From Oscillospiraceae bacterium (lineage in GTDB: Bacteria > Bacillota > Clostridia > Oscillospirales > Oscillospiraceae): a stretch of DNA of 64,000 bases. Where the stretch lies: positions 62,001-126,000 of the forward strand of contig JAFVXA010000039.1 in the NCBI GenBank assembly GCA_017501355.1, in the 5' to 3' direction. The notes under the pieces are model-generated. The model was not told the DNA's origin. It was given only the letters and a program-made list of their open reading frames with translations, and searched no databases. Shown piece after piece: positions 1 through 64,000 of the stretch. Numbering within the stretch: the first letter of the stretch is position 1; each line of letters starts with the position of its first letter. The position numbers and the translations under genes were made by a program.

Positions 1-182
1 AAGCTCTGCGTCATGTGTTTGATAAATTCTATCAGGCGGATTCCGTACACAAAAAAGAGGGAAGTGGCTTGGGGCTTGCGCTGGTCGAAAAGGTTCTCGC
101 CTTGGAAAAGGGAAGTGTGAAAGCGGAAAACATGGAAAACGGCGGCTGCCGCTTTACCGTTACCCTGCGGACAATCAAGTAA
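1..182 (+). CDS. C-terminal end of a sensor histidine kinase (partial)
   Basis: The reading frame that opens at base 3 ends in TAA at 180-182 and encodes the last 59 residues of a HATPase_c domain. It contains the F-box-like FDKFYQ and the G2 box GSGLGLALV, followed by the usual closing beta strands. The rest of the kinase lies outside the window, so its sensor domain and signal are unknown. A strong terminator follows directly, so it is probably the last gene of its operon. Its partner response regulator should be upstream. Confidence 0.85.
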   Translation, partial: ALRHVFDKFYQADSVHKKEGSGLGLALVEKVLALEKGSVKAENMENGGCRFTVTLRTIK

Positions 183-188
183 TTTTTA

Positions 189-218
189 GGGAGGCATCGC
201 TCGGATGCCTCCTTTTTT
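189..218 (+). terminator. Rho-independent terminator
   Basis: A 9-bp stem (GGAGGCATC / GATGCCTCC) with a short loop is followed by a run of T. It ends the kinase transcript seven bases after its stop codon. Confidence 0.85.
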
Positions 219-304
219 CAACGAAATTTGAAAGTTGGTTGTAAGTCAGTTGAAAATCGAGGGGTATACTATCGGCATAAAATGGTACAAAAGGAGGCAT
301 TTGT

Positions 305-1165
305 ATGCCAAAAGTAAAAATCACCTGTGACTCAACTTGCGATCTGAGTTCGGAATTGTACGAACGTTACCATATTTCTGCGATTCCTTTGTCTGTTGCC
401 ATGGGCGAGCGATTTTGCCGGGACGGTGTGGATGTGGAGCCACAGGATCTGTTTGACTATGTAGAGAAAACGGGGGAGATTCCCACCACCTCTGCCATCT
501 CTGTCGGTGAATATGCGGAGTTCTTCCGCTCCTTTGTAAACGATGGTTATGAGGTCGTGCACATCAATTTGTCCTCTGAGCTTTCCTCCAGCAATCAGAA
601 TGCCCGCATTGCAGCGGAAGAAACCGGGAATGTCTATGTTGTGGATTCCCTAAGTCTTTCCACGGGCTCCGGTCAGCTCGTTATTTTGGCTGCGGAGCTG
701 GCATCCGCGGGATATGACGGTGCGTACATTGCCAAGGCGCTGGATGGCATGAAAGGCTATTTGGATGTAAGCTTTGTATTGCAGACGCTGGATTATCTGC
801 ATAAAGGAGGCAGATGCAGTGGCGTTGCGCGATTTGGCGCCAATATGCTGAAGCTTCGGCCGGAGATCGTCATGAAGGACGGTACACTGCACGTCGGCAA
901 AATGTACCGCGGTTCCATGGAGAAAACGATATTGGATTATGTTCGCGGTCGGCTGGAGAATGCGGCGAATATCCAATATGACCGCATCTTTGTCACACAC
1001 TCCGGCGTTCCGCAGGAAATCGTGCAGAAGGTGATCTCTCTTGTGAAGGAGCTCTGTCCCTTTGAAGATGTCATTGAAACGGTGGCAGGCAGCACGATCT
1101 CCTGTCACTGTGGTCCCAACTGTCTTGGCGTCCTGTTTTTCAGAAAGGGTGGCAGTCGGGCATGA
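305..1165 (+). CDS. DegV family fatty-acid-binding protein
   Basis: The 286-residue protein has the DegV fold signature: an N-terminal DSTCDL segment, the PTTSAIS loop, and SSELSSSNQNA around the fatty-acid head-group site. DegV proteins (FakB type) bind one fatty acid and hand it to the kinase FakA for phosphorylation and phospholipid synthesis. No fakA is present in the window. The start is fixed by AAAGGAGG about 9 bases upstream. It is followed after only 31 bases by a set of lipid-modifying genes, so a role in supplying acyl chains to that operon is a reasonable inference. Length is normal for the family. Confidence 0.9.
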   Translation: MPKVKITCDSTCDLSSELYERYHISAIPLSVAMGERFCRDGVDVEPQDLFDYVEKTGEIPTTSAISVGEYAEFFRSFVNDGYEVVHINLSSELSSSNQNARIAAEETGNVYVVDSLSLSTGSGQLVILAAELASAGYDGAYIAKALDGMKGYLDVSFVLQTLDYLHKGGRCSGVARFGANMLKLRPEIVMKDGTLHVGKMYRGSMEKTILDYVRGRLENAANIQYDRIFVTHSGVPQEIVQKVISLVKELCPFEDVIETVAGSTISCHCGPNCLGVLFFRKGGSRA

Positions 1166-1214
1166 CCCTATCCCGTAAACGAGAACGTTTCTTTAGGTGG
1201 GAGGTTACACGGAA

Positions 1215-1697
1215 GTGTTAAAATGTGTGCTCTATCTTGCGGCGACAGGGGTGCTTTCTTTCGTGCTGGGGCGGCTGCTCCCGCCAGATAAGATGAATTG
1301 GCAGTGCTTTCCCTTTCAGCCCTTGCATGGGGAGCAAAACGGATTGATCTACAAAAAGATCGGTATCCACCGCTGGCAGGACAAGGTGCCGGATATGAGC
1401 AGGATCTTTGTAAATCTGATGCCGCAGAAGAAGATGAAGTCCGTGGATCAAAACAGCCTGTTGAGAATGATTCAGGAGACCTGCATTGCCGAACTGATCC
1501 ATACCGTTTTGTGCTTGACCGGGTTATACTGCGTGAAACTGTGGCGCGGAGTTGGCGGAATCATATTCGCCATGCTGAATGTTGTATTGTTCAACCTGCC
1601 ATTCATTCTGATCCAGCGGTACAACCGTCCTCGATTGGTACGGCTCTATCAAAGACAAATCGAAAAGGAGATGCAAGCAGCATCATGTCAACCCTGA
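1215..1697 (+). CDS. CrtO-like glycolipid acyltransferase, small membrane protein
   Basis: This protein of about 160 residues resembles the staphyloxanthin acyltransferase CrtO (glycosyl-4,4'-diaponeurosporenoate acyltransferase). It shares the pattern ETCIAELIH in the middle and IQRYNRPRLVRL near the end, with two hydrophobic segments between. CrtO transfers a fatty acid to the sugar of a glycosylated carotenoid. No carotenoid genes are seen here, so the acceptor is more likely the glycolipid made by the next gene (inference). I prefer the GTG at 1215 because GGGAGG lies 10 bases upstream; a GTG at 1197 would add six residues. The 3' end overlaps the glycosyltransferase start by 13 nt, pointing to translational coupling. 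Confidence 0.7.
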   Translation: MLKCVLYLAATGVLSFVLGRLLPPDKMNWQCFPFQPLHGEQNGLIYKKIGIHRWQDKVPDMSRIFVNLMPQKKMKSVDQNSLLRMIQETCIAELIHTVLCLTGLYCVKLWRGVGGIIFAMLNVVLFNLPFILIQRYNRPRLVRLYQRQIEKEMQAASCQP

Positions 1698-2797
1698 TTC
1701 TGACCTGTGATACCGGCGAAGGTCATAACTCCTGTGCCAAAGCCATCAAAGAGGTATATGATGCAAACGGCATCCCTTGCGAGATCATCAATCCTGTGGA
1801 GTTCGTGTCCGCACGCTTTGCAAGGCTCGTCCACCGAATCCATACCGCCATGTATCAGAAGTTTCCCACACTGTTCAAAGTTGGCTATCGTTTTACACAA
1901 GATCACAGTCGTCTGACAACGGCGAAAGGTTCATTTCCATATTGGATACTTTCGCGCGGAGTGGATCAGCTGAACGAGTACATCATTCTGCATCAAATCG
2001 ACCACATCATTTGTGTGCATCCGCTGCTTATGATGATGGTGACGGAACTGCAGAGAAGATATCATACGGAGTGTCAAGTTGCATTTGTAGCAACGGACTA
2101 TACCTGTAGTCCCGGTGTCAGCGACAGTCACCCGGATGTCTGTTTCATTCCCGATGATTCTCTCGCAGAGGACTTTGTTTGTGAAAACATCCGCTATTCA
2201 CAGCTGATCGCATCCGGAATCCCTGTGCGACAACAGTTTTATCAAGTGACGGACAAAAAGGCAGCAAAGGCGCAGCTCGGCATTGCGGAGGATGCTCCGC
2301 ACTTGCTGATGGCGTGCGGCAGTATGGGCTGCGGTCCCATGGAAGAGTTGCTGGATGCACTGGCTGTGGAGAATCCAATCCACATCACTGTTGCCTGCGG
2401 CAACAACGAATCTCTGCGGCATCGGTTATTCGAAAAGTATTCCGGCTATCATCACATACATATCCTTGGATTTGTGCAGGATATGTCGGAACTAATGGAC
2501 AGTGCAGATCTGTTTGTGACAAAGCCCGGTGGTCTCAGCTCCACCGAAGCCGCAGTCAAGGGACTGCCTGCTGTCTATCTGAACGCAGTGGGCGGCTGCG
2601 AGAGCTATAATTTGGCGTTTTTTGTACAGAGAAATGGTGCGGTGTCCGCAGATTCCACTGCTCATGCCGCAGCGCTTTGCAGGGATCTCTTGCGAGACTC
2701 TGACAAACTGGAACAGATGCGGCAGGCGCTGAAAAAGCTTCGCCTCCCTAATGCGGGTAAAGTAATCTTTGCCAGCATGAACGAAATTAAGAAATGA
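1685..2797 (+). CDS. MGDG synthase/UgtP-type glycosyltransferase
   Basis: The 370-residue GT28-type protein has the N-terminal GEGHNSCAKAI loop typical of monogalactosyl- or diglucosyl-diacylglycerol synthases. Its C-terminal nucleotide-sugar site reads KPGGLSSTEAAVKG. Such enzymes add sugar from a UDP donor to diacylglycerol at the inner membrane face. The frame is open further upstream, but ATG 1685 begins the family's N-terminus (MSTLILTC) and overlaps the preceding gene. Neighbours that consume or produce diacylglycerol (the lipid kinase and the PAP2 phosphatase) support a glycolipid role. The exact sugar and acceptor cannot be read from sequence. Confidence 0.85.
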   Translation: MSTLILTCDTGEGHNSCAKAIKEVYDANGIPCEIINPVEFVSARFARLVHRIHTAMYQKFPTLFKVGYRFTQDHSRLTTAKGSFPYWILSRGVDQLNEYIILHQIDHIICVHPLLMMMVTELQRRYHTECQVAFVATDYTCSPGVSDSHPDVCFIPDDSLAEDFVCENIRYSQLIASGIPVRQQFYQVTDKKAAKAQLGIAEDAPHLLMACGSMGCGPMEELLDALAVENPIHITVACGNNESLRHRLFEKYSGYHHIHILGFVQDMSELMDSADLFVTKPGGLSSTEAAVKGLPAVYLNAVGGCESYNLAFFVQRNGAVSADSTAHAAALCRDLLRDSDKLEQMRQALKKLRLPNAGKVIFASMNEIKK

Positions 2798-2826
2798 CAA
2801 CTGTTTGAAAACAGAGGTGCAATAAA

Positions 2827-3609
2827 TTGTCCAAAGCATACATTTTATACAACCCCAAAGCTGGGAGTGGCAGCATACAAGATGATCTGGATGCGTTGGA
2901 AGTCATTGTTGACGATGATATCGTGTTTGCAGATCTGACCAAATCCGAAATGCCGCAGTGTGTTCTGACTGAGTTGGAAGAGGATGATTATATCATTCTC
3001 TGCGGCGGTGACGGTACGGTGAACCGCTTTGTCAATGAATTGGACGGCGTGGATATTCCAAATGAGATTTTTTGCTTTCCTTGTGGCTTGGAGAACCGCT
3101 TTGCAGAGGAATATCATGCCGAATATGGTGGCAATCCGTTCTCCTTTACACAACGCATGAAAACACTATCAAAGGTCAATGCAGATGGAAGAACATATCG
3201 GTTTATCCGCAGTGCGGGCTTTGCACCGGAGCGCTGCCGCGAAAGCGATCTGCGATCCTTTGACAGCCGTATTATGTCCGCAATGCGGACGTATCTCTCC
3301 CGGTATAAGCCTGTCGGAGCGACTGTCTGTGTGGACGGCGTGGAGCACCGTTTGGCGCAGGTTTGGATCGCCACCACCATGCAGGAGCAGTGCGGCGCTC
3401 AGCTGTCCCTCACTGTGCTGCACGGTGGCAGCAAGCTAAAAACAATGGCGACTGTTTCCTCTCTTTTGAAAGGGAAGATTAGCGAACCACGCAGGGGAGT
3501 TTCTGTGTTCTGCGGCAGGAATATCACTGTGACGCTTGATGAACCGAGACCGCTGCAAATCGACGGTGAAACTATCCCGGATGTCGTTTCCTATACAGCA
3601 ACAAGGTGA
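2827..3609 (+). CDS. Diacylglycerol kinase family lipid kinase
   Basis: The 260-residue protein has a diacylglycerol kinase catalytic domain with an N-terminal NPKAGSG motif (residues 9-15) and the nucleotide-binding GGDGT loop (60-64). DgkB/YegS-type enzymes phosphorylate diacylglycerol or related lipids, often recycling headgroup-free lipid to phosphatidate. Translation starts at a TTG at 2827, preceded by GAGGTG about 8 bases away; no ATG fits better. It sits 29 bases after the glycosyltransferase and 4 bases before the PAP2 gene, within one operon. Confidence 0.85.
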   Translation: MSKAYILYNPKAGSGSIQDDLDALEVIVDDDIVFADLTKSEMPQCVLTELEEDDYIILCGGDGTVNRFVNELDGVDIPNEIFCFPCGLENRFAEEYHAEYGGNPFSFTQRMKTLSKVNADGRTYRFIRSAGFAPERCRESDLRSFDSRIMSAMRTYLSRYKPVGATVCVDGVEHRLAQVWIATTMQEQCGAQLSLTVLHGGSKLKTMATVSSLLKGKISEPRRGVSVFCGRNITVTLDEPRPLQIDGETIPDVVSYTATR

Positions 3610-3613
3610 TTTT

Positions 3614-4279
3614 ATGACAATTCCTATCCCACAGGTGGATTACCGCAAGTTGCGGCTTTCCAATTTGAACACCAAACCCTACGCACATCTGAAACTCCTG
3701 CTTTATTGGCCGCTTTATGGCTTGCTGTTTCTCTTTGTGGAGCGATTCTATCCCGTTGACCACTACACGGTTATGCACTGTGCGTTGGATGATTTGATTC
3801 CGTTTTGCGAATGGTTCCTGATCCCGTATCTGTTTTGGTTTGTGTATCTGATCGGGATGCACCTGTACACCCTGCTTTATGACGTTGACAGTTTTACAAG
3901 AATGATAAAGTACATCATGTTGACGTACACGGCAACCATTCTAATCTATCTGATTTTTCCAACCTGTCAGCAGCTTCGTCCTGTCGCCTTCGAGCGGGAC
4001 AACTTCCTCACGCGCTTCATTGCGGGGTTCTACCGGTTTGACACAAATACCAATGTCTGTCCCTCACTCCATGTGATAGGATCTTTGGCGGTGATGGAGG
4101 CAGCGCTATGGTGCAGACGGCTGAGTAAGCCCTGCAAGGTAGGATTTGTGGTGGCAGCTTGTTTGATCTGCATCTCTACGGTGTTTATGAAGCAGCATTC
4201 TGTGCTGGATATTTTGGCAGCGATACCCATCTGCGCTTTGGGGCATATTCTGTTTTTTAGGAAAAGCGAGCGATGCTGA
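3614..4279 (+). CDS. PAP2 superfamily membrane phosphatase/phosphotransferase
   Basis: The 221-residue multi-pass membrane protein carries PAP2 motifs: PSLH at 150-153 and a QHSVLD segment at 194-199 that provides the second histidine and aspartate. The separation and the aromatic-rich N-terminus resemble the AUR1/inositol-phosphoryl transferase branch as much as phosphatidate phosphatases. It may dephosphorylate phosphatidate or undecaprenyl pyrophosphate, or move a phospho-headgroup between lipids. It is the last gene of the lipid operon and is followed by a strong hairpin. The ATG at 3614, 4 bases after the kinase stop, is chosen over an in-frame upstream ATG lying inside that gene. Confidence 0.8.
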   Translation: MTIPIPQVDYRKLRLSNLNTKPYAHLKLLLYWPLYGLLFLFVERFYPVDHYTVMHCALDDLIPFCEWFLIPYLFWFVYLIGMHLYTLLYDVDSFTRMIKYIMLTYTATILIYLIFPTCQQLRPVAFERDNFLTRFIAGFYRFDTNTNVCPSLHVIGSLAVMEAALWCRRLSKPCKVGFVVAACLICISTVFMKQHSVLDILAAIPICALGHILFFRKSERC

Positions 4280-4325
4280 TACAGAACTCAGTGTTATCGT
4301 ATCAAGATCATGTACGATGTAACAA

Positions 4326-4371
4326 AGAAAAGCAGTGGAGCAGGATTTCAATCTTGCTTCACTGCTTTTCT
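4326..4371. terminator. Bidirectional terminator
   Basis: A long stem (AGAAAAGCAGTG paired with CACTGCTTTTCT, continuing inward) lies between the convergent PAP2 gene and the minus-strand histidine kinase. A/T tracts on both flanks make it usable from either side. Confidence 0.75.
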
Positions 4372-4402
4372 ATGTGATTCAGCTATATAAAAACGTGTTC
4401 GA

Positions 4403-5686
4403 TTACAGCGCCAGCTGCAGCTTGAACCAGCCGTCCTCCATGCGGAAGGAATAGACTGCCCGGTTCTTCTCCGCAAAGGCGGCGATGGAGCGGGTGCCGA
4501 TGCCGTGTCCCATGCCCTTGGCGATAGGCAAACCGTCAGCGTCGATTTGCACCTCCTCTGCGCAGGGGTTGGAGAACTCGATCATCAAGCGCGGTGTATG
4601 GATACACTTGCAGACGATCTTTCGCTCCTCAGCGGGGAGAGTTTGCACGGCGTGGATCATGTTCTCCAGTGCATTGGCGAACACGGTAGAAAGCTCTGCT
4701 GCGGGGACCGGCAAATTGTCGGGGATTGCCAACTCTGTCTCCACCTGGATTCCCATTTCCTTTGCGCGCTGGAAATAAGCGACCAGAATGGCATCCAGCA
4801 CAGGGTGAGTGCAGTAATGCTCCACATCTGCCTCGTGGAGAATGTCCTGCGCATCGTTGATGTACTCCATGGCTTCCTGACTTTGCCCATTCTGCAGCAT
4901 GGTATAGACCGCTTGGAAACGGTGACGCAGATCATGACGTTCAATGCGGATTTTGTCCTCCATACGGCGGAACTCATCTGCACGCTGCTCCACCATGGCA
5001 GCCTGTACCTCCAGTGTGCGCTGTCGCTCCTGTGTATCAAATAGTTCTTGCTGCTGACCGAGCACACGGAAGATGGTCGCATAGACTAAGGGCAGCAGCA
5101 CCATCACCAGCACCGTGGCGGGGATATCCTCGGGGCGCAGGCGCAGATTGGTGGGAATACCGATCATGATGGTCATTGCCACATAGAACAGTCCGGTCAT
5201 GGCGGCAAAGAGCCACCACCCCCGTGCCACCGTGTTCAACAGACGCAGATAAGGCTTTCTTGCCCATCGCCATGCAAGGACCAGCATGATGGGGAAAGAG
5301 ATGATTCTCAAAACAAATGTCCAAAAGCCTGTGTTGCCAATGAAAATGTCAACGATGCCGGTAATACTCATGACCCAAATCATAACGGTATCCACCAGAC
5401 AGAAGGTGAAGAAAAAGCGCCCACCCCGGTCTTTAGCTACGATCCAGAAGTAAAGCAAACTGGGTATGGTGGCTGTGATCAACGAGAGCTGTCCCTGTAC
5501 CTCAAGCCCGAGGAAAAACAAAATGCCAAGGTTTACACCAAACCACAGGATCATAAACGGGACCAAGGATGCCATGTATTTTTTCTTGGGATATCGGGAT
5601 TCAAACAGAAACAGAAAAATCGCAATGACTACGAAACTGGAAATCGCGGTGGAAATATCAAGCAGATATTGGTATTCCAGATTCAT
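4403..5686 (-). CDS. AgrC-like sensor histidine kinase (GHKL ATPase)
   Basis: The 427-residue kinase has about six hydrophobic segments in residues 10-205, a coiled linker, a phospho-acceptor region RIERHDLRHRF with His251 likely phosphorylated, and a C-terminal GHKL ATPase with the N-box ALENMIHAV and a GHGIGTRSI loop. This is the AgrC/ComD architecture used for peptide or envelope sensing. Its ATG overlaps the stop of the response-regulator gene by 4 nt. No AgrD-like peptide or AgrB processing enzyme is visible nearby. The obvious candidate target is the divergent SLH protein gene. Confidence 0.88.
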   Translation of the reverse strand: MNLEYQYLLDISTAISSFVVIAIFLFLFESRYPKKKYMASLVPFMILWFGVNLGILFFLGLEVQGQLSLITATIPSLLYFWIVAKDRGGRFFFTFCLVDTVMIWVMSITGIVDIFIGNTGFWTFVLRIISFPIMLVLAWRWARKPYLRLLNTVARGWWLFAAMTGLFYVAMTIMIGIPTNLRLRPEDIPATVLVMVLLPLVYATIFRVLGQQQELFDTQERQRTLEVQAAMVEQRADEFRRMEDKIRIERHDLRHRFQAVYTMLQNGQSQEAMEYINDAQDILHEADVEHYCTHPVLDAILVAYFQRAKEMGIQVETELAIPDNLPVPAAELSTVFANALENMIHAVQTLPAEERKIVCKCIHTPRLMIEFSNPCAEEVQIDADGLPIAKGMGHGIGTRSIAAFAEKNRAVYSFRMEDGWFKLQLAL

Positions 5687-6426
5687 ACCTTGTTTCCTCC
5701 TTTGAGATGGTAGTCAAGCCAGCGGTTGGTCACTTCGGTGCGCATCGTGCGGGAGAGGGGAATGGTTCCGCCGTTTACCAGTTTCAAACCGGAAGTTTCG
5801 ATCATGTCAACAAACGACAGATTGACAAAAAACGAGGTGGCGCATAAAACAAACCGCTCGTGTTCAAGGAAAACAGATACCGCTTCGCGGAAGGAGGTGC
5901 GTACACTCATGCCCTCCAACACTGTGCCGTCAGACAGATGATACTGCACACTGTGTCCCACCAGCTCACCGTAGACTACCTCACGGATGGAAAGCCGCTG
6001 CAGCCCGCTGTGGGTTTTGATGGTTACAAAGGTCTGATGCTCCCGCAGCCAGCTTTGAATGACCTCATCCAAAGAGCAGAATAAACGCTCCTTTTGGATT
6101 GGCTTAAGAAGATATTGGGTGGCTTTCGTCAAATAAGAGTCGATGGCATAGTCCGGCGAGGTGGTCAGGTAGAAAATATGACCGCACTGGTCGGTTTTGC
6201 GTATGTTCAGCCCGAGCTCAATGCCGTTTTCACCGGGCATAAGGATATCCAGCAGGTAAACATCGAAGTTGCCGCTTGTGCGCAGATGCTCCAGCAGTGC
6301 GGCACCGGAGGAAAAGGTATCCACACGCAGATCTAATTCTGGATGCAGTTCGTGGTATTCTTGCAGCAAAGCTTGGGTCAACGCAAGCTGCTCTTGCTCA
6401 TCGTCACAGATGGCGATGTGAAGCAT
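5683..6426 (-). CDS. LytTR-family response regulator
   Basis: The 247-residue protein has an N-terminal receiver domain with the acidic pair D8-D9, phospho-acceptor Asp60 in YLLDILMPGENG and Lys in LLKPI, followed by a C-terminal LytTR DNA-binding domain (about residues 135-240). It is the first gene of a two-gene operon with the GHKL kinase and reads divergently from the large SLH protein. LytTR regulators bind pairs of direct repeats, and the 180-bp divergent region contains such repeats, so control of its own operon and the surface protein is likely (inference). Confidence 0.9.
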   Translation of the reverse strand: MLHIAICDDEQEQLALTQALLQEYHELHPELDLRVDTFSSGAALLEHLRTSGNFDVYLLDILMPGENGIELGLNIRKTDQCGHIFYLTTSPDYAIDSYLTKATQYLLKPIQKERLFCSLDEVIQSWLREHQTFVTIKTHSGLQRLSIREVVYGELVGHSVQYHLSDGTVLEGMSVRTSFREAVSVFLEHERFVLCATSFFVNLSFVDMIETSGLKLVNGGTIPLSRTMRTEVTNRWLDYHLKGGNKV

Positions 6427-6485
6427 GGACCATTCCTCCTCTCTGGCAAAATCCTTGCAAAACTGTTCCGCTTTTTTGCAGTCTG

Positions 6486-6577
6486 TTGAAATGACAAATT
6501 ATGACATTACAATTTTAGCATAAGCTATGTGTTTGCGCAACGAAGTCGTTTGCGCGGGTTTCTTGCAAAAAGAAACC
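6486..6577 (+). promoter_or_regulatory. Divergent control region with promoter, direct repeats and hairpin
   Basis: A sigma-A-like promoter reads toward the SLH gene: TTGAAA (6486-6491), 16 bases, TACAAT (6508-6513). Overlapping it, ATGACA occurs twice with a 10-bp period (6491, 6501). Just downstream GTTTGCGC occurs twice with a 17-bp period (6531, 6548). An 8-bp perfect hairpin GGTTTCTT/AAGAAACC (6557-6577) precedes the ribosome binding site. The repeats are candidate LytTR-regulator sites. None has been tested. Confidence 0.5.
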
Positions 6578-6607
6578 AATTCTTTGCACCGTAAGGAGGA
6601 ACTTCAA

Positions 6608-9600
6608 ATGAAGAAAAGAGTATTGAGTGTAATACTGGCTTTGTGTATGTGCATGAGCCTGCTGCCGACCACGGCTGGGGCAACAGAGCCTGCCCACACC
6701 GATCACTGCGTCTGCGGCGGTAGCGTGACCATGGATGGACACAGCCACGATAACCCTGTACCTACATGGACGGCATGGGATAAAACCGACGATCTGCCCA
6801 CCAGCGGCAGCTACTATCTGACAGAGGATGTGCTCCTGTCCACATCCCATACAATTGCATCCGGCACTACCCTTAATCTTTGCCTTAATGGACATACGGT
6901 GACCTATCAGAGCGCGAGTTCCAAATACGAAATAAAGGGGACACTGGCTCTGTGCGATTGCAGCACCGTAAAACGCACATATACGAGCCAAAATTATGAG
7001 CTGACCGGCGGTGCGCTTATGAGCAGCAGCGATGGCCTTTATCTCAACGATCCCGATGCGGCATTGACTCTGTACAGCGGCAACATCGTCGGCTGCGGTG
7101 AAACCGGTGTGTATGTAGGTTACGGCAGCTTCACCATGTACGGTGGCGAGATCGTCGGCTGCAAAGACCGCGGTGTTTACACTACCACTAATGGCTTCTT
7201 TACCATGCACGGCGGTGCTATTCACCACAATTCTTCCAATCAAAATAGTGCGGGCGTCTACGCAAGCACAAGCTTCACCATGACTGGTGGCTCTATTACC
7301 GACAATAACAGCAGCAGTGGTTATGTCGGCGGTGTATACTTCAATAGCGGTCTGACGCTGTCCGGCGCACCTGTCATCAAAGATAATACGATCAGCGGAA
7401 ATGCCGGAAATTTGTACCTTAAGGATAAAGTTACCATCGGTACAAACGGACTAACGAATGGGGCTTCCGTCGGCGTGACCGCGCCGACATCGTATGGTGA
7501 CCCCAGCGAAGCTGATATCACCACCAACAACAACGCCGATTACAGCAGCTATTTCTTTGCGGATGCCCCCAACACCTACCACATTGAAAATACCGGCGAG
7601 GGAGGCTCTCAAGTTGTGAAGTTGGCAGTGGGAGCTGCTTTGCCCCCCCACGGGCACGATATGTCCGTGGCCTGCGGCAATAGTGCCCCCGTGACCTTTA
7701 CTGCTTGGGAAAGCACAACATCTATGCCCACGGACGCAGGCAACTATTATCTGACTGCCAATGTTGCACTTTCCGCACAATGGAATGTACCTACCGGCAC
7801 GGTGAATCTCTGTCTCAACAACTGCACAATTTCGCATTTGGAAAGTGCAGCGAACGACCGAGTCATCTATGTTCCTTCGGGGGCAACACTGAATATCTGC
7901 GATTGTCAGGAAAACGGCACTATTACCGGCGGCAAGATGCCGCACCATGGTAAGGGAGCCGGTATTTGTAACGCAGGTGAGCTGACTTTGTACGACGGTG
8001 CAATCACCGGCAATCAGGCTCTTGGCGGCGGTGGCGGCGGTATTGCCAACACCGGTACGCTGACCATGTACGGCGGCACGATCAGCAATAACACTGACAG
8101 CGGTAGTATGGGTGGCGGCGGTGTGTACACAGTTGGTACATTTAATATGCATGGCGGCACCATCAGCAACAACAGCTCTACATATACTTATGGAGGCGTA
8201 GGCGGTGGTGTGCACGTGGGTAGTGGTACTTTTACGGTGTCCGGCACTGCGCAGGTCAAAAACAACACCAGCAGTCTCGAAAATGGTGGAACCGCTGCAA
8301 GCAATGTGTTTCTGCTGGGTTCTTCGACTATTACGGTCTCCGGTGTACTGACGAATGAGGAAGCTATCGGTGTGACGACTACTTCCAAACCGAGTGAAGG
8401 CAGCCCCGTTGCCATCACCGGAAGCAACAGTGCCGATTACAGTGCATACTTTTTTGCGGATAATCCTGCTTATGAGGTGGTCAATACCGCCAACAATGTA
8501 CTGAAGCTGCAGGTCAAGAGCACTCCTGCTCCAATCCCTGCCGACACACCAAGCATCGGCACTAACCTCTCCACCACCGAAGTAAGTTATGATAAGGACA
8601 CTACCGCGACCGCGCTAAACATCACAGCAAGCGTGACCGATAGCGGCACTTTGACCTATCAGTGGTACAGCAATACCACCAACAGCACCAGCGGCGCACA
8701 GGCTATCAGCGGCGCAACCAGCGCAAGCTTCACGCCTCCTACTTCCGCCACCGGCACCACCTATTATTACTGCGTCGTCACCAACACCAAGGACGGTCAG
8801 ACGGCTACTGCGACTTCCAACATCGCCATGATCACCGTAAACGAAGCCGCCCCCGCCCCCAACCCCACCACTTACACTGTCAGCGGCGATGTGAAAGACA
8901 CCACCGCAGGTGAGGCCACCGTCAAGCTGATGCAGGGCAACACCGAAGTCAAAACAGCAACTGTCCCGCTGACCGGTTCGGATACGAACTACACTGGAAT
9001 GTATTCCTTTACCGGCGTAGCTCCCGGTGTGTACAATGTTGTGGCAGTGAAGGATGGCGTGACCATGACAGTCCTTGTGACTGTGACCAATGCGGACGTG
9101 ACTGTTGGCGCAATTACCATGCCGAGCGGCGCAAAGAACTCCATTGTTAATAACTTGGGAGCCGATGATTTTGCGGCAGTGGTCGGTGGACTGGATGAGA
9201 TCGCAGGCGATACAGACAATAATGCGTATTACAATAATAAGACTGTAATTGTGGAGCTGACAGTTACAAAAAAGACAGAGCAAAGTGCACCTGCTGTTGA
9301 AGTGAGCAAAATCAAGGAACTTGCTTCCGGCAAAGCGTTGGAGTTCGTTGATCTGTCTCTGTCTATGAAAATCAACGAAGATGCCCCTGTGAATATCGGT
9401 GGCAGCAACACCTATCTGCTGACTATCGTCATCCCCTTTGACACGAGCAAGCAGGGGATCATGGTATACCGGTATCACGGCACCCAGGCGACGGCTATGA
9501 CAAAAGATCCCGCCAACGACAATGAAGGCTTTAAGCTGGGTGACGGTTTTATCACCATCTACGCCAAGAAATTCTCAACCTATGCCATCGGTTACACGGT

Positions 9601-10243
9601 GTCCTCTCCGAACCCCAATCCTCAGCCTCCCGTGTATGTCCCCACCGTACACAGCTGCGTAAGCAAGTGTGAGATCTGCGGAGGCTGCACGGATGCGGAT
9701 TGTACCGAGAAAGCCTGTGCTGTCAAGTGTAAACTCTTGACAATGGAGTTTGCAGATGTAACCGAGGCGCTTTGGTGCTATGACGAGGTTGTGTATGTCT
9801 ATCACAACAATCTCATGCAGGGCTGCGGCGAAGATGAGTTCTATCCCGACGGGACGGTGACCCGCCAGCAGGTGTGGATGATCCTTGCCCGCATGAGCGG
9901 CGCAGACCCCAAGAGCATGACGGCGGCACGGCTTTGGGCGGTGGAAAATGGGGTCTCCGACGGTACGAATCCCACAGCGTATGTAACCCGCCAGCAGTTT
10001 GTTGCCATGCTTTGGCGCTATGCGAAGCTGCAGGACTGGGATGTGAGCGTGGGTGAGGATACCAATATACTCAGCTACAATGATGCCTTCGATGTAGCTG
10101 AGTACGCGATCCCTGCGATGCAGTGGGCTTGCGGCAGCGGCTTAATGAACGGCAAAGACGGCAATCTGATGCCTGCGGCAAATACCACGAGAGGTCAGAT
10201 AGCTGCCATGTTCCAGCGCTTTTGCGAGGACGTAAAAAAGTAA
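6608..10243 (+). CDS. Large secreted surface protein with beta-helix, Ig-like and SLH domains
   Basis: The 1,211-residue protein starts with a signal peptide (cleavage near AGA-TE, residue 25). Two homologous modules follow (about 50-340 and 347-637), each opening with a WTAWD/FTAWE...YYLT pattern and running into glycine/asparagine-rich turns (GG.I..N) expected of a right-handed beta-helix. Next are an Ig-like domain (650-745), a carboxypeptidase-regulatory-like beta domain (754-838), a cysteine-rich insert (1014-1044) and C-terminal S-layer-homology repeats (1046-1211) for cell-wall anchoring. It is probably an adhesin or envelope protein. AAGGAGGA 8 bases upstream selects ATG 6608. A two-component system reads divergently, and a terminator follows. 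Confidence 0.85.
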   Translation: MKKRVLSVILALCMCMSLLPTTAGATEPAHTDHCVCGGSVTMDGHSHDNPVPTWTAWDKTDDLPTSGSYYLTEDVLLSTSHTIASGTTLNLCLNGHTVTYQSASSKYEIKGTLALCDCSTVKRTYTSQNYELTGGALMSSSDGLYLNDPDAALTLYSGNIVGCGETGVYVGYGSFTMYGGEIVGCKDRGVYTTTNGFFTMHGGAIHHNSSNQNSAGVYASTSFTMTGGSITDNNSSSGYVGGVYFNSGLTLSGAPVIKDNTISGNAGNLYLKDKVTIGTNGLTNGASVGVTAPTSYGDPSEADITTNNNADYSSYFFADAPNTYHIENTGEGGSQVVKLAVGAALPPHGHDMSVACGNSAPVTFTAWESTTSMPTDAGNYYLTANVALSAQWNVPTGTVNLCLNNCTISHLESAANDRVIYVPSGATLNICDCQENGTITGGKMPHHGKGAGICNAGELTLYDGAITGNQALGGGGGGIANTGTLTMYGGTISNNTDSGSMGGGGVYTVGTFNMHGGTISNNSSTYTYGGVGGGVHVGSGTFTVSGTAQVKNNTSSLENGGTAASNVFLLGSSTITVSGVLTNEEAIGVTTTSKPSEGSPVAITGSNSADYSAYFFADNPAYEVVNTANNVLKLQVKSTPAPIPADTPSIGTNLSTTEVSYDKDTTATALNITASVTDSGTLTYQWYSNTTNSTSGAQAISGATSASFTPPTSATGTTYYYCVVTNTKDGQTATATSNIAMITVNEAAPAPNPTTYTVSGDVKDTTAGEATVKLMQGNTEVKTATVPLTGSDTNYTGMYSFTGVAPGVYNVVAVKDGVTMTVLVTVTNADVTVGAITMPSGAKNSIVNNLGADDFAAVVGGLDEIAGDTDNNAYYNNKTVIVELTVTKKTEQSAPAVEVSKIKELASGKALEFVDLSLSMKINEDAPVNIGGSNTYLLTIVIPFDTSKQGIMVYRYHGTQATAMTKDPANDNEGFKLGDGFITIYAKKFSTYAIGYTVSSPNPNPQPPVYVPTVHSCVSKCEICGGCTDADCTEKACAVKCKLLTMEFADVTEALWCYDEVVYVYHNNLMQGCGEDEFYPDGTVTRQQVWMILARMSGADPKSMTAARLWAVENGVSDGTNPTAYVTRQQFVAMLWRYAKLQDWDVSVGEDTNILSYNDAFDVAEYAIPAMQWACGSGLMNGKDGNLMPAANTTRGQIAAMFQRFCEDVKK

Positions 10244-10257
10244 ATTTCCAACATCGG

Positions 10258-10297
10258 CAGCGGCGCCCATCGGTCATCGACTGATGGGCGCTGTTTT
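10258..10297 (+). terminator. Terminator of the SLH protein gene
   Basis: A stem of about 12 bp (GCGCCCATC / GATGGGCGC core) is followed by TTTTCTTT. A related hairpin occurs in inverted orientation at 15494-15528. Confidence 0.85.
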
Positions 10298-10338
10298 CTT
10301 TCCAGACAGGAAGGGAAGAAACTGTCTCTAATAAAGCG

Positions 10339-10379
10339 AACCTCCATTGTGGTGCAGTACACCGCAATGAAGGTTTTTC
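10339..10379. terminator. Second hairpin, probable bidirectional terminator
   Basis: A 16-bp imperfect stem (AACCTCCATTGTGGTG / CACCGCAATGAAGGTT) is followed by a T run on the plus strand. It lies between the convergent SLH and NrdG-like genes. Confidence 0.7.
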
Positions 10380-10406
10380 TATGATTTGTGATCTTGTGAA
10401 GATGAC

Positions 10407-10871
10407 TCAGAGCCAAAAAAGGGAAGTAATATCCTGATATGTATTGCCCTCTTTTTGGAACATCTTTTGATTTGTGGAAGGGCAACTCAGCGGACCGCGT
10501 GAAGGTTGATAGCTACCGAGTTTAAGATAGTCAAAGATCTGCATCCAAGGTTCGATTGCGACGTCACGGCCGCAGTACAGACAGGTTTTGAGCCCCTTGG
10601 TTTGCGCATAGGCAACAAACTGCTGAAACTCTTCTTTTTCTTCGATGCCGCACTTGCCTTCGCCGAGAAAGCAGACGCAGGTGGCTTGACTGCGGTATAG
10701 ATCGATGATGTTAGTATAATGTGCAGATAGATCGTCGCCGTAGTCCGGCAGCTGCAGTTCAGGATAGTGACAATGCTCACATCTGTGCAAGCACCCGGAG
10801 AGATAGATGCAGAGCGCTGTCTCATTTGGTACTTCCAAATGACTAAGTGCAATTTCAGTGTATTTTAGCAT
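10407..10871 (-). CDS. NrdG-like radical SAM protein (anaerobic RNR-activase type)
   Basis: The 154-residue protein has the CxxxCxxC cluster motif in LSGCLHRCEHCHYPE, a GEGK segment, and the NrdG-type C-terminal pattern LGSYQPSRGPL...STNQKMF. NrdG proteins use S-adenosylmethionine to put the glycyl radical on the class III ribonucleotide reductase NrdD. No nrdD is within the window, so the partner is either elsewhere or different. A 28-codon ORF lies immediately upstream on the same strand. The extended -10 TGATATAAT upstream of that ORF probably drives this gene. Confidence 0.75.
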   Translation of the reverse strand: MLKYTEIALSHLEVPNETALCIYLSGCLHRCEHCHYPELQLPDYGDDLSAHYTNIIDLYRSQATCVCFLGEGKCGIEEKEEFQQFVAYAQTKGLKTCLYCGRDVAIEPWMQIFDYLKLGSYQPSRGPLSCPSTNQKMFQKEGNTYQDITSLFWL

Positions 10872-10890
10872 AGCAGTTTTCCAATTAATC

Positions 10891-10977
10891 TTACGCCACG
10901 ACGGTGGAGGTTTTCAATTTCTCGGTATTGAATGAGGTATAGCCTTCGTAGTGTTGGTTTTGGTCGATCCCTGCCAT
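10891..10977 (-). CDS. Possible 28-residue peptide upstream of the radical SAM gene
   Basis: An ATG-started frame encodes 28 residues (begins MAGIDQNQHYEGYTSF, ends LKTSTVVA) and stops 19 bases before the NrdG-like gene. The composition looks like real protein, but there is no Shine-Dalgarno sequence. The ATG falls almost at the transcription start predicted from the -10 box at 10981-10986, so it would have to be leaderless. It could be a remnant of a lost nrdD tail, a small peptide substrate, or chance. Confidence 0.3.
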   Translation of the reverse strand: MAGIDQNQHYEGYTSFNTEKLKTSTVVA

Positions 10978-11050
10978 ATTATTATATCACAATATCACAT
11001 TTGGTGGGACGGTTCGATATGGGATTTAACAACTTATGTACAAAGTCTGA

Positions 11051-11079
11051 TTGTATGAGATGTGAGCGTCTGATATAAT
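11051..11079 (+). promoter_or_regulatory. Sigma-A-type promoter
   Basis: TTGTAT (11051-11056), 17 bases, TATAAT (11074-11079), reading into the gene at 11121. The -10 is a perfect consensus match. Confidence 0.7.
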
Positions 11080-11120
11080 CAAGGCAATGAATAAGAGCAC
11101 TTATCAGGGGAGGCGATATT

Positions 11121-11549
11121 GTGGGACGGTGCTGTGAGTGCGAACTGACAAAAGAGTTTATAGATTTGGGTCGTTGTCCGATTTGTGACGCAAGCCCCAT
11201 GTTGATGAGTACAAAGACACATATTGCCAGGTGCTCTTTCTGCAAGGCTGAAGCTGGTGTCCCTCGTGCGTTGATACAACTGTGCAGAGACGAGGTGTCT
11301 AATAACCGATATACAATTTGGCTGAGTGGGACAGTAACCAAAGAGCAGATGCTTGCCCTTGCTAAAATTTTGGAATGTACGGCGGCAACAGTGTATCGTA
11401 GGTTTGAATATGGTTTTGCTCGGTTTGATGATGTAACGATGATTCAGGCATATCAGATCAGAAAGCTTCTTCAGGATTCAAAAGCAAAGGCAGATATTAC
11501 CCCAGCGATTGGTGACTATGAAAGGTTTGAACAGTGCTGGAATATTTGA
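11121..11549 (+). CDS. Zinc-ribbon hypothetical protein
   Basis: The 142-residue protein begins at a GTG with GGGGAGG 7 bases upstream. The N-terminal 45 residues contain cysteine pairs CCEC, CPIC and CSFC that suggest a zinc ribbon. The C-terminal half (YTIWLSGTVTKEQMLALAKIL... TVYRRFEYG) looks like a helical, possibly DNA-binding, segment. I do not recognise the family. It opens the mobile-element-like stretch that contains two serine recombinases, so an accessory regulatory role there is possible. The following 275 bases to the next gene hold no convincing ORF. Confidence 0.6.
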   Translation: MGRCCECELTKEFIDLGRCPICDASPMLMSTKTHIARCSFCKAEAGVPRALIQLCRDEVSNNRYTIWLSGTVTKEQMLALAKILECTAATVYRRFEYGFARFDDVTMIQAYQIRKLLQDSKAKADITPAIGDYERFEQCWNI

Positions 11550-11824
11550 GCTGTGAGTGTCAAGGGTAACATCTGTAGTAGACATACAGTTTGCTTGCAG
11601 ATGCGCTCACACTTACCCAGCAAGCAGGGCACGGCGGTACCCACTCGTGCGTTTTGCAAATATCAGAATAGCTGTCATTTGCAAAAACTTGTTGGGGAAA
11701 GCCCCAAGCCCCTAAAACAATTTTTCAAATTGGCTGCGCAACGTTCCGTCGCTTGATGCAGAAATGACGAATGCTTAAGCGCAAGTTGAGTTGTGTCGAT
11801 ATTACTAAAAAAAGGGGCTGTCTT

Positions 11825-12391
11825 ATGAAGATTCAGGATGCTCAAAAGGCATATTCCGCGCAGCTCAATTCGCTTTGGGACAAAAAGCAGGCGTTGACGA
11901 AACTGCTGAAAGACGATGAAACTAACCACAGCGGGATGCAGAACTTTGACAGGTTTGAGATTTCCCGTGAGTTGTCCATTGTCGATGCCCAGTACGAAGA
12001 GACAAAGGGCATTATGGAGAAAATCATTTCTGCTAAGACAGCCATCTACAATGCCGAGGTGACCAGACAGCAAAGCGAAGTAATGGCGAAAGCGGCTGAT
12101 GATGCGGTCAAGATGATGGAAATTTATCGACGCATTGCTTCCGGCGGAGAGGTTCCACACGGGGATGAGCAGCGACTGATGGAGTACAGCAATGAACTCT
12201 ACATGGCTGCAAAGGCTGCCGCAATACTGAAGCAGGGAGAGAGGGAAAAATACGACTCTCTGTTTGAGGACGAGGAACCGCAGAAAGGTGAGACAAAGAG
12301 CGTAGATGAAATTGTGGGAGAGGCAGAGATCGCGGTTCCGACTCCGGAAAAGGTGGCTTCTGCAGTTGCCACAGAGCTTCCTACAGAATAG
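11825..12391 (+). CDS. Hypothetical coiled-coil protein of the mobile element
   Basis: The 188-residue protein is acidic, charged and mostly helical (long AAKAAAIL and DAVKMMEIYRRI stretches), without membrane segments or cysteines. The ATG at 11825 follows AAGGGGCTG at a suitable spacing; an upstream in-frame ATG at 11771 has no good ribosome binding site. A strong terminator closes it. I do not recognise a family. Its place among serine-recombinase element genes suggests element-encoded cargo or a maintenance function. Confidence 0.6.
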   Translation: MKIQDAQKAYSAQLNSLWDKKQALTKLLKDDETNHSGMQNFDRFEISRELSIVDAQYEETKGIMEKIISAKTAIYNAEVTRQQSEVMAKAADDAVKMMEIYRRIASGGEVPHGDEQRLMEYSNELYMAAKAAAILKQGEREKYDSLFEDEEPQKGETKSVDEIVGEAEIAVPTPEKVASAVATELPTE

Positions 12392-12402
12392 TGAAAATGA
12401 GT

Positions 12403-12447
12403 AGCCCCTATGCAGTTCGTACATCAGCATAGGGGCTTTGAATGTTT
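12403..12447 (+). terminator. Terminator
   Basis: A perfect 11-bp stem AGCCCCTATGC / GCATAGGGGCT is followed by a TTTTTT run. Confidence 0.85.
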
Positions 12448-12526
12448 TTTGAGCTTGGGTGTAGTTGTGGTCCTCGTACAACTCCCGGATGCGTTCTCCG
12501 GTGATACAAATCTGATTCGTGCGCAA
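12438..12526 (-). pseudogene. N-terminal remnant of an XRE-type regulator
   Basis: From a TTG at 12526 preceded by AGGAGG, the minus strand reads RTNQICITGERIRELYEDHN followed by YTQAQ. This matches the start of helix-turn-helix XRE repressors (IGERIRELREDxxLTQ). The frame then runs into the terminator of the neighbouring gene and loses similarity, so only about 28 codons survive. It indicates that the element once carried a divergent repressor that has been deleted. Confidence 0.55.
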
Positions 12527-12566
12527 TTGAATAGCCTCCTGTCTTTGTTTTCATAGGTTTTATTTG

Positions 12567-12588
12567 AAACGCTCAAATTTGAGCGTTT
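12567..12588. promoter_or_regulatory. Perfect 22-bp palindrome, operator or terminator
   Basis: AAACGCTCAAA/TTTGAGCGTTT is perfectly symmetrical and has no loop, which suits a dimeric repressor site. It lies about 40 bp upstream of the XRE remnant start. The T-rich plus-strand flank would also allow termination. Confidence 0.5.
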
Positions 12589-12688
12589 TTCTTTTTGCTC
12601 TCCTAAAAGGGATAGTTGCGAGCGAAACGGCGGTTTTGGGAAAGAGCGGTGTTAATATGAGACCACGTTCAGCGAAAGGAGGTACGGG

Positions 12689-12739
12689 ATGGATACAGCG
12701 AACTTGATACGATTGTACAAACAACTGACGGCGAAATAA
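12689..12739 (+). CDS. 16-residue ORF upstream of the recombinase genes
   Basis: MDTANLIRLYKQLTAK starts 6 bases after an AAAGGAGG site and ends 47 bases before the next gene. The good ribosome binding site suggests translation. It may be a leader peptide or the stub of a longer element gene. Confidence 0.35.
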   Translation: MDTANLIRLYKQLTAK

Positions 12740-12786
12740 GCATCGGTTGAGCGGCATAGATTAAAACAGGAAGGAGGGCAGGCAGT

Positions 12787-13011
12787 ATGGCGGCGAGACA
12801 ATTCGCGGAGCTACAACAGATCGACAACAATGAAGCGATCACCAAAGAAACCCATTACGACTTTCTTTATCATTTGCAAAGCGCCTTGCTGCTTGCTCTC
12901 CGTGAGCAGGGAAGACTGAACGCCATGCAGCACCGCCATGCGGAAGAGAAGCTGAAGCAGCAGCGCCGGGATCGGGCGAAGAATATCTTGGAAAAAGGGG
13001 AGAATACATGA
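12787..13011 (+). CDS. Small helical protein preceding the serine recombinase
   Basis: A 74-residue, charged, helical protein without known motifs. It starts at ATG 12787 after GGAGGG and its stop overlaps the recombinase start by 4 nt (ATGA), so the two are translationally coupled. Small genes in this position are common in clostridial serine-recombinase elements, where they may act as accessory or directionality factors. That role is inference here. Confidence 0.65.
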   Translation: MAARQFAELQQIDNNEAITKETHYDFLYHLQSALLLALREQGRLNAMQHRHAEEKLKQQRRDRAKNILEKGENT

Positions 13012-14534
13012 TCAAGGTTGCCAGCTATTGCCGTGTCTCAACGGACAAGGACGATCAGGCAAATTCGTTTGAAACGCAGAAGCGGTATTTCAGAGAGTAC
13101 ATCGAAAGCCATCCCGACTGGGAGCTGTATGAGATCTACGCCGATGAGGGCATCACCGGCACCACCACGAAAAAGCGCACCCAGTTCAACCGCATGATCA
13201 ACGATGCTTACGAGGGGAAGTTCCAGCTGATCATCACCAAAGAGGTCAGCCGTTTCTCTCGAAACATTTTGGATACCATTGCCTATACCCGCGAATTGAA
13301 AGCCATCGGCATCGGCGTGATCTTCGCAACCGACCGCATCAATACGCTGGAGCCGGAAGCGGAAATGCTGCTGTCCTATTTGGCGTCCATGGCACAGGAG
13401 GAGAGCCGCAGAACCTCTTCCCGCGTGGTTTGGGGACAGACCCGACAGATGGAGCGGGGCGTTGTGTTCGGACGAAGCCTGCTTGGCTACGACGTGAAGG
13501 ACGGCGTTCTGACCGTCAACCAGGAAGGGGCAGAAATCGTCCGTTTGATCTTCCATAAGTACGCGGTGGAGCAGGTCAGTACCGCGGAAATCGCACGGTA
13601 TATGAACAGTAAAGGATATTGCACTTACAGAGGAAATGCCAAATGGAAGTCCAATATGATCATTAAAATACTGAACAATGAGAAGTATGTGGGTGATTTG
13701 GTGCAGAAGAAAACCTACACGCCGGACTTTCTGACACATGCAAAGCGAACCAACAAGGGGCAGGTTCCCCTGGTGACCATCGAAAATCACCACGAGCCTA
13801 TCATCAGCCGTGAAGTATGGAACATGGCGCAGGAGCGGCTGCAGAAGAACAACAAACGCCGCGATGGGGATGGGGGACACTCCAACCGCTATGTGTTTTC
13901 CGGCAAGATCAAGTGTGGTGAATGCGGCAACAGTTTTGTGGGACGGTTCAAGTATCTGCGCGATGGGACAAAGATTCGTCGCTGGAGCTGCGGTACTGCC
14001 ACCGCCGAAGGTGCGTCTGCCTGCGATGTGGGTAAGCTCGTCCGTGACGACGATGCCATGCAAATGCTGAAAACAGCCATCAGAAGCCTGCCAATCGACG
14101 AGAAGGCGATCATCCATAACGTAACTACCTTGGCGCTGGAAGTCATCCAAGACGGTGAGACGGGCACAGGAGACGATCCCGAGCGGCTTCGCTTCGAGAT
14201 GGAGCGGGTACAGCGGAAGAAGGAATCTGTCATGGACAGCTACTTTTCCGGGGAAATCACGAAAGAGGACATGCAAGCCATGAATCGCAAGTATGACGGT
14301 CAGATAGAGGAGCTGCAACGGCGGCAAAAGGAAGCGGAGCAGCGCCAGCAGGAACACCGAGACTCTAAAGCGCTGCAAACAGCTATCCAGTCTGAGGTAT
14401 CCGACATCTTGAGCGGTGAAATCAAAAGCGAAGTATTCTGTAAGACTATGCTGGAGAGTCTCACCGTGTTCAAGGATCGGCACATGGAGCTGCGGCTGAA
14501 CGGTCTACCCCACGTCTTTCAGTTTGCGGGGTAA
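13008..14534 (+). CDS. Large serine recombinase (integrase/excisionase of a mobile element)
   Basis: The 508-residue protein has an N-terminal resolvase domain with the catalytic Ser11 in YCRVSTD, the helix-E region RFSRNILDT, a recombinase domain (about 160-270) and a zinc-ribbon (CGEC...CGTA...C, about 298-345). A long coiled-coil arm follows (about 395-460). Length and domain order are those of phage/ICE large serine recombinases, which join attP and attB and excise the element. It appears intact. A deleted close relative lies at 15912. Its intended attachment sites cannot be identified with certainty, but the cotJC breakpoint near 16350 is one candidate. Confidence 0.92.
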   Translation: MIKVASYCRVSTDKDDQANSFETQKRYFREYIESHPDWELYEIYADEGITGTTTKKRTQFNRMINDAYEGKFQLIITKEVSRFSRNILDTIAYTRELKAIGIGVIFATDRINTLEPEAEMLLSYLASMAQEESRRTSSRVVWGQTRQMERGVVFGRSLLGYDVKDGVLTVNQEGAEIVRLIFHKYAVEQVSTAEIARYMNSKGYCTYRGNAKWKSNMIIKILNNEKYVGDLVQKKTYTPDFLTHAKRTNKGQVPLVTIENHHEPIISREVWNMAQERLQKNNKRRDGDGGHSNRYVFSGKIKCGECGNSFVGRFKYLRDGTKIRRWSCGTATAEGASACDVGKLVRDDDAMQMLKTAIRSLPIDEKAIIHNVTTLALEVIQDGETGTGDDPERLRFEMERVQRKKESVMDSYFSGEITKEDMQAMNRKYDGQIEELQRRQKEAEQRQQEHRDSKALQTAIQSEVSDILSGEIKSEVFCKTMLESLTVFKDRHMELRLNGLPHVFQFAG

Positions 14535-14613
14535 GATGTTGTATCTTGTTCGTTGAAAGCGGCAGAGAAGTATGTTAAAGTGAAGTTAACAATCAGTAGA
14601 GTTTTGGTGGTGA

Positions 14614-14796
14614 ATGGGTTTGTTTGATAGAGAAGAACCTCGATACTGTCCGATTATCAAGCAAGTGATCTCGGAAATTGAGTGTTACGAGACGGTAAAC
14701 GGATGCTTGGATACGATAGTTCATATCAGAACAAATTTGACGAGTCGGCAAGTTCGTGAAGCTTGCCAGAATTGTCCTTATAGCAATATGGAGTAG
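14614..14796 (+). CDS. Small cysteine-containing hypothetical protein
   Basis: A 60-residue protein starting at ATG 14614 (GGTGG upstream), with four cysteines including a C-terminal CQNCPY pair that might bind zinc. Family not recognised. It is the first of three short genes of the same orientation that follow the recombinase, probably element cargo. Confidence 0.5.
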   Translation: MGLFDREEPRYCPIIKQVISEIECYETVNGCLDTIVHIRTNLTSRQVREACQNCPYSNME

Positions 14797-14832
14797 TGGT
14801 TGTGTTCTGTCTGTAAATGTTGAGGTGTTTGA

Positions 14833-14988
14833 ATGAAAGTGAAATATATCAAAGAAACCGTATCCCTGTGTTTGACCAAGGATAAGATTTATGAAGTTTT
14901 ATCCATCGAAAAGGGTTGGTATAGAGTTGTCGATGATACGGATGATGACTATCTCTATCCCCCGGAAACCTTTGAAGTGGTGGAATAG
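14833..14988 (+). CDS. Small SH3-like hypothetical protein, 51 residues
   Basis: ATG 14833 opens a 51-codon frame: MKVKYIKETVSLCLTKDKIY, then a segment ending DDYLYPPETFEVVE. The pattern (alternating strands, 'DKIYEVLSIEKGWYRVVDD') looks like a compact beta-barrel protein found in Firmicutes mobile elements. GAGGTG lies upstream. Nothing indicates a specific function. Confidence 0.6.
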   Translation: MKVKYIKETVSLCLTKDKIYEVLSIEKGWYRVVDDTDDDYLYPPETFEVVE

Positions 14989-15050
14989 ATTTGTTTGATA
15001 AAATGCGGTTTGCGGACTGTTTGTAAGACTGTCCTCAATAGGGAGAGGAA

Positions 15051-15296
15051 ATGATGATAAATATTTGGGAATATGCAGAGGATCTTCCTTTTGTTGAGAT
15101 CAGAGATGTAAACGGTGAAGTGTTTGTGGGCGAAATGATTCATGTCTCTGATGCAGAAGAAGCTGAAGCAGAAGAGGATGAAGCTGTTGTCGAGGCACCG
15201 AGTGGTGAGATTCGTATTTTCCCCGTTTCAAAAATTGCATCCATAACACGAACAGAAAGAAAATGTGTTCAAGGGAATGGGAATAGTTGCGGTTAA
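15051..15296 (+). CDS. Acidic small hypothetical protein
   Basis: An 81-residue protein with a strong upstream GGGAGAGG. The N-terminal half (FVEIRDVNGEVFVGEM) and C-terminal half (EIRIFPVSKIASITRTE), split by an acidic linker, resemble an LSM-like small beta-barrel with an insertion. Family not secure. Third of the short genes downstream of the recombinase. Confidence 0.55.
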   Translation: MMINIWEYAEDLPFVEIRDVNGEVFVGEMIHVSDAEEAEAEEDEAVVEAPSGEIRIFPVSKIASITRTERKCVQGNGNSCG

Positions 15297-15493
15297 CGGT
15301 GACGGCTTTCACTGCGGGCAGGAAGTCGGGCTTGTGTTTGTATAAGGGGCTTCGCCGATAATGGGCGGAGTCCCTTTTCCTATGTCGTTATTTTATGATC
15401 ACAAAAGTGCGAAAAATAGGGAAAAAGGACGGATAGAACGAAGAATCGTAAATCATATCAAGGTTTGACGAAACTTGTATGAGTAGAAGAAAA

Positions 15494-15528
15494 CAGCGCC
15501 TATCGGTTGAGTGGACCGATGGGCGCTG
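15494..15528. repeat. Hairpin related to the SLH-gene terminator
   Basis: CAGCGCC...GGGCGCTG forms a 13-bp imperfect stem. Read in reverse it matches the terminator at 10258-10297, including AGAAAACAGCGCC and ACCGATGGGCGC, so the two are inverted copies of one hairpin family. Confidence 0.7.
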
Positions 15529-15766
15529 CTGCTTGTTGATATCAATTCTTTTCCTTTGGCAGAGGGAGCACCTGCATAAAAAGGCAAAGAAAAGCGATTG
15601 TGACTGGAAATGTCCCGTCTGCGGCAAAGTCTATCGAACCATCGGTACGCTAAAAGACCTTCCCGACCGATGAAAATTGAAGCAAATGAAGTGGAAAGGT
15701 TGCAAAGTAAAACACCTTTGTAAATATTGCCTCTGAAGAGTTGCCACCAAACTGAATGTTATTTCA

Positions 15767-15800
15767 ACACCTGCGTATTCTACGAAAGATACGCAGGTGT
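15767..15800. repeat. Perfect 12-bp inverted repeat
   Basis: ACACCTGCGTAT and ATACGCAGGTGT are separated by 10 bases, about 110 bp upstream of the truncated recombinase. Possible terminator or recombinase-related site. Confidence 0.6.
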
Positions 15801-15911
15801 TTACATTCTATCCAACAAAATGGACAGACCAGCATTTATCATGAAAATGACCATCCGTACATTCGTCAAAGTGACACCTTTCTGCGACAATGTTCGCAGG
15901 AGGTGAGAGTG

Positions 15912-16350
15912 ATGATTTTAGTTGCAAGCTATTGCCGTGTGTCCACGGATAAGGACGATCAGGCGAACTCCTTTGAAGCCCAGCAGCGGTATTTCAAGGA
16001 GTACATCGACCGTCAGCCCGATTGGGAGCTATACCGCGTCTATGCCGATGAGGGAATCACCGGCACCGGCACCAAGAAACGTGTACAGTTCAACCGCATG
16101 ATCAGCGATGCCAAGATGGGCAAGTTCAGTCTGATCATCACGAAAGAGGGCAGCCGATTCTCCCGAAACATACTGGATACCATCGGCTACACACGAGAGC
16201 TTCTATCGCTCTATCTTGGATACCATGATCGTGTATCCCGAGCGACGCATAGAGCTTCGGCTGAACCTGCTGCCGACAAAGTGGCGTTTTGTTCTCGATT
16301 CCACTGCCGACATCCGTCGCCGCAGCCTCGGCGTGGGGTGTCATTATGAC
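15912..16350 (+). pseudogene. Serine recombinase with large internal deletion and frameshift
   Basis: ATG 15912 opens a frame nearly identical in pattern to the intact recombinase at 13008 (ASYCRVSTDKDDQANSFE, catalytic Ser present) for about 97 codons, through RFSRNILDTIGYTRE. At about 16200 the similarity jumps, in another frame, to a recombinase C-terminus: FYRSILDTMIVYPERRIELR, then LNLLPTKWRF. Roughly 360 codons are missing and the two parts are out of frame, so the gene is dead. The 3' end runs into the truncated cotJC, marking the end of the integrated element. Confidence 0.85.
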
Positions 16351-16544
16351 CCTTCTGTACCAATGTCGGTCAGAAGACCTTTCAACTCAGGATAGGGCAT
16401 GGAGTAACGCTGGGACAGGTAGCGTAGAGAAGCACCCAATTCGCCATCGGGACCACCGTACTGGCTGATAATGATGTTTGCCAGTTTGGGATTGGGATTC
16501 TTGATCCTCACGGGGTACTGCAGCTTTTTCTCATAGACAAACAT
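16344..16544 (-). pseudogene. cotJC: Truncated spore coat protein CotJC (Mn-catalase family)
   Basis: The frame encodes the N-terminal 64 or so residues of CotJC (MFVYEKKLQYPVRIKNPNPK, ISQYGGPDGELGASLRYLSQ, LTDIGTE) and then stops after two foreign residues. Full CotJC is near 190-200 residues, so the catalase-like four-helix core is lost. The break coincides with the end of the deleted serine recombinase, implying that an element inserted at GGTACAGAAG inside cotJC. The C-terminal half is not in the window. It follows cotJA-cotJB directly, the normal gene order. Confidence 0.85.
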
Positions 16545-16994
16545 TCAGCGCACACTCCCTTCCGGATCCCAGGGCCAGGGATCCTTCAACCATTCATAAC
16601 TACCCTCGGTGATGTCGGTCTGCTTCAAAGGACCGAATTGCTTGCGATACTTTTCCTTGCCTTCCTTCAGCATCCGCACATAGGTCCAGTAGAGCTCCAG
16701 CACCTCTTTGTCGTCGGAATGGGTGATCAGATAAAGCGCCAGTTCATCCACCGCAAAATTCAGAGCCATCAGCTCGATCAGCTCGGGCTTTCCGGTAGGC
16801 ATCCTTGCCTGCATGGCTTCCTTGAAGGGAAGATTCAGACCGGGGAAGAGCGTACCGCTGGCAAGCGCCTCTTTGTTGTTGTAACGGTCGGGGTCGTTTC
16901 CCTGTACGGGAACATAGGGGAACGCCAGAGGGGCGCATCTGCCGGGGAGACTACCCTGCATGACGCCGCAGCGACCGGTGTTGTTATTCTCCAA
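16545..16994 (-). CDS. CotJA-CotJB fusion spore coat protein
   Basis: The 149-residue protein joins a CotJA-like N-terminus (LAFPYVPVQ... ALASGTLFPGLNLPF, residues about 22-58) to a CotJB-like domain (ELIELMALNFAVDELALYLI, THSDDKEVL... WLKDPWPWD, about 70-146). In most Clostridia and Bacilli these are separate small proteins needed for assembling the inner coat with CotJC. Translation starts at TTG 16994 with AGGAGG upstream, and cotJC begins on the base after its stop. Transcription should be mother-cell specific, but I could not identify a sigma-E or sigma-K promoter confidently. Confidence 0.85.
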   Translation of the reverse strand: MENNNTGRCGVMQGSLPGRCAPLAFPYVPVQGNDPDRYNNKEALASGTLFPGLNLPFKEAMQARMPTGKPELIELMALNFAVDELALYLITHSDDKEVLELYWTYVRMLKEGKEKYRKQFGPLKQTDITEGSYEWLKDPWPWDPEGSVR

Positions 16995-17247
16995 AAGGCA
17001 TACCTCCTTGTTGTTTGTGCCGTGTTCGCACAGTGCATCCTATGCAGGGACAAAGTAGGAGGTGAGGGGATTTGCGTTGATTCCTGCGCTATTCTGTGGT
17101 AGAGTATAAACAAGCGCGGCGGGAATAGCATTATGATTGCTGATTTCGATTTGACTGACGCAAAAACCTTTTGCAAGACCGCAAGTAATATTGCTTTACA
17201 GAAATTGAAACAAAAAAGATGTGATGATTAACATAAGGAGAATCACC

Positions 17248-18537
17248 ATGAAAAAGCAGCAGCTCATTGATTTGCTGAGAGCGGATGTGGTTCCGGCTCT
17301 TGGTTGTACGGAACCGGTCTGTGTGGCACTGGCTGCCGCCCATGCTGCAAAGCAGCTTACGGGTAAGATTGTGGGCGTAGAGGTACGGGTGAACGGTGGT
17401 ATCTATAAAAATGGTATGTCCGCAGGCATCCCCAACTGCAGCGAGGTGGGGCTCCACTATGCTGCTGCTATCGGTGCGTGCCTGCAAAATCCCGAAAAAA
17501 GCTTGGAGCTGCTGGCAGATCTGACTCCTGCGCTGCTGGAGCAGGCGACGGACTTGGTGCGGCAGAACATGGTTTCGGTGCAGCTGGATCCTGCGGAAAA
17601 AGGATTGTATGTCTCGGCTATGATCCGCACGGAGAGCGACTGCTGCACGGCTGTGATCCGCAGCGCCCATACCAATCTGGTGCATCTTGAAAAAAACGGC
17701 GAAGTTCTCTTTGAGAAAGACACTGCGGCTTCAGCCGGCGGCAGCTCCGATGTGGTGGATGAGCTGATGGAGATGGAGATCTCTGCGATCCGTGCCCTTG
17801 TAGATGAATGCACGGAAGACGAGCTTTCGTTTATGATGGACGGTGTGGAGATGAACGATGCGCTTGCCGCTTACTCCGAGGAAATACCCACAGGCGTTGG
17901 AATTGCAGATACCTTCCGCAAGGAAGTCGGTTCGGCGCTGCTGGCGGATGATCTGATGAGCCGTATTCTGCTGAAGGTGTCCTCTGCGGCAGAGAGTCGT
18001 CTGGACGGCTGCCCCCGCGCCACCATGAGCAGCTCCGGCGCGGGCACAAAGGGTCTTGTGGTGATCCTGCCTGTAAGCGAAACGGCGAAAACTGTTGGTG
18101 CATCCGGGGAAAAGACGGTGCGGGCACTGGCGTTTGCGCATCTTCTCAACCGTTATATCAACGCCCATATCGGCAAGCTTTCTCCCATGTGCAGCTGCGT
18201 CATGTCATCCTCTACGGCGGCTTCTGCAGCCATTGCCTATCTGCTTGGCGGCAATGATGCGCAGATTGGCTGGGCGATCCGTAATATGTCGGGTACGGTG
18301 ACGGGGATGATCTGTGATGGCGGCAAGGTGGGCTGTGCGCTGAAGGTTTCCACGGGCTCTGCCGCGGCGTTGCTGTGCGCAGTCACGGCAGTGAACAACG
18401 CTGCACTCCGCGTCAGTGACGGTATTTGCGCTGAAACTGCGGAAAACTGCATTCGCAACATGGCACGCGTCGGCACGGAGGGAATGTCCGGGACGGACAG
18501 CACCATCATCCGTATCATGCAGGAAAAGCAGCAGTAA
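17248..18537 (+). CDS. L-cysteine desulfidase / UPF0597 serine dehydratase-like
   Basis: The 429-residue protein matches the CyuA/YhaM family: ALGCTEPVCVALA near residue 17 with the conserved cluster cysteine, RVNGGIYKNGM, a central SSGAGTKG loop, and a C-terminal GGKVGCALKV segment. CyuA uses a [4Fe-4S] cluster to convert L-cysteine to pyruvate, ammonia and sulfide. Length is typical. ATG 17248 follows AAGGAG at 8-9 bases; the frame upstream of it includes the ribosome binding site and is not used. The FAH-family gene starts 13 bases after it, so the two form an operon. Confidence 0.85.
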   Translation: MKKQQLIDLLRADVVPALGCTEPVCVALAAAHAAKQLTGKIVGVEVRVNGGIYKNGMSAGIPNCSEVGLHYAAAIGACLQNPEKSLELLADLTPALLEQATDLVRQNMVSVQLDPAEKGLYVSAMIRTESDCCTAVIRSAHTNLVHLEKNGEVLFEKDTAASAGGSSDVVDELMEMEISAIRALVDECTEDELSFMMDGVEMNDALAAYSEEIPTGVGIADTFRKEVGSALLADDLMSRILLKVSSAAESRLDGCPRATMSSSGAGTKGLVVILPVSETAKTVGASGEKTVRALAFAHLLNRYINAHIGKLSPMCSCVMSSSTAASAAIAYLLGGNDAQIGWAIRNMSGTVTGMICDGGKVGCALKVSTGSAAALLCAVTAVNNAALRVSDGICAETAENCIRNMARVGTEGMSGTDSTIIRIMQEKQQ

Positions 18538-18550
18538 AAGGGGAATTGAT

Positions 18551-19456
18551 ATGAAACTTGTTACATATTCGCAGAATGATCGCCATCTGGTAGGTGTGCT
18601 GGATCAGAGCGAAGCATGGGTCTATCCCGTTTCTGCGGCAGACTGTGCCGCGTTAGATATGCTGGAACTGATTTGCTGTACAGACGAGGACGGACTTGCG
18701 GCACTTCGCAGGCTCAGCGAACAGTCTCCCGAGACGGTCGGCGGTGCGGCTGCGCTGGCAGAGGTAACGCTCCTTGCCCCCATCCCCGTTCCAAGGCAGG
18801 ACATCGTCTGCCTTGGCGTGAACTATGCCGATCACGCGGAGGAGTCTGCCCGCTTCCATCGGGATCACTTCCTGAAGGATTCAGCCCGCCAGACCATCTA
18901 TTTTTCCAAGCGTGTCAACCGAGCAGTAGATCCCTTCGGCGGCATTTGCGCCCATGAGGACATGACGCAGCAGCTGGATTATGAGGCAGAACTGGCGGTA
19001 ATTCTGAAAAAAGACGCCAAGGATGTCAAACGGGGAGAGGTGGAGCAGTACATTTTTGGATACACCATTATGAATGATGTGAGTGCGAGAGATGTGCAGA
19101 CCGCCCACAAGCAGTTCTACTTCGGCAAGGGACTGGATGGCTTTACCCCGCTTGGTCCCTGCATTGTCACGGCAGATGCAATCAGTTATCCGCCGGAGCT
19201 TCGGATTCGTTCCTTTGTCAACGACGAGCCGCGGCAGGACTCCAACACCGCGTATTTCCTCAGCACCATTGAGGATATCGTGGTAGAGCTGTCTCAGGGC
19301 ATGACCCTGCAGGCGGGTACCATCATCGCAACAGGAACCCCGGCAGGTGTCGGCATGGGCTTTACAGCGCCGAAGTTTCTGAAGATCGGTGATGTGGTGC
19401 GTTGCGAGATCGAGGGCATTGGCGCACTGGAAAACACCGTGACTGCAAAAGGATAA
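18551..19456 (+). CDS. Fumarylacetoacetate hydrolase family protein
   Basis: The 301-residue protein has the FAH fold with a small N-terminal domain and the catalytic core opening at VCLGVNYADHAEES (about residue 84). Metal ligands lie in the DYEAELAVILKK region and in NDVSARD. The GKGLDGFTPLGP loop and the TGTPAGVG turn are also typical. Relatives hydrolyse or decarboxylate oxaloacetate, acylpyruvates or homoprotocatechuate intermediates. Co-transcription with a pyruvate-producing desulfidase suggests oxaloacetate/acylpyruvate chemistry, but the substrate cannot be assigned. Confidence 0.88.
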   Translation: MKLVTYSQNDRHLVGVLDQSEAWVYPVSAADCAALDMLELICCTDEDGLAALRRLSEQSPETVGGAAALAEVTLLAPIPVPRQDIVCLGVNYADHAEESARFHRDHFLKDSARQTIYFSKRVNRAVDPFGGICAHEDMTQQLDYEAELAVILKKDAKDVKRGEVEQYIFGYTIMNDVSARDVQTAHKQFYFGKGLDGFTPLGPCIVTADAISYPPELRIRSFVNDEPRQDSNTAYFLSTIEDIVVELSQGMTLQAGTIIATGTPAGVGMGFTAPKFLKIGDVVRCEIEGIGALENTVTAKG

Positions 19457-19461
19457 TTGTG

Positions 19462-19492
19462 CAAAAGCGACAGGAATTTCCTGCCGCTTTTG
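19462..19492 (+). terminator. Terminator
   Basis: CAAAAGCGACAGGAA pairs with TTCCTGCCGCTTTTG with one mismatch, six bases after the FAH stop codon. Confidence 0.7.
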
Positions 19493-19658
19493 TCATTTTG
19501 AAAGCACACCCTTTTGCTTCAACAATATTTTGTCAGATTTGAGGTATAATTTCAAAAATATATATTGAAAATTATGGATTCTGCTGTTACGATAACAACG
19601 GTTGATTATGATGCGCGGCAAGGCAAACGGTGCTGCGCAGCAAATAAGGAGGATAAAC

Positions 19659-20138
19659 ATGGACGAACGACTGAAGCGGGTTGCGGAGATTGCCGAAGAG
19701 CATCACTGTGCTGGCGCAAATCTGATCGCCATCATGCAGGAGATTCAAAGCGAGTTCAAGTATCTCAGCGAGCAGGATTTGACGCTGGTGGCAGAAAAGC
19801 TGGGGATCAGTACCGCCAAGGTATATAGCGTGGCAACTTTTTATGAGAACTTCTCTTTGGAGCCGAAGGGAAAGCATATCATCAAGGTCTGTGCAGGTAC
19901 GGCGTGCCATGTGCGAAAGTCCGGTCCCATTTATGACGCCATCCACGATTATCTGGAGCTGAAGGGCAAGAGCAAGACCTCTGCGGACGGTTTGTTTACG
20001 CTGGAGACGGTCGCCTGCCTCGGTGCCTGTGGTCTTGCGCCTGTGATGACCATTGACGGTGAAGTTCATGCCAAGATGACACCGGAGTCTGCAGTGGAAC
20101 TGTTGAAAGAAATTCGCGCAAAGGAGAGTGCGGAATGA
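19659..20138 (+). CDS. NAD-linked [FeFe] hydrogenase subunit, NuoE/HydC type
   Basis: The 159-residue thioredoxin-like [2Fe-2S] protein has cluster cysteines in CAGTACHV and CLGACGLAP. It matches the small subunit (NuoE/HydC) of trimeric, electron-bifurcating NAD(H)/ferredoxin hydrogenases. ATG 19659 follows AAGGAGG. It is the first of three tightly packed genes, overlapping the next by 4 nt (ATGA). The role is passing electrons between the flavin subunit and the hydrogenase subunit in the cytoplasm. Confidence 0.92.
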   Translation: MDERLKRVAEIAEEHHCAGANLIAIMQEIQSEFKYLSEQDLTLVAEKLGISTAKVYSVATFYENFSLEPKGKHIIKVCAGTACHVRKSGPIYDAIHDYLELKGKSKTSADGLFTLETVACLGACGLAPVMTIDGEVHAKMTPESAVELLKEIRAKESAE

Positions 20139-22039
20139 GAAAGACGAAACTGACCCGGGACAGCTTCCATGTGTTCCGTGCAAATGCCCGCAACGCCTAT
20201 AAGCAGAGCGAACAGAGACCCTCTGTATTGATTTGCGCAGGTACCGGCTGTATCGCCGGCGGCGCTATGAAGATTTTTGAGAACATCAAGTCTGAGTGCG
20301 AGAGCCGCGGGCTGGATGTTTATGTGGGTCTCAAGCATGATACGCCCGAGGAGAAGAGCCTGCATATCAAGATGAGCGGCTGCCATGGCTTCTGCGAAAT
20401 GGGTCCTCTGGTACATATTGAGCCCATGGGTATCATGTACATCCATGTCAAGCCCGAGGATTGCCACGAGATTCTGGAAAAGACCGTTCTCGGAGGCGAG
20501 ATCATTGACAGACTTGTTTATCACCTTGACGGCGTTGCCTATCCCAAGCAGGAGGATATTCCTTTCTACAAGGGTCAGCACCGTGTGGTGCTGGAGAACT
20601 GCGGACGTATGGACGCAGAGGATATCGAGGAATATGTGGCAAAGGGCGGCTATGCCGCGTTTGAAAAGGCTCTCTTTGAGATGAGCGACGAGGAGATCTG
20701 CAAGACCATCATTGATTCCGGTCTCCGCGGACGCGGCGGCGGTGGTTTCCCCGCAGGTCGCAAATGGGACGGTGCCCGCAAACAGAAGACCGAGCAGAAG
20801 TATATCGTCTGCAACGGTGACGAAGGCGATCCCGGCGCATTCATGGATCGTTCCATCATGGAAGGCAATCCCCACAGCGTGCTGGAGGGTATGATGATCG
20901 CAGGTCGCGCTGTCGGCAGCGACACCGGCTATATCTATGTCCGTGCAGAGTATCCTCTGGCCGTCAGCCGTTTAAAGACTGCTATCGAAAAGGCAGAGAA
21001 GTGCGGTCTGCTGGGCGACAACATCATGGGTACGGATTTCAGCTTCCATATCCATGTCAACAAGGGCGCAGGCGCGTTCGTCTGCGGCGAGGGCAGTGCG
21101 CTGACGGCTTCCATTGAGGGTAACCGCGGTATGCCCCGCGTCAAGCCGCCCCGCACCATCGAACATGGTCTCTGGGCAGCGCCCACCGTGCTGAACAACG
21201 TGGAGACTTTCGCCAACGTTTCCAACATCATTCTCAATGGTGCGGAGTGGTATCATAATCTCGGCACCAAGTCCAGTCCCGGTACCAAGGCATTTGCCCT
21301 GACCGGCAATGTGGTGAACACCGGCCTGATCGAGGTACCCATGGGTACCACTATTCGTGAAGTGGTCTTTGACATCGGAGGCGGTATTCCGAACGGAAAG
21401 AAGTTCAAAGCCGTGCAGATCGGTGGTCCCTCCGGTGGCTGCTGCTGCGCAAGCGAAGAGCATCTGAATCTTCCTCTGGACTTCGATTCTCTCAAGAGCA
21501 TCGGCGCTATGATCGGTTCCGGTGGTCTGGTGGTTATGGACGAGGACACCTGTATGGTGGAAACCGCCCGCTTCTTCATGGAGTTTACCCAGAAGGAGTC
21601 CTGCGGCAAGTGCGTTCCCTGCCGCGAAGGTACCAAGCGTATGCTGGAGATCCTCAACCGCATCGTGAACAACGAGGGCTGTCTTGAGGATCTGGATCTG
21701 CTGGAAGAGCTGTCCGAAACCATTACGTCCACCGCGCTTTGCGGTCTCGGTCAGAGTGCCTGCAAGCCTGTGCAGAGCACACTGAAATATTTCCGCGAGG
21801 AATATCTCCGCCATGTGGTGGATCATCACTGCCCCATCTGCAACAAGGAAAAGCCTCATCCCGTCATCGACGCGGAGAAGTGCAAGGGCTGCGGCAAGTG
21901 CCGCAAAAACTGCCCCATGGAGGCGATCGAGGGCACGGTGAAGAATCCCCATACCATTGATCCCAAGAAGTGCATCAACTGCGGCGCCTGCGTCGGCAAT
22001 TGTCCCTTTGGCGCCATTACCGCAGCAGAGGAGGGTTAA
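20135..22039 (+). CDS. NAD-linked [FeFe] hydrogenase flavin subunit, NuoF/HydB type
   Basis: The 634-residue protein has an N-terminal thioredoxin-like [2Fe-2S] domain (CAGTGC...SGCHGFCEMGP, about residues 28-100). The NuoF core carries FMN/NADH motifs GRGGGGFPAGRKW and CNGDEGDPGAFMDR, and a [4Fe-4S] site SCGKCVPCREGTKRM. Two C-terminal ferredoxin clusters read CKGCGKCRKNCP and CINCGACVGNCP. This is the domain order of HydB from bifurcating hydrogenases, where the flavin splits electrons between NADH and ferredoxin. It overlaps the NuoE-like gene by 4 nt and precedes the hydrogenase subunit by 3 nt. Confidence 0.93.
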   Translation: MRKTKLTRDSFHVFRANARNAYKQSEQRPSVLICAGTGCIAGGAMKIFENIKSECESRGLDVYVGLKHDTPEEKSLHIKMSGCHGFCEMGPLVHIEPMGIMYIHVKPEDCHEILEKTVLGGEIIDRLVYHLDGVAYPKQEDIPFYKGQHRVVLENCGRMDAEDIEEYVAKGGYAAFEKALFEMSDEEICKTIIDSGLRGRGGGGFPAGRKWDGARKQKTEQKYIVCNGDEGDPGAFMDRSIMEGNPHSVLEGMMIAGRAVGSDTGYIYVRAEYPLAVSRLKTAIEKAEKCGLLGDNIMGTDFSFHIHVNKGAGAFVCGEGSALTASIEGNRGMPRVKPPRTIEHGLWAAPTVLNNVETFANVSNIILNGAEWYHNLGTKSSPGTKAFALTGNVVNTGLIEVPMGTTIREVVFDIGGGIPNGKKFKAVQIGGPSGGCCCASEEHLNLPLDFDSLKSIGAMIGSGGLVVMDEDTCMVETARFFMEFTQKESCGKCVPCREGTKRMLEILNRIVNNEGCLEDLDLLEELSETITSTALCGLGQSACKPVQSTLKYFREEYLRHVVDHHCPICNKEKPHPVIDAEKCKGCGKCRKNCPMEAIEGTVKNPHTIDPKKCINCGACVGNCPFGAITAAEEG

Positions 22040-22042
22040 GCC

Positions 22043-23746
22043 ATGGCAAAGGGAATCATGTATATTGACGGTCAGCGTGTCCCCTTCGACGGGGAAAAGA
22101 ACGTTCTGGCTGTGATCCGTAAGGCTGGCATTGATATGCCCACATTCTGTTACTATTCTGAGCTTTCTGTCTTTGGTGCCTGCCGTATGTGCGTGGTGGA
22201 GGATGAGAAGGGCAAGATCGACGCATCCTGCTCCATGGAGCCGAGAGACGGTATGAAGATCCGCACCAATACTGCACGGCTGCTGAAGCACCGCAGAATG
22301 ATTCTGGAGCTGATGCTGGCATCTCATTGCCGCGACTGCACCACCTGCGAAAAGAGCGGCGAGTGCCATCTGCAGGAGCTGGCGCTGCGCTTCGGTGTGC
22401 GTAAGGTGCGCTTTGCAGACACCCGTCCTCAGTATGAGCTGGATGACTCGACCCACGCCATCGTCCGCGACCCCAACAAGTGCATTCTCTGCGGTGACTG
22501 CATCCGCGTCTGCGAGGAAATGCAGGGCATGGGCATTTTGAACTTTGCGCACCGCGGCAGCGACCTGCAGGTGACCCCCGCCTTCAACAAGAAGCTCAGT
22601 GAAACCAGCTGCGTCAACTGCGGACAGTGTGCCGCAGCCTGCCCCACGGGTGCGATCACGGTGTATAACGAGATCGGCCGCGCTTGGCGTGCCCTGCATA
22701 ATCCCAATACCCGCGTGGTGGTGCAGATCGCGCCTGCTGTTCGTGTGGCAGTGGGTGAGGCGTTTGGTCTCGAGCCGGGTACCAATACGCTGGATAAGCT
22801 GGTCTCCACGCTGAAGATCATGGGCGCGGACGAAGTCTACGATACTACCTTCGGCGCAGATCTGACCGTCATGGAAGAAGCGGCTGAGTTTTTGGATCGC
22901 CTGAAGAAGGGTGGTCCCTTCCCCATGTTCACCAGCTGCTGCCCTGCGTGGATCAAGTATCTGGAAAAGGAAAATCCCAAGTATCTGAAAAACATCTCCT
23001 CCTGCAAATCTCCCATGCAGATGTTCGGCGCGGTGCTGAAGGATCTGTATCAGAAAAAGGATGCGGAGGACGGACGCACCACCTTCCATATTGCCATCAT
23101 GCCCTGCACGGCGAAGAAGGTGGAGGCTGGTCGCCCCGAGTTCAGACACGACGATGTTCCCGATGTGGATCTGGTTCTGACCACGCAGGAAGTGATCAAC
23201 ATGATCAAGGAATCCGGCATCCTCTTTGCGGAGATCGAAGGCGAGTCTCCCGATCTGCCCTTTGGTATGGGTACCGGCGCTGCTGCCATCTTCGGCGCAA
23301 GCGGCGGTGTGGCTGAGGCGGTTGCCCGCCGCGTGGTGGAGGATAAGTCCAAGAACACTCTGCAGGCGATCCAGTTCTCCGGCGTGCGCGGGGATGACGC
23401 GATCCGCGCGGTGAGCTTGCCTGTGGGCGAGCACATGGTGCATATTGCGGTCGTTCACGGTCTTGTCAATGCCAAGAAACTGATCGCGGACATTGAAGCA
23501 GGTCTTGAGTACTATGACCTTGTGGAGGTCATGACCTGTAAGACCGGCTGCGTGGGCGGCGCAGGTCAGCCCCACGGTCTGACCCCTGTAAAGAAGCAGC
23601 GCGCGGCAGGTCTCTATGAAGCTGACCGCGCAGCGCTGATCAAGCGATCCGAGCGCAATCCTCTTGTGCAGGAAATGTTGGAGACCACCTTGAAAGGGCG
23701 TACCCATGAGCTGCTTCATGTGAGCTATACAGGCGAGAAAAAATAA
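22043..23746 (+). CDS. [FeFe] hydrogenase catalytic subunit, HydA type
   Basis: The 567-residue protein has an N-terminal [2Fe-2S] domain, a His-Cys3 cluster (HCRDCTTCEKSGEC), two [4Fe-4S] clusters (CILCGDCIRVCE, CVNCGQCAAACP), and the H-domain with L1 TSCCPAW (about 297), L2 MPCTAKKVE (about 352) and L3 EVMTCKTGCVGGAGQP (about 495). The four H-cluster cysteines are present, but L3 differs from the common MACPGGCxxGGGQP. It makes or consumes H2 with NADH and ferredoxin. The maturases HydE, HydF and HydG are not in the window. A terminator follows 15 bases after the stop. Confidence 0.93.
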   Translation: MAKGIMYIDGQRVPFDGEKNVLAVIRKAGIDMPTFCYYSELSVFGACRMCVVEDEKGKIDASCSMEPRDGMKIRTNTARLLKHRRMILELMLASHCRDCTTCEKSGECHLQELALRFGVRKVRFADTRPQYELDDSTHAIVRDPNKCILCGDCIRVCEEMQGMGILNFAHRGSDLQVTPAFNKKLSETSCVNCGQCAAACPTGAITVYNEIGRAWRALHNPNTRVVVQIAPAVRVAVGEAFGLEPGTNTLDKLVSTLKIMGADEVYDTTFGADLTVMEEAAEFLDRLKKGGPFPMFTSCCPAWIKYLEKENPKYLKNISSCKSPMQMFGAVLKDLYQKKDAEDGRTTFHIAIMPCTAKKVEAGRPEFRHDDVPDVDLVLTTQEVINMIKESGILFAEIEGESPDLPFGMGTGAAAIFGASGGVAEAVARRVVEDKSKNTLQAIQFSGVRGDDAIRAVSLPVGEHMVHIAVVHGLVNAKKLIADIEAGLEYYDLVEVMTCKTGCVGGAGQPHGLTPVKKQRAAGLYEADRAALIKRSERNPLVQEMLETTLKGRTHELLHVSYTGEKK

Positions 23747-23761
23747 ATCAGCAGCAGGGAG

Positions 23762-23795
23762 GACCCGCATCTGTGACAGGATGCGGGTCTTTTTG
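23762..23795 (+). terminator. Terminator of the hydrogenase operon
   Basis: Perfect 10-bp stem GACCCGCATC / GATGCGGGTC followed by TTTTT. Confidence 0.9.
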
Positions 23796-23883
23796 TATAT
23801 GTTACCTGTTTGTCAAGCTTGGTGTTGAAATGCTGTCACAGTTCTGATAAAATATTCACATTATGATTGTAAGGAGAACTGAC

Positions 23884-25203
23884 ATGGAACAAACCCGTGC
23901 AATGCTGTATGCAGAACGCTTGTCCCGACTCATTCAGATCGAAACCATTTCTGCCAAGGGGCAGACTGACCGTTCCAAATTTTATCAGTTTCATGGCGCT
24001 TTGCGGGAAATGTTTCCCAATTTGTTCGCTATTTGTGAGTTTGAGGATTTTAACGGCAGCTTTCTGCTCCGCTGGAAGGGCAGGACAGATGCTGCACCTG
24101 TTATGCTGATGAATCACCATGATGTGGTGGAAGCCTCCGGCGAGTGGACGTATCCGCCGTTCTCCGGTGCGATCGCGGAGGGGAAGGTCTGGGGACGCGG
24201 TACGCTGGACACCAAGGGTGGTCTCTGGGCGATGCTGCAGGCCGCGGATGAGTTGGCGGCAGAGGGCTTTGTGCCCAGACAGGACACCTATTTTGTCTCT
24301 GCCTGCACGGAGGAGTGCGATGGCAGCGGCGGTGACATGATTTCCAAGGAGCTGCTTCGCCGCGGTATTCGTTTTGCCATGGTGCTGGATGAGGGCGGCA
24401 TGATCCTGGAGGAACCCATTGGCGGTGCCAGGGGCAAGTTTGCCATGGTGGGTCTTGGGGAGAAGGGAATTGCCGATCTGAAGTTTGTGGCGCGTTCTTC
24501 CGGCGGTCACGCATCGACTCCCGGCAAGAACACTCCTCTGGTGCGCCTTGGCAAGTTCATGGCGGCTGTGGAGAAGAGCCATATTTTTGAGGCGGATATT
24601 CCGCCTGCCATTGGCAAGATGTTTGAAACCCTCTCTGCCTCTATGTCCCAGCCTTTGAAATTTGTACTGGGGCATCCGAAGCTCTTCAAGCCCATTCTGC
24701 TGAAGGCGATCCCTGCGGTGTCCGGTACAGCTGGGGCTATGCTGAAAACCACCCTTGCCTTCACGATGGCGCACGGCTCTGAGGGCTCCAATGTGCTGCC
24801 GCAGGAAGCGTGGGTCATTGGCAATATGCGCTATTCCCACCATCAGGGGGCAGAAGAGAGCATCGAAGCAGTGCGAAAACTCGCGGCAGAGTTTGACATT
24901 GAAACCATTGTGCTGGAGAGCGGAGTCTCGTCTCACATTTCCGACCATGATTCCGATGCCTTCCGTTTGGTGGAAGCGGCAGTCAGCAAGGCGTTCCCGG
25001 ATGTGATCACCAGTCCCTATCTGATGACAGGTGCCAGTGACAGCCGCTTTATGAGCCGCGTCAGTGATCACTGTATGCGTTTTGTACCGTTCCTGATTTC
25101 GGACAAGCAGCTCGACAGTGTCCACGGTATAGATGAAAACGTGGACGTGGCAACCCTTGCACCTGCCGTCGACTTCTATAAATACTTCATTCGGGAGGCG
25201 TAA
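23884..25203 (+). CDS. M20 family metallopeptidase
   Basis: The 439-residue protein carries M20 metal-site motifs: MNHHDVVEA, GRGTLDTKGG with the catalytic region, and EECDGSGGD. A lid or dimerisation segment RSSGGHASTPGKNTPL lies near residue 210, and the late histidine region sits in the C-terminal third. These zinc enzymes remove amino acids or acyl groups from small peptides or acylated amino acids in the cytoplasm. ATG 23884 follows AAGGAG. The YfcC-type transporter begins 3 bases after its stop, so uptake and hydrolysis of a peptide or amide substrate are probably coupled. Confidence 0.9.
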   Translation: MEQTRAMLYAERLSRLIQIETISAKGQTDRSKFYQFHGALREMFPNLFAICEFEDFNGSFLLRWKGRTDAAPVMLMNHHDVVEASGEWTYPPFSGAIAEGKVWGRGTLDTKGGLWAMLQAADELAAEGFVPRQDTYFVSACTEECDGSGGDMISKELLRRGIRFAMVLDEGGMILEEPIGGARGKFAMVGLGEKGIADLKFVARSSGGHASTPGKNTPLVRLGKFMAAVEKSHIFEADIPPAIGKMFETLSASMSQPLKFVLGHPKLFKPILLKAIPAVSGTAGAMLKTTLAFTMAHGSEGSNVLPQEAWVIGNMRYSHHQGAEESIEAVRKLAAEFDIETIVLESGVSSHISDHDSDAFRLVEAAVSKAFPDVITSPYLMTGASDSRFMSRVSDHCMRFVPFLISDKQLDSVHGIDENVDVATLAPAVDFYKYFIREA

Positions 25204-25206
25204 ACC

Positions 25207-26610
25207 ATGGAGCAGAAGGAAAACAAAGGTCTTTCTATTGGCGCTAAGTCCTTTATCACGGCGCTGATCGTAATTTTTGCCCTGATGGTGCTGACGTATA
25301 TTCTTACATTTTTGATCCCCGGCGGTTCCTATGCCCGCGTCCCAAACGCAGACGGCAATCTGGTGATCGACACTGCTGCCGGCTATACGCCCGAGCCCGG
25401 AGGCATTCCGTTCTGGAAATGGCTGCTTTCTCCCATCCTGGTGCTGGGCGCACCCGGCAACGCGACGCTGATCGCGGTGATCGCATTCCTGCTGGTCATC
25501 GGCGGCGTGTTCAACAGCCTTGATCAATGCGGCTTGATGCGCTATATGCTGGATAAGACCGCTGCCCGCTTCGGTGGTGTGCGCTATCGGCTGATGACCG
25601 TCATTACGCTGCTGTTCATGGCAATGGGCGCGATGATCGGTTCCTTCGAGGAGTGTGTGCCCATGGTACCCATTGTGGTGGCGCTGGCGGTGAACCTCGG
25701 CTGGGATGCCATGGTTGGCATGGGCATGAGCGTTTTGGCGGTGGGTTGCGGCTTTGCAGCTGGCGTGTGTAATCCATTTACAGTGGGCGTGGCGCAGCAG
25801 CTTGCGGGACTTCCCATGTTCTCCGGCGCGTGGATTCGTGTGCTGTCCTTTGTGCTGATCTATCTGCTGCTGATCACCTTCCTGCGCCGCTACGCGAAGA
25901 AGATCGAGCATCCCCTCGATCATAGTAAGACCGCATCTGAGTTCAACGCAGATTACAAAATGGATAAGGGCTTGACCTGGTTCGTTGCGATCCTTGGCTG
26001 TGGTATCGCAGTGATCATCGCCTCCGGCTTTATCAAGGCACTGCAGGACTACACCATGATCATTGTGGCGGTCATGTTCCTTGCCGCAGGCATTTCTTCT
26101 ACGCTGCTTTCCGGCATGACAGGGAAGGATCTGGCAAAGACCTTCTTTCAGGGGCTTGGCGGGATTTTCCCCGCGGTGATCATGATTCTGATGGCATCCT
26201 CCATCCGCTACACACTGGAAGAGGCGAATGTACTGGATACCATTCTCCATGGCGCGGTTGGCGTGGCGGAGACCTTCCCCAAATGGGCAGTGATCCTGTT
26301 CATCTATCTGCTGGTGCTGGTGATGAACTTCATCATTTCCTCCGGTTCTGCCAAGGCGTTCATGTTGATCCCGCTGATCGTGCCCCTGGCGCAGGTCTTT
26401 GGCATTTCGCCCCAGCTTTGCATCGTGGCATTCGCCTTTGGTGACGGTTTCTCCAATGTGTTCTATCCCACCAATGCGGCGCTGCTGATCGCCCTTGGTC
26501 TTGCGGATGTCAGCTATGGCGACTGGTTCAAGTGGAGCGTGAAGTTCCAACTGCTGAACCTGCTGCTGACCAGCGGTATTTTGCTGTTCGGTCTTGCGGT
26601 TGGGTATTGA
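25207..26610 (+). CDS. YfcC/DcuC-type membrane transporter
   Basis: The 467-residue protein has about 12 membrane segments and family sequence such as LTYILTFLIPGGSYAR at the first helix and a later FGDGFSNVFYPTNAALL segment. YfcC proteins belong to the C4-dicarboxylate/short-chain carrier group and are often paired with M20 peptidases or arginine-pathway genes. It lies 3 bases downstream of the M20 gene and is probably translationally linked. The substrate is unknown; a peptide or N-acyl amino acid for the neighbouring peptidase is the best guess. Confidence 0.88.
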   Translation: MEQKENKGLSIGAKSFITALIVIFALMVLTYILTFLIPGGSYARVPNADGNLVIDTAAGYTPEPGGIPFWKWLLSPILVLGAPGNATLIAVIAFLLVIGGVFNSLDQCGLMRYMLDKTAARFGGVRYRLMTVITLLFMAMGAMIGSFEECVPMVPIVVALAVNLGWDAMVGMGMSVLAVGCGFAAGVCNPFTVGVAQQLAGLPMFSGAWIRVLSFVLIYLLLITFLRRYAKKIEHPLDHSKTASEFNADYKMDKGLTWFVAILGCGIAVIIASGFIKALQDYTMIIVAVMFLAAGISSTLLSGMTGKDLAKTFFQGLGGIFPAVIMILMASSIRYTLEEANVLDTILHGAVGVAETFPKWAVILFIYLLVLVMNFIISSGSAKAFMLIPLIVPLAQVFGISPQLCIVAFAFGDGFSNVFYPTNAALLIALGLADVSYGDWFKWSVKFQLLNLLLTSGILLFGLAVGY

Positions 26611-26621
26611 TACTACCTATT

Positions 26622-26667
26622 ACAGATGCCCCGCTCTGTTTCATTGAGACAGGGCAGGGCATCTGTT
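26622..26667 (+). terminator. Terminator
   Basis: ACAGATGCCCCGCTCTGT pairs imperfectly with its downstream complement ending GGGCATCTGT, followed by TTTTG. Confidence 0.8.
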
Positions 26668-26900
26668 TTGTTCGCGCAAACGGATGGATGGATTGACGGG
26701 CTCACACGGAGTGTCATCTGATTGAATCTGTCAATCCTCTTAATAAATATTCGTTATAGTTTAGAGTTTTGCATAAATTTAATTTTAACGCATAGTGGAA
26801 GTTCGTGAAAAAGTTGACTGGATTTTCCTGCCGAAAGGAGTATAATGCGAAACGCTTAACGGAGTATAGCTCCCCTACATCACGGAAAAGAGGGATTCCC

Positions 26901-28076
26901 TTGGATTACACGTATCTTCTGCTTCTTGCTATCATTCTTTTGTTTACCAAGCTGTTTGGTCTTGTGACGGAAAAGATCCATATGCCGCAGGTAGTGGGCG
27001 CACTGCTGGCGGGTATTATTCTCGGTCCCAGCGGCTTTGGCGTGTTGGAAAGCTCTGATTTTCTGGTAAAAACCGCGGAAATCGGCGTAATTCTGATTAT
27101 GTTCCTTGCAGGTATCGACACGGATCTGGAGGAAATGAAACACACCGGATTGCAGGCATTTATTATTGCCGTCATGGGTGTGGTCGTGCCTATGGTGCTC
27201 TGCGGCGCAGTTTACTTTTTCTTCTTTGAGGATCAGTTTACGGTCTATAATCTCTTGAAGGCATCCTTTGTCGGTTCTGTGTTCTCTGCAACTTCTGTGG
27301 GTATCACGGTGGAGACCCTCAACGAAATGGGGAAGCTGAAAAGCAAGACCGGTACGACACTCCTCAGTGCCGCACTGATCGACGATATTCTTGGCATTGT
27401 GGTGCTGTCTTTCCTCACGGGCTTCAGCTCCGGTGAAGGAAATCCTGTCCTTGTCCTTGTAAAGATCGGCGGCTTCTTCCTGTTCACGATTGTGGTTGGC
27501 GTGGTAATGATGCATTTCTTCCGCTACGTCGCGCAGGAACACTGGCACAGCCGCCGTGTTGCCGTCTGGGCGCTGGCATTCTGCCTCATCATGTCCTACT
27601 GTGCCGAAGAGTTCTTCGGCGTGGCAGACATCACGGGTGCGTTCTTTGCGGGGCTGATCATGTGTAACGTGGCAAAGTCCCGCAAATTCGTGGCGAAAAA
27701 GATGGCGGTGGTTTCCTATATGCTCTTTTCACCTGTCTTTTTTGCCAGTGTCGGTATGAAGACCGACCTGCGGGTGATCAACGGTGAGATCCTCATCTTT
27801 GCGGTGGTGCTGCTGTTGGCAGCCATTCTTTCCAAGATCATCGGCTGCAGTGCGGCAGGGCGCTTGACGGGAATGACCACTCACGAATCGCTTGTCACGG
27901 GTATCGGCATGGTTGCCCGCGGCGAAGTGGCACTGATGGTGGCGCAGAAGGGTATCAACGCGGGTATGATCAATCCTGCAATTCTGCCCGCTGTGGTGCT
28001 GAGCGTGATCTGCTGCGCACTGCTCACCCCTGTACTGCTGGAGCTGTCAATTTCCAAAGGTCCCGATCTGGCATAA
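26901..28076 (+). CDS. Cation:proton antiporter (CPA2/KefB type)
   Basis: The protein of about 391 residues has roughly 12 membrane spans with the CPA2 signature: HMPQVVGALLAGIILGPSG, an aspartate-containing FLAGIDTDLEEMK helix, AALIDDILGIVVLS with paired acidic residues, and a late GMVARGEVALMVA segment. No TrkA/RCK domain is attached. It should exchange Na+ or K+ for protons. TTG 26901 (GAGGG 6 bases upstream) is chosen because the upstream in-frame stretch is not hydrophobic and does not match the family. A perfect terminator follows. Confidence 0.88.
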   Translation: MDYTYLLLLAIILLFTKLFGLVTEKIHMPQVVGALLAGIILGPSGFGVLESSDFLVKTAEIGVILIMFLAGIDTDLEEMKHTGLQAFIIAVMGVVVPMVLCGAVYFFFFEDQFTVYNLLKASFVGSVFSATSVGITVETLNEMGKLKSKTGTTLLSAALIDDILGIVVLSFLTGFSSGEGNPVLVLVKIGGFFLFTIVVGVVMMHFFRYVAQEHWHSRRVAVWALAFCLIMSYCAEEFFGVADITGAFFAGLIMCNVAKSRKFVAKKMAVVSYMLFSPVFFASVGMKTDLRVINGEILIFAVVLLLAAILSKIIGCSAAGRLTGMTTHESLVTGIGMVARGEVALMVAQKGINAGMINPAILPAVVLSVICCALLTPVLLELSISKGPDLA

Positions 28077-28086
28077 ATACATAGAA

Positions 28087-28121
28087 TTAGTCCCTGTGCC
28101 GCAGGCACAGGGACTAATTTT
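28087..28121. terminator. Bidirectional terminator
   Basis: Perfect 14-bp stem TTAGTCCCTGTGCC / GGCACAGGGACTAA with a three-base loop between convergent genes. Confidence 0.92.
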
Positions 28122-28653
28122 ATATCAGAAGGAGGGCGAGCTGCTGCGCGAAGATTCTGTGCCCCTCCTCGGTGAAATGAACTCCATCAAATGCAAGGGG
28201 AACATGCCAGACAGCAGCATCTGTAAAGGGAATATTCCTTTCAGCTGCAAGACGCTGATATCCTGCAGAAAGACGGGTGGACGCTTCGATCAGTTCCTCG
28301 GAATCCACCCAGGCACCCCGCTGCAAGGGGGGCGGTGCGATGAGAAGGATATTGGTATGCGGCAGTTTGATTTGGTCGAGGAAATGTGCCATGCGGGCGA
28401 TCACCGTATCGGCATCTGCCCCCTGCAGAACATCATTTGTTCCCAACATGATAATGAGCTTCTCGGCTTCTTCGGGAAGCGCAATGCCGGTGCGGGGGAT
28501 CTCACGCCCGTTCATTCCCAAATTGATGGTCGGTTGATCGAGCTGTTTCGCCAACAGATCCACCCAGCGGTTTTCTGCGTCATAGCGCCCACCGAAATAG
28601 CCTCTTGGATCATATCCGTAGGTATTGGAGTCCCCAAAGCATACGATACGCAT
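28120..28653 (-). CDS. SGNH/GDSL-type hydrolase
   Basis: The 177-residue protein contains the block I FGDSNTYG with the catalytic serine, block III GTND and block V DGVHFTEEGH with the Asp-His pair. This is the small single-domain lipase/acylhydrolase type. It has no signal peptide, so it probably acts on soluble acyl or acetyl esters in the cytoplasm. It is 10 bases downstream of the SDR gene on the same strand and ends inside the shared terminator. Confidence 0.9.
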   Translation of the reverse strand: MRIVCFGDSNTYGYDPRGYFGGRYDAENRWVDLLAKQLDQPTINLGMNGREIPRTGIALPEEAEKLIIMLGTNDVLQGADADTVIARMAHFLDQIKLPHTNILLIAPPPLQRGAWVDSEELIEASTRLSAGYQRLAAERNIPFTDAAVWHVPLAFDGVHFTEEGHRIFAQQLALLLI

Positions 28654-28663
28654 ACGAAGCTCC

Positions 28664-29368
28664 TTACTGTTGATAGGTCCAACCGCAGTCGGCGTGATAG
28701 ATCATCTGCTTTGTCATACCACCGTCGATGCAGATATTCTCACCTGTGATGAAGCCCGCCTGCTCCGAGCAGAGAAAGAGCACCATGTTTGCGATATCCA
28801 AGGGCGTGCCCACCCGCCCTGCAGGGTGCTGGGCGGCATCTGCGCCATCGTAGAGGGTACCCGCAGTATCGATCCAGCCGGGGGAGATGGAATTGACCCG
28901 CACCTTACCCGAAAGGGAGACGGCAAGAGCGTGGGTCAGCGCCGAAATACCGCCCTTGGCAGCGGTATAGCTCTCGCTCTGCGCCTGACTCATGCGGTCA
29001 CGGGATGAGGAAATGTTAACAATACTCGCACCGGGCGCGAAATGGGGCAGAAACAGCTGCGTCAGGCGATAGGGCGCAGAAACCCCCACCCGCAGCGCAT
29101 AGTTAAATTCCTCCCATGTGCAGCTGTCAATGCCTTTAAAAAGGGGAGGGGCGTTGTTGATGAGGCAGTCCACATGACCGTATTGCGCTATTACCTTGGC
29201 GGCAAAGCGCTCCAAGGTCTCCTCTTCGCCGATGTCACCTACAAAGAAGGGATTCTCCGCAATATCGATCACGCAGACTTTTGCGCCGGCTTTTGTAAAT
29301 TCCTCGCAGATCACCTTGCCGATGCCGCCTGCACCGCCGGTGATCACCACCACTTTGTTTTGAAACAT
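28664..29368 (-). CDS. SDR family oxidoreductase
   Basis: The 234-residue short-chain dehydrogenase has the Rossmann glycine motif TGGAGGIG (about 10-17), NNAPP in place of the usual NNAG, and the catalytic Ser-Tyr-Lys set in NISSSRD...SYTAAKGG. The PGWIDT and GENICIDGG segments are normal for NAD(P)-dependent 3-oxoacyl or sugar dehydrogenases. The ATG at 29368 follows GAGGAGG; the open frame further upstream is not family-like. It probably forms an operon with the SGNH hydrolase. The substrate is unknown. Confidence 0.9.
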   Translation of the reverse strand: MFQNKVVVITGGAGGIGKVICEEFTKAGAKVCVIDIAENPFFVGDIGEEETLERFAAKVIAQYGHVDCLINNAPPLFKGIDSCTWEEFNYALRVGVSAPYRLTQLFLPHFAPGASIVNISSSRDRMSQAQSESYTAAKGGISALTHALAVSLSGKVRVNSISPGWIDTAGTLYDGADAAQHPAGRVGTPLDIANMVLFLCSEQAGFITGENICIDGGMTKQMIYHADCGWTYQQ

Positions 29369-29450
29369 ACTGCGTCCTCCTCGTCTGAACCATTTGAACA
29401 CAGTGTAGCATACTTTTCCCAAAAAGTAGAGCGGTCCGAAACGCATTTTC

Positions 29451-30359
29451 TCAGGAAAGCTTCCTGCCCCGCAGCCCTTCGAGCAGATAGCGGGTGGCAG
29501 TATAAAGCATGACAAGGATGACAATATAGAGCAAAAGGGTGAGATCCATGCTCCTGACAAGGAAATAGGCAACCAAAACACCGAGGATACCGAAAATCGC
29601 AAGCATGACCGTGGCTTTCGGGTCATACTTTCCCTCGCGGATAAATACCACAGAGGAGAAGGGCATTTGAATGGCGGTAGAGCCCATCATAATGGGAAAG
29701 ATCGCCCCCACATCCATGCCAAGCGCCAGCAGCATCCCCATACAGGGGGCATAAAGCCCGAAGCCTAAATTCATCAGCACACCCAGTAGAAAGTTTATGG
29801 CGATCGCCACAAACAGGCGAATGCCGCTCAGACCAAGCAGGGCTTCATTGACACCTGCGTAGGGTCCGATGGAAAACTGCCGCATGATCACCACAACAGC
29901 GGTTGCGTAAAGACAGAAGGCGAGGGCGATCCGCACCGTGTTTACAGGCCAGCGGGAGACCCAACCTGCTCCCAGCACGCCGCCAAGGCAGGCGGCAGCA
30001 AGGAGACTTACCAATGTCAGCGGCTCAACCTCAACAAAGCCAAGGAACAGCAGCGCCTCTGTGATCACAGGCAGAGTGTGACCCACATTCAGCGTTCCAG
30101 GGACAAGATCATCCCGATCATTGCCGTGTTCGTCCTTAGGAAGACCGCCGAACACCTTCCACGCAAACATGGTGGGGGCAAAGCAGCCGATGCCCAGCGT
30201 GTCAAAGAAGTCGGTCACAAAACCGATCAGCGCATTTTTGACATAGCGGGCAGAGCCTGCCATCTGCGCCATCTTACTTCGCAGGATATCACGGGCACAG
30301 TAAGCGGCGGTAAAAAGAAACTCTGCGGCGAGAATGAGCCGAAGTAGCAGTACAAGCAT
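29451..30359 (-). CDS. TauE/SafE family permease
   Basis: The 302-residue membrane protein has about eight hydrophobic helices with the TauE/SafE inverted-repeat pattern. Each half has a glycine-rich motif, GFVTDFFDTLGIGCFAPTM near the start and FLLGVLMNLGFGLYAPCMG later. Members export sulfite, sulfoacetate or other small organosulfur anions. No sulfonate gene is adjacent, although a cysteine desulfidase is 11 kb away. Single gene, with no terminator obvious at its 3' end. Confidence 0.85.
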   Translation of the reverse strand: MLVLLLRLILAAEFLFTAAYCARDILRSKMAQMAGSARYVKNALIGFVTDFFDTLGIGCFAPTMFAWKVFGGLPKDEHGNDRDDLVPGTLNVGHTLPVITEALLFLGFVEVEPLTLVSLLAAACLGGVLGAGWVSRWPVNTVRIALAFCLYATAVVVIMRQFSIGPYAGVNEALLGLSGIRLFVAIAINFLLGVLMNLGFGLYAPCMGMLLALGMDVGAIFPIMMGSTAIQMPFSSVVFIREGKYDPKATVMLAIFGILGVLVAYFLVRSMDLTLLLYIVILVMLYTATRYLLEGLRGRKLS

Positions 30360-30410
30360 TCTGTTTCCTCACAGTCCATGGTAGTTTTCCTTAGTTTGTG
30401 ACGTGGAGAC

Positions 30411-30441
30411 AAAAATATACGGCGCTGCCAACGCAGCGCCG
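30411..30441 (-). terminator. Terminator of the TrmH-type gene
   Basis: On the minus strand CGGCGCTG / CAGCGCCG form a short stem followed by TATATTTTTG, 18 bases after the stop codon at 30460. Confidence 0.8.
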
Positions 30442-30459
30442 CTGAAAGGTATATTCACT

Positions 30460-31290
30460 TTACGCCTCTTGTGTACCAAGCTGGAAGAATGCAACCGCAC
30501 TGGCAGCAGCCACATTCAGCGAGTCAACGCCATGGGACATGGGGATGCGCACGGTATAGTCGCACTGAGCAATGGTGGTATTCGCGAGACCGTCGCCCTC
30601 TGTACCGAGAATGATGGCGAGCTTTTCCTCTGCCATGAGATCCTTGCTGCGAATACTCACAGAGTCATCGCTCAGTGCCATGGCGGCAGTTTTGAAACCA
30701 AGACGCTGCAGTGTCTTGACGTTGGTCTCGATGCTGTCCTCCTCGCCGCCGAGGAAGGTCCACGGCACCTGAAACACCGTTCCCATGCTTACGCGGATGG
30801 CGCGTCGGTACAGAGGATTGCTGCAAGCGCCTGTCAGCAGCACTGCATCCATGCCGAGAGCCGCTGCAGAGCGGAAAATCGCACCCACATTCGTGGGATT
30901 CATCACGTTTTCCAGTACCGCCACGCGGCGGGCATTCTGCAGCACGGTCTCCACTGTGGGCAGGGGCTTACGGCGCATGGCGCAGAGCATACCGCGGGTA
31001 AGCTGGAAGCCTGTGAGCTTGGTCAGCACAGCAAATTCCGCAGTAAAGACGGGGATATCAGCGCAGCGCGCAAGGATGGGTTTTGCTTCACCTTCGATGT
31101 GCTTCTTTTCCAGCAGGATCGACACAGGTTCGTAGCCCGCATCCAATGCCCGCTCGATCACCTTGGGACTTTCTGCAATGAAGAGACCCTTTTCAGGCTC
31201 AAAGCGGTTCAGCAGCTGCGCCTCGGTCAGTCTTGCGTAGACATCCAGTTCCGGGGCAGAAAAGTCATTGATTTCGATGATATTCGGCAT
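30460..31290 (-). CDS. TrmH/SpoU family RNA methyltransferase
   Basis: The 276-residue protein has an N-terminal substrate-binding domain (about 1-100) and a C-terminal SPOUT domain. The knot motifs are NPTNVGAIFRSAAALGMDAV, LGTEGDGLAN and IPMSHGVDSLNVAAASAVA. SpoU enzymes methylate the 2'-O of ribose in rRNA or tRNA using S-adenosylmethionine. The ATG at 31290 follows AAGGAGG; an upstream extension lacks a start with a ribosome binding site. It is monocistronic between two terminators. Confidence 0.92.
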   Translation of the reverse strand: MPNIIEINDFSAPELDVYARLTEAQLLNRFEPEKGLFIAESPKVIERALDAGYEPVSILLEKKHIEGEAKPILARCADIPVFTAEFAVLTKLTGFQLTRGMLCAMRRKPLPTVETVLQNARRVAVLENVMNPTNVGAIFRSAAALGMDAVLLTGACSNPLYRRAIRVSMGTVFQVPWTFLGGEEDSIETNVKTLQRLGFKTAAMALSDDSVSIRSKDLMAEEKLAIILGTEGDGLANTTIAQCDYTVRIPMSHGVDSLNVAAASAVAFFQLGTQEA

Positions 31291-31317
31291 AGTATGCCTC
31301 CTTACAGACTGAAATCG

Positions 31318-31358
31318 GTAAAAATCCGTCTGCCGGCAGTGCGTGCGGCAGACGGATT
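31318..31358 (-). terminator. Terminator of the DtxR-type regulator gene
   Basis: AATCCGTCTGCC / GGCAGACGGATT form a perfect 12-bp stem, and the minus strand continues with TTTTT, 4 bases after the stop. Confidence 0.88.
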
Positions 31359-31361
31359 GAA

Positions 31362-31742
31362 TCAATCTCGCTTGGGATCAAAGCGCTCCAGATGGGCTTT
31401 CATGGCAGCAAAGGACTCCTCGCTGATAACGTGCTCAATGCGGCAGGCATCTTCCACAGCAATCTTTTCATCCACGCCGAGACAAACCAGCAGGCGGGAG
31501 AGTACGGTATGGCGGCAGTACATACTCTCTGCCACCGCGCGACCACTTTCCGTCAAGGTGAGGTAACCGTCTGCGTCCACCGAAACATAGCCATCTTTTT
31601 TCAGAATGCTCATAGCGCGGCTGACGCTGGGCTTGGAATAGCCCAGATGCTCGCCTACATCAATGGCGCGAACATATTTGCTTTCTTTGGAAAGGACATA
31701 AATGGTTTCCAGATACATCTGACCGGATTCATGCAGACTCAT
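31362..31742 (-). CDS. DtxR/MntR-type metal-dependent repressor
   Basis: The 126-residue protein has an N-terminal winged helix (GQMYLETIYVLSKE..., recognition helix in GYSKPSVSRAMSILKKDG) and a dimerisation domain with metal ligands in the CRIEHVISEESF region. It lacks the C-terminal SH3-like domain, like MntR. Such repressors sense Fe2+ or Mn2+ and control metal uptake. The ATG at 31742 follows GGAGGTAG. No metal transporter lies adjacent, so its targets are elsewhere. Confidence 0.88.
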   Translation of the reverse strand: MSLHESGQMYLETIYVLSKESKYVRAIDVGEHLGYSKPSVSRAMSILKKDGYVSVDADGYLTLTESGRAVAESMYCRHTVLSRLLVCLGVDEKIAVEDACRIEHVISEESFAAMKAHLERFDPKRD

Positions 31743-31773
31743 GGACGCTACCTCCTTTGCAAATATTTCGTAT

Positions 31774-31802
31774 ATGTTACCATAGATCTTGGGGTAATTC
31801 AA
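31774..31802 (-). promoter_or_regulatory. Promoter of the DtxR-type gene
   Basis: Minus strand: TTGAAT (31802-31797), 17 bases, TAACAT (31779-31774). Confidence 0.55.
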
Positions 31803-31904
31803 GGGGGATAGACGGTTTCGTACTTTTGTTGAAGTTGAACTGTATGGTGATATGTGTTATTATTTGAAAATGAAATTGATTTCACAAACGAAAGGAGATC
31901 CGAG

Positions 31905-32852
31905 ATGGAATGGAATAAACCGATTGGCGATCTGCTTCCCGGCGATGAGGTGGAAAGCTTTTACCTGCTGAAAACCGCAGCTGCCCGCACCACTGCCGCA
32001 GGAAAGCCCTTCCTCAGTATGACCCTCGCCGACCGGAGCGGCATGATCGAGGCGGTTGTCTGGGATTATGCGGGTCCTGTGGGCGCTGCAGACGAAGGCA
32101 ATGCGATCAAGATCCGCGGTCGCGTGTCCGAATATCGGGGCGCACTGCAGATGGTGGTGGAGCGCATCCGCCTTGCAGCGGCAGAGGATCAGATCGACAC
32201 GTCTGCGCTTGTTCCCACCGCGCCCATCGACAGCGCAGCCGCATGGGACTATGTTGTAAATCTGATTTCCTCTCTGGAGGATGGGGATTACGCGGCTGTT
32301 GCGCAGGAAATGCTCCGCCGCCACAAGGACGATTTTCTCCGCATTCCTGCCGCAAAGAGCGTACACCACAGTTTTGTGGGTGGCTTGCTGATGCATACCG
32401 CCAATATGCTGCAGGTGGCGGATTTTCTCGCAGAGCAGTATGCCGACACGCTGGATCGCAGTCTGCTGATCGCGGGCACGCTGCTGCATGACTTTGCAAA
32501 GATGCAGGAATTTACGTTCTCTCCCTTGGGTCTTGTGACGGATTATTCCACCAAGGGGCAGCTCCTTGGTCATCTCGTCATGGGGGCGCAGGAAGTGGCA
32601 GAGATCGCGAAGGAGCTTGGCATTTCTGAGGAGAAGTCGGTTCTGCTGCAGCACATGCTTCTGTCTCATCACGGCGAACCGGAGTTCGGTGCTGCCGTCC
32701 GTCCCCAGTGTGCGGAAAGTGAACTGCTGTCTCTCATTGACATGATCGACAGCCGCATGGAGATCTATCGCACCGCTTTGCAGGATGTGCCCGTGGGGGC
32801 ATTCAGCAGCCGTGTTTTTGCACTGGAGAAGAAGATCTATCACCATTTTTAA
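31905..32852 (+). CDS. YhaM-type 3'-5' exonuclease (OB plus HD domain)
   Basis: The 315-residue protein starts with an OB-fold nucleic-acid-binding domain (about 15-95: SMTLADRSGMIEAVVWD, IRGRVSEYRGALQM). An HD phosphohydrolase domain follows with HHSFVGGLLMHT, LLHDFAK and a late LSHHGEPEFGA segment providing metal ligands. This is the architecture of B. subtilis YhaM, a manganese-dependent 3'-5' nuclease of RNA and ssDNA. ATG 31905 follows AAAGGAGA; the start 17 codons upstream has no support. Length matches the family. Confidence 0.9.
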   Translation: MEWNKPIGDLLPGDEVESFYLLKTAAARTTAAGKPFLSMTLADRSGMIEAVVWDYAGPVGAADEGNAIKIRGRVSEYRGALQMVVERIRLAAAEDQIDTSALVPTAPIDSAAAWDYVVNLISSLEDGDYAAVAQEMLRRHKDDFLRIPAAKSVHHSFVGGLLMHTANMLQVADFLAEQYADTLDRSLLIAGTLLHDFAKMQEFTFSPLGLVTDYSTKGQLLGHLVMGAQEVAEIAKELGISEEKSVLLQHMLLSHHGEPEFGAAVRPQCAESELLSLIDMIDSRMEIYRTALQDVPVGAFSSRVFALEKKIYHHF

Positions 32853-32885
32853 GCGAAAAAATCGACAAAAGCGCAGCAGGAACGA

Positions 32886-32915
32886 TTGTACTGCCGCTGC
32901 TGCAGGTGCTATACT
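32886..32915 (+). promoter_or_regulatory. Promoter of the aldo/keto reductase gene
   Basis: TTGTAC (32886-32891), 18 bases, TATACT (32910-32915), about 30 bases before the start codon. Confidence 0.55.
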
Positions 32916-32946
32916 GAGACTATAGATTATTTTGGGAGGAAATACC

Positions 32947-33954
32947 ATGGAATATATCACCCTTGGACGTACCGGATTGAGAATTTCCCGCCTCGGCTTC
33001 GGCGGTATTCCCATCCAGCGCATTGACGGGGAAAAGGCAAAGGAACTGCTGGAGGCAGTCCGCGGTGCGGGTATCAACTTTATCGACACCGCCCGTGGCT
33101 ACACCGTGAGTGAGGAGCTGATCGGCGCTGCCATCGAGGGGCACCGTGATGAGTTTGTGCTGGCAACGAAGTCCATGGCGCGGGACAAGGCATCCATGGC
33201 GAAGGATATCGAGATCAGCTTGAAGAATCTCCGCACTGATCACATTGATCTGTATCAGATCCATAACTGCCCGCCCAATCAGCTGGAGCAGGTTTGCAGC
33301 GAAGAGGGCGCTCTTGCTGCACTGCTGGAAGCAAAGGCTGCGGGCAAGATCGGGCATATCGGCATTACCGCCCACTCTGCAGAAACCTTTAAAAAGGCGC
33401 TGGAGCTGGACTGGGTGGAAACCATTATGTTCCCTTACAGCATTGTGGAGACGCAGGGTGAGGAGCTGATGGCAAAGGCGAAGGAGAAGAACATCGGTTT
33501 TATCGACATGAAGCCCATGGCAGGCGGTGCCATCGAAGACCCCGGTCTTGCCATTCGCTACATCTGTGCCAATGCCAATGTCAGCGTGGTCATCCCCGGT
33601 ATGTACAGCGTGGAAGAGGTGGCGCAGAATGCTGCCGCCGCAGAGAACACTGCACCCTTTACCGTGGAGGAGATTGCAGCCATTGAAAAGATCCGCAGCG
33701 AACTTGGTACCACCTTCTGCCGCCGCTGCGGCTACTGCGCTCCCTGCAGCGTGGGAATCAATATCCCCAATATGTTCGTGTTCCACGGCTATCTCAGCCG
33801 TTACGGTCTGCAGGATTGGGCAAAGGATCGCTATGCCGCCATGCCTGCCAAGGCAGGCAACTGCGTGGAGTGCGGTATTTGCGAAACCCGCTGCCCTTAT
33901 CAGCTGCCTATTCGCAGCATGCTGAAGAAGGTTGCAGAGGATTTTGGCGCTTAA
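32947..33954 (+). CDS. Aldo/keto reductase with C-terminal 4Fe-4S domain
   Basis: The 335-residue protein has the AKR barrel opening with LGRTGLRISRLGFGG. The catalytic Asp-Tyr region is in FIDTARGYTVSEE, the barrel Lys in LATKSMARD, and an NCPP-type loop follows. A C-terminal ferredoxin-like extension carries cluster cysteines CRRCGYCAPCSVGINIP and CVECGICETRCP. This iron-sulfur AKR subfamily is common in anaerobes, and electrons may come from ferredoxin. ATG 32947 follows GGGAGGAAA. It is monocistronic with its own promoter and terminator. Confidence 0.9.
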   Translation: MEYITLGRTGLRISRLGFGGIPIQRIDGEKAKELLEAVRGAGINFIDTARGYTVSEELIGAAIEGHRDEFVLATKSMARDKASMAKDIEISLKNLRTDHIDLYQIHNCPPNQLEQVCSEEGALAALLEAKAAGKIGHIGITAHSAETFKKALELDWVETIMFPYSIVETQGEELMAKAKEKNIGFIDMKPMAGGAIEDPGLAIRYICANANVSVVIPGMYSVEEVAQNAAAAENTAPFTVEEIAAIEKIRSELGTTFCRRCGYCAPCSVGINIPNMFVFHGYLSRYGLQDWAKDRYAAMPAKAGNCVECGICETRCPYQLPIRSMLKKVAEDFGA

Positions 33955-33967
33955 CTGAAAACGAATG

Positions 33968-34005
33968 CAACAGGCGTAGTCAGGGAGACTACGCCTGTTG
34001 TTTTT
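33968..34005. terminator. Terminator between convergent genes
   Basis: Perfect 14-bp stem CAACAGGCGTAGTC / GACTACGCCTGTTG followed by TTTTT on the plus strand. Confidence 0.92.
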
Positions 34006-34801
34006 ATTCCCGCAGGAAATCGTATACTCTTTGGTTGAAGTCCTTTGCTTCTTCGTAAGCAGCGTGCCCAAGATGATCGTATAAATGGATCTTGCAGCCA
34101 AGTTTTTTCGCGATCTCTTCCGATGCTGCACCGCCCACCACCTGATCCTGCCGTCCACCGATGACGAATACCGGGCATTGGATGCGCTCCAGCTCCTCGT
34201 AGACACGGCAGCCGAGACAGGCTTTGGCAAGAATGAGAAAACGTGCAACATCCTTTGGCTTTTGCAGTATGGTCAGCAGAGGCAGAAAGGGGCGATATCG
34301 CTTCAAATAGGCAGGGGAGTACATCCTTTCTGCCATGTCCGAAACAAGCTCCTTCATTGCACCTTGCTCCGTCAGCTTGATCCAGTGCCGAACCACGCTG
34401 CATACGGTGTCATTGTCCCTCGAACAGGTTACGGCAAGCACCAGCTTATGTACAAGGTCAGGGCGGTCGATGGCAAGATACTGGGCGATCATGCCGCCCT
34501 GCGACACGCCGAGGATGTCTGCATCTCTGAGCTGCAGTGCATCCATGGCAGCTGCCACATCCGCTGCAAGATCGCGGGTGGTGATGCCGTTGAAAACCTG
34601 CTCTCTACGGTCAAAGAAATACACTCGATAGTCTTTCGCAAAGATGCGGTACATCCATGCGAGGGATGCGCCCGCGCCCTTGATTCCGCGGGTATTCAAG
34701 CCCTGTATCATAACAAGGGGCTTTGTGCCGCAGCCGAAGGCAATGCAGTCGATTTTGGTGTGCGGGAGTTCCAGTTTAAACTCTTTCAGCCGATACAGCA
34801 T
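34004..34801 (-). CDS. Alpha/beta hydrolase
   Basis: The 265-residue protein has the alpha/beta hydrolase nucleophile elbow GVSQGG, an oxyanion region at VMIQGLN, an acid region GGRQDQVVGG and the catalytic histidine in DHLGHAAYEE. There is no signal peptide. The ATG at 34801 follows GGGGAG. The open frame continues upstream to 34945 but without family sequence. Substrate unknown; it is probably a cytoplasmic esterase. Confidence 0.85.
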   Translation of the reverse strand: MLYRLKEFKLELPHTKIDCIAFGCGTKPLVMIQGLNTRGIKGAGASLAWMYRIFAKDYRVYFFDRREQVFNGITTRDLAADVAAAMDALQLRDADILGVSQGGMIAQYLAIDRPDLVHKLVLAVTCSRDNDTVCSVVRHWIKLTEQGAMKELVSDMAERMYSPAYLKRYRPFLPLLTILQKPKDVARFLILAKACLGCRVYEELERIQCPVFVIGGRQDQVVGGAASEEIAKKLGCKIHLYDHLGHAAYEEAKDFNQRVYDFLRE

Positions 34802-34961
34802 AGTGCGATCTCCCCAAAGCTTTATTTCTGCAACCAATGTATCATAAACAGATTGTGCTTTCAACTGGGCAGGGGAGGAAGCGTGCCTTGCAATCGTGGA
34901 CGGCTGCGGGTATAATATGGCGTATGAGACATCCCTGCAGCGCATACAATGCGCCGAGGTG

Positions 34962-35687
34962 ATGCGTGTGTTTCTCTTGCTTCGGAAACGAAGAATTTTG
35001 TCTGGACTGCTTGCAGCTGCGCTGATGCTTTCCTTTTCAGCCGCCGTCCGCTTCTATAAGACGGAAATGGTGTTCGGGTCAAAGCTGCCGACTGCCGCAG
35101 TGGTCATTGACGCAGGACACGGCGGTGTGGATGGGGGAGCTGTGGCAAAAGATGGCACGGTGGAAAGCGGCATCAATCTCTCCATCGCATTGACGCTGAA
35201 AGAGCTGTTTCTCTTTTGCGGCATCGAACCTGTGATGATTCGTGAGACGGATGTCTCCATCCACTCTGAAGAGGCTGAGACGATTTCGCAGAAAAAAGTG
35301 TCCGATCTGAAAAACCGCGTTGCCCTCATCAACAGCCATCCCGATGCGGTTCTTATCAGCATTCATCAGAACAGCCTGCCCACTGCGCCATCGGTGCGGG
35401 GGGCACAGGCATTTTACAATCCCGTAGACGGGGCAGATACCCTTGCCCATGCCATACAGGATGCTCTGAACATTGCCATCAACCCGCAGCGGGCGAAAAC
35501 CGAAAAGCAGATCCCATCCACCATATACCTCATGCAGAAAGCGCAGATTCCTGCGGTTCTGGTGGAGTGCGGCTTTCTCTCCAATGAGGAGGAGACCCGC
35601 CTGCTGCAAACGAATGCCCATCAACTGCGGCTTTCCCTTGCCATACTCTGCGGCTATTACGCTCCAAAGGAGGAAGTTCCCCAATGA
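34962..35687 (+). CDS. cwlD: N-acetylmuramoyl-L-alanine amidase, CwlD type
   Basis: The 241-residue protein has an N-terminal membrane anchor (residues 8-26) and an Amidase_3 domain: DAGHGGVDGGA (zinc His), a second ligand in the VESGINLSIAL helix, SIHQN and VECGFLSNEEE (catalytic Glu). Length, single anchor and lack of repeats fit CwlD, which makes muramic delta-lactam in the spore cortex. ATG 34962 follows GAGGTG. Its stop overlaps the radA start by 4 nt. CwlD fits a spore former, as does the cotJ cluster. Confidence 0.85.
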   Translation: MRVFLLLRKRRILSGLLAAALMLSFSAAVRFYKTEMVFGSKLPTAAVVIDAGHGGVDGGAVAKDGTVESGINLSIALTLKELFLFCGIEPVMIRETDVSIHSEEAETISQKKVSDLKNRVALINSHPDAVLISIHQNSLPTAPSVRGAQAFYNPVDGADTLAHAIQDALNIAINPQRAKTEKQIPSTIYLMQKAQIPAVLVECGFLSNEEETRLLQTNAHQLRLSLAILCGYYAPKEEVPQ

Positions 35688-37042
35688 AAGAAAAGACCGT
35701 GTTTTTCTGCACGGATTGCGGAAATGAGACAGCAAAATGGGCAGGACAGTGTCCTGCCTGCGGTGCGTGGAATACCCTTGTGGAGCAGCGTGCGGTCAAG
35801 AAAGAAGGGAAGAAGGGGAGTATTCGTACCCTTTCTGTCCCGAAAGCCCGTCCGGTGACAGACCTGGAAACGGCGGAGGAGATCCGCTTCTTTACCGGCA
35901 TGGGGGAACTGGATCGCGTCCTCGGCGGCGGCGCGGTGAGCGGATCGCTGGTGCTCATCGGCGGTGCGCCGGGCATTGGTAAGTCCACGCTCATGCTGCA
36001 GATCTGCCACGAGCTTTGTTCCGAGCGGAAGGTGCTGTATATTTCCGGTGAGGAATCCGAGCATCAGCTGAAACTCCGTGCGAAGCGTCTGAATGCTTCC
36101 AGTGAAAGACTGTTTGTCCTCTCTGAGACCCGTCTCGGTGATGTGATGGAGTGTGTCAATGCGGAAAAGCCCGATGTTCTCATCATCGACTCTATCCAGA
36201 CTCTCTATAATGATGCTCTGGATTCTCCTGCGGGCAGCGTGAGTCAGGTGAAGGACTGCACCATGACCCTTATGCAGATCGCCAAGGGTATGGGCGTGAC
36301 GGTGTTCGTCATCGGTCATGTCAACAAAGAGGGCTCTATCGCAGGACCCAAGGTGCTGGAGCACATGGTGGATTGCGTGCTGTACTTTGAGGGCGATCAG
36401 CACTCCTCGTACCGTATCCTTCGTGCGGCAAAGAACCGTTTTGGTGCCACCAATGAGATCGGCGTGTTCGAGATGTGTGACAGCGGTCTGCGTGAGGTAG
36501 AAAACCCCTCAGAGATGCTGCTTTCCGGTCGTCCCGAGGGTGCCAGCGGCACCTGTGTTACCTGTGTGATGGAGGGTGCCCGCCCGGTTCTTGCGGAGAT
36601 TCAGGCGCTCATCACCACAACCGCCTATCCGTCACCCCGCCGTTCTTCCAACGGTCTTGATTTCAGCCGCAGCGCCATGCTGATCGCGGTGTTGGAAAAG
36701 CACGGACATTTGAAGCTCTCCACCTGTGATGCCTATCTCAACGTGGTGGGCGGTTTGACGCTGGAGGAGCCTGCTGCCGATCTTGCTACGATTCTGGCGC
36801 TCGCCTCCAGTTACCTTGACCGTCCGGTGGAACATTCCCTTGCGGCAATCGGTGAGGTTGGTCTGACAGGGGAGATCCGCAGCATCAATCACATTGATCA
36901 GCGCCTGTCCGAGATCAGCCGTCTGGGCTTTAAAAAGTGCATCGTACCGAAACAGCGCAGTCTCACACCTCGAACGGATCTGGAGCTGATTGCGGTGCAG
37001 AATGTGACCGAGGCGCTGCGTATTCTGATGCAGCAGAGCTGA
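35684..37042 (+). CDS. radA: DNA repair protein RadA/Sms
   Basis: The 452-residue protein has the N-terminal C4 zinc finger (CTDCGNETAKWAGQCPACG), a RecA-like ATPase with Walker A GGAPGIGKST and Walker B VLIIDSIQT, the RadA-specific KNRFG motif, and a C-terminal Lon-like domain ending RILMQQS. RadA promotes branch migration during recombination and transformation. It overlaps cwlD by 4 nt. The 3' end is overlapped on the other strand by a small cysteine-rich gene. Confidence 0.95.
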   Translation: MKEKTVFFCTDCGNETAKWAGQCPACGAWNTLVEQRAVKKEGKKGSIRTLSVPKARPVTDLETAEEIRFFTGMGELDRVLGGGAVSGSLVLIGGAPGIGKSTLMLQICHELCSERKVLYISGEESEHQLKLRAKRLNASSERLFVLSETRLGDVMECVNAEKPDVLIIDSIQTLYNDALDSPAGSVSQVKDCTMTLMQIAKGMGVTVFVIGHVNKEGSIAGPKVLEHMVDCVLYFEGDQHSSYRILRAAKNRFGATNEIGVFEMCDSGLREVENPSEMLLSGRPEGASGTCVTCVMEGARPVLAEIQALITTTAYPSPRRSSNGLDFSRSAMLIAVLEKHGHLKLSTCDAYLNVVGGLTLEEPAADLATILALASSYLDRPVEHSLAAIGEVGLTGEIRSINHIDQRLSEISRLGFKKCIVPKQRSLTPRTDLELIAVQNVTEALRILMQQS

Positions 37043-37169
37043 TGTCCTGCGGCATATAATGCAGGCACTTGTGCTCTTTGTCCGGCAGACCTGCGCCGGC
37101 AGCGATCCGCAATGTACACAGCCCATCCTTTTGATGGGTGCAGTGTTCCGTGCAGGGAATGATGCTCAT
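36963..37169 (-). CDS. Small cysteine-rich protein overlapping radA
   Basis: The 68-residue frame begins MSIIPCTEHCTHQKDGLCTL and contains a further CLHY. The CxxxC-x6-C-x14-C spacing is that of small clostridial proteins, often mislabelled hydroxymyristoyl-ACP dehydratase, that probably bind zinc or a cluster. The ATG at 37169 has AGGTGGG upstream. The last 80 bases run antisense into the end of radA, so the C-terminal residues after about position 45 are less conserved-looking. Confidence 0.55.
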   Translation of the reverse strand: MSIIPCTEHCTHQKDGLCTLRIAAGAGLPDKEHKCLHYMPQDISSAASEYAAPRSHSAPQSAPDPFEV

Positions 37170-37322
37170 GGAATCCCACCTTTCACTTGTGATAGCTTGT
37201 GCAGCGGAGCAGGATTTATACCATAGCGCAACACAATCCTTAGCAATTTTCACTTGCATCCCCACAAAATGTGGGATATACTATCTGAAAAGGTTGACAT
37301 AATGACAGAAAGGAGAGGGGAT

Positions 37323-38366
37323 ATGTCCGATTACAGTCAGGCACCGGAGATTCTGCGTGACTTTTTGTCCTACCATGAGACCATCAAGGCACATTCTCAG
37401 AAAACGGTGGACGAGTACTATCTGGATCTGAGAAACTTCTTCCGCTATCTGAAGCGGCAGAAGAACCCCTCACTCAAGAGTTTGGAACTGGATGAAATAT
37501 CGATCAGCGATGTAAACATGAGCTTTGTGAAGCAAATTACCTTAACAGATGTTTATGACTATATGACCTATCTTAGCCGCGATCGTGCCCAGCATCAGAA
37601 CAGCCCGGACACGGAGTACGGGCTCAATGCTGCGAGCCGTGCAAGGAAGATTGCAACACTTCGTTCGTTTTTTAACTATTTGACCAACAAAAAGCATCTG
37701 CTTGATGTCAATCCCATCAAGGATCTGGACACGCCCAAGACAATGAAAACTCTGCCTAAGTATCTGACACTGGATGAGAGCGTGTCTCTGCTGGAAAGCG
37801 TGGACGGCAAGAATCGGGAACGGGATTTCTGTATCCTGACCCTGTTTCTGAACTGTGGGCTCCGTATCTCTGAGCTGATCGGCTTGAATATGGGGGATGT
37901 GCAGGATGATGCACTGCGGGTGCTCGGCAAGGGCAGCAAGGTGCGCATTGTCTATCTGAACGATGCCTGCAAGTCGGCACTGCAGGAATATCTCGCGGTG
38001 CGCCGACCCATCACAGGGAAGGACAGGAACGCACTGTTTTTGTCCAGCCGCAACGAGCGCATCGGCAGAACCACGGTACACGCATTGGTCAAGAAGCATC
38101 TGGCGCAGGCGGGACTGGATTCCGCTGCGTATTCCAGCCATAAGCTGCGGCACACAGCTGCAACGCTGATGCTGCAAAACGGCGTGGATGTGAAAGCGGT
38201 GCAGGAAGTGCTGGGACATGAGCATCTGAACACCACGGAGATCTATACGCATATTGATAATGATGCGCTGCGTGTGGCAGCACGCGCCAATCCGTTGTCC
38301 CGTATGAAACCCGCCAAAAAAGTGAAATCCGTGCCACAGGACACGGATTTGGATGACAATGACTGA
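37323..38366 (+). CDS. Tyrosine recombinase XerC/XerD type
   Basis: The 347-residue protein has an N-terminal SAM-like DNA-binding domain (about 9-120) and a catalytic domain with Arg181 (GLRISELIG), Lys206, His273 and Arg276 (HKLRHTAATL), His299 (LGHEHLNTTEIY) and nucleophile Tyr308. This is the XerA/XerC layout used to resolve chromosome dimers. ATG 37323 follows AAAGGAGAGG. It sits exactly at the border of the downstream genomic island, so an integrase role cannot be excluded. Confidence 0.88.
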   Translation: MSDYSQAPEILRDFLSYHETIKAHSQKTVDEYYLDLRNFFRYLKRQKNPSLKSLELDEISISDVNMSFVKQITLTDVYDYMTYLSRDRAQHQNSPDTEYGLNAASRARKIATLRSFFNYLTNKKHLLDVNPIKDLDTPKTMKTLPKYLTLDESVSLLESVDGKNRERDFCILTLFLNCGLRISELIGLNMGDVQDDALRVLGKGSKVRIVYLNDACKSALQEYLAVRRPITGKDRNALFLSSRNERIGRTTVHALVKKHLAQAGLDSAAYSSHKLRHTAATLMLQNGVDVKAVQEVLGHEHLNTTEIYTHIDNDALRVAARANPLSRMKPAKKVKSVPQDTDLDDND

Positions 38367-38425
38367 TGATGGCAAACCCCCGAAGAAGTGTCCATCCCCA
38401 AACCCCCATAAATTAACCACCTTCG

Positions 38426-38456
38426 GAAAGCCTTGAAAATCAAGGCTTTCTTTTTT
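38426..38456 (+). terminator. Terminator of the xer gene
   Basis: Perfect 11-bp stem GAAAGCCTTGA / TCAAGGCTTTC followed by TTTTTT. Confidence 0.9.
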
Positions 38457-38505
38457 ATTCTCCGTTTTATTTTCGCTCGAAGCGCGGATCTTATACACGA
38501 ATGGA

Positions 38506-38608
38506 ACGAAATTAAAATGGGATACACAGAGGAGACGAAATTAGAGTGGGATACATAAATGAAACGAAATTAAAGTGGGACATAAACGAAGCGAAAATAA
38601 AGTGGGGG
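38506..38608. repeat. Four tandem 27-29 bp direct repeats
   Basis: Units begin at 38506, 38535, 38564 and about 38591. Each has ACGAAATTAAAGTGGGATAC as its core with small changes. On the minus strand each reads roughly TGTCCCACTTTAATTTCGT. Several adjacent copies that start with TGT resemble the multi-site ends of IS21 or Tn7/TnsB-type elements, so this is probably the remnant end of a transposon at the island border. Confidence 0.8.
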
Positions 38609-38769
38609 TTTTGGGGCAGGGAAGGCCTCGACGAAGAGGTGTGGCGGATCCTTTTCGTTGGGGCGGTCCAGTATCGACAAACAAAAGTTGGGGACTGCCT
38701 CAAACCTGACAAAGCGGGGGAGGCTTTGCGAGGAAGGGGGAGGGAGTTTTGTTTTTGATTCTGCCTTTA
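38609..38769. other. Non-coding stretch with an inverted pair of the island motif
   Basis: No gene is supported here. GCCTCGACGAAGAGG (38625-38639) and CCTTTTCGTTGGGGC (38650-38664) form an imperfect 15-bp inverted repeat. Both halves are variants of the GGCCTCAACGAA motif found at other cassette borders in the island. Confidence 0.5.
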
Positions 38770-38921
38770 CAGTGATTAGCCCAGATCCAGTATTTGTTGT
38801 TCGATTTGTACCCGAAGCGATAGCCATCTGCTCATTTAAGCAGGCAGCGATACAGGTCAAAGGCGTTTTTCATAACGCTTTTCCTTTTAGAACAAGAATT
38901 TTCCATGTGGGGTCTGTTTTT
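38770..38921 (+). repeat. Left copy of a 150-bp inverted repeat flanking the BspA fragment
   Basis: It matches the reverse complement of 41195-41343. In two aligned blocks of 51 and 56 bases I count 7 and 8 mismatches, for example CAGTGAT...TATTTGTTGTTCGATTTG and TTTTTCATAACG...CTTTTAG. A less similar 30-40 bp middle part separates them. Confidence 0.85.
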
Positions 38922-38954
38922 ACCGAATGAGAAGGTCTCTGTTCACTTCAGAGG

Positions 38955-41174
38955 CTACGCCGGCCTCAACGAAAGAAAATTGGCTAAAGGACTTTTTGGG
39001 TGTTGACTACCGAAGGCGTGGGCGCCGATGGAAGTCAGTCCTGAACCGAACTGGACGGTGGTCAACGCTGTATGACCATAGAAGAGGTATGGTCCCACGC
39101 TGGTGACGGTATCATCGACGATGAGCTGAGTCACCTTGTTGGCGTAGGATGCTGCCCAACCGGGGCGGTTGGAGGCAGTATAGTTGGTATAGGTGGCACC
39201 GGTGCCGACGATGTTGATCAGGTACTTGTCGGGATCGGTTTCAAACAGATAGGCGTACACAGAGGTGCCGATCTGATAGTGGTTGATATAGCGACCAAGA
39301 TCCTTGGCGTCTTTACGATACTCAATACCGAGATCGTTATTGGCAGTAAGGCCGGTAGAAGTGGTGAACTCGCCGGCGGCAGACTTGCCATAGACATAGA
39401 TCTTGTCGGTGGAAGCGGTGTTACGGGTGTTGAACACGATGGCCTGGATGTTCTCGACCGTGCCGGCCAGGTATACCTGCTCCAGAACCTTGGCGCCGAT
39501 GAATGCGCCGGAGTTGATGGTAGCATTGGGGCCCATGATACCGAAGTTGGCGATCTTCAGGACGCTGCTATTGGGAATAGTTCCGGCGCTGGCAGCGGTG
39601 ACACCGTTGTTGACGGTGGACCAGACCTTTTTGGTAGTAGCACTGGCAGGGATGGTAATAGTGTTGGGGGTAACAGAAGTTGTTGTGCTGTCGTTGGCGG
39701 TCATGGTAGCCTTTGAAGCAAAGAAGGTCTTGCCAACATTTTGTGCCTGAGCAGCAGAGTTGTATCCGTACCAGTTAGTTTCTCCAGATGCATATGATGC
39801 TTTGCCAGTTGCTGTATTTGAATAGCTTGTTCCAGTCCAGAGGTATGATGTACCTTGTGTCCAGCCCGATCCATTATAGTTTGCGTAAATTACATAGTAT
39901 TGATGCCCGCTGGTGGCGTAATTCATTGTGGGGTTTGCCATTGTGGTGCTGCTTCTCGTAGATGTCGCAGTAGCAGAAGTGGTGAAAGACGAGGTAACAG
40001 CACCAGTCGGCAGGTCTGCGTTGGCCGAAGTGATTGGAATCTGGATCCAGCCGAAGGCAGACTGGCCAATACTGGTCAACTTCTTAGAAAAGCTGTTTAC
40101 ACGGCCAACCTTAATACCTGTCGGCTTAGAAAGTTTCACGCCTTCAGTAATGGCACAAGTCTCAGTAACTGTGGTGGTCATGGTAAGCGTACCGGTTCTG
40201 GTATTATTGTGTGATGTAGCACCAACTGAAGAGGTGGTAATCTGAGTTCCAGCTATCATCCAGCCCCAGTTATTGGAACGCCATCCAAAGTATACAGCAG
40301 CACCATTGGCAACCGGATTCTTTTTTGTTGCTGTCCCTGATGTTGTGGTAGTATTTGAAGTAAAAGTTGCAGATCCGGTTGCAGTGTATTTATTTGTCAA
40401 AGTAGCAGCCTTTGTTTCAAAAGCATAGATACCGGTGGTAAATGTATAATTAGGGATCGAAACAACTGTTTCATTCAAATTAACAGTAGTACCGGCAGAA
40501 ACTGATGCACCCAAATTATACAAGGGATGATTACCTGTATTGTCAGTTCCTGTCCACCCGTAAGTTGCGGTAGTAGTAGAAGTGGCTGTGGCAGAATTAG
40601 AAAGGTTTCCGGTGATGGTTGATGCAGCAGCGGTAGATGCGCCATAGGACACTGTGCCACTCGGATAATAATAACTACCATTTTGAGTAGAGCCTGCGCC
40701 GTTGGAGCTTGCTGTACCAGTTGTTGAGGTTGTCTTTGTATCTGTAGTTGTTGGCCGCGTAGAGTTGGTTGTTTGCGAAGAAGTAAAAGTAGCAGTGGCC
40801 GTCAAAGTTGTACTCCAGTTCAGGGTTGTAGAAGAAGCGTTCCAATCCAGGACCTGCAGCTTCTTGAGGTTGCCCATGGCCAGGGTGTTCAGGGTAAGGG
40901 TTCCTTTATTGGTGGCGAAGTGCGTCAGGTTGGAAACATTGTTAAAGGCACTTGTGCCGAAGGTAACATTTCCTGCATTACTGAGGTCAATCGACACGAA
41001 AAATGAGTTATCTTTAAAAGCATCATTGCCTACGGAGCTCAGCTTGCTGCCTTCTTCCAAAGTCAGCGACAGCTTCGCGGTAGGAGTACCAATATAAGAT
41101 TTCTGGAACTGGGATCCGATCGTTGTAACTTCCTTACCGACGACAAGGTTGACCACCTTGCCGCTGGAGCCCAT
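38955..41174 (-). pseudogene. BspA-like surface protein fragment (silent cassette?)
   Basis: The frame of about 739 codons has BspA-type leucine-rich repeat ends (KVVNLVVGKEVTTIGSQF; LTTVQFGSGLTSIGAHAFGS) around a long Ser/Thr-rich centre. It has no signal peptide and no anchor. Sense sequence continues 17 codons upstream of the first ATG to a stop, with no usable start or ribosome binding site, and the C-terminus ends in junk encoded by the GGCCTCAACGAA motif. So it looks like an internal segment of a larger secreted protein, cut at both ends and enclosed by inverted repeats. It could be a donor cassette for surface variation or simply a dead fragment. Confidence 0.6.
38962..38974 (-). repeat. 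Island motif GGCCTCAACGAA, copy at end of the BspA fragment
   Basis: Exact copy (minus strand TTTCGTTGAGGCC) lying within the last codons of the BspA-like frame. Confidence 0.65.
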
Positions 41175-41194
41175 GCCTTCCAGGAGGTTGGCGC

Positions 41195-41343
41195 AAAAAG
41201 AGACACCATATTGAAAATTCGTGTCCTAAAAGCAAAATCGTTATGAAAAAGGCATGGGCTCATCTATACCGGGTGGTCTGGTGAGCAGGCGGTCGCTCCG
41301 GGTGCAAATCGAACAACAAATATGGTATCTGGGATTATCACTG
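41195..41343 (-). repeat. Right copy of the inverted repeat flanking the BspA fragment
   Basis: Inverted partner of 38770-38921. It overlaps the sense codons just upstream of the BspA-like frame. Confidence 0.85.
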
Positions 41344-41369
41344 CTTCCCCAGAAAGAGCATAACGAATA

Positions 41370-41384
41370 TTCTTCGTTGAGGCC
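41370..41384 (+). repeat. Island motif copy between BspA fragment and lipoprotein gene
   Basis: TTCTTCGTTGAGGCC, exact for the 12-base core. It forms a small hairpin with the preceding AACGAA. Confidence 0.65.
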
Positions 41385-41482
41385 TAAAATATCCGACATA
41401 CACAACAGACTTCATAATAAATAAAACTCCCTTTTCGTATAGGAGATAAAAGAACTACTCTATACGAAGAGGAGAAGCTATT

Positions 41483-42214
41483 ATGAAAAAGGTTTTCGTT
41501 TTACTGATTACATGTTTTATGATCTGTCTGGTTGGTTGTGCTAATAAACCCGCCACCGACACTCTGGACTCTAATCCGATCACGGAAATGGACACGGCTG
41601 GGATCACAATCAGTAACAATCAGCTTGCCGCAAATTTCAAGCTCGTATGCGAACAAATTGGTGTAAATACGAACGCTATCACCGATATGCAGAAGTCCGA
41701 AAGCTGGACTAACGGCACAAGTTATACTTTTACTTACGGTGGAGCAAAATGGCAGGCCTTTTTCAATTCAGACGCAACAGTGGAAGCCATTTTTATCGGA
41801 GACCAAATCGATATCTTTAACCGAAGTAAGGGTGCCTATCATGTAAACGATTATATGGTGGATCCAAATACACAAGCAAAAGTAGAGTTGCTTGCAAAAG
41901 ACACCCTGAAAACCGAACTCGGTCTGGATCAAGAAGATCAGTTATCACTCCCGGAGTGGTATTGCAATAAGACGAATAATCTCTATGACTTTTTTGGTGT
42001 TGTGGTGGTCACGGATGAAAACAGCGCCGAGAAGCCTACTGAATTCTCAATATGCTTCGAAGAAAGTGATGAAGCCGGAGCGTTACATCTTCGCTATTTT
42101 AAGCTTGGTGACACAGTGCTTTTGGATTCTTTTGATGAGGTCAAAATCCCCGATCGGACACCGTCTGTTACACAGAAAAGTTTTGATAAAACAATTCTTT
42201 CGTTGACGCCCTAA
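41483..42214 (+). CDS. Hypothetical lipoprotein
   Basis: The 243-residue protein has a type II signal peptide with lipobox LVGC (Cys19), a short Asp/Thr-rich linker and a mixed alpha/beta domain without recognisable motifs. ATG 41483 follows AGAGGAG. It stands alone between two copies of the island motif in the same orientation (41370 and 42195, with another at 42381) and ends in a terminator, so it looks like a self-contained cassette. Function unknown; it is an extracytoplasmic membrane-anchored protein. Confidence 0.75.
   Translation: MKKVFVLLITCFMICLVGCANKPATDTLDSNPITEMDTAGITISNNQLAANFKLVCEQIGVNTNAITDMQKSESWTNGTSYTFTYGGAKWQAFFNSDATVEAIFIGDQIDIFNRSKGAYHVNDYMVDPNTQAKVELLAKDTLKTELGLDQEDQLSLPEWYCNKTNNLYDFFGVVVVTDENSAEKPTEFSICFEESDEAGALHLRYFKLGDTVLLDSFDEVKIPDRTPSVTQKSFDKTILSLTP
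42195..42210 (+). repeat. Degenerate island motif at the end of the lipoprotein gene
   Basis: TTCTTTCGTTGACGCC differs from the others by one core base and encodes the last residues of the lipoprotein. Confidence 0.5.
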
Positions 42215-42228
42215 CCCAATAACCACCG

Positions 42229-42260
42229 AAGAGCAGGGGAGAGTTCCTCTGCTCTTTTTT
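42229..42260 (+). terminator. Terminator of the lipoprotein gene
   Basis: AAGAGCAGGGGA / TCCTCTGCTCTT stem with TTTTTT. Very similar to the terminator at 50095. Confidence 0.88.
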
Positions 42261-42380
42261 GTAGGCATCCATCAACCAATTCCCAGGGCGCCATCGCAAC
42301 ACCCTCCTTGTCGTGGGGGTGATGGAGCAGGTGGGAATCGAAAGGGCAGGGTAGAGGTGACCCACATCATCACCCAAACC

Positions 42381-42395
42381 TTTTTCGTTGAGGCC
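42381..42395 (+). repeat. Island motif copy upstream of the membrane-protein cassette
   Basis: TTTTTCGTTGAGGCC, exact core, 68 bases before the start codon at 42463. Confidence 0.65.
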
Positions 42396-42462
42396 TGGAC
42401 GCAACCCCATTCTCATAACCCTCAAAATATGCTATAATTCGCATTGAGAGGGAGGGATCCAT

Positions 42463-43092
42463 ATGAATACACAAGAGATTTGGTCCTTGGCGGGTGCTAT
42501 CCTTGCCAGCGTTGGCGGTGCGGGAATTATCATCTGCGCAGTTTCCGGATTCGTGTCTGCGCGGGTGGCCCATCATATTGATAAGAAATATGAGCAGCGA
42601 TTGTCTAAGGAGCTGGAGAGGTACAAGCTGTCTTTAGAGAAACATAGGTATATAACAAAAACCCAGTTTGATAAGGAGTTCGAAATCTATCACGAGCTTT
42701 CAAAAGCATTCTTTTCAATGATAGTTAAGCTTTCTTCCTTTACGGAAGGAACCCTTGAATTAAAGGACCTTCCGGAGGAGAATCGAAAAATTAAAGTTAA
42801 TGAGATTACACGCATGATTGAAAAAGCAGGCAAGGCGCAAGATGTTCTTTACGAAAACGGGGCCTTCATTCCGAAAGAAATTTTTGATCTATATGATGCT
42901 CTATATGAGAAAGCGAACGATCTTTTCTGGTCTTATGAAAAACGCTGCCGAGCCTATGTGTTTGGAAAGTTAAGTTTTGATGACCTCGTTCACGAAGAAG
43001 ATAAAATAGCCGAGAAAGAGATTGAGAACGATTTCTTTGCCGTGAATGCGAAGCTGCGGGAATACTTAAACACGCTCGCTATAGTTGAGTAA
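42463..43092 (+). CDS. Membrane-anchored hypothetical protein
   Basis: The 209-residue protein has one N-terminal membrane span (residues 8-33, rich in Gly/Ala/Ile) followed by a long charged helical domain (KYEQRLSKELERYKLSLEKH). It resembles the one-span, coiled-coil proteins often found in accessory islands. No catalytic motif is visible. GGGAGGGAT lies upstream. The next gene starts 18 bases after it, so they form a pair. Confidence 0.7.
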   Translation: MNTQEIWSLAGAILASVGGAGIIICAVSGFVSARVAHHIDKKYEQRLSKELERYKLSLEKHRYITKTQFDKEFEIYHELSKAFFSMIVKLSSFTEGTLELKDLPEENRKIKVNEITRMIEKAGKAQDVLYENGAFIPKEIFDLYDALYEKANDLFWSYEKRCRAYVFGKLSFDDLVHEEDKIAEKEIENDFFAVNAKLREYLNTLAIVE

Positions 43093-43110
43093 CCACGAAG
43101 GAGGTACCAT

Positions 43111-43461
43111 ATGTCCATTCCCGAAAAAATCAAAGGCTGGTTCAATAAGAATAAGAAATATGTGATCGCTGGCGGAACCGTGGTTTTAACCGTTGTCGGC
43201 ACAGGCATCGGCTATGTTCTTTTCAAGAACAAGAAGATATCCTTCCCGGAGTGGCTGAAGACGGCGTCTACGGAGGAGCTAAGGGAGACCTATGAAAAGC
43301 TGCGCCAGGAGTTCTGCAAAACAGGGTATAAGCCTGCTGGCATGGAACAGATCAGCCGTGAATTAGGAGATAGAGGCGCAAAAGAGTGGTTTGCGAAGCA
43401 TCCGCCCAATCTGGATCCTAATTTTAGATGGACTGACGCGAATAGGTGGGATAGAGACTAA
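43111..43461 (+). CDS. Small membrane hypothetical protein
   Basis: The 116-residue protein has one N-terminal span (about 17-38) flanked by lysines and a soluble C-terminal part with a helical stretch (TEELRETYEKLRQEF) and an aromatic tail. AGGAGGT precedes the ATG. It is the second gene of a two-gene unit with 42463-43092 and ends in a strong hairpin. Function not recognised. Confidence 0.65.
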   Translation: MSIPEKIKGWFNKNKKYVIAGGTVVLTVVGTGIGYVLFKNKKISFPEWLKTASTEELRETYEKLRQEFCKTGYKPAGMEQISRELGDRGAKEWFAKHPPNLDPNFRWTDANRWDRD

Positions 43462-43469
43462 AGAACGAA

Positions 43470-43510
43470 CCCCTCTGAGGGCCTTGTGGCTCCCAGAGGG
43501 GCGTTTTCTT
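43470..43510 (+). terminator. Terminator, inverted copy of the one at 49161
   Basis: CCCCTCTG...CAGAGGGG stem followed by CGTTTTCTT. The whole hairpin recurs in reverse orientation at 49161-49212, so the two bracket the CotH/VTC cluster. Confidence 0.85.
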
Positions 43511-43593
43511 GCTTAAATCCCGCGGATATTCTATTTTTACACATTGCAAATGAGAAGGAACAAGAGAAAGTGCGGGGAAGGGCAAGAGTGTTG

Positions 43594-45711
43594 TCAGTGC
43601 CGGTACTTCTTTGCAATTACCAAACCAACAAGAAGTACAGCAACAGAGACAGCTAACAACACCGCTGTGGACTCGTTTGATACAGCCTGTTTGTCTGCAT
43701 TCATCCCACCAGAAAACGGAAACCTCTCGCCTCCGGCCATCTGATTGCCCATGGATTCGGGCCTCATCATTTCTTCGGGGCGGTTTGTAGATGTTTGAGT
43801 TTCGCTACTTTCGGGTGTAGTTGGTGTTCTATCAAATGATTCAAGAGGATTTCCTATTGTACCGTCGGCGCTGGGCACCGGGATGGTTTCCACTGTGGGC
43901 GTATCTCCCGAAGGGGTACTTTGGTCTTCTACTCTTTGGTCGTTCTCTCTGTTAGACCTTCCTCCAGGCACATTGCCGCCGCGGCCGCCGCCCATACCCA
44001 TGGATCCCATGTCAGACAGGGTAAGGCTGGAAGCGTCAATCAAGGTGGAATTGTCCGTAGCCTGCCCATCATCTGTGGATGGGATCGTACCGCCAAGCTG
44101 GCCCTGTACACTTTCTTCTCTCAGAATGCAGAATTCACGCAGGGCAGTAACTCCGGCGTTGAACGCTTCGGTAGTATAGAATTTGGAAGGATCCTTTTCT
44201 ACATAGGGAGCAATCAGTGCGGAAGCCTCATCGATCATCGCTGCAACATCTACAGTTTCTAAAAACTCCGCAAAGTATTGGTGGTAGAGCTGCGTATATT
44301 TTTCGCTACTGAAGATCCAATCCACGATCGGACGGTCTCCGGAACCGGAAACGGAAAGCGGTGTGTCGATGGGATCATTGACTGCACTGCCTGCATCCTG
44401 TCCCTGGAATGTTCCGAAGGCCAGATTGTAGTCCCAGGGCAGCATGGAGAGCCTGCCGTTCTCTTCATACAGATAGTAGTTGTGGATCATGGAACCTGTA
44501 TAACTGTCGCCATTGACCACGAAGTTATGGACAACAAAGTACCGGAGCAACTGATCCATATCGAGCACACTCTCAATATCCTCACCCTCGCTGAGGGTCT
44601 TCAGCGACTGAATGAGCCGTGTCTGATCTGCATCAGTAACGGCGGTTTTAGCACTGGAGAAAATAGTGGAGTAGCTGTCCGGATCATCGTCGATATACTG
44701 CAGCTTAGTCTCGCTGGAACCCATACCGCGGCCACCGCCGCCCATACCACCCGGTTGATTTCCATTTGGCATAGCAGGAGGCTCAAAATCCCCTTGGCCT
44801 TCACCAAACATAGCTGAGGGGTCAAAACCTTCAGGCATCTGCATTCCGCCATTCTGAGGCAGAGAGGAGGGATCAAAGCCTTCAGGTAATTCCATATTTG
44901 CACCCTCTGTTGTAGAGGCGGGTCTGCCTTGCATTTGGGATTGATTTTGAGACTCTTGGTTAATCTCGTTCTGCTTGCCGTTTTCTGCCGGGGATCGGTT
45001 TTCTGTCCGATTCTGACCACGGAAATTCTCCATCTGGGAGAAATCAAAATCCTCCATGTTGAAATCTTTACCGTTGCCTCGACCGCCGCCGAAGTCCATG
45101 CTGTCCGGCTTATAGAGGTCTCCATAGTCGCTGCTGTAGTTGCGCTGCAGGAAGCTGTCTTCAATGGCTTCCACGGCCAGATACAGGCCCCAGTCCTCAC
45201 CGTTCACCGTGATATAGGCATAACTGCAGAGGGGTGCTGCAGCCCCAAATTCCCTCATCATCTGATAGGTCAGATAGTCCTTCATCATGGTGGAGTCCTG
45301 AATCAGGTTGTTTAGACTCAGCTTATCCAATCCGTGATAGCTCTTGGTGCTGTCGTACTGATCAAACTCGATCTTGAAACTGTAGCGGTCGCTGTTCATA
45401 GAGGCCACTGTACTCAAAGAGGTGTTTCCCTTGGCCCGGATTCCCACATCGCCATAGTTTTCGCCGTCAATCACCAAAGAGCACGCTGCGTATTCTTCGT
45501 TCTCACAGTTTTCTATGAAGCTGTCCCAATCATCCATCACGATATCGATCGTGTGGACTTTTGAGGTATCAAACAGCCGCGACTCATAGCCCATGACTTT
45601 GGAAACTGCTTGGAGCCCAAACGCTTCACCATTCATAAACAGGGCACACAGTACGATAGCAAGGAGCGCAGCCACAAGACAGATTTTATCAATATGCTTG
45701 TGCGTTGACAT
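43594..45711 (-). CDS. CotH kinase family protein
   Basis: The 705-residue protein has an N-terminal signal/anchor (residues 8-30), a CotH domain (VHTIDIVMDDWDSFIENC at the start, GIRAKGNTSL, later VHNFVVNGDSYTGSM and LPWDYNLAFGTF), low-complexity Gly/Met/Pro-rich insertions, and a C-terminal membrane span ending KKYRH. CotH proteins are secreted protein kinases; outside spores they often sit with VTC and DUF4956 genes, as here. It is the last gene of a three-gene operon. The extracellular substrate is unknown. Confidence 0.88.
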   Translation of the reverse strand: MSTHKHIDKICLVAALLAIVLCALFMNGEAFGLQAVSKVMGYESRLFDTSKVHTIDIVMDDWDSFIENCENEEYAACSLVIDGENYGDVGIRAKGNTSLSTVASMNSDRYSFKIEFDQYDSTKSYHGLDKLSLNNLIQDSTMMKDYLTYQMMREFGAAAPLCSYAYITVNGEDWGLYLAVEAIEDSFLQRNYSSDYGDLYKPDSMDFGGGRGNGKDFNMEDFDFSQMENFRGQNRTENRSPAENGKQNEINQESQNQSQMQGRPASTTEGANMELPEGFDPSSLPQNGGMQMPEGFDPSAMFGEGQGDFEPPAMPNGNQPGGMGGGGRGMGSSETKLQYIDDDPDSYSTIFSSAKTAVTDADQTRLIQSLKTLSEGEDIESVLDMDQLLRYFVVHNFVVNGDSYTGSMIHNYYLYEENGRLSMLPWDYNLAFGTFQGQDAGSAVNDPIDTPLSVSGSGDRPIVDWIFSSEKYTQLYHQYFAEFLETVDVAAMIDEASALIAPYVEKDPSKFYTTEAFNAGVTALREFCILREESVQGQLGGTIPSTDDGQATDNSTLIDASSLTLSDMGSMGMGGGRGGNVPGGRSNRENDQRVEDQSTPSGDTPTVETIPVPSADGTIGNPLESFDRTPTTPESSETQTSTNRPEEMMRPESMGNQMAGGERFPFSGGMNADKQAVSNESTAVLLAVSVAVLLVGLVIAKKYRH

Positions 45712-45721
45712 TGTGGCCTCC

Positions 45722-46393
45722 TTAACCCATGTAATCGCCGTTGTAGCTCACCAAGACTGCGCTATGTATACCGGTCATATCAGCAAGAGTGTTAATGAAA
45801 TCCGTGTTGTCGCTCTTCAGGCGGATTTCCAGATTCAGCTCCACTTCGCCCTTCTGAGCAGTTTTGCTCTTGACTACGCAGCGCTGTGTCTGGTTTTTCA
45901 GGAAATCCATGGCGTTTGTTTCGCTGGTATGATCGGCACAGCGAACGACAACGATGTAGGGATTTACATGAGATTTCTGGTTGGCAAAGACAAGCAGAAC
46001 AATGCCGATGACCACGCTGCCGATGACGGCCAGAGGGATCATGCCGGCGGCCAGAACGATACCCACAGCGATGGACCAGAAGAGGAAAGCGATGTCCAGA
46101 GGCTCCTTGATGGCGGTGCGGAAGCGGACGATGGACAGAGCACCCACCATACCGAGGGACAGCACCACATTGCTGGTGACTGCCAGAATCACAAGGGTGG
46201 TGATCATGGTCAGAGCAACCAGAGTGACACTGAAGCTGGAGGAATACATGACGCCCGAGAAGGTCTTTTTATAGATCATGAAGATAAACAGACCCAGACA
46301 GAAGGCAAGGACAAGGGCGATGCCCATATCCAGCAGACTGATGCTGGTCACATTCTCCAGAAAGCTGGATTTGAAGATATCATTGAAAGTCAT
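45722..46393 (-). CDS. DUF4956 membrane protein
   Basis: The 223-residue protein has three to four membrane spans in residues 20-135, including a LSLGMVGALSIVRFRTAIKE signature, then a soluble C-terminal ferredoxin-like domain. This matches DUF4956, which accompanies VTC-domain and CotH proteins in many Firmicutes. It may form a membrane complex with the VTC polymerase. AAAGGAG precedes the ATG at 46393; 10 bases separate it from cotH. Confidence 0.88.
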   Translation of the reverse strand: MTFNDIFKSSFLENVTSISLLDMGIALVLAFCLGLFIFMIYKKTFSGVMYSSSFSVTLVALTMITTLVILAVTSNVVLSLGMVGALSIVRFRTAIKEPLDIAFLFWSIAVGIVLAAGMIPLAVIGSVVIGIVLLVFANQKSHVNPYIVVVRCADHTSETNAMDFLKNQTQRCVVKSKTAQKGEVELNLEIRLKSDNTDFINTLADMTGIHSAVLVSYNGDYMG

Positions 46394-46413
46394 AGTGAAA
46401 ACTCCTTTTTATT

Positions 46414-47085
46414 TCAGCCGTAGATCCGGCAAATTGCGTATTTAGAAAAAGCAGAGGTTCTGCGCCCGTTCAGTTGTACAGCGTCCCGTATCACAGAGGG
46501 AAGATACTCATCCCATTTCACCTCTAAAATGATGGGTTCATTACCCGCCGGGATCGTGACACAGTCCGGATTTAGAAAATCCGTGCAGTTCAGGCCTGTG
46601 CGAATATCGTAGTCCAGCGTGACCCGTACATTTCCAGGGCCGTATACGAAGGGCTCCCGGGTATAGTCCACAATGGTCTTGGGGCGCAATCCCTGCGTCT
46701 GCATTTTGGAATACAGCTCCTGCACCAACGGACGCCCGGAATCCAACATCCAGTCCAATTCTCCGTCCACGATGGCTTGGGCCTCCTGGGCAGTCAGCAC
46801 TGCGCTCTGCTTATTACCCAACCCATTCCATTTGCTCTTTTTCTCCAGATGGATCAAAGAGGGATCGTGATCGTAGTATCGGATCCTGAACTTTTCCCGG
46901 CAGTTAACGCCGTCTATCTTTTCCCGCAGCGCTTTGTCGGACAGATTATCAAAATAGAGGCTACGGATGAAATATGAGCCATCAACAGCATGAGGATCGG
47001 GTTTTGCCACCGCCCGAAGCCGCTGGCGTATTGCGATCATGTCGGAGAAATTGATCTCATGCTTCCATTCATGGCGAAAGTCCAA
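46414..47085 (-). CDS. VTC-domain polyphosphate polymerase-like protein
   Basis: The 223-residue protein is a VTC tunnel domain with basic and acidic strand residues (RHEWKHEI, YFIRSLYFDN, REKFRIRYY, HLEKKSKWNG, EVKWDEYLP). Yeast Vtc4 makes polyphosphate from ATP with this fold; bacterial members are assumed to make polyphosphate or a related polymer. It starts at TTG 47085 after AAAGGAG and leads the operon VTC-DUF4956-CotH. It reads divergently from a response regulator across a symmetrical control region. Confidence 0.88.
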   Translation of the reverse strand: MDFRHEWKHEINFSDMIAIRQRLRAVAKPDPHAVDGSYFIRSLYFDNLSDKALREKIDGVNCREKFRIRYYDHDPSLIHLEKKSKWNGLGNKQSAVLTAQEAQAIVDGELDWMLDSGRPLVQELYSKMQTQGLRPKTIVDYTREPFVYGPGNVRVTLDYDIRTGLNCTDFLNPDCVTIPAGNEPIILEVKWDEYLPSVIRDAVQLNGRRTSAFSKYAICRIYG

Positions 47086-47141
47086 ATTGTTTCACTCCTT
47101 TCTGCGCGTTTCGCTTGCTGCACTGTTAGGATATAATGCGA

Positions 47142-47220
47142 GGCTGAAGTATCTCTGAAAGACTACCCGCGCCGTTTGTGAACGATTTGTGAAATCTGTT
47201 TTTTCAGAGATGTTTCAGCC
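47142..47220. promoter_or_regulatory. Symmetrical operator between VTC operon and two-component genes
   Basis: A 19-bp inverted repeat with two mismatches (GGCTGAAGTATCTCTGAAA at 47142-47160 and its partner at 47202-47220) encloses two direct copies of TTTGTGAA with an 11-bp period (47175 and 47186). An 11-bp direct repeat is the usual footprint of an OmpR-type regulator dimer. TATAAT lies at 47232 for the plus-strand promoter, and a TTATAT lies on the opposite side. Probably the joint operator bound by the adjacent response regulator. Confidence 0.65.
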
Positions 47221-47277
47221 ATTTGGCGTATTATAATGTTGATGAACAATATCTTCCTCACGAGCAAGGAGTGCAAT

Positions 47278-47952
47278 ATGAAGATTTTGATTATAGAGGA
47301 CGAAAAACTGCTGGCCGAATCTCTCAAAACCCTTTTGGAACTGAAAGGTTTCGAAGTAGAAGTGGTCTACGACGGCGAGGATGGCGCGGAATATGCCGAG
47401 ACCGGCATTTATGACCTGCTCATCATGGATGTGATGATGCCGAAACTCAACGGCTATCAAGTCGCCCGCCAAGTGCGTGCCCACCGGGTCACAACGCCGA
47501 TTCTGATGCTGACAGCAAAGGGTGAGGTACAAGATCGCATTGAGGGTTTGAATGCTGGAGCAGACTATTACCTGACAAAACCCTTTGACAACATGGAGCT
47601 GCTTGCCTGTATCAATGCGCTCCTGCGCCGACAAGGAGCACAAGTGGATATTCTGCAGTACGGCAACACGACCTTGGATCTGACCGGTTATGTGCTGAGC
47701 ACAGAGAAAAACAGTATTCGTCTTTCTTCGAAAGAGTTCGATGTTATGCGCCGCCTGATGCAGTTTCAGGGGCGGAGCATACGAAAGGATGTGCTGCTCA
47801 CCCAAGTCTGGGGATTCGAGTCTAACGCCACAGAGAACAATGTGGAGGCCTATGTAGGGTTTCTCCGCAAGAAGCTCAAGAGCATTGGCTCCGATCTGAA
47901 AATTGAGTCCATTCGGCTGCTTGGTTACCATCTGGAGGTGATGGAGTCGTGA
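47278..47952 (+). CDS. OmpR-family response regulator
   Basis: The 224-residue protein has a receiver domain (acidic pair at 7-8, phospho-acceptor Asp51 in IMDVMMPKLNG, Lys in LTKPFD) and an OmpR-type winged helix (about 125-222: LSSKEFDVMRRLMQ...VEAYVGFLRKKL). ATG 47278 follows AAGGAG; an in-frame ATG at 47236 has no such site. Its stop overlaps the GTG of the kinase gene. It probably binds the symmetrical operator upstream and controls both its own operon and the CotH cluster. Confidence 0.92.
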   Translation: MKILIIEDEKLLAESLKTLLELKGFEVEVVYDGEDGAEYAETGIYDLLIMDVMMPKLNGYQVARQVRAHRVTTPILMLTAKGEVQDRIEGLNAGADYYLTKPFDNMELLACINALLRRQGAQVDILQYGNTTLDLTGYVLSTEKNSIRLSSKEFDVMRRLMQFQGRSIRKDVLLTQVWGFESNATENNVEAYVGFLRKKLKSIGSDLKIESIRLLGYHLEVMES

Positions 47953-49160
47953 TTAAACGCCTGAGAATCAAATTTGTTTGCATCAACATGGTGATCGTCA
48001 CGGCCATGCTCTGTGTTATTTTCGGTTTGGTCCTGCACTTTACCAGCGCAAGCATGGAAAGAGACAGCGTTGAAATGATGCAGTCGGTGGCAATGTCTAC
48101 CCATAAGCCCGGAGTACCCGGTAAGCATGTTCCGGGATTTCCGTTGCCTCACTTCATCCTTCAACTTACTCCAGGAGGAGAATGGGCAGTCTCTAACAGC
48201 GGTAACTATGACTTAACCGATCCTGCGTTGCTAACGGAGTTGATTGAGCTTTCCTCCACACAGAAGTCCGGTGTTCTGAAAGAATATGGTCTTCGCTTCA
48301 TGCGGGTCACAACGCCTACTACACAGCGCATCGTGTTTGCTGATATGTCACAGGAAATCAGCATGATGAATAATCTTTTGCAAAACTGCCTGCTCATCGG
48401 TGCAGTTAGTTTCATCGTTTTCCTGATCATCAGCATTCTGTTGGCCCGATGGGCGGTAAAGCCGGTGGAATCGGCGTGGGAGCAGCAGAGACAGTTTGTG
48501 GCCGATGCCTCGCATGAATTGAAAACACCCCTGACGGTGATTCTCAGCAATGCCCAGATGCTCTCCGGAAACGGGGAGGATCCGGAACTCCGAGAGAAAT
48601 TGACATCAAATATTCTGACGGTATCTCAGCAGATGAAGGATCTGGTAATGAAACTCCTGAACTCTGCGCAGGTGGATCAGGGGATTGGAACAATGGAGTT
48701 CTCTATATTTAATCTCAGCGACACGGTTTCCAACGCCATGCTGCCCTTTGACTCCATTTTCTATGAGCAGGAAAAGGAACTGGACAGCGATATCCAGGAT
48801 AATATCCTGATTCGGGGCAGCCAGTCTCATCTGGTGCAGGTGATTGACATTCTGCTGGACAATGCTCAGAAATACGGAAACGAACATGGCCATACATGGG
48901 TATCACTGAAGCGACAAGGCACAAAGTATTGTCTGCTGACTGTTGCCAATGAAGGAGCTCCGCTGTCTGCCCGGGAGCGCAAAGATATTTTTAAGCGTTT
49001 CTATCGAGCCGATACTGCACGAGAGCGGACGGGCAGCTACGGATTGGGACTTTCCATAGCAGAAGGCATCGTAAAAGCACACAAGGAAAATATTTGGGTA
49101 GAGAGCAACAGTGGGATCAACACCTTCGCAATTCAACTGCCTGTTACAACTGAAGGCTAA
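47949..49160 (+). CDS. Sensor histidine kinase
   Basis: The 403-residue kinase has two membrane spans (about 8-32 and 146-166) around a 110-residue extracellular domain. Then come a short HAMP-like linker, HisKA with His189 in ADASHELKTPL, and a HATPase domain with N-box LLDNAQKYG, FKRFYRADTAR and GSYGLGLSIAEG. It starts at GTG 47949 overlapping the regulator stop. The extracellular sensor has no recognised fold. Location next to CotH/DUF4956/VTC suggests control of that cluster. Confidence 0.92.
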   Translation: MIKRLRIKFVCINMVIVTAMLCVIFGLVLHFTSASMERDSVEMMQSVAMSTHKPGVPGKHVPGFPLPHFILQLTPGGEWAVSNSGNYDLTDPALLTELIELSSTQKSGVLKEYGLRFMRVTTPTTQRIVFADMSQEISMMNNLLQNCLLIGAVSFIVFLIISILLARWAVKPVESAWEQQRQFVADASHELKTPLTVILSNAQMLSGNGEDPELREKLTSNILTVSQQMKDLVMKLLNSAQVDQGIGTMEFSIFNLSDTVSNAMLPFDSIFYEQEKELDSDIQDNILIRGSQSHLVQVIDILLDNAQKYGNEHGHTWVSLKRQGTKYCLLTVANEGAPLSARERKDIFKRFYRADTARERTGSYGLGLSIAEGIVKAHKENIWVESNSGINTFAIQLPVTTEG

Positions 49161-49212
49161 TAAAAACGCCCCTCTGGGAGCCATTTGAGGGCCCTCAGAG
49201 GGGTTGTTGTTT
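49161..49212 (+). terminator. Terminator, inverted copy of 43470-43510
   Basis: CCCCTCTGGGAGCC...CAGAGGGG stem (49169-49203) followed by TTGTTGTTT. It directly follows the kinase stop codon. Confidence 0.85.
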
Positions 49213-49229
49213 CGCGGGTATGAGATGTC

Positions 49230-49245
49230 GGCCTCAACGAAGGAA
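49230..49245 (-). repeat. Island motif copy at the 3' end of the SLOG gene
   Basis: GGCCTCAACGAAGGAA; on the minus strand it contains the SLOG gene's stop codon. Confidence 0.65.
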
Positions 49246-49743
49246 AGTATCGCTGGCCACATTGTAAATCTCAAGATGGTTCCGTTGCGCATATCTAACA
49301 CACTGGCCGGTGCCACTGCGGCTCTGGCGCTCGTCGTAGTAACAGATTAAGGCGCTTGAACCATCAACCATTTTCTTATTCCGTTCCAAAAACGCACTAT
49401 TGCTGGCCTTGTCGGCGGGTACAGTGTAGACCAGCTTATCGAGCTGCGGGATCAGAGCTGCGTATTCTTCGCGTTGGGCGAGCGTCCACTTAGAGTCATA
49501 ACCGGGGAAGGGGAAGACACCAATGATCCGCAGGTGCGGATATTCTTCTTTTAATCTCAGCAGAAGCCGAAGCGCCATTAAATCGTAACCCAGAGCGCCG
49601 CCGACCGCCGCATAGCGATAGCCGCGAGTGAGCAGCATATGGATCATATCTTCGGTACGACGCTGGATCTTCAGAAGATCATGGTCGGGAATGTTCCTGT
49701 GACCGCTAAAACAGAAAGTTTTTTCTCGCATTATTGACATCAT
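49234..49743 (-). CDS. SLOG-family (YpsA-like) nucleotide-binding protein
   Basis: The 169-residue protein has the SLOG Rossmann pattern: CFSGHR at the N-terminus, a GGALGYDLMALRLLLRL loop-helix, then FPFPGYD and a RNKKMVDGSSALICYYDE helix-strand. YpsA-type proteins bind NAD- or ADP-ribose-like ligands and act in cell division or stress; related SLOG proteins serve as nucleotide sensors in defence systems. It reads divergently from a small XRE regulator across a palindrome-rich 100 bp, which suggests a controlled two-gene module. Confidence 0.82.
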   Translation of the reverse strand: MMSIMREKTFCFSGHRNIPDHDLLKIQRRTEDMIHMLLTRGYRYAAVGGALGYDLMALRLLLRLKEEYPHLRIIGVFPFPGYDSKWTLAQREEYAALIPQLDKLVYTVPADKASNSAFLERNKKMVDGSSALICYYDERQSRSGTGQCVRYAQRNHLEIYNVASDTFLR

Positions 49744-49753
49744 CTCACTCTTA

Positions 49754-49842
49754 GACCAGTATCGCGGTCAATATTTGAGAAAAGAATATCATACACTAAC
49801 CTCAGTTGCAACCAATACTGGTCAATGCGAGGAGTGTATGAT
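49754..49842. promoter_or_regulatory. Nested inverted repeats in the SLOG/XRE divergent region
   Basis: GACCAGTAT (49754-49762) is repeated inverted as ATACTGGTC (49815-49823). ATCATACACT (49788-49797) is repeated inverted as AGTGTATGAT (49833-49842), just ahead of the XRE start. These are plausible operators for the XRE protein. Confidence 0.55.
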
Positions 49843-49844
49843 CC

Positions 49845-50087
49845 ATGGATGAGCAGAAAATCAGAAGAGATCTGAATATGGGCACTAACCTACGCCGGCT
49901 GCGTTTGGAGGCCAAAATCTCTCAAGAAAAGCTCTGCGCGGAGCTGCAGCGCCGCGGCGTGGACATTGGTAGAAGTACCTATGAGAAGTATGAAGCCGGT
50001 GAACTGAACATTCGGGCCAGTGTCATCGTGGAGCTGAAGAAGTTCTACAACTGTGCATACGATGAGTTCTTCGCTGGGCTGGAATAA
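49845..50087 (+). CDS. XRE-family helix-turn-helix regulator
   Basis: The 80-residue protein is a single HTH_3 domain (GTNLRRLRLEAKISQEKLCAELQ, then RSTYEKYEAGE). It is probably a dimeric repressor of itself and the divergent SLOG gene, with the palindromes between them as operators (inference). Length is that of minimal XRE regulators. A terminator follows 8 bases after the stop. Confidence 0.88.
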   Translation: MDEQKIRRDLNMGTNLRRLRLEAKISQEKLCAELQRRGVDIGRSTYEKYEAGELNIRASVIVELKKFYNCAYDEFFAGLE

Positions 50088-50094
50088 AACTATG

Positions 50095-50121
50095 GAGCAG
50101 GGGAGTACCCCTGCTCTTTTT
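50095..50121 (+). terminator. Terminator of the XRE gene
   Basis: GAGCAGGGG / CCCCTGCTC stem with TTTTT, closely related to the one at 42229. Confidence 0.9.
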
Positions 50122-50142
50122 CATGCTCTCTGTTTAGGTTAA

Positions 50143-50171
50143 TTGTGTGCTAATTGGAACTGTGATAGAAT
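50143..50171 (+). promoter_or_regulatory. Promoter of the PIN-domain gene
   Basis: TTGTGT (50143-50148), 17 bases, TAGAAT (50166-50171). Confidence 0.5.
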
Positions 50172-50206
50172 GGCATTGACCACTCTCGTTGAAGGAGATA
50201 GAGAAA

Positions 50207-51352
50207 ATGGGAAAACAGATTTCGGCTGTGCTGATTGATACTTCTGCGTATGACAATAGGCAGTGTGATTTTTCAGGGTTTACTTCGGTGATGATCCCGA
50301 CATTCCTCACCTTGTTGGAAAACAATCGTATTCCGGTTCTCGGTCATCCTATTTTGAGCAATGAGGTGCGTAAGCACATAAAAGGATCACAAATTCTGGA
50401 ACGAGTTCAGGAACTAAACAAATCCATCAAACACTGCAAAGGGGTAATGTCCTCGTTCGGTATTTCTCCAGAGGATCTCCTGGATCAGATGGATATTTGC
50501 CGGGTTGAAAAGACCCTTTTAGATGCCTATGAAGAATTTGGTCGCCGGTTTATTATGCTCCCGTATGTGGATGCGCAGGAGATTTTTGAAGATTACTTCA
50601 ACACAAATCCGCCCTTCTCTGAAAACGGAAAGAAAAAATCCGAATTTCCAGATGCTTTTGTTTTGAAGGGACTTCTTAGGTACTGCGAAGAACACACTGA
50701 TGCACAGATTCTGGTTGTGAGCAATGACTCCGACTGGAAATCAACATTGGACACAAGCCCGCAAATCAATCTGGTTGACACACTCAAAGATGCACTGGTT
50801 TTTCTGTGGCCTCAGCTTAGCGATAAGACAGAGTTTGTCGCACAACTCTGGTCTGCAATAATACCGGAAATAATGGTTGAAATCGGTTCTGCCGCCGAAC
50901 GCGAAGCGTTTAGCCTGGATGGTATTGACGAATTAGAAGATATTGAGGTTTCCAATATCCGTGCTACCAGTATGATTAGCGACATGACGCCTCTGGAGAT
51001 TACAGAGGACTCTGCGCTTATACATATAACCGCTGCTCTCTCTGTTGATGGCGTTGCAGAATACTTTGATGAAAGCCGCTCTTACTGGGATAAGGAAGAT
51101 CATATCTATTATTTCAAGGCGTATTCGCGGATGACTTTTAAGGATGCATCTGCTGAAGTTGAGTGTGAGGTACGGCTGGGTTTTCCGCCCGATGGCAGCA
51201 TGAAACCGGTTGAGATCAAGGATGTTAATATCATCAACAAATGGGACATCTGCATTGATGTGAGCGATGCAGAGACGGAGGAAGAAGATATAACCGACTA
51301 CGGTGAAGACGATTGGTACGAAGAGCAGGCCATGCACCATTCTGCTAAATGA
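50207..51352 (+). CDS. PIN-domain protein (DUF4935-like)
   Basis: The 381-residue protein has an N-terminal PIN nuclease domain: VLIDTSAYD (first Asp), later EFPDAFVLKGLLRY and VVSNDSDWKS supplying further acidic metal ligands (about residues 5-185). A C-terminal region of unknown fold ends in a very acidic tail. PIN proteins cleave RNA; this long version resembles standalone PIN_4/DUF4935 proteins found in defence islands rather than VapC toxins, and no antitoxin is adjacent. GAAGGAGA precedes ATG 50207. It lies just upstream of a type I restriction system. Confidence 0.78.
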   Translation: MGKQISAVLIDTSAYDNRQCDFSGFTSVMIPTFLTLLENNRIPVLGHPILSNEVRKHIKGSQILERVQELNKSIKHCKGVMSSFGISPEDLLDQMDICRVEKTLLDAYEEFGRRFIMLPYVDAQEIFEDYFNTNPPFSENGKKKSEFPDAFVLKGLLRYCEEHTDAQILVVSNDSDWKSTLDTSPQINLVDTLKDALVFLWPQLSDKTEFVAQLWSAIIPEIMVEIGSAAEREAFSLDGIDELEDIEVSNIRATSMISDMTPLEITEDSALIHITAALSVDGVAEYFDESRSYWDKEDHIYYFKAYSRMTFKDASAEVECEVRLGFPPDGSMKPVEIKDVNIINKWDICIDVSDAETEEEDITDYGEDDWYEEQAMHHSAK

Positions 51353-51395
51353 TGCAGCTTCTCCTAGAGATGGTGTAAGTCTGCAATTTAACTTT

Positions 51396-51423
51396 AAGAC
51401 CCGTCAAAATGGCGGGTCTTTCT
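51396..51423 (+). terminator. Terminator of the PIN-domain gene
   Basis: AAGACCCG / CGGGTCTT stem with a T run. Confidence 0.85.
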
Positions 51424-51638
51424 CTTGCTTTGTTCCGCTAAACCCCAGTTTTCCCTCATAGAAACGGCAGAGAACCGAAGAAAGGGGAGAGGGCAAGAGG
51501 CAGGGGAGGGGCTCTATATTTTCAGTTGTAAATTTCATCAAAAAATTGTATACTGATATCAGATATTTCTACAAAAACCTGCGTATTGTTATATAGAGAA
51601 ATTGCTTGGTTTCTTATAGAAGCAGAAAGGAAAAGACC

Positions 51639-54600
51639 ATGGCTGTTTTTAACGAAGATACCCGGGTCAAGATTCCGGCGACAATTCAATACTTGCGGCT
51701 GGGCTATGAATACCAGTCTTTGAAGGATGCCGATATCGATCCGGATACCCGCATCTTCAGAAATAGATTTAAGCCGGCCATTGAAGCGATCAACGGCAGG
51801 TCTTTTACCGATGCTGAAGTGGATGCTTTGATTGACGAGATCCATGATCTGATCAAATATAGCGATCTGGGCAAGGCCTTTTACAACTGGCTGATCAATC
51901 CCCAGGATCGAGTCAAGCTCATCGATTTTGACCATCCGGAGAAGAACGACTTCGCAGTTGTAAACGAGCTGACTTTCGGTAAGGACGGCGCCGGCGATGA
52001 ACGCGTTGGCTCCTTCCGTCCCGATATCAATGTCCTCGTCAATGGTATTCCTCTTGCGTTCCTTGAGGTGAAGAAGCCTAACAATGAGGGTGGTATTCAG
52101 GCTGAGTTCAACCGTATGCTGAATAAGCGTCTGGACAAACCTGAGTATAAGAAATACTTCAATATGATCCAGATCGTATCCTTCTCCAACAACATGGAGT
52201 ATGAAGACGAGGATGATACGGCGCTGGCGGAAGATGTCAAGGCCGGTTCTTTCTATACTACCCCCAACGGTCAGAGAACTTCCTTCTCCTTCTTCCGCGA
52301 GGAGCAGCCCAAGACCACCGGTTTTGTCACGATCTCCATGGATCGCGTGAAGGCTGTTTTGAAGGACAATCACTATTCTCCTACTGAAGCTGATACTCCG
52401 GAATTCCAGACAAATCTGGACATGAACACTCCCTGCAACCGCTTTGTCACCTCCATGTTTGAGAAGGAGCGGTTCCTGTATTTCATCCATTACGGCCTTA
52501 CATATGTGAAGAACACGACGCCGGAGAAGCACATCATGCGCTATCCCCAGTTCTTCGCCTCCAAGGCGCTCCTGAAGCGTCTGGATAACGGCGGTAAGTC
52601 CGGCATCATCTGGCATACTCAGGGCAGTGGCAAGACTGCTCTTGCAGCCATGTCTTCTCGTATTCTGCGGGATTACTATGCAGAAAAGGGTGTCAGTGCC
52701 CGCTTCTATTATGTTGTTGACCGCTTGGATCTGCTGACCCAGGTCAGCGGCGAAATGACCAAGCGTGGTCTGAATGTCATCAATGTCAACAGTAAGAGCG
52801 AGTTCGAAAAGGAGCTGAACAAGCCCGTTTCGGATCATATTGCAATGGACACTGACGGTGAGATTACTGTGGTCAACATCCAGAAGTTTGACGATGAGAT
52901 GCCTGTGGCCAAAAACGCTTATGAAGCCAAGACCCAGCGCGTGATTTTCGTTGATGAAGCCCACCGCAGCTATAAGGCCGACGGTGAGTTCTTTAAGAAC
53001 CTAATGTTGGTGGATACTGATGCCGTCTATGTCGCCCTGACAGGTACGCCGTTGCTCTCCAAGAAAGAGCGCTCCAACCTGAAGTTCGGCGACTATATCC
53101 ATAAATATTTCTATGACAAGTCTATTGCTGACGGATACACGCTGCGCATCAAAAAGGAATCGATCGAGACGACCGCAAGAGCGGAGATCAAGAAAAACCT
53201 CGAGCTGGAGAATCCTGCCAAGAATAAGGCTGATGTGTACGAGTCCGAGGACTATATCCAGGCTCTTTGCAAGTTCATTGAGAAGGACTTTTCCTATTTC
53301 CGTCTGACCAATACCGACGATACCATCGGCGGCATGATCGTTTGCGCCTCCAATCCGCAGGCAAAGAAGATCAAGCGCTGGTTTGATGAGCAGTCCAAGC
53401 TGTCTGCTGGTCTTGTGATCAGTGATGAGGAAATCCCCTCCGCCGTCAACAAGAGCACTCAGATTGCCTTCAAGGAGACCTTGAAGCCTGATATTCTTGT
53501 TGTCCACCAGATGCTGACCACCGGCTATGATGTCAACCGTTTGAAGAAGATGTACCTGCTGCGCAATGCAAAGGAGCATACGCTGCTGCAGACCATTTCT
53601 CGCGTAAATCGCCCTTATAAGAGCCCCAATGGGAAAGTCTATCAGTACGGCTATATCGTCGATTTTGTCGATATCGCGGAAGAGTATGACCGCACCATCG
53701 AGATGTACCTGAAAGAGATCGAATCGGACTTTGGCGAGGATGGCGAGGATACGGCTCTGACCGGTCTGATCATCGGCCCGGATGACATCAACGCCAAATA
53801 TCAGAAGTATGTCTCCGAACTGGAATCCATGATCGATACGGCTAATCTGGAGCGGTTCTCCAAGCAGTTGACATTCATGAACAAGGATGCCCTGCTGACC
53901 ATTAGACGCCTACTGAACGGCATTAAAGCCTGCCACACGGAGTTCAAACTTTCCAGAGCAGACGCCTATGCAGCTCAGATTGACATCGAGCACACGAAGA
54001 AACTGCTGAAGGCCGTACAGGCCCGCATCGACTTTGTGAATCTGCGATCCACCCCTACGAACCTGCTGTCCATCATCTCCAATAAGGATGTGGTGGATAT
54101 CATCTATGAATTCCTGAAGACGAAGATTGAGATTCTTGACCTCGGTAAGTTGATTGAGGCTATGTCCAAGGTGGCGACCTCTGAGGAATACGGTACATTG
54201 ACCGATCTCGTAACCAAAGTTCAGAACGAGATTAAAAAGAACCGTAACCATAACCAGATTGAGATGATCAAGCTGGACGAGCTGCTCCAGAAGCTGTTCG
54301 ACATGATGGATATCGGCAATCTGGCCGACATCAACGAGGAGCTGCGGAAGATCCTGGAGGAAGCCCGCCGAATCAACGAGGAGAACGAGCGCCTGTCCGC
54401 CCGCTACGATGGCAACTACGCCTTCGTAAAGACCTATACAGACGCCGTGGAGATCCATTCCGAGTACGACAAGGAAGATATCGCCGCAGTTCTGGACATC
54501 GTCTACGAGGCTGTAAAGGAGATCAAGACGGCCAATATCCTGATCCTGCAGGGAAGGGATAACTTCGTCTCCAGCGTCAGTAACAAGACGATCACCAAGC

Positions 54601-54692
54601 TGATCAAGGCCAAGCTCTATGGCAAGCTGGCACTCAAGAACTGGTACAGCAGCCTGCTGACCGAAACCTATGCAAACATGAAAATGTTCTAA
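51639..54692 (+). CDS. hsdR: Type I restriction enzyme R subunit (HsdR)
   Basis: The 1,017-residue protein has an N-terminal PD-(D/E)xK nuclease (PDIN...LEVKKP, about residues 128-150), SF2 helicase motif I TQGSGKTALAA (about 327-337), DEAH box VDEAHRSYK, and later motifs TGTPLL and QTISRVNRPY. It cleaves unmodified DNA after ATP-driven translocation as part of an R2M2S complex. ATG 51639 follows AAAGGAAAAG. hsdM begins 15 bases downstream; R-M-S order on one transcript. Confidence 0.95.
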   Translation: MAVFNEDTRVKIPATIQYLRLGYEYQSLKDADIDPDTRIFRNRFKPAIEAINGRSFTDAEVDALIDEIHDLIKYSDLGKAFYNWLINPQDRVKLIDFDHPEKNDFAVVNELTFGKDGAGDERVGSFRPDINVLVNGIPLAFLEVKKPNNEGGIQAEFNRMLNKRLDKPEYKKYFNMIQIVSFSNNMEYEDEDDTALAEDVKAGSFYTTPNGQRTSFSFFREEQPKTTGFVTISMDRVKAVLKDNHYSPTEADTPEFQTNLDMNTPCNRFVTSMFEKERFLYFIHYGLTYVKNTTPEKHIMRYPQFFASKALLKRLDNGGKSGIIWHTQGSGKTALAAMSSRILRDYYAEKGVSARFYYVVDRLDLLTQVSGEMTKRGLNVINVNSKSEFEKELNKPVSDHIAMDTDGEITVVNIQKFDDEMPVAKNAYEAKTQRVIFVDEAHRSYKADGEFFKNLMLVDTDAVYVALTGTPLLSKKERSNLKFGDYIHKYFYDKSIADGYTLRIKKESIETTARAEIKKNLELENPAKNKADVYESEDYIQALCKFIEKDFSYFRLTNTDDTIGGMIVCASNPQAKKIKRWFDEQSKLSAGLVISDEEIPSAVNKSTQIAFKETLKPDILVVHQMLTTGYDVNRLKKMYLLRNAKEHTLLQTISRVNRPYKSPNGKVYQYGYIVDFVDIAEEYDRTIEMYLKEIESDFGEDGEDTALTGLIIGPDDINAKYQKYVSELESMIDTANLERFSKQLTFMNKDALLTIRRLLNGIKACHTEFKLSRADAYAAQIDIEHTKKLLKAVQARIDFVNLRSTPTNLLSIISNKDVVDIIYEFLKTKIEILDLGKLIEAMSKVATSEEYGTLTDLVTKVQNEIKKNRNHNQIEMIKLDELLQKLFDMMDIGNLADINEELRKILEEARRINEENERLSARYDGNYAFVKTYTDAVEIHSEYDKEDIAAVLDIVYEAVKEIKTANILILQGRDNFVSSVSNKTITKLIKAKLYGKLALKNWYSSLLTETYANMKMF

Positions 54693-54707
54693 AAGGAGCC
54701 TTTCGTT

Positions 54708-56366
54708 ATGGCATTTCACGATTTGGAAAAGAAGATCCATCAGATGGTCGATGACCTGCAGGGCCTTTGCTCTACCGTCGGTCTGAGCAATACGGCCAAT
54801 GAGGAAGTCGTCGTTACTTCTGTGTTCCTCTATAAGTTTCTGAATGATAAGTTCATGTACAGCCTCGGTAAATTCTCTGAGGAGATTGATGTCCCGGTGG
54901 ACAGTATCCTCAAGAACGAGGATGACATGTTGGATGCCTTCTATGATTACAACTCCAAGGATGTTGCATTCACCTACGAGGACACCATCCAGTATCTCAT
55001 CAACCACTTGGAGCAGAAGGACTTCTACCAGCAGTTTGATGACGCGCTGGTTCGTATCAGCAAGAATGCCAAGAACGACGCCTTCGCCGTGGAAACGGCC
55101 GATGGCGAGAAAACCGAGCTGTTCGAACCCCTGACGGTTATGGTGGAAGGCGCACAGCGCAACAACTTTGCTAAGGCTATCTTTGGTATCATTGCGCAGG
55201 AGAAGTTCGATTTCTCCGAGGCTTTCGAGGGTGGGTTCGACTTCTATTCCGCTATCTTCGAGTACCTCATCAAGAACTACAATGTGGCCAGCGGTACTTA
55301 CGCTGAGTATTTCACGCCTCAGACTGTTTCTTCCATCATTGCCAAGATCCTGGTTGGTATGAGCAACAAGATTGAAGCGGCGGAGATCTATGACCCCGCC
55401 GCCGGTTCCGGCTCCCTGATCCTGCATCTGGCGCATGAGCTGGGACAGGAGTCCGGCATGAACCGTGCCATCGTTTACACCCAGGACATTTCCAAGAAGT
55501 CCACCCGTTTTCTGCGCCTGAATATGATGCTGAATGGAAAGTCTGAGTCTCTGGGCAACATCATTCGTGGCGATACTCTGGAAAGCCCTGCTCACTACAA
55601 TGTAGAGCATGAGCCCGATTCCGGCCTGAAGAAGTTCTCCTATATTACCACCAATCCGCCCTTCAAGACTGACTTCTCTGCAACCCGTGATCGGATTGAG
55701 CAAAAGTGGCAGGACACCCGCCGTTTCTTCGCCGGTGTGCCCAAGATTCCCAATGCGAAGAAGGAGTCCATGGCCATCTATCTGATGTTCATTCAGCATG
55801 TCCTGTATTCCATGAAGGAGGATGGCAAGGCTGCCATCGTTGTCCCCACAGGCTTCCTGACCGCCAAGAGCGGCATCGAATTCGCGATCCGCAGCAAGAT
55901 GGTAGAGGAAGGTATGCTCAAGGGCGTCATCTCCATGCCCTCCAACATCTTCGCCAACACCGGCACCAATGTCTCTGTGCTTTTCCTGGACAAGGCTGGA
56001 GACTTTGGAGATGCGATTCTGATCGACGCCTCCAAGCTGGGCTCTAAGGTCAAGGAAGGGAAGAACCAGAAGACCGTTTTGAGCGACAATGAGGTTAAGC
56101 GCATCATCGACACCTTCCTCGCCCATGAGAATGTGGACGATTTTGCTGTAGTGGTCTCTCATGAGGACATCGCTGCAAAGAACTGTAGCTTCTCCGCCGG
56201 ACAGTATTTCGAGGTGAAGATCGAGTACATCGATATCACTGCAGAGGAATTCCAGGCGAAGATGGAGGGCTATAAGGCCAGTCTGCGCGGACGGTTTGCT
56301 AAGGGACATGAGTTGGAAAAGCAGATCATGAACCAGCTTTGTGGAGTGTATTTCAATGAAAATTAA
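54708..56366 (+). CDS. hsdM: Type I DNA methyltransferase subunit (HsdM)
   Basis: The 552-residue protein has the N-terminal HsdM helical domain and an N6-adenine methyltransferase core with SAM motif DPAAGSGSL (about 226-234) and catalytic NPPF (about 312). Modification of the host sequence protects it from HsdR. AAAGGAG precedes the ATG. Its 3' end overlaps the hsdS start by 11 nt. Confidence 0.95.
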   Translation: MAFHDLEKKIHQMVDDLQGLCSTVGLSNTANEEVVVTSVFLYKFLNDKFMYSLGKFSEEIDVPVDSILKNEDDMLDAFYDYNSKDVAFTYEDTIQYLINHLEQKDFYQQFDDALVRISKNAKNDAFAVETADGEKTELFEPLTVMVEGAQRNNFAKAIFGIIAQEKFDFSEAFEGGFDFYSAIFEYLIKNYNVASGTYAEYFTPQTVSSIIAKILVGMSNKIEAAEIYDPAAGSGSLILHLAHELGQESGMNRAIVYTQDISKKSTRFLRLNMMLNGKSESLGNIIRGDTLESPAHYNVEHEPDSGLKKFSYITTNPPFKTDFSATRDRIEQKWQDTRRFFAGVPKIPNAKKESMAIYLMFIQHVLYSMKEDGKAAIVVPTGFLTAKSGIEFAIRSKMVEEGMLKGVISMPSNIFANTGTNVSVLFLDKAGDFGDAILIDASKLGSKVKEGKNQKTVLSDNEVKRIIDTFLAHENVDDFAVVVSHEDIAAKNCSFSAGQYFEVKIEYIDITAEEFQAKMEGYKASLRGRFAKGHELEKQIMNQLCGVYFNEN

Positions 56367-57591
56367 AGATATTACTACAAAAATTGGTAGTGGTGCAACT
56401 CCCACTGGAGGCGAAAATGCCTATAAAGAATCTGGCATAGCACTTATTCGAAGTCAAAATGTTCTTGATTTCAGTTTTTCAAACCATGGGTTGGCTTATA
56501 TTGATGAAGTACAAGCGCAGAAGCTTGACGGTGTTACTGTAAAAAAGGGTGATGTTCTTCTGAATATTACCGGAGACTCAATTGCGAGATGTTGCATGGC
56601 TCCTGAAGAGTTTTTACCTGCAAGAGTGAATCAGCATGTTGCCATTATTCGCTCCAAAGATGTCTCTTCCGAGTATCTCATGTACTATTTGCAATACATG
56701 AAACCTTATTTACTGCAAATTTGTGGTGTCGGCGGAACGCGCAATGCACTCACTAAGGAAAGTATTGAAAACATTCCTTTTTTTAAACAAGAAAACGAAG
56801 AAAAAATTGCTGCGGTACTATCTGATATCGATGCTAAAATCGCCAACAACGCCATCTGCGCTGATCTCGAAGGTATGGCGAAGTTGCTCTATGACTACTG
56901 GTTTGTCCAGTTTGATTTCCCTGATGAGAACGGAAAGCCTTACAAGAGTAGCGGCGGCAAGATGGTTTGGAATGAGGAATTGAAGCGGGAGATTCCGGAG
57001 GAGTGGGAAGCTAAGTCACTCAAAAGCTTAGCTACAATACAAACTGAAAGTATTTCACCGTTTGAAAAGAAAGATTCCATTTTCGAACACTACAGTATTC
57101 CAGCATTCGATGATGGGCGTTACCCTGTATTTGAAACGGGTAGCGAAATTGACAGCAATAAGTACCGTGTTCCTCACGCAGCAATACTTGTTTCAAAACT
57201 CAATCCTCAGTTTAAGCGCATTTGGGATCCTTTGAATACGGACGAAACATGTATTTGTTCCACGGAATTTATGCCTTTCGTATGCCGGAACAACTTGTTG
57301 CGCGGATATGTGTATTTTCTTTTGAATTCTGATGCATTCCAAAAATACCTTGTTCAATGCTCTTCAAGTTCTACAGGAAGCAGAAAAAGAATGCAACCTG
57401 AACTGTGTGGAGACTTCTTGCTGGCTATTCCTGAAAGCTCTTGTTTGATGGAACAGTTCAGTAAGATTGTTATTCCTATGTTAGAGGATTCGAAAAACCG
57501 AATTACTGAAAATGCAGAATTAACATCCCTGCGTGATTTCCTCCTACCCATGCTGATGAATGGACAGGTGAAGGTAAAGGAGGGCGCGTGA
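56356..57591 (+). CDS. hsdS: Type I specificity subunit (HsdS)
   Basis: The 411-residue protein contains two target-recognition domains (about 1-150 and 215-380) separated and followed by conserved helices (AAVLSDIDAKIANNA; a C-terminal LTSLRDFLLPMLMNGQV). This is the full two-TRD layout that sets a bipartite recognition site. The first TRD is AT-richer than hsdM/hsdR, consistent with TRD exchange between strains. ATG 56356 lies inside the end of hsdM. No second hsdS fragment or invertase is adjacent. Confidence 0.93.
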   Translation: MKIKDITTKIGSGATPTGGENAYKESGIALIRSQNVLDFSFSNHGLAYIDEVQAQKLDGVTVKKGDVLLNITGDSIARCCMAPEEFLPARVNQHVAIIRSKDVSSEYLMYYLQYMKPYLLQICGVGGTRNALTKESIENIPFFKQENEEKIAAVLSDIDAKIANNAICADLEGMAKLLYDYWFVQFDFPDENGKPYKSSGGKMVWNEELKREIPEEWEAKSLKSLATIQTESISPFEKKDSIFEHYSIPAFDDGRYPVFETGSEIDSNKYRVPHAAILVSKLNPQFKRIWDPLNTDETCICSTEFMPFVCRNNLLRGYVYFLLNSDAFQKYLVQCSSSSTGSRKRMQPELCGDFLLAIPESSCLMEQFSKIVIPMLEDSKNRITENAELTSLRDFLLPMLMNGQVKVKEGA

Positions 57592-57971
57592 AGCTCTACG
57601 GTTTTCTTTCTGCGGTATTCCTGTGTATTCGGCAGTTCTGTCTTCCGAACCCTTTTGACGCACTTGGAGAAGGAGTTACTATTGTCTGGAAAGGCGTTCC
57701 CATTCTTCTTGCTCCCGTGCTTTTGAACTGGATTGCAGAAGCATTTTTACATCCAATAACCTTTGGTGTAGTAGGCATATACTACACGCGAGGGAGTGAG
57801 CCGGCACTTGGAAGTATCCTCTACATGGTCTTTTATGCGGTACACACCGGTGTTTTGTATCTTCTATGCCGGGCGTATCCGTCAACCGTCCTAATGATAC
57901 TGGTGCTTATTGGATATATCGCGATGCACGCCTTATTTATCCGACTGCTAAACAGGGCGGATTTCATGTAA
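57588..57971 (+). CDS. Small membrane protein coupled to the type I restriction operon
   Basis: The 127-residue protein has about four hydrophobic helices and few charged residues. Its GTG start overlaps the hsdS stop by 4 nt (GTGA), which makes it the fourth gene of the restriction operon. A bidirectional terminator follows. It is not a known Hsd component, and I do not recognise the family. It could be a membrane-acting accessory of the defence module or a passenger. Confidence 0.7.
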   Translation: MKLYGFLSAVFLCIRQFCLPNPFDALGEGVTIVWKGVPILLAPVLLNWIAEAFLHPITFGVVGIYYTRGSEPALGSILYMVFYAVHTGVLYLLCRAYPSTVLMILVLIGYIAMHALFIRLLNRADFM

Positions 57972-57990
57972 AACTGAATCATAAAAAGAG

Positions 57991-58033
57991 AAGCTATCTG
58001 TAAAAAAATCAAACCTTACAGATAGCTTCTTTC
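57991..58033. terminator. Terminator of the restriction operon
   Basis: Perfect 14-bp stem GAAGCTATCTGTAA / TTACAGATAGCTTC with A-rich and T-rich flanks. The 270 bp from here to the next gene contain no supported gene; a TATAGT box lies at about 58248. Confidence 0.9.
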
Positions 58034-58299
58034 CTCATTTTACACATCTTAAAGGCCATTCTAAGGCTCTAGGAGGGGTTTTCTCTTTGTCCAGCCCCGT
58101 AGTCGACCACAACGAAAAATGTCCGCTGACGCAGCCTGACGGACGACCAGGCCATAGTACACAATCAGGGAAGGGTAGGGCCCCATATAAACCTAAGACT
58201 TGGAACAAAATGTCGATTTCTATCTGTTTTTTCTGAAAAATTGATGTATAGTATTTGTAGAACGACCCACCGTCACCGTTATCAGAAGGGAGGGGCGCT

Positions 58300-59514
58300 A
58301 TGGCCATCCAAAAGTATTCTTATGTTCCCAAAGAACCGGATAAGGACGGACTCCGGAGATATGTGCTGGAAACTCACCCTGCGTCCCCGATCTGCGAGGC
58401 GTGTGGTGCAAAAATGCGGTCCAAAGGCACCAGCAGAACAAAGGACAAACCTCGCGTCCTTTATGACATTGATTCTGCAGACGGAGAAGTGATCAGAATT
58501 GACTACTGGCCCAAGAAGTACCGCTGCACGAACCCGGACTGCAACAAGGTGATCCCGGATCCCAACGCTCCGCCGCTCACCAAGGAGAAGGGCACCGAGG
58601 AGTTTCGCGCATACCTCGCCGAAGAGACCCTGTCCAACTCCAAGCTGAGCGTGAAAGAAGCAGGAGCCAAATACGGCGTTTCTGGCGCGTATGTGTCGGA
58701 GAGCATTCAGGCGCTTCTGAAAAAGCACAGCGCAACTGTAGTAAGCTTCTTGCCATGCAGCAAGATCCATATTGAGGCTGCGGACTGCTATCAGACCCCA
58801 TGCTATGTGGTCTTTGGATACGCAGATTCGCTTAGAATGTGGGTTCTTTTGGACATTATCGAAGCAGGGAAGTACAACCTGATCGTGGATCTCTGCGAAA
58901 AGGTAAGCACCCCCGCCGAAATCTGCTGCCCATTGGATCAGCAGCTCGTTAGTATTCTGAAGGACAAATTCCCCAAGGTTCTTTTGAAGATCCCGACCGA
59001 TAGCTTCTTCTCGTATCTGAACGATTATGCGGATATGGTAATTTCGCAGAGATCGGATGATATAACAAAGCTCGTGCGCGATACGGTTGATGCTATAAGG
59101 ATGCGCATAAGGATGGGCTTTACCAGCTACAAGAGCATGGAGCAATGGTGGATGTCCCTTGCCGATAATCCTCCAGATGATCTCTATGCGAGCAAGTTTG
59201 GAGAACCATCGTTCCCAGACATATATGGAGATCTAAATGGTCATTGTCTGGAGGGACTATACCAGTTCCAGACAGCAAAATACCAGGTGCCGGACTGCGT
59301 AGAAAGGATTCTGAATCTCTTAGCTCGATTACACAAGGCGCATACACCTGTAGAAATCGTACGGTTTAGACTGCTCTATCAGGCAGAGTTCTTCCGCCGA
59401 ACCCTTAAGCAAAACAAGCAAATGATCTATCGCGGCGGATACAGCTATTTTGGCGCTCAGATGCCTCAGATTGAAGAGTGGATCAATTGTTACACACTCA
59501 TCCCAACCGACTAA
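58300..59514 (+). CDS. ISL3-like transposase-related protein
   Basis: The 404-residue protein has an N-terminal zinc-binding part (CEACGAKMRSKGT..., RIDYWPKKYRCTNPDC) like the ISL3-transposase zinc finger. A helix-turn-helix region (LSVKEAGAKYGVSGAYVSE) follows, then an RNase-H-like segment starting near IEAADCYQTPCYVVFGYADS. I cannot assign a full DDE triad, so it may be catalytically altered or domesticated. No terminal inverted repeats flank it. GGGAGGGG precedes the ATG. It stands alone between the restriction operon and the Tn7-like end. Confidence 0.6.
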   Translation: MAIQKYSYVPKEPDKDGLRRYVLETHPASPICEACGAKMRSKGTSRTKDKPRVLYDIDSADGEVIRIDYWPKKYRCTNPDCNKVIPDPNAPPLTKEKGTEEFRAYLAEETLSNSKLSVKEAGAKYGVSGAYVSESIQALLKKHSATVVSFLPCSKIHIEAADCYQTPCYVVFGYADSLRMWVLLDIIEAGKYNLIVDLCEKVSTPAEICCPLDQQLVSILKDKFPKVLLKIPTDSFFSYLNDYADMVISQRSDDITKLVRDTVDAIRMRIRMGFTSYKSMEQWWMSLADNPPDDLYASKFGEPSFPDIYGDLNGHCLEGLYQFQTAKYQVPDCVERILNLLARLHKAHTPVEIVRFRLLYQAEFFRRTLKQNKQMIYRGGYSYFGAQMPQIEEWINCYTLIPTD

Positions 59515-59529
59515 TCTCATATCGTCACA

Positions 59530-59562
59530 TACCCTCTCTGGACTCCAGAGGGGGTATTTTTT
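59530..59562 (+). terminator. Terminator of the ISL3-like gene
   Basis: TACCCTCTCTGGA / TCCAGAGGGGGTA stem followed by TTTTTT. Confidence 0.9.
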
Positions 59563-59600
59563 GCGCGATTTTGCTTGAACGATATCCCGAATAGGGGAGA

Positions 59601-59616
59601 GCCTCAACGAAGAAAA
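59601..59616 (-). repeat. Last island motif copy, next to the Tn7-like end
   Basis: GCCTCAACGAAGAAAA. It shares GAAAATTGG downstream with the copy at 38962. Confidence 0.6.
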
Positions 59617-59651
59617 TTGGTATGATTTTGGGCGTGGTTTCCAAAATTTGC

Positions 59652-59748
59652 GTCCCCTCATTTATGAACGATAAAACCATTGAAATTACTGGGGTTACAG
59701 GGTTTTCAAGTTGGCATAAAAGCATAGTGTCCCCTCATTCATAAACGA
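59652..59748. repeat. Tn7-like transposon end with repeated TnsB-type sites
   Basis: GTCCCCTCATTTATGAACGA (59652-59671) and GTCCCCTCATTCATAAACGA (59729-59748) match at 18 of 20 bases, lie in the same orientation and are 77 bp apart. They lie just outside an operon ending in tnsA-tnsB that reads inward, the arrangement expected of a Tn7-family end. A weaker GAACGATA match at 59577 may be a third site. The exact terminal bases and target duplication cannot be fixed without the other end. Confidence 0.7.
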
Positions 59749-59862
59749 CCACGCTTGGACTTTCTGACCTTGTCTTATTTTTGTCTCGAAAAAATGTATA
59801 GTACGGGTGAAAAGTTTAATCGAGACATGACTTTTCACATCAAAAACAAGGAGGAAAATAAC

Positions 59863-60372
59863 ATGATTATTGACCCGAAGAAAGGATCATCGATCAGCCT
59901 GGATCCCGATGAACTCGTAGAGTTCAGTGAGGTAGGTAACGCTATCCCTTTTCTTTATCCAACCCTGAAAAGGTATACTGTTGAGCCCCGCGTCCATTTC
60001 CAGCTCGTATTGACCGAGAGGAGTGAAAGCATCTCTGTAGACCTGCCCCCGGACATTACGCATGAGCTCGCCAACAAGATGTCTGGTGAATGTTATGCAT
60101 GGAAAGCCAAGGCGCTGGATCAGCACGGTGAAGACTTCAATTTTTTGGTGATGTATCGCTATGTGGGCACTGTTCGGCTGGTTGGAAAAGGTGTAGTGCA
60201 GCAGATGTTGGAGTTTGGCGTAGAGAAGGGTGGTAACTTCGCCATGAGGATGGCAAGATCGGAACCCAGCGAGCTCGACTACACAAACTTTATGCACATT
60301 ACGATCCCGGACTACGAGTTGGGTAACCTGGCTCGTCAGCTCGAGTTTGTAGCTCAGATTACGGAGGTTTAA
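59863..60372 (+). CDS. Unknown Tn7-like element protein 1
   Basis: The 169-residue protein is soluble and acidic, with alternating beta strands and a closing helix. It contains RVHFQLVLTER, ISVDLPPDITHELANKM, a central VMYRYVGTVRLVGKG and a final YELGNLARQLEFVAQI helix. No known motif. ATG 59863 follows AAGGAGG. It opens the operon that runs without gaps into tnsA and tnsB. Its layout (strands, VDLP followed by an amphipathic helix, strands, final helix) is shared with the next gene, suggesting a distant duplicated family. Confidence 0.8.
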   Translation: MIIDPKKGSSISLDPDELVEFSEVGNAIPFLYPTLKRYTVEPRVHFQLVLTERSESISVDLPPDITHELANKMSGECYAWKAKALDQHGEDFNFLVMYRYVGTVRLVGKGVVQQMLEFGVEKGGNFAMRMARSEPSELDYTNFMHITIPDYELGNLARQLEFVAQITEV

Positions 60373-60375
60373 GCT

Positions 60376-60888
60376 ATGTTCTTCAATACTGGTTTTCTGT
60401 ATGCAGAGATCATGAACGATGCCGCTCCTGATCCGCATCCCTGTGTACCGATCGTTTACCCGAATGCTTCCTGTCCTAACTGCGAAACCGCATCGATCCA
60501 TCTGGAGTTTAAGCTGCCTACCATTGATGATTCCGAAAGCGTAAAGATGGATCTGCCCCTGGCAATGGTGGCAGAGCTCACCGAGCAGTGTGCCGCCGTT
60601 GAATACGGAGTCACCCGGCCGGGAGATGAAGTTATATTTAGTTTCCGCACCCGCGTCTCCATGGGTAAGGCATCTCTGAGACAGCGGATGGATGTAGTCG
60701 TTAACGAGAATGGACAGGTTTATTTCAAGCTTTCCAACACCTTCCGGAAAGGAGTCCCGTTCCTGAAGCACACCAGTCAGCAGATTCGGGTTCATCTTTC
60801 CGAAAAACAGTTGGAGGCGTTCTGTGACCACCTGGATTTCCTGGTAGAGATGTACGACGAAGAGGTGGAATGCGATGAAGGAAATTAA
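60376..60888 (+). CDS. Unknown Tn7-like element protein 2
   Basis: The 170-residue protein begins 3 bases after protein 1. It has a CPNC pair near residue 33, then SIHLEFKLP, VKMDLPLAMVAELTEQC, strands around FSFRTRVSMG and YFKLSNTF, and a closing helix SEKQLEAFCDHLDFLVEM. The order of elements mirrors protein 1, especially the MDLP/VDLP-helix and the final helix. Function unknown; not similar to TnsC, TniQ, TnsE or Cas proteins. It overlaps protein 3 by 14 nt. Confidence 0.8.
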   Translation: MFFNTGFLYAEIMNDAAPDPHPCVPIVYPNASCPNCETASIHLEFKLPTIDDSESVKMDLPLAMVAELTEQCAAVEYGVTRPGDEVIFSFRTRVSMGKASLRQRMDVVVNENGQVYFKLSNTFRKGVPFLKHTSQQIRVHLSEKQLEAFCDHLDFLVEMYDEEVECDEGN

Positions 60889-61393
60889 CTTGACTGGTCT
60901 GTATTTTAAAGGACTTGAGGGCGATAAGGAAGAGCATCCCTGCAATCTTCTGGTGCTCCCGACGCCGAAATCAGTATCCTATGACCTCGGCATTCGTCTG
61001 AGTATGTTCTGCGAAGAAACCGGCAACATGGTGCCGGTGGACATGCCTATTCTCTACGCGCAGCGGTTCTGCAGCATGGCAGAAACGCAGGAGTATCTCA
61101 GTAGGGACTTTTGGGAGTTCAACGAGTGTAATTCTGTGAATTACTGGATGATGGTTTCATGGCTGGTTCTGGCCGCCGGTCAGGATCCGTGCTATCAGAG
61201 TTTTGGATTTGGCCAGTCTGTAGATGGCCGTTTTGTACTTATGGTTTACCGGGACCTGGGGCGTTACAGCCCCGGCCTCGGCCATCCGCCGGTGCGGTAT
61301 TTAGCCTATTTAGATGAGGGTACGCTTGCAACAATCGTCAGCGAAATCGCAGCGCTGACTCTGGAAGGGGAGGGAGAGCACCATGATTCGTAA
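60875..61393 (+). CDS. Unknown Tn7-like element protein 3
   Basis: The 172-residue protein starts inside the end of gene 2 (AAGAGGTG upstream). It has SYDLGIRLSMF, VPVDMPILYAQRFCSM (again a V-D-hydrophobic-P strand leading to a helix), a tryptophan-rich middle, GRFVLMVYRDLGRY and a closing TLATIVSEIAALTLE helix. No enzymatic motif is visible. Similar length and element order to its neighbours suggest a divergent paralogue. Overlaps gene 4 by 11 nt. Confidence 0.78.
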   Translation: MKEINLTGLYFKGLEGDKEEHPCNLLVLPTPKSVSYDLGIRLSMFCEETGNMVPVDMPILYAQRFCSMAETQEYLSRDFWEFNECNSVNYWMMVSWLVLAAGQDPCYQSFGFGQSVDGRFVLMVYRDLGRYSPGLGHPPVRYLAYLDEGTLATIVSEIAALTLEGEGEHHDS

Positions 61394-61901
61394 CGATGCA
61401 TTCATGACCGCAAGGGTCAATAGTTTTATCAGTCCCAGCTATGAGGAGTTCCAGTGTTTTCCGCTGATCAACGCTGATGGGGAAGAGGTGCAACTCGGAT
61501 TCTTTCGTTGCGGCGTAGAGGATCCATTCATTGCTATTAAGCTCAACCCCGATATCGCTGCCCATCTGGGCAGTGGTATCCTCAGCGAAAATGTAGATTT
61601 GATTGACCAGTGGTATGAAGACCTTGGAAGCAAGATGACCGCCGATGACGCTTGTGCTTACTATTGCGCATGGAGCACGGGAGATAGGTTCCAGGCCGTC
61701 GCATACGGCATTTCAGAAGACAGACGCATTGTTTTGATGATTTCGGATATTGACACTACTCAGAAGCTTACATTTAGCCCTAAGTCAAACCATTTCGCCA
61801 TTTATTGTCCGAAATCATACTTCTACAATCTGGGCCGCAACCTTTTACTGGCGGCGGACGGTATCGAAATGGAAAAAGAAAGGAGATTCTTGAATCTATG
61901 A
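61383..61901 (+). CDS. Unknown Tn7-like element protein 4
   Basis: The 172-residue protein has VQLGFFRCG, FIAIKLNPDIAAHLGSG (strand-Pro-helix as in proteins 1-3), AVAYGISEDRRIVLMISDID (close in pattern to GRFVLMVYRDL of protein 3) and a closing YFYNLGRNLLLAADGIEM helix. Its stop overlaps the tnsA start by 4 nt, so translation is coupled to the transposase genes. Unknown function; a transposition regulator, target-selection factor or structural partner of TnsA/TnsB are all possible. Confidence 0.78.
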   Translation: MIRNDAFMTARVNSFISPSYEEFQCFPLINADGEEVQLGFFRCGVEDPFIAIKLNPDIAAHLGSGILSENVDLIDQWYEDLGSKMTADDACAYYCAWSTGDRFQAVAYGISEDRRIVLMISDIDTTQKLTFSPKSNHFAIYCPKSYFYNLGRNLLLAADGIEMEKERRFLNL

Positions 61902-62581
61902 ATTTTGACAAGCCTATCGAAATGCCACGCGGCAGCCACTATGGCAGCGATTATTACATCCTTTTTAGTGCCAAAATTGGGCGTGTGGTGCGCTTCTTCT
62001 CAAAGCTGGAGTACATGAATTTTCTCAGTCTCGAGCTTGATCCTACTGTAGAAAAATTTTGTGAGCAACCTCTAAAAATCCAAATTACGGAAGATAACAA
62101 GATCAAAGAGGCTGTCTTTGATATGTGGGTCAAGTATAAGGATGGTAGGGAAGAGCTGCAGGAGGTCAAATATTCCAAGGAACTCACTGATGACTCAAAA
62201 TCTGCGATTCGTTCTCAGGAACAAATCCGTCGTCAGAAACACTGGTGCGAAGACAACAATGTTCCCTTCGTTGTACGCACGGAGAATGATCTGCTCAAGG
62301 GAGAATATCTGATTCAGAATCAGAGTGTACTTGCGGCTCTGGTCCGGCGATATACACCCAATAGTGCTCACTACTATGATAAGCTGATTGTTCGCTACCT
62401 TGAGGACGCTGCTCATGATGGGCGGAAAAAGGTTCTTGTAGGAGAACTCATAAGCAAAGAACTGCTGCCTATTGGTTGCGAATGGGCTCATCTCGCCTAC
62501 ATGTATGCGAACGGGATGATTGGTTTGAACATCGCAACAAAACCCTTGGATCATAAAACGGAGGTACGACTGTATGCCTAA
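61898..62581 (+). CDS. tnsA: TnsA-like transposon endonuclease
   Basis: The 227-residue protein matches TnsA. It has an N-terminal nuclease domain with Glu38 (SKLEYMNFLSLELD), Asp75 (EAVFDMWVKY) and Glu89-x-Lys91 (LQEVKYSKE), the E-D-ExK set that cuts the 5' strands at Tn7 ends. A C-terminal winged-helix domain for TnsB/TnsC contact follows. The in-frame upstream start at 61805 is rejected: ATG 61898 follows AAAGGAGA and overlaps the previous stop. It gives a cut-and-paste rather than copy-in mechanism. Confidence 0.9.
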   Translation: MNFDKPIEMPRGSHYGSDYYILFSAKIGRVVRFFSKLEYMNFLSLELDPTVEKFCEQPLKIQITEDNKIKEAVFDMWVKYKDGREELQEVKYSKELTDDSKSAIRSQEQIRRQKHWCEDNNVPFVVRTENDLLKGEYLIQNQSVLAALVRRYTPNSAHYYDKLIVRYLEDAAHDGRKKVLVGELISKELLPIGCEWAHLAYMYANGMIGLNIATKPLDHKTEVRLYA

Positions 62582-64000
62582 ATTGGTAGACAAGCTGTTT
62601 TTGCGTACTCTGCGCGAAACTTGGACAGAAGTGAATACAACAGGGATGTCGGAAGCCGATGCTGCTAAGTTCAAGAAGCAAAAGCTGGCTGTGGATCTCT
62701 ATATCGATGATACTCCTAACGATATCATCGTTTCACGCACAGGTCTTACAAAGGCCAGAATTTGTCAACTGGCCAAAAAGTGCGCAACTCCTGTATCCAC
62801 AACCGGAGAGATCCCCGGCTACAATGCTCTGATTCCTGGCAAGATTTTGTCTCCTGCACAGACAAAGCTTGAATTGTTCTTTGATGAATATCCAGAGATC
62901 AAGAACAAAATTAAAGGCACTTATTTCGGTGACAAGGCCTACACGAGCGAGCGCCGTACCAATATTCGCAGCCTGCACAGCATTTTCATTGAAGAATGCA
63001 GAATTGCCGGTGTCCAAGATTACGAATTTCCTTTCACCCTCAAGGATTATGGGTACAGCCGTTTTTGTGAATACATTGCAAAGATGCGCGATGAAGAAAT
63101 GATGCTGGCCATTAAACGAGAAGGAAAGGATCAGCGTCAGCAGTTTCTTTCTACCGGCTACGGAAAATCTCTTGCAATCAATCCTAAGGCTCCTTACGAT
63201 ATGGTCCAAATTGATGGTCACATCATTGATGTACTGACCGTCGTTACCACCGAGGGGATCGATGGAGTCGAAATCACCGATATCGCAACCCGAATGTGGT
63301 TGATTGCTGTAATTGATGTAGCTACCCGCTGCATCATCGGTTATTCTGTATCGCCGCAGATGAATTACAACCAGTACGATGTGCTGAAAGCCATCCAAAG
63401 TTCTATCGTTCCTCATGACCACAAGCCGTTTAAATTAAAAAGCCTTTCTTACCCAGAGGGCGGCGGTTTTCCGTCAGAAGCAATTCCGGAAACCAAGTGG
63501 GCTGCGTTCAATACAATTATGCTGGATAACGCAAAATCTCACGCTGCATTCAATGTGGTTAACAAGCTGACAAACACTCTTGGCTGTGTAATGAACTTTG
63601 GCTCTGTGGCCACGCCCGAATCTCGTGGTATCGTAGAACGCTTTTTCGGCACTCTGGAGCGCTCTGGCTTCCATCGGCTGCCCAACACCACCGGCAGCAA
63701 TCCACGGGATCTAAAGCGTCAAGACGCAGAGAAGTACGCCAAGGAAATCAAGCTTACCTATGAGGATGTTTGCGAGATCTTGGAGTCTCTCATTGCTGAG
63801 TACAATAACAGTGCTCATAGCGCCCTGCATGGTTATACCCCGCTTGAGATGATGGCTACCAAAATCCACGATGCTCGTATGCCGATTTATACTGTGCCTC
63901 AGGATCAACGGGAAAATGTCATGAACTTGACTCATTTCACCATTGAACGCAACCTGCGTGGTTGTTACGCCAAGGGTAAACAGCTTCGGATCAACTTCAA
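62574..64000 (+). CDS. tnsB: TnsB-like DDE transposase (partial, runs off window)
   Basis: The first 475 residues are present. An N-terminal DNA-binding part leads into an rve/RNase-H catalytic core with Asp214 (VQIDGHIID), Asp318 (IMLDNAKSH) and Glu355 (RGIVERFFG), the D-D-36-E spacing of TnsB. A beta-barrel begins near residue 440. TnsB binds the repeated end sites and joins the 3' ends to target DNA. ATG 62574 follows GGAGGT and overlaps tnsA by 8 nt. tnsC and a target selector such as tniQ/tnsD should follow beyond the window. Confidence 0.93.
   Translation, partial: MPKLVDKLFLRTLRETWTEVNTTGMSEADAAKFKKQKLAVDLYIDDTPNDIIVSRTGLTKARICQLAKKCATPVSTTGEIPGYNALIPGKILSPAQTKLELFFDEYPEIKNKIKGTYFGDKAYTSERRTNIRSLHSIFIEECRIAGVQDYEFPFTLKDYGYSRFCEYIAKMRDEEMMLAIKREGKDQRQQFLSTGYGKSLAINPKAPYDMVQIDGHIIDVLTVVTTEGIDGVEITDIATRMWLIAVIDVATRCIIGYSVSPQMNYNQYDVLKAIQSSIVPHDHKPFKLKSLSYPEGGGFPSEAIPETKWAAFNTIMLDNAKSHAAFNVVNKLTNTLGCVMNFGSVATPESRGIVERFFGTLERSGFHRLPNTTGSNPRDLKRQDAEKYAKEIKLTYEDVCEILESLIAEYNNSAHSALHGYTPLEMMATKIHDARMPIYTVPQDQRENVMNLTHFTIERNLRGCYAKGKQLRINF

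Follow-up and report, generated by a model that had tools for sequence, protein, structure and literature searches.

Homing-type Tn7-like transposons with a single TniQ/TnsD protein have been surveyed before (PMC8649781, PMC10293859), and the survey gives group medians of 14-29 kb for such elements. The locus described here probably holds a Tn7-like transposon of ~29 kb, running from ~38,490 to ~67,356. This kind of element is, of course, already known; the four genes called s1-s4 in its transposition operon are orphans. The window analysed is a 64,000-nucleotide stretch of contig JAFVXA010000039.1 from an Oscillospiraceae bacterium. The contig extends 3,358 bp beyond the window edge, to 67,358 in the extended coordinates used here, and the rest of the tns operon and the right end array lie in that extension.

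The operon comprises eight genes in the order s1-s4-tnsABC-tniQ, all eight reading frames being intact. It sits at the right end of the element and is transcribed outward. Here, tnsA (61898..62581, + strand) matches PF08722 (E=4.8e-15, score 56.3 against a cut-off of 26.5). The tnsB gene (+ strand) occupies 62574..64000 in the window and continues to 64553 on the contig, encoding 659 amino acids; its product matches a solved TnsB (phmmer 5e-9), and its DDE residues, D214, D318 and E355, are invariant in the TnsB alignment. TnsC, an AAA+ protein, matches PF13401 (AAA_22, 1.1e-12) and TniB (1.4e-5), and its profile finds the solved ShTnsC at 8.8e-4. The last product, a TniQ/TnsD-like protein of 452 amino acids, is very divergent, being only 18-22% identical to its relatives. 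Alone it matches no Pfam family, and its relatives match below the cut-off; a four-sequence TniQ profile finds the solved TnsD at 4e-5 and TniQ at 0.012, and C62, C65, C83 and H86 are invariant.

A first-pass annotation had proposed a Tn7-family element with an operon ending in complete tnsA and tnsB with intact catalytic residues. The four Tns proteins bear out the family, and the residues are indeed intact. Of the two genes, tnsA is complete in the window, whereas tnsB is cut there at codon 475 and is whole only on the contig. Nor does the operon end with tnsB, as tnsC and the TniQ-like gene, which that annotation had advised seeking to the right, both follow past the window.

The extent of the element is set by its end arrays. 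After the TniQ-like gene, direct repeats of ~30 bp (CCCACTTTAATTTCATTCGA) on the + strand form an array at 67084-67358, which reaches the contig end. Four ~29-bp repeats at 38493..38607 (- strand) form a left array that is inverted relative to the right one, and place the start of the element at about 38490-38499. The strict pattern CCCANNTTANTTTCNNT has six matches in the 2,153,045 bp of the genome, three (+) at the right end and three (-) at 38505-38606, while the reversed pattern, as a control, has 0 in the same 2,153,045 bp. Scored with a matrix built from the right array, left sites reach 25.8, 23.4 and 19.5, the maxima in 100 shuffles having a mean of 13.9 and a highest value of 20.5; a weaker left site at 38,525 scores only 11.5. 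Both arrays are candidate sets of TnsB sites, and TnsB presumably binds both.

On the right, a candidate terminus, ...TCTACA, lies at 67,356, so that the contig probably ends 2 bp past the end of the element. A search of the genome with the contig's last 479 bp found no continuation. By its two arrays, the element begins near 38.49 kb and extends to 67.36 kb or beyond. GC content is 52.4% to the left of the left array and 46-50% inside the element.

Because the end arrays at 38461-38610 and 67084-67358 are inverted to each other, the defence island between 38.6 and 59.5 kb is read as cargo. This island looked chromosomal, and the first-pass annotation had the transposon inserted beside it; it is instead probably mobile cargo inside the Tn7-like element, whose real left end is then ~21 kb further left than previously placed. 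The cargo opens with a BspA-type leucine-rich-repeat protein (PF13306; 38955..41174, -), a lipoprotein-like reading frame and two small ones (starting at 41483, 42463 and 43111 within 41483..43461, +; the first two without a Pfam family). There follow Pfam-assigned genes for CotH kinase, DUF4956 and VTC-domain proteins (43594..47085, -) and for a response regulator and histidine kinase (47236..49160, +). A YpsA (SLOG) family gene (PF06908; 49234..49743, -), Pfam-assigned HTH and PIN_12-domain proteins (49845..51352, +) and a type I restriction-modification system, hsdR, hsdM and hsdS (51642..57591, +), complete the series up to p404, discussed below.

No Cas families were found by Pfam in 24 of the 25 main reading frames of the element, scanned up to the contig end, in agreement with what had been seen in the window. 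No exact 16-bp repeat occurs in 38,300-67,358, hence no CRISPR array. A CRISPR-associated transposon (CAST) is therefore ruled out, and the element is TniQ-directed; the target selector, whose type had earlier been left to the downstream genes, turns out to be one TniQ/TnsD-like protein and not Cas. Rfam and tRNA scans gave no matches.

As to the target, relatives give an indication. In four Paenibacillaceae elements (L075, L078, L080, L088) the conserved sequence ACATATGTRYAAAATACGGGTTTTGTG lies 34-45 bp beyond the right terminus, and this indicates homing. The left flank of the present copy was also considered. The left array closely follows an XerC-like tyrosine recombinase gene (PF00589; 37323..38366, +; radA upstream) that lies outside the element and is a core chromosome gene, with a homologue in 39 of 40 relatives. 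Its 3' end finds no support as the target: in relatives xerC belongs to the core genome, what lies downstream of it varies, and 3'-end fragments found elsewhere, in genomes G200, G204 and G023, are a sign of integrating elements other than this one. An AlgI-like acyltransferase gene recurs downstream of xerC in several of 20 loci; in the host's own genome the AlgI search found copies on contigs C61 and C16, without link to the element. From a single + site just left of the left array (38461..38486), the att side would seem instead to be the right one.

The mechanism proposed for such an element would run as follows. TnsB would bind the ~30-bp sites of the two inverted end arrays, and cutting and joining would fall to TnsA and TnsB together. 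TnsC would relay the signal from the single TniQ/TnsD-like protein, which would steer the right end to one particular sequence in the chromosome. In the present copy, homing would presumably take the same course.

Whether this copy still moves is a separate matter. It could be an immobile remnant, with intact genes and a left end damaged by deletion, which is compatible with the origin preferred here. No TGT terminus is found at the expected spot of the left array, 38,490-38,499, and the first spacing of that array is unlike that at the right end. Against this, all eight operon reading frames and the catalytic residues are intact and four left sites remain, making a remnant unlikely.

The same lack of a clear TGT bears on the view that the left array was contributed by a different or older member of this family, in which case the resident element would be composite or partly decayed, its own left end lost. 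The + site at 38461..38486 is of the right-end type (matrix score 18.5; shuffle maxima as above, mean 13.9 and highest 20.5) and may be what is left of the right end of an older element. Similar + sites also flank the left ends of the elements in Cohnella, with a different motif, and in plasmid pNY3A, a pattern expected of tandem insertions at one site. Yet the strict pattern matches six times in the genome, always within one of these two mutually inverted arrays, and the assembled genome has no other candidate left end; such a composite is accordingly rated improbable. In neither Cohnella nor pNY3A is a 5-bp target duplication seen with the termini as assigned.

It is hardly credible that the element begins at 59.65 kb, with the end motif GTCCCCTCAT..., and that the defence island beside it is unrelated. 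The tns operon is indeed preceded by two conserved direct repeats, but neither the window nor its extension to the contig end contains inverted partners of them, which by the first-pass annotation's own yardstick dismisses them as transposon ends as far as the contig reaches. Their best end-motif score ranks only about 700th of 134,666, which is background, and the end arrays of relatives, of the CCCACTTTNNTTTC / TATGTTCNTGTCGC kind, lie just after tniQ. The repeats themselves are real. As first reported, two 20-bp sites, GTCCCCTCATTTATGAACGA at 59652-59671 and GTCCCCTCATTCATAAACGA at 59729-59748, agree at 18 of 20 bases; in shuffled versions of the 11.4-kb locus, which extends 3.36 kb past the window to where the contig stops, such matches average 0.02. 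Both are on the + strand, facing the same way, and the true end arrays carry another motif. Lying directly upstream of the eight-gene operon, they are more likely sites that regulate it. A pattern search found no sigma-70-like promoter near the operon.

The genes that follow these repeats are an unusual part of the element. The orphan reading frames s1-s4 (59863..61901, +, upstream of tnsA) encode 169, 170, 172 and 172 amino acids; they are translationally coupled to one another and to tnsA, and s1-s3, at least, are paralogous. In the collections searched for each, s2 has no relatives in plasmids or viral contigs, and s1 none in phages. An s-protein profile run across 394 genomes matched in the host's own genome only, its four matches there being so by construction. 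Before the repeats lies p404 (58300..59514, +; 404 amino acids), which matches no family above cut-off and has no relatives in plasmids or viral contigs. Its CxxC pairs suggest a zinc ribbon; by eye only, it resembles ISL3 transposases. Structure models of s1 (pLDDT 40.5) and p404 (pLDDT 37.3) are too low in confidence for use.

One idea is that s1-s4 are new transposition components, forming a complex that works with the divergent TniQ as an extra target selector or a regulator; another is that the element's cargo modules are joined at a shared 11-bp site. Both are doubtful. The 11-bp motif, GCCTCAACGAA, is found where cargo modules meet, and under the second idea it could be a site-specific means of gathering cargo.

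Should s1-s4 have a part in transposition, accessory components of a new kind would be added to those known, with relevance to targeted DNA insertion. An apparently chromosomal defence island, moreover, probably turns out to be mobile Tn7-like cargo, in an order where this clade is very rare: of 394 genomes examined, only the host's carries it. The analysis also proposes end sequences for a family that occurs in both Bacillales and Burkholderiales and, for Paenibacillaceae, a candidate att sequence.

With CAST elements, the present one has the TnsB/TnsC/TniQ machinery in common; here, no Cas proteins are found in the scanned cargo, nor a CRISPR array. Closer relatives, in Bacillales and Burkholderiales, have TnsB proteins 26-35% identical, commonly the order tnsA-B-C-tniQ, and end arrays where seen; 26 of 29 loci examined have tnsA, tnsB, tnsC and a TniQ match. 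The pNY3A element (CP079755, recorded as Klebsiella grimontii; TnsB 32% identical, end sites CCCACTTTCTTGTC) also carries defence cargo (nucleotidyltransferase, ThiF, Mov34, SAVED), but is small (~11 kb) and without s1-s4. The Bacillales relatives (Cohnella cholangitidis, Paenibacillus profundus, P. baekrokdamisoli, P. algorifonticola) share the gene order, end arrays after tniQ where seen, and ...ACA right termini (by eye in the last two); in the Cohnella genome a motif taken from that element's own right end is found again in inverted orientation at a distance of 16.6 kb, and the termini, TGTGTAGCGACA, are near-identical. They differ in their site sequences and in having tnsA as the first operon gene, and they share a right-flank att sequence, whereas the contig of the present copy ends ~2 bp past its terminus. 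Finally, like the single-TniQ/TnsD Tn7-like transposons surveyed (PMC8649781, PMC10293859), the present element combines tnsA-B-C-tniQ with candidate TnsB sites in inverted arrays, a length of ~29 kb, restriction-modification cargo and no Cas genes; unlike those described there, it has an outward-transcribed tns operon at its right end, s1-s4, and a divergent TniQ of 452 amino acids.

This Tn7-like transposon is bounded, in the proposed reading, by paired inverted arrays of short repeats. To the right of tniQ, direct repeats of ~30 bp run from 67,084 (window numbering extended past its edge) to the contig end. Six sites of this right array were used to build a matrix, which was then run over the 67-kb sequence. 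Outside the right array, scores of at least 14 were found at four positions. Three are minus-strand sites, at 38,496, 38,554 and 38,581 (25.8, 23.4 and 19.5, respectively), and the fourth is a right-type site on the plus strand just outside them, at 38,461 (18.5). At 38,525 there is a fifth, which scores 11.5 and is in register with a 29-bp spacing. Over 100 shuffles, the top score had a mean of 13.9 and a maximum of 20.5, with scores of at least 14 arising 0.59 times per shuffle on average and never more than 4 times. Across the 2,153,045-bp genome, a strict end pattern is matched six times: three (+) times within the right array and three (−) times within the left. The reversed pattern is matched nowhere. 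The sequence left of the left array has 52.4% GC, and the parts inside the element have 46-50%.

These arrays move the boundary 21 kb to the left of 59.65 kb, where the first-pass annotation had placed it, and with the left array at 38.5 kb the island described there as lying beside the transposon becomes its cargo. The two 20-bp sites from which that boundary was drawn do exist (59652-59671 and 59729-59748, both on the plus strand, identical at 18 of 20 positions). Inverted downstream copies, which an end motif would predict, were sought as far as the contig end and not found; indeed, no third copy with up to three mismatches occurs on either strand of the 64-kb window and the 11,358-bp locus running to the contig end. 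Scored with the end matrix, the 20-bp repeats rank only about 700th-740th among 134,666 positions, and are therefore a different kind of site from the end repeats; their reading as a new transposon end is not supported.

The right end, read inward, is CTTGTAGATTCCGGCTTCGCGTGAAATACC. A Tn7-like terminus, TGTAGATT..., would fall 2 bp from the contig end, and an assembly break at this point would fit an element that occupies different places, or exists in different states, among members of the population. TGT is not present at the expected left terminus (38,490-38,499). Plus-strand sites just outside the left end recur in relatives, two (of a different motif) in the Cohnella cholangitidis element and one in that of plasmid pNY3A. 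In one reading, the element inserted next to an older one, and the plus-strand site at the left end would be a remnant of it. Here, new elements would insert between the right-hand att sequence and the older element's right end, so that the remnant would stay on the left. No 5-bp duplication was seen in Cohnella or pNY3A, with termini as assigned in this analysis.

Extending rightward, as had been proposed, from the window (contig positions 62,001-126,000) to the contig end at position 129,358, 3,358 bp past the window edge, completes tnsB (659 aa), followed by tnsC (316 aa) and a TniQ/TnsD-like gene (452 aa). The matches of all four core proteins uphold the Tn7-family assignment. TnsA matches PF08722 (4.8e-15); TnsC matches AAA_22 (1.1e-12) and TniB (1.4e-5). 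TnsB matches solved TnsB structures at 5e-9, and its D214/D318/E355 are invariant in an alignment of three sequences. The TniQ protein by itself matched no Pfam family; a four-sequence profile reached solved TnsD (4e-5) and TniQ (0.012), with the match covering the zinc-finger region.

From s1 to tniQ, the genes form one eight-gene operon, mostly overlapping, with gaps of +3, -14, -11, -4, -8, +5 and +17 bases. Its first four members, s1-s4 (59863..61901, +), are orphans, none matching Pfam, NCBIfam or PHROGs (E up to 0.1) or PADLOC (E up to 0.01). By sequence comparison, s1 and s2 are paralogues (BLASTP 3e-5; z 7.2, 0/500 shuffles as good), and s2 and s3 likely are (z 4.3; 1/500). The pairs s1/s3 and s3/s4 are borderline (7/500 and 10/500), and similarity is not significant for s1/s4 and s2/s4 (51/500 and 149/500). 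Their coupling to tnsA argues for a possible part in transposition.

Relatives put this arrangement in context. TnsB alone as query found none in a first scan of genome contigs; an alignment gave 124 stretches and, from these, 26 relatives (Bacillales, Burkholderiales and a few MAGs). Among plasmids, 523 records matched by tblastn, 38 of them covering at least 80% of TnsB. The 26 relatives and three plasmid loci make up the 29 loci examined. TnsA, TnsB, TnsC and a TniQ were all matched in 26 of these; in L085, L096 and L100 at least one of the four is missing. In the host's order, the host is the one genome of 394 with a TnsB match at 1e-10, and in its family two of 200 matched, the host and one weak match (5.9e-4). 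No homologue of s1-s4 was found among the 29 relatives. In 23 loci, no plus-strand ORF of at least 80 aa overlaps tnsA or stops 30 bp or less before its start; the closest, in L090 and L091, leaves a gap of 34 bp.

The Cohnella element carries TGTGTAGCGACA at both termini, and a single motif pattern at three right-end places, with one inverted 16.6 kb away. In four Paenibacillaceae elements, the candidate att sequence ACATATGTRYAAAATACGGGTTTTGTG starts 43 (L075), 45 (L078), 34 (L080) and 37 bp (L088) beyond the right terminus, placed by eye in L075 and L078; it was not seen in the remaining loci scanned for it. Some relatives (L069, on G200:C3; G204; G023:C9) have, at other places in the genome, additional copies of the 3' end of the xerC-like gene with 49-70% identity, a pattern as left by elements that use this 3' end for integration. 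The pNY3A locus (L018; CP079755.1 250472-270223) is a same-family element with CBASS-like cargo (nucleotidyltransferase, ThiF, Mov34, SAVED); its plasmid is listed under Klebsiella grimontii. The element's nearest relatives are Bacillales, and the record may be misassigned.

From the left array to the operon, the cargo comprises a BspA-type LRR gene, a lipoprotein-like ORF, two small ORFs, CotH, DUF4956, VTC, a two-component pair, YpsA, HTH, PIN_12, HsdR, HsdM, HsdS, a 127-aa ORF and p404. The type I restriction system is the sole clearly defensive cargo; "defence-rich" is generous for the part within the element. The absence of Cas genes stands, with no Cas family in 24 of the 25 main ORFs (a 116-aa ORF at 43111 was left out). 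By eye only, p404 (58300-59514) looks like an ISL3-type transposase, with a zinc ribbon and HTH and without clear catalytic residues; database searches gave no match.

The motif GCCTCAACGAA has six copies in the 2.15-Mb genome, five of them at cargo-module boundaries of the element (38963 +, 41373 −, 42384 −, 49231 + and 59601 +). Three of these five are intergenic, and two overlap a gene's last codons; a one-mismatch copy lies at 38625 (+). In 60 cargo shuffles, any 11-mer reached three copies at most. Possibly, GCCTCAACGAA is a joining site of cargo modules. Inverted repeats surround the LRR gene (~150 bp; 38770-38921 / 41195-41343, 75% identical, E=5.8e-21) and the CotH/VTC/two-component block (~50 bp; 43460-43507 / 49163-49212, 86%). 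A search for exact 16-bp repeats in the element found none.

In the open literature, as covered by the terms used and judged by titles and abstract starts, nothing was found on the ends of this clade or on s1-s4-like genes. PMC8649781 describes 6,549 Tn7-like transposons delimited by inverted arrays of candidate TnsB sites, with restriction-modification as the commonest defence cargo, and gives adjacent insertions as one origin of multiple ends. PMC10293859 describes the TniQ/TnsD architecture, and seeks extra selectors among genes in operon with TniQ. In kind, the present element is an ordinary Tn7-like, TniQ-directed transposon; its unusual parts are s1-s4 and the module-boundary motif.

What the first reader, a model, noticed from the sequence alone, without database searches (positions are those of the whole stretch)
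59863..61901. Four unrecognised, overlapping genes of equal size placed between a Tn7-like end and tnsA
Seen: four consecutive ORFs of 169-172 residues, separated by 3 nt or overlapping by 11-14 nt, with gene 4 overlapping tnsA by 4 nt. All share an order of elements: strands, a V-D/K-x-P strand-to-helix turn, strands, final amphipathic helix; proteins 3 and 4 also share the pattern (G/R)R(F/I)VLM. Known: Tn7-type operons normally begin with tnsA beside the end, and cargo usually lies at the other side. Inference: these form a family of divergent paralogues acting in transposition (regulation, target choice or complex assembly) rather than passenger cargo.
Basis: partly seen in the sequence, partly recalled or inferred. 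Interest (0 to 1): 0.85.

Follow-up and report, generated by a model that had tools for sequence, protein, structure and literature searches.

The report
Orphan cargo genes heading transposon operon
Four small genes of unknown kind sit at the front of the transposition operon of a roughly 29-kb Tn7-like jumping element, but the element's real end lies about 21 kb further upstream, so they are more probably passenger genes (perhaps a defence module) than parts of the transposition machine.

Summary
The four ORFs are real: coordinates, sizes and overlaps are exact, and all four frames score as coding. They head one co-directional run, ORF1-4-tnsA-tnsB-tnsC-tniQ. The "Tn7-like end" at about 59.6 kb is not supported. 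Paired inverted arrays of putative TnsB sites lie at 38.46-38.61 kb (minus strand) and 67.08-67.27 kb (plus strand, beyond the window, same contig). The outer boundary, TGTCC at 38,389, is 22 bp after a conserved xer gene. The four genes are therefore the last part of about 23 kb between the tnsA-side end and tnsA, which also holds a type I restriction-modification system. Relatives show the same layout: CBASS in a Klebsiella plasmid element, a metal P-type ATPase in Acetobacterium, and Wadjet-like jetC overlapping tnsA by 4 nt in a gammaproteobacterial MAG. Lying before tnsA, or overlapping it, is thus no evidence for a transposition role. None of the TnsB relatives examined carries the four genes, and no library gave a credible match. 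ORF1 and ORF2 are paralogues; ORF3 is weak and ORF4 unproven. Models are too poor to name a fold. Best reading: an orphan cargo module, possibly defensive, co-expressed with tns. A transposition-accessory role remains possible but unsupported.

The parts
37254..38366 (+). conserved host xer-type tyrosine recombinase gene next to which the element sits
   Evidence: present in 37 of 40 related genomes, usually one strong match
38389..38610 (-). probable tnsA-side end (right end in the convention of PMC8649781): TGTCC terminus, hairpin with T run, array of TnsB-site-like repeats on the minus strand, plus one plus-strand copy at 38461
   Evidence: matrix hits 13-25 bits; inverted match to the array at 67.08-67.27 kb above shuffles; same TGTC + GAAAGC..GCTTTCTTTTTT layout as Butyrivibrio element ends
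38955..59514 (.). other genes between the end and the operon: BspA-type LRR protein, CotH, VTC, response regulator and histidine kinase, PIN-domain protein, type I R-M (51606-57591), 404-aa zinc-ribbon protein
   Evidence: Pfam; absent downstream of xer in the related genomes fetched
59529..59557 (+). terminator-like hairpin after the 404-aa gene, before the four-gene operon
   Evidence: L002 7529-7557
59652..59748 (+). two GTCCCCTCATTYATRAACGA repeats 77 bp apart; taken here as possible operators, not a transposon end
   Evidence: L002 7652-7671 and 7729-7748; no TnsB-site match
59863..60372 (+). ORF1, 169 aa, orphan
   Evidence: no family match
60376..60888 (+). ORF2, 170 aa, paralogue of ORF1
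60875..61393 (+). ORF3, 172 aa, possibly related to ORF1/2
61383..61901 (+). ORF4, 172 aa, overlaps tnsA by 4 nt; kinship to the others unproven
61898..62581 (+). tnsA, 227 aa
   Evidence: PF08722 E 4.8e-15
62574..64000 (+). tnsB (continues to 64553; then tnsC 64559-65509, tniQ-like 65527-66885, plus-strand array 67084-67268, contig ends 67358)

Best explanation
The four genes are an orphan cargo module carried in the block between the tnsA-side end and tnsA of a Tn7-like transposon of about 29 kb (38,389 to about 67,356) that sits just behind the host xer gene. Shown: real coding genes, one co-directional gene run with tnsABC-tniQ, ORF1 and ORF2 paralogous, paired arrays outside the block, other cargo in the same block. 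Inferred: they are made together in matched amounts (tight gene coupling, equal size) and form a hetero-oligomer of small beta-rich proteins. As in relatives, where CBASS lies in this slot and Wadjet-like genes lie directly before tnsA, the module most likely protects the host or the element from competing phages or mobile DNA. Its promoter now also drives the tns genes.
For: Paired inverted arrays flank the whole block, with none at 59.6 kb. A type I R-M system lies in the same block (and ORFs). Relatives: Klebsiella pNY3A with ends at about 1.1 and 16.7 kb of L009 and CBASS between end and tnsA; Acetobacterium with an ArsR-type regulator and metal P-type ATPase between end and tnsA; L037 with a tniQ-like gene, jetA, a 246-aa gene and jetC before tnsA, jetC overlapping it by 4 nt. 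The genes are absent from all TnsB relatives fetched, as expected of exchangeable cargo.
Against: No match to any defence model, so the defence reading rests on position only. The four genes overlap tnsA and leave it no promoter gap, unlike nearly all relatives, where tnsA starts its own unit. They are the only genes of the block in the same operon as tns. The fold is unknown.
Confidence: 0.55

Rival explanations
1. The four proteins are accessory transposition factors (regulation, target choice or complex assembly): paralogues that form a complex with TnsA/TnsB or TniQ and are made from the same operon.
For: ATGA overlap with tnsA, four tightly packed genes of equal length at the head of the tns run; no separate tns promoter region; TnsB sites are far from the tns promoter here, so ordinary regulation from the end may be lost.
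Against: None of the related elements, down from 47% TnsB identity, needs or carries them; cargo before or overlapping tnsA occurs in relatives; no similarity to Tn7 or CAST components.
Confidence: 0.27
2. The four proteins are regulators or autorepressors of the combined operon, acting at the inverted repeats before ORF1 and replacing TnsB repression from the distant end.
For: Imperfect inverted repeats before ORF1 (L002 7658-7671/7735-7748 and 7782-7794/7815-7827); the low-confidence ORF3 model has a repeated four-strand-plus-helix order, as in some nucleic-acid binders.
Against: No recognised DNA-binding domain; model pLDDT 55 and Foldseek E above 0.5; four co-regulators would be unusual.
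Confidence: 0.12
3. The ORFs are unrelated small genes that happen to be neighbours; equal size and alike layout are coincidence.
For: ORF4 shows no significant similarity to ORF1 or ORF2.
Against: ORF1-ORF2 similarity is clear; ORF2-ORF3 and ORF3-ORF4 scores just exceed the best of unrelated segments; four near-identical lengths in one run.
Confidence: 0.06

Closest known systems
Tn7-like transposons (TnsA-TnsB-TnsC-TniQ), as surveyed in PMC8649781
   Same: TnsA, TnsB, TnsC and a TniQ-like protein in canonical order; paired inverted arrays, minus strand upstream and plus strand downstream of tnsB, as that paper describes; length about 29 kb; cargo with an R-M system
   Different: about 23 kb of genes lies between the tnsA-side end and tnsA, and four orphan genes are fused to the head of the tns gene run
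Lachnospiraceae/Butyrivibrio and Ruminiclostridium relatives (L012-L026, L035, L036)
   Same: TnsB 39-47% identical, same gene order, same style of end (TGTC, hairpin, repeats) in Butyrivibrio
   Different: where the end can be read it lies about 0.3-0.4 kb from tnsA; no ORF1-4
Klebsiella grimontii pNY3A element (L009)
   Same: cargo between the tnsA-side end and tnsA, in the tns direction next to tnsA
   Different: the cargo there is a recognisable CBASS, with a 150-bp gap before tnsA
L037 gammaproteobacterial element
   Same: the gene before tnsA overlaps it by 4 nt
   Different: that gene is a Wadjet-like jetC with jetA upstream

Membership tests
Tn7-like transposon | TnsA endonuclease domain | tested here: met
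   PF08722 E 4.8e-15, above the curated cut-off
Tn7-like transposon | TnsB transposase of the Mu/Tn7 type | tested here: met
   47% identity over 8-584 to another TnsB with matching neighbours; D214, D318 and E355 invariant in the alignment
Tn7-like transposon | TnsC AAA+ ATPase | tested here: met
   AAA_22 1.1e-12 and TniB 1.4e-5, both above cut-off
Tn7-like transposon | TniQ/TnsD target selector | tested here: inconclusive
   right place and CPEC..H..H pattern, but only PADLOC TniQ E 0.014 and no Pfam match
Tn7-like transposon | paired inverted arrays of transposase sites at both ends | tested here: met
   3 by 3 sites, 38.4-38.6 kb against 67.0-67.3 kb; shuffles gave 0
Tn7-like transposon | 5-bp target-site duplication | tested here: inconclusive
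   the contig ends 2 nt after the presumed far terminus; those 2 nt (AG) agree with AGAAG at the other flank; the junction was not found on another contig
CRISPR-associated transposon (CAST) | Cas effector proteins encoded next to tns genes | tested here: not met
   the four ORFs match no PADLOC (which includes Cas models), Pfam or NCBIfam model
known anti-phage defence system | match of ORF1-4 to a described defence protein | tested here: not met
   no PADLOC match at E up to 0.5
one family of four paralogues | significant mutual sequence similarity | tested here: inconclusive
   ORF1-ORF2 yes (3e-5; z 7.4); ORF2-ORF3 z 4.4; ORF3-ORF4 z 3; others at noise
PUR/Whirly-type nucleic-acid binders | repeated four-strand-plus-helix fold | tested here: inconclusive
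   that order of elements in the ORF3 model, but pLDDT 55; a Whirly chain (3r9z) at Z 3.1 (rmsd 5.0, 94 aligned) is tied with unrelated chains

The most novel reading that the evidence does not exclude
Four translationally coupled small proteins form a new accessory complex of a Tn7-like transposon that controls or retargets TnsABC, replacing end-linked TnsB regulation in an element whose end has been moved 23 kb from tnsA.
Probability: 0.22. Interest if true: 0.75.

Novelty: new variant of a known kind. Interest (0 to 1): 0.42.

Why it matters
In this transposon clade the slot between the tnsA-side end and tnsA is used for cargo, including defence systems, and cargo can be fused to the tns gene run. 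Position next to tnsA is therefore a poor guide to transposition function, but a useful place to look for unrecognised defence genes. If the four orphan genes proved to be either a new defence system or a new transposition complex, that would be a concrete discovery; at present they are a well-placed candidate.

Tried and rejected
No homologue of ORF1-4 in: 99 related genomes (ORF1), a profile of the four in 196 genomes of the class (only sub-threshold fragments), viral contigs, plasmids (ORF1-4) and phages (ORF2 and ORF3), or any fetched locus. One plasmid match of ORF4 (Aulosira, E 6e-3, 29% over 133 aa) was examined: the target is a predicted lipoprotein unlike ORF1-3, so it was set aside as probable chance. 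A four-way sum-of-pairs test was uninformative. AlphaFold models had pLDDT 40 and 55 and gave no trustworthy fold match; absence of a family from those lists proves nothing. TnsA as a single query found no relatives in genome contigs; a TnsB alignment did. Attempts to find the far flank of the element on another contig failed. No Rfam match in 56.0-67.4 kb.

Full report
Observation. The four ORFs exist as described: 59863-60372, 60376-60888, 60875-61393 and 61383-61901, of 169, 170, 172 and 172 aa, with a 3-nt gap, 14- and 11-nt overlaps and a 4-nt ATGA overlap with tnsA at 61898. Codon statistics trained on other genes of the contig favour each frame over the five alternatives, so these are genes. 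Each has a Shine-Dalgarno-like sequence. A terminator-like hairpin closes the upstream 404-aa gene, and the run then continues without a comparable gap through tnsA, tnsB, tnsC and a TniQ-like gene on the same contig.

Kinship of the four. ORF1 and ORF2 are clearly related (BLASTP 3e-5 as a single comparison; z 7.4 against shuffles). ORF2-ORF3 (z 4.4) and ORF3-ORF4 (z 3.0) are weak, and the remaining pairs lie near noise. No Pfam, PHROG, NCBIfam or PADLOC model matches any of them credibly. Structure prediction from the four sequences alone gave pLDDT 40 (ORF1) and 55 (ORF3). The ORF3 model shows strands-helix-four strands-helix, but fold comparison gave nothing trustworthy.

Where the transposon ends. 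The region after tniQ holds six tandem units of 30-32 bp (L002 15084-15268, window coordinate 67084-67268). A matrix of these units finds nothing above background at 59.5-59.9 kb, but finds an inverted array at 38.49-38.61 kb (up to 25 bits). An independent search for inverted site pairs between the DNA upstream of tnsA and that downstream of tniQ returned the same two places, with no comparable hit in shuffles. The 38.39-kb boundary reads TGTCC, then a GAAAGC..GCTTTCTTTTTT hairpin, then the repeats. This is the layout of the Butyrivibrio elements, whose end is fixed at TGTCAG by comparing six different insertion sites. The boundary lies 22 bp after the stop of a xer-type gene present in 37 of 40 related genomes, and the genes at 38.9-59.5 kb are not found behind xer in the relatives fetched. 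The orientation, minus strand upstream and plus strand downstream of tnsB, is that reported for Tn7-like elements (PMC8649781). The contig stops 2 nt after a plausible ACA terminus. The element therefore most likely spans 38,389 to about 67,356. The far flank was not found, so the target duplication is unproven.

What this means for the four genes. They form the last 2 kb of about 23 kb that also carries a type I R-M system, a two-component system, CotH and VTC proteins and others. The relatives show that this slot is regular cargo space. In the Klebsiella grimontii plasmid element the arrays lie at about 1.1 and 16.7 kb of L009, with a full CBASS set (cyclase, E1-E2, JAB, SAVED-HNH) ending 150 bp before tnsA. 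In Acetobacterium the array lies 3.6 kb before tnsA, with an ArsR-type regulator and a metal P-type ATPase between (gene names from sequence, not from a family search). In L037, jetA, a 246-aa gene and jetC stand between a TniQ-like gene and tnsA, and jetC overlaps tnsA by 4 nt. Gabija, Lamassu-like and Ppl-like proteins lie upstream of tnsA in other relatives, but there the ends could not be placed beyond them, or (L028) the end lies next to tnsA, so those are not counted. In many other relatives the end is next to tnsA and tnsA starts its own unit.

Interpretation. Best supported is cargo: an orphan multi-gene module, translationally packed and now driving tns expression. A defence role is an inference from the slot's use in relatives, not from any match. 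A transposition-accessory role keeps some weight because of the direct coupling to tnsA and the lost link between the TnsB sites and the tns promoter, but no test here supports it, and no relative needs the genes. Because no homologue was found anywhere, function cannot be settled from these data.

Noticed in passing
window 58300-59514: 404-aa protein with an N-terminal zinc ribbon and HTH-like stretch, no family match; may derive from an ISL3-like transposase (impression from sequence only). It lies just before the four-gene operon.
   Followed up: partly
window 38771-38921 and 41195-41343: Inverted repeat of about 150 bp, 75% identical, flanking the BspA-type LRR gene.
   Followed up: no
L037 698-9957: Tn7-like genes with Wadjet-like jetA and jetC between a TniQ-like gene and tnsA; jetC overlaps tnsA by 4 nt and no jetD was seen before tnsA.
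   Followed up: partly
L009 1080-16920: Klebsiella grimontii pNY3A: CBASS carried in a Tn7-like element on a plasmid, between the end and tnsA.
   Followed up: partly
L018-L021, L024, L035: Near-identical Tn7-like element at six different sites in Butyrivibrio genomes, twice directly beside the start of a tyrosine recombinase gene (L021, L024).
   Followed up: partly
L108 4860-5555: Cyanobacterial plasmid lipoprotein with a weak match (E 6e-3) to ORF4, near an SSB gene; probably chance.
   Followed up: yes
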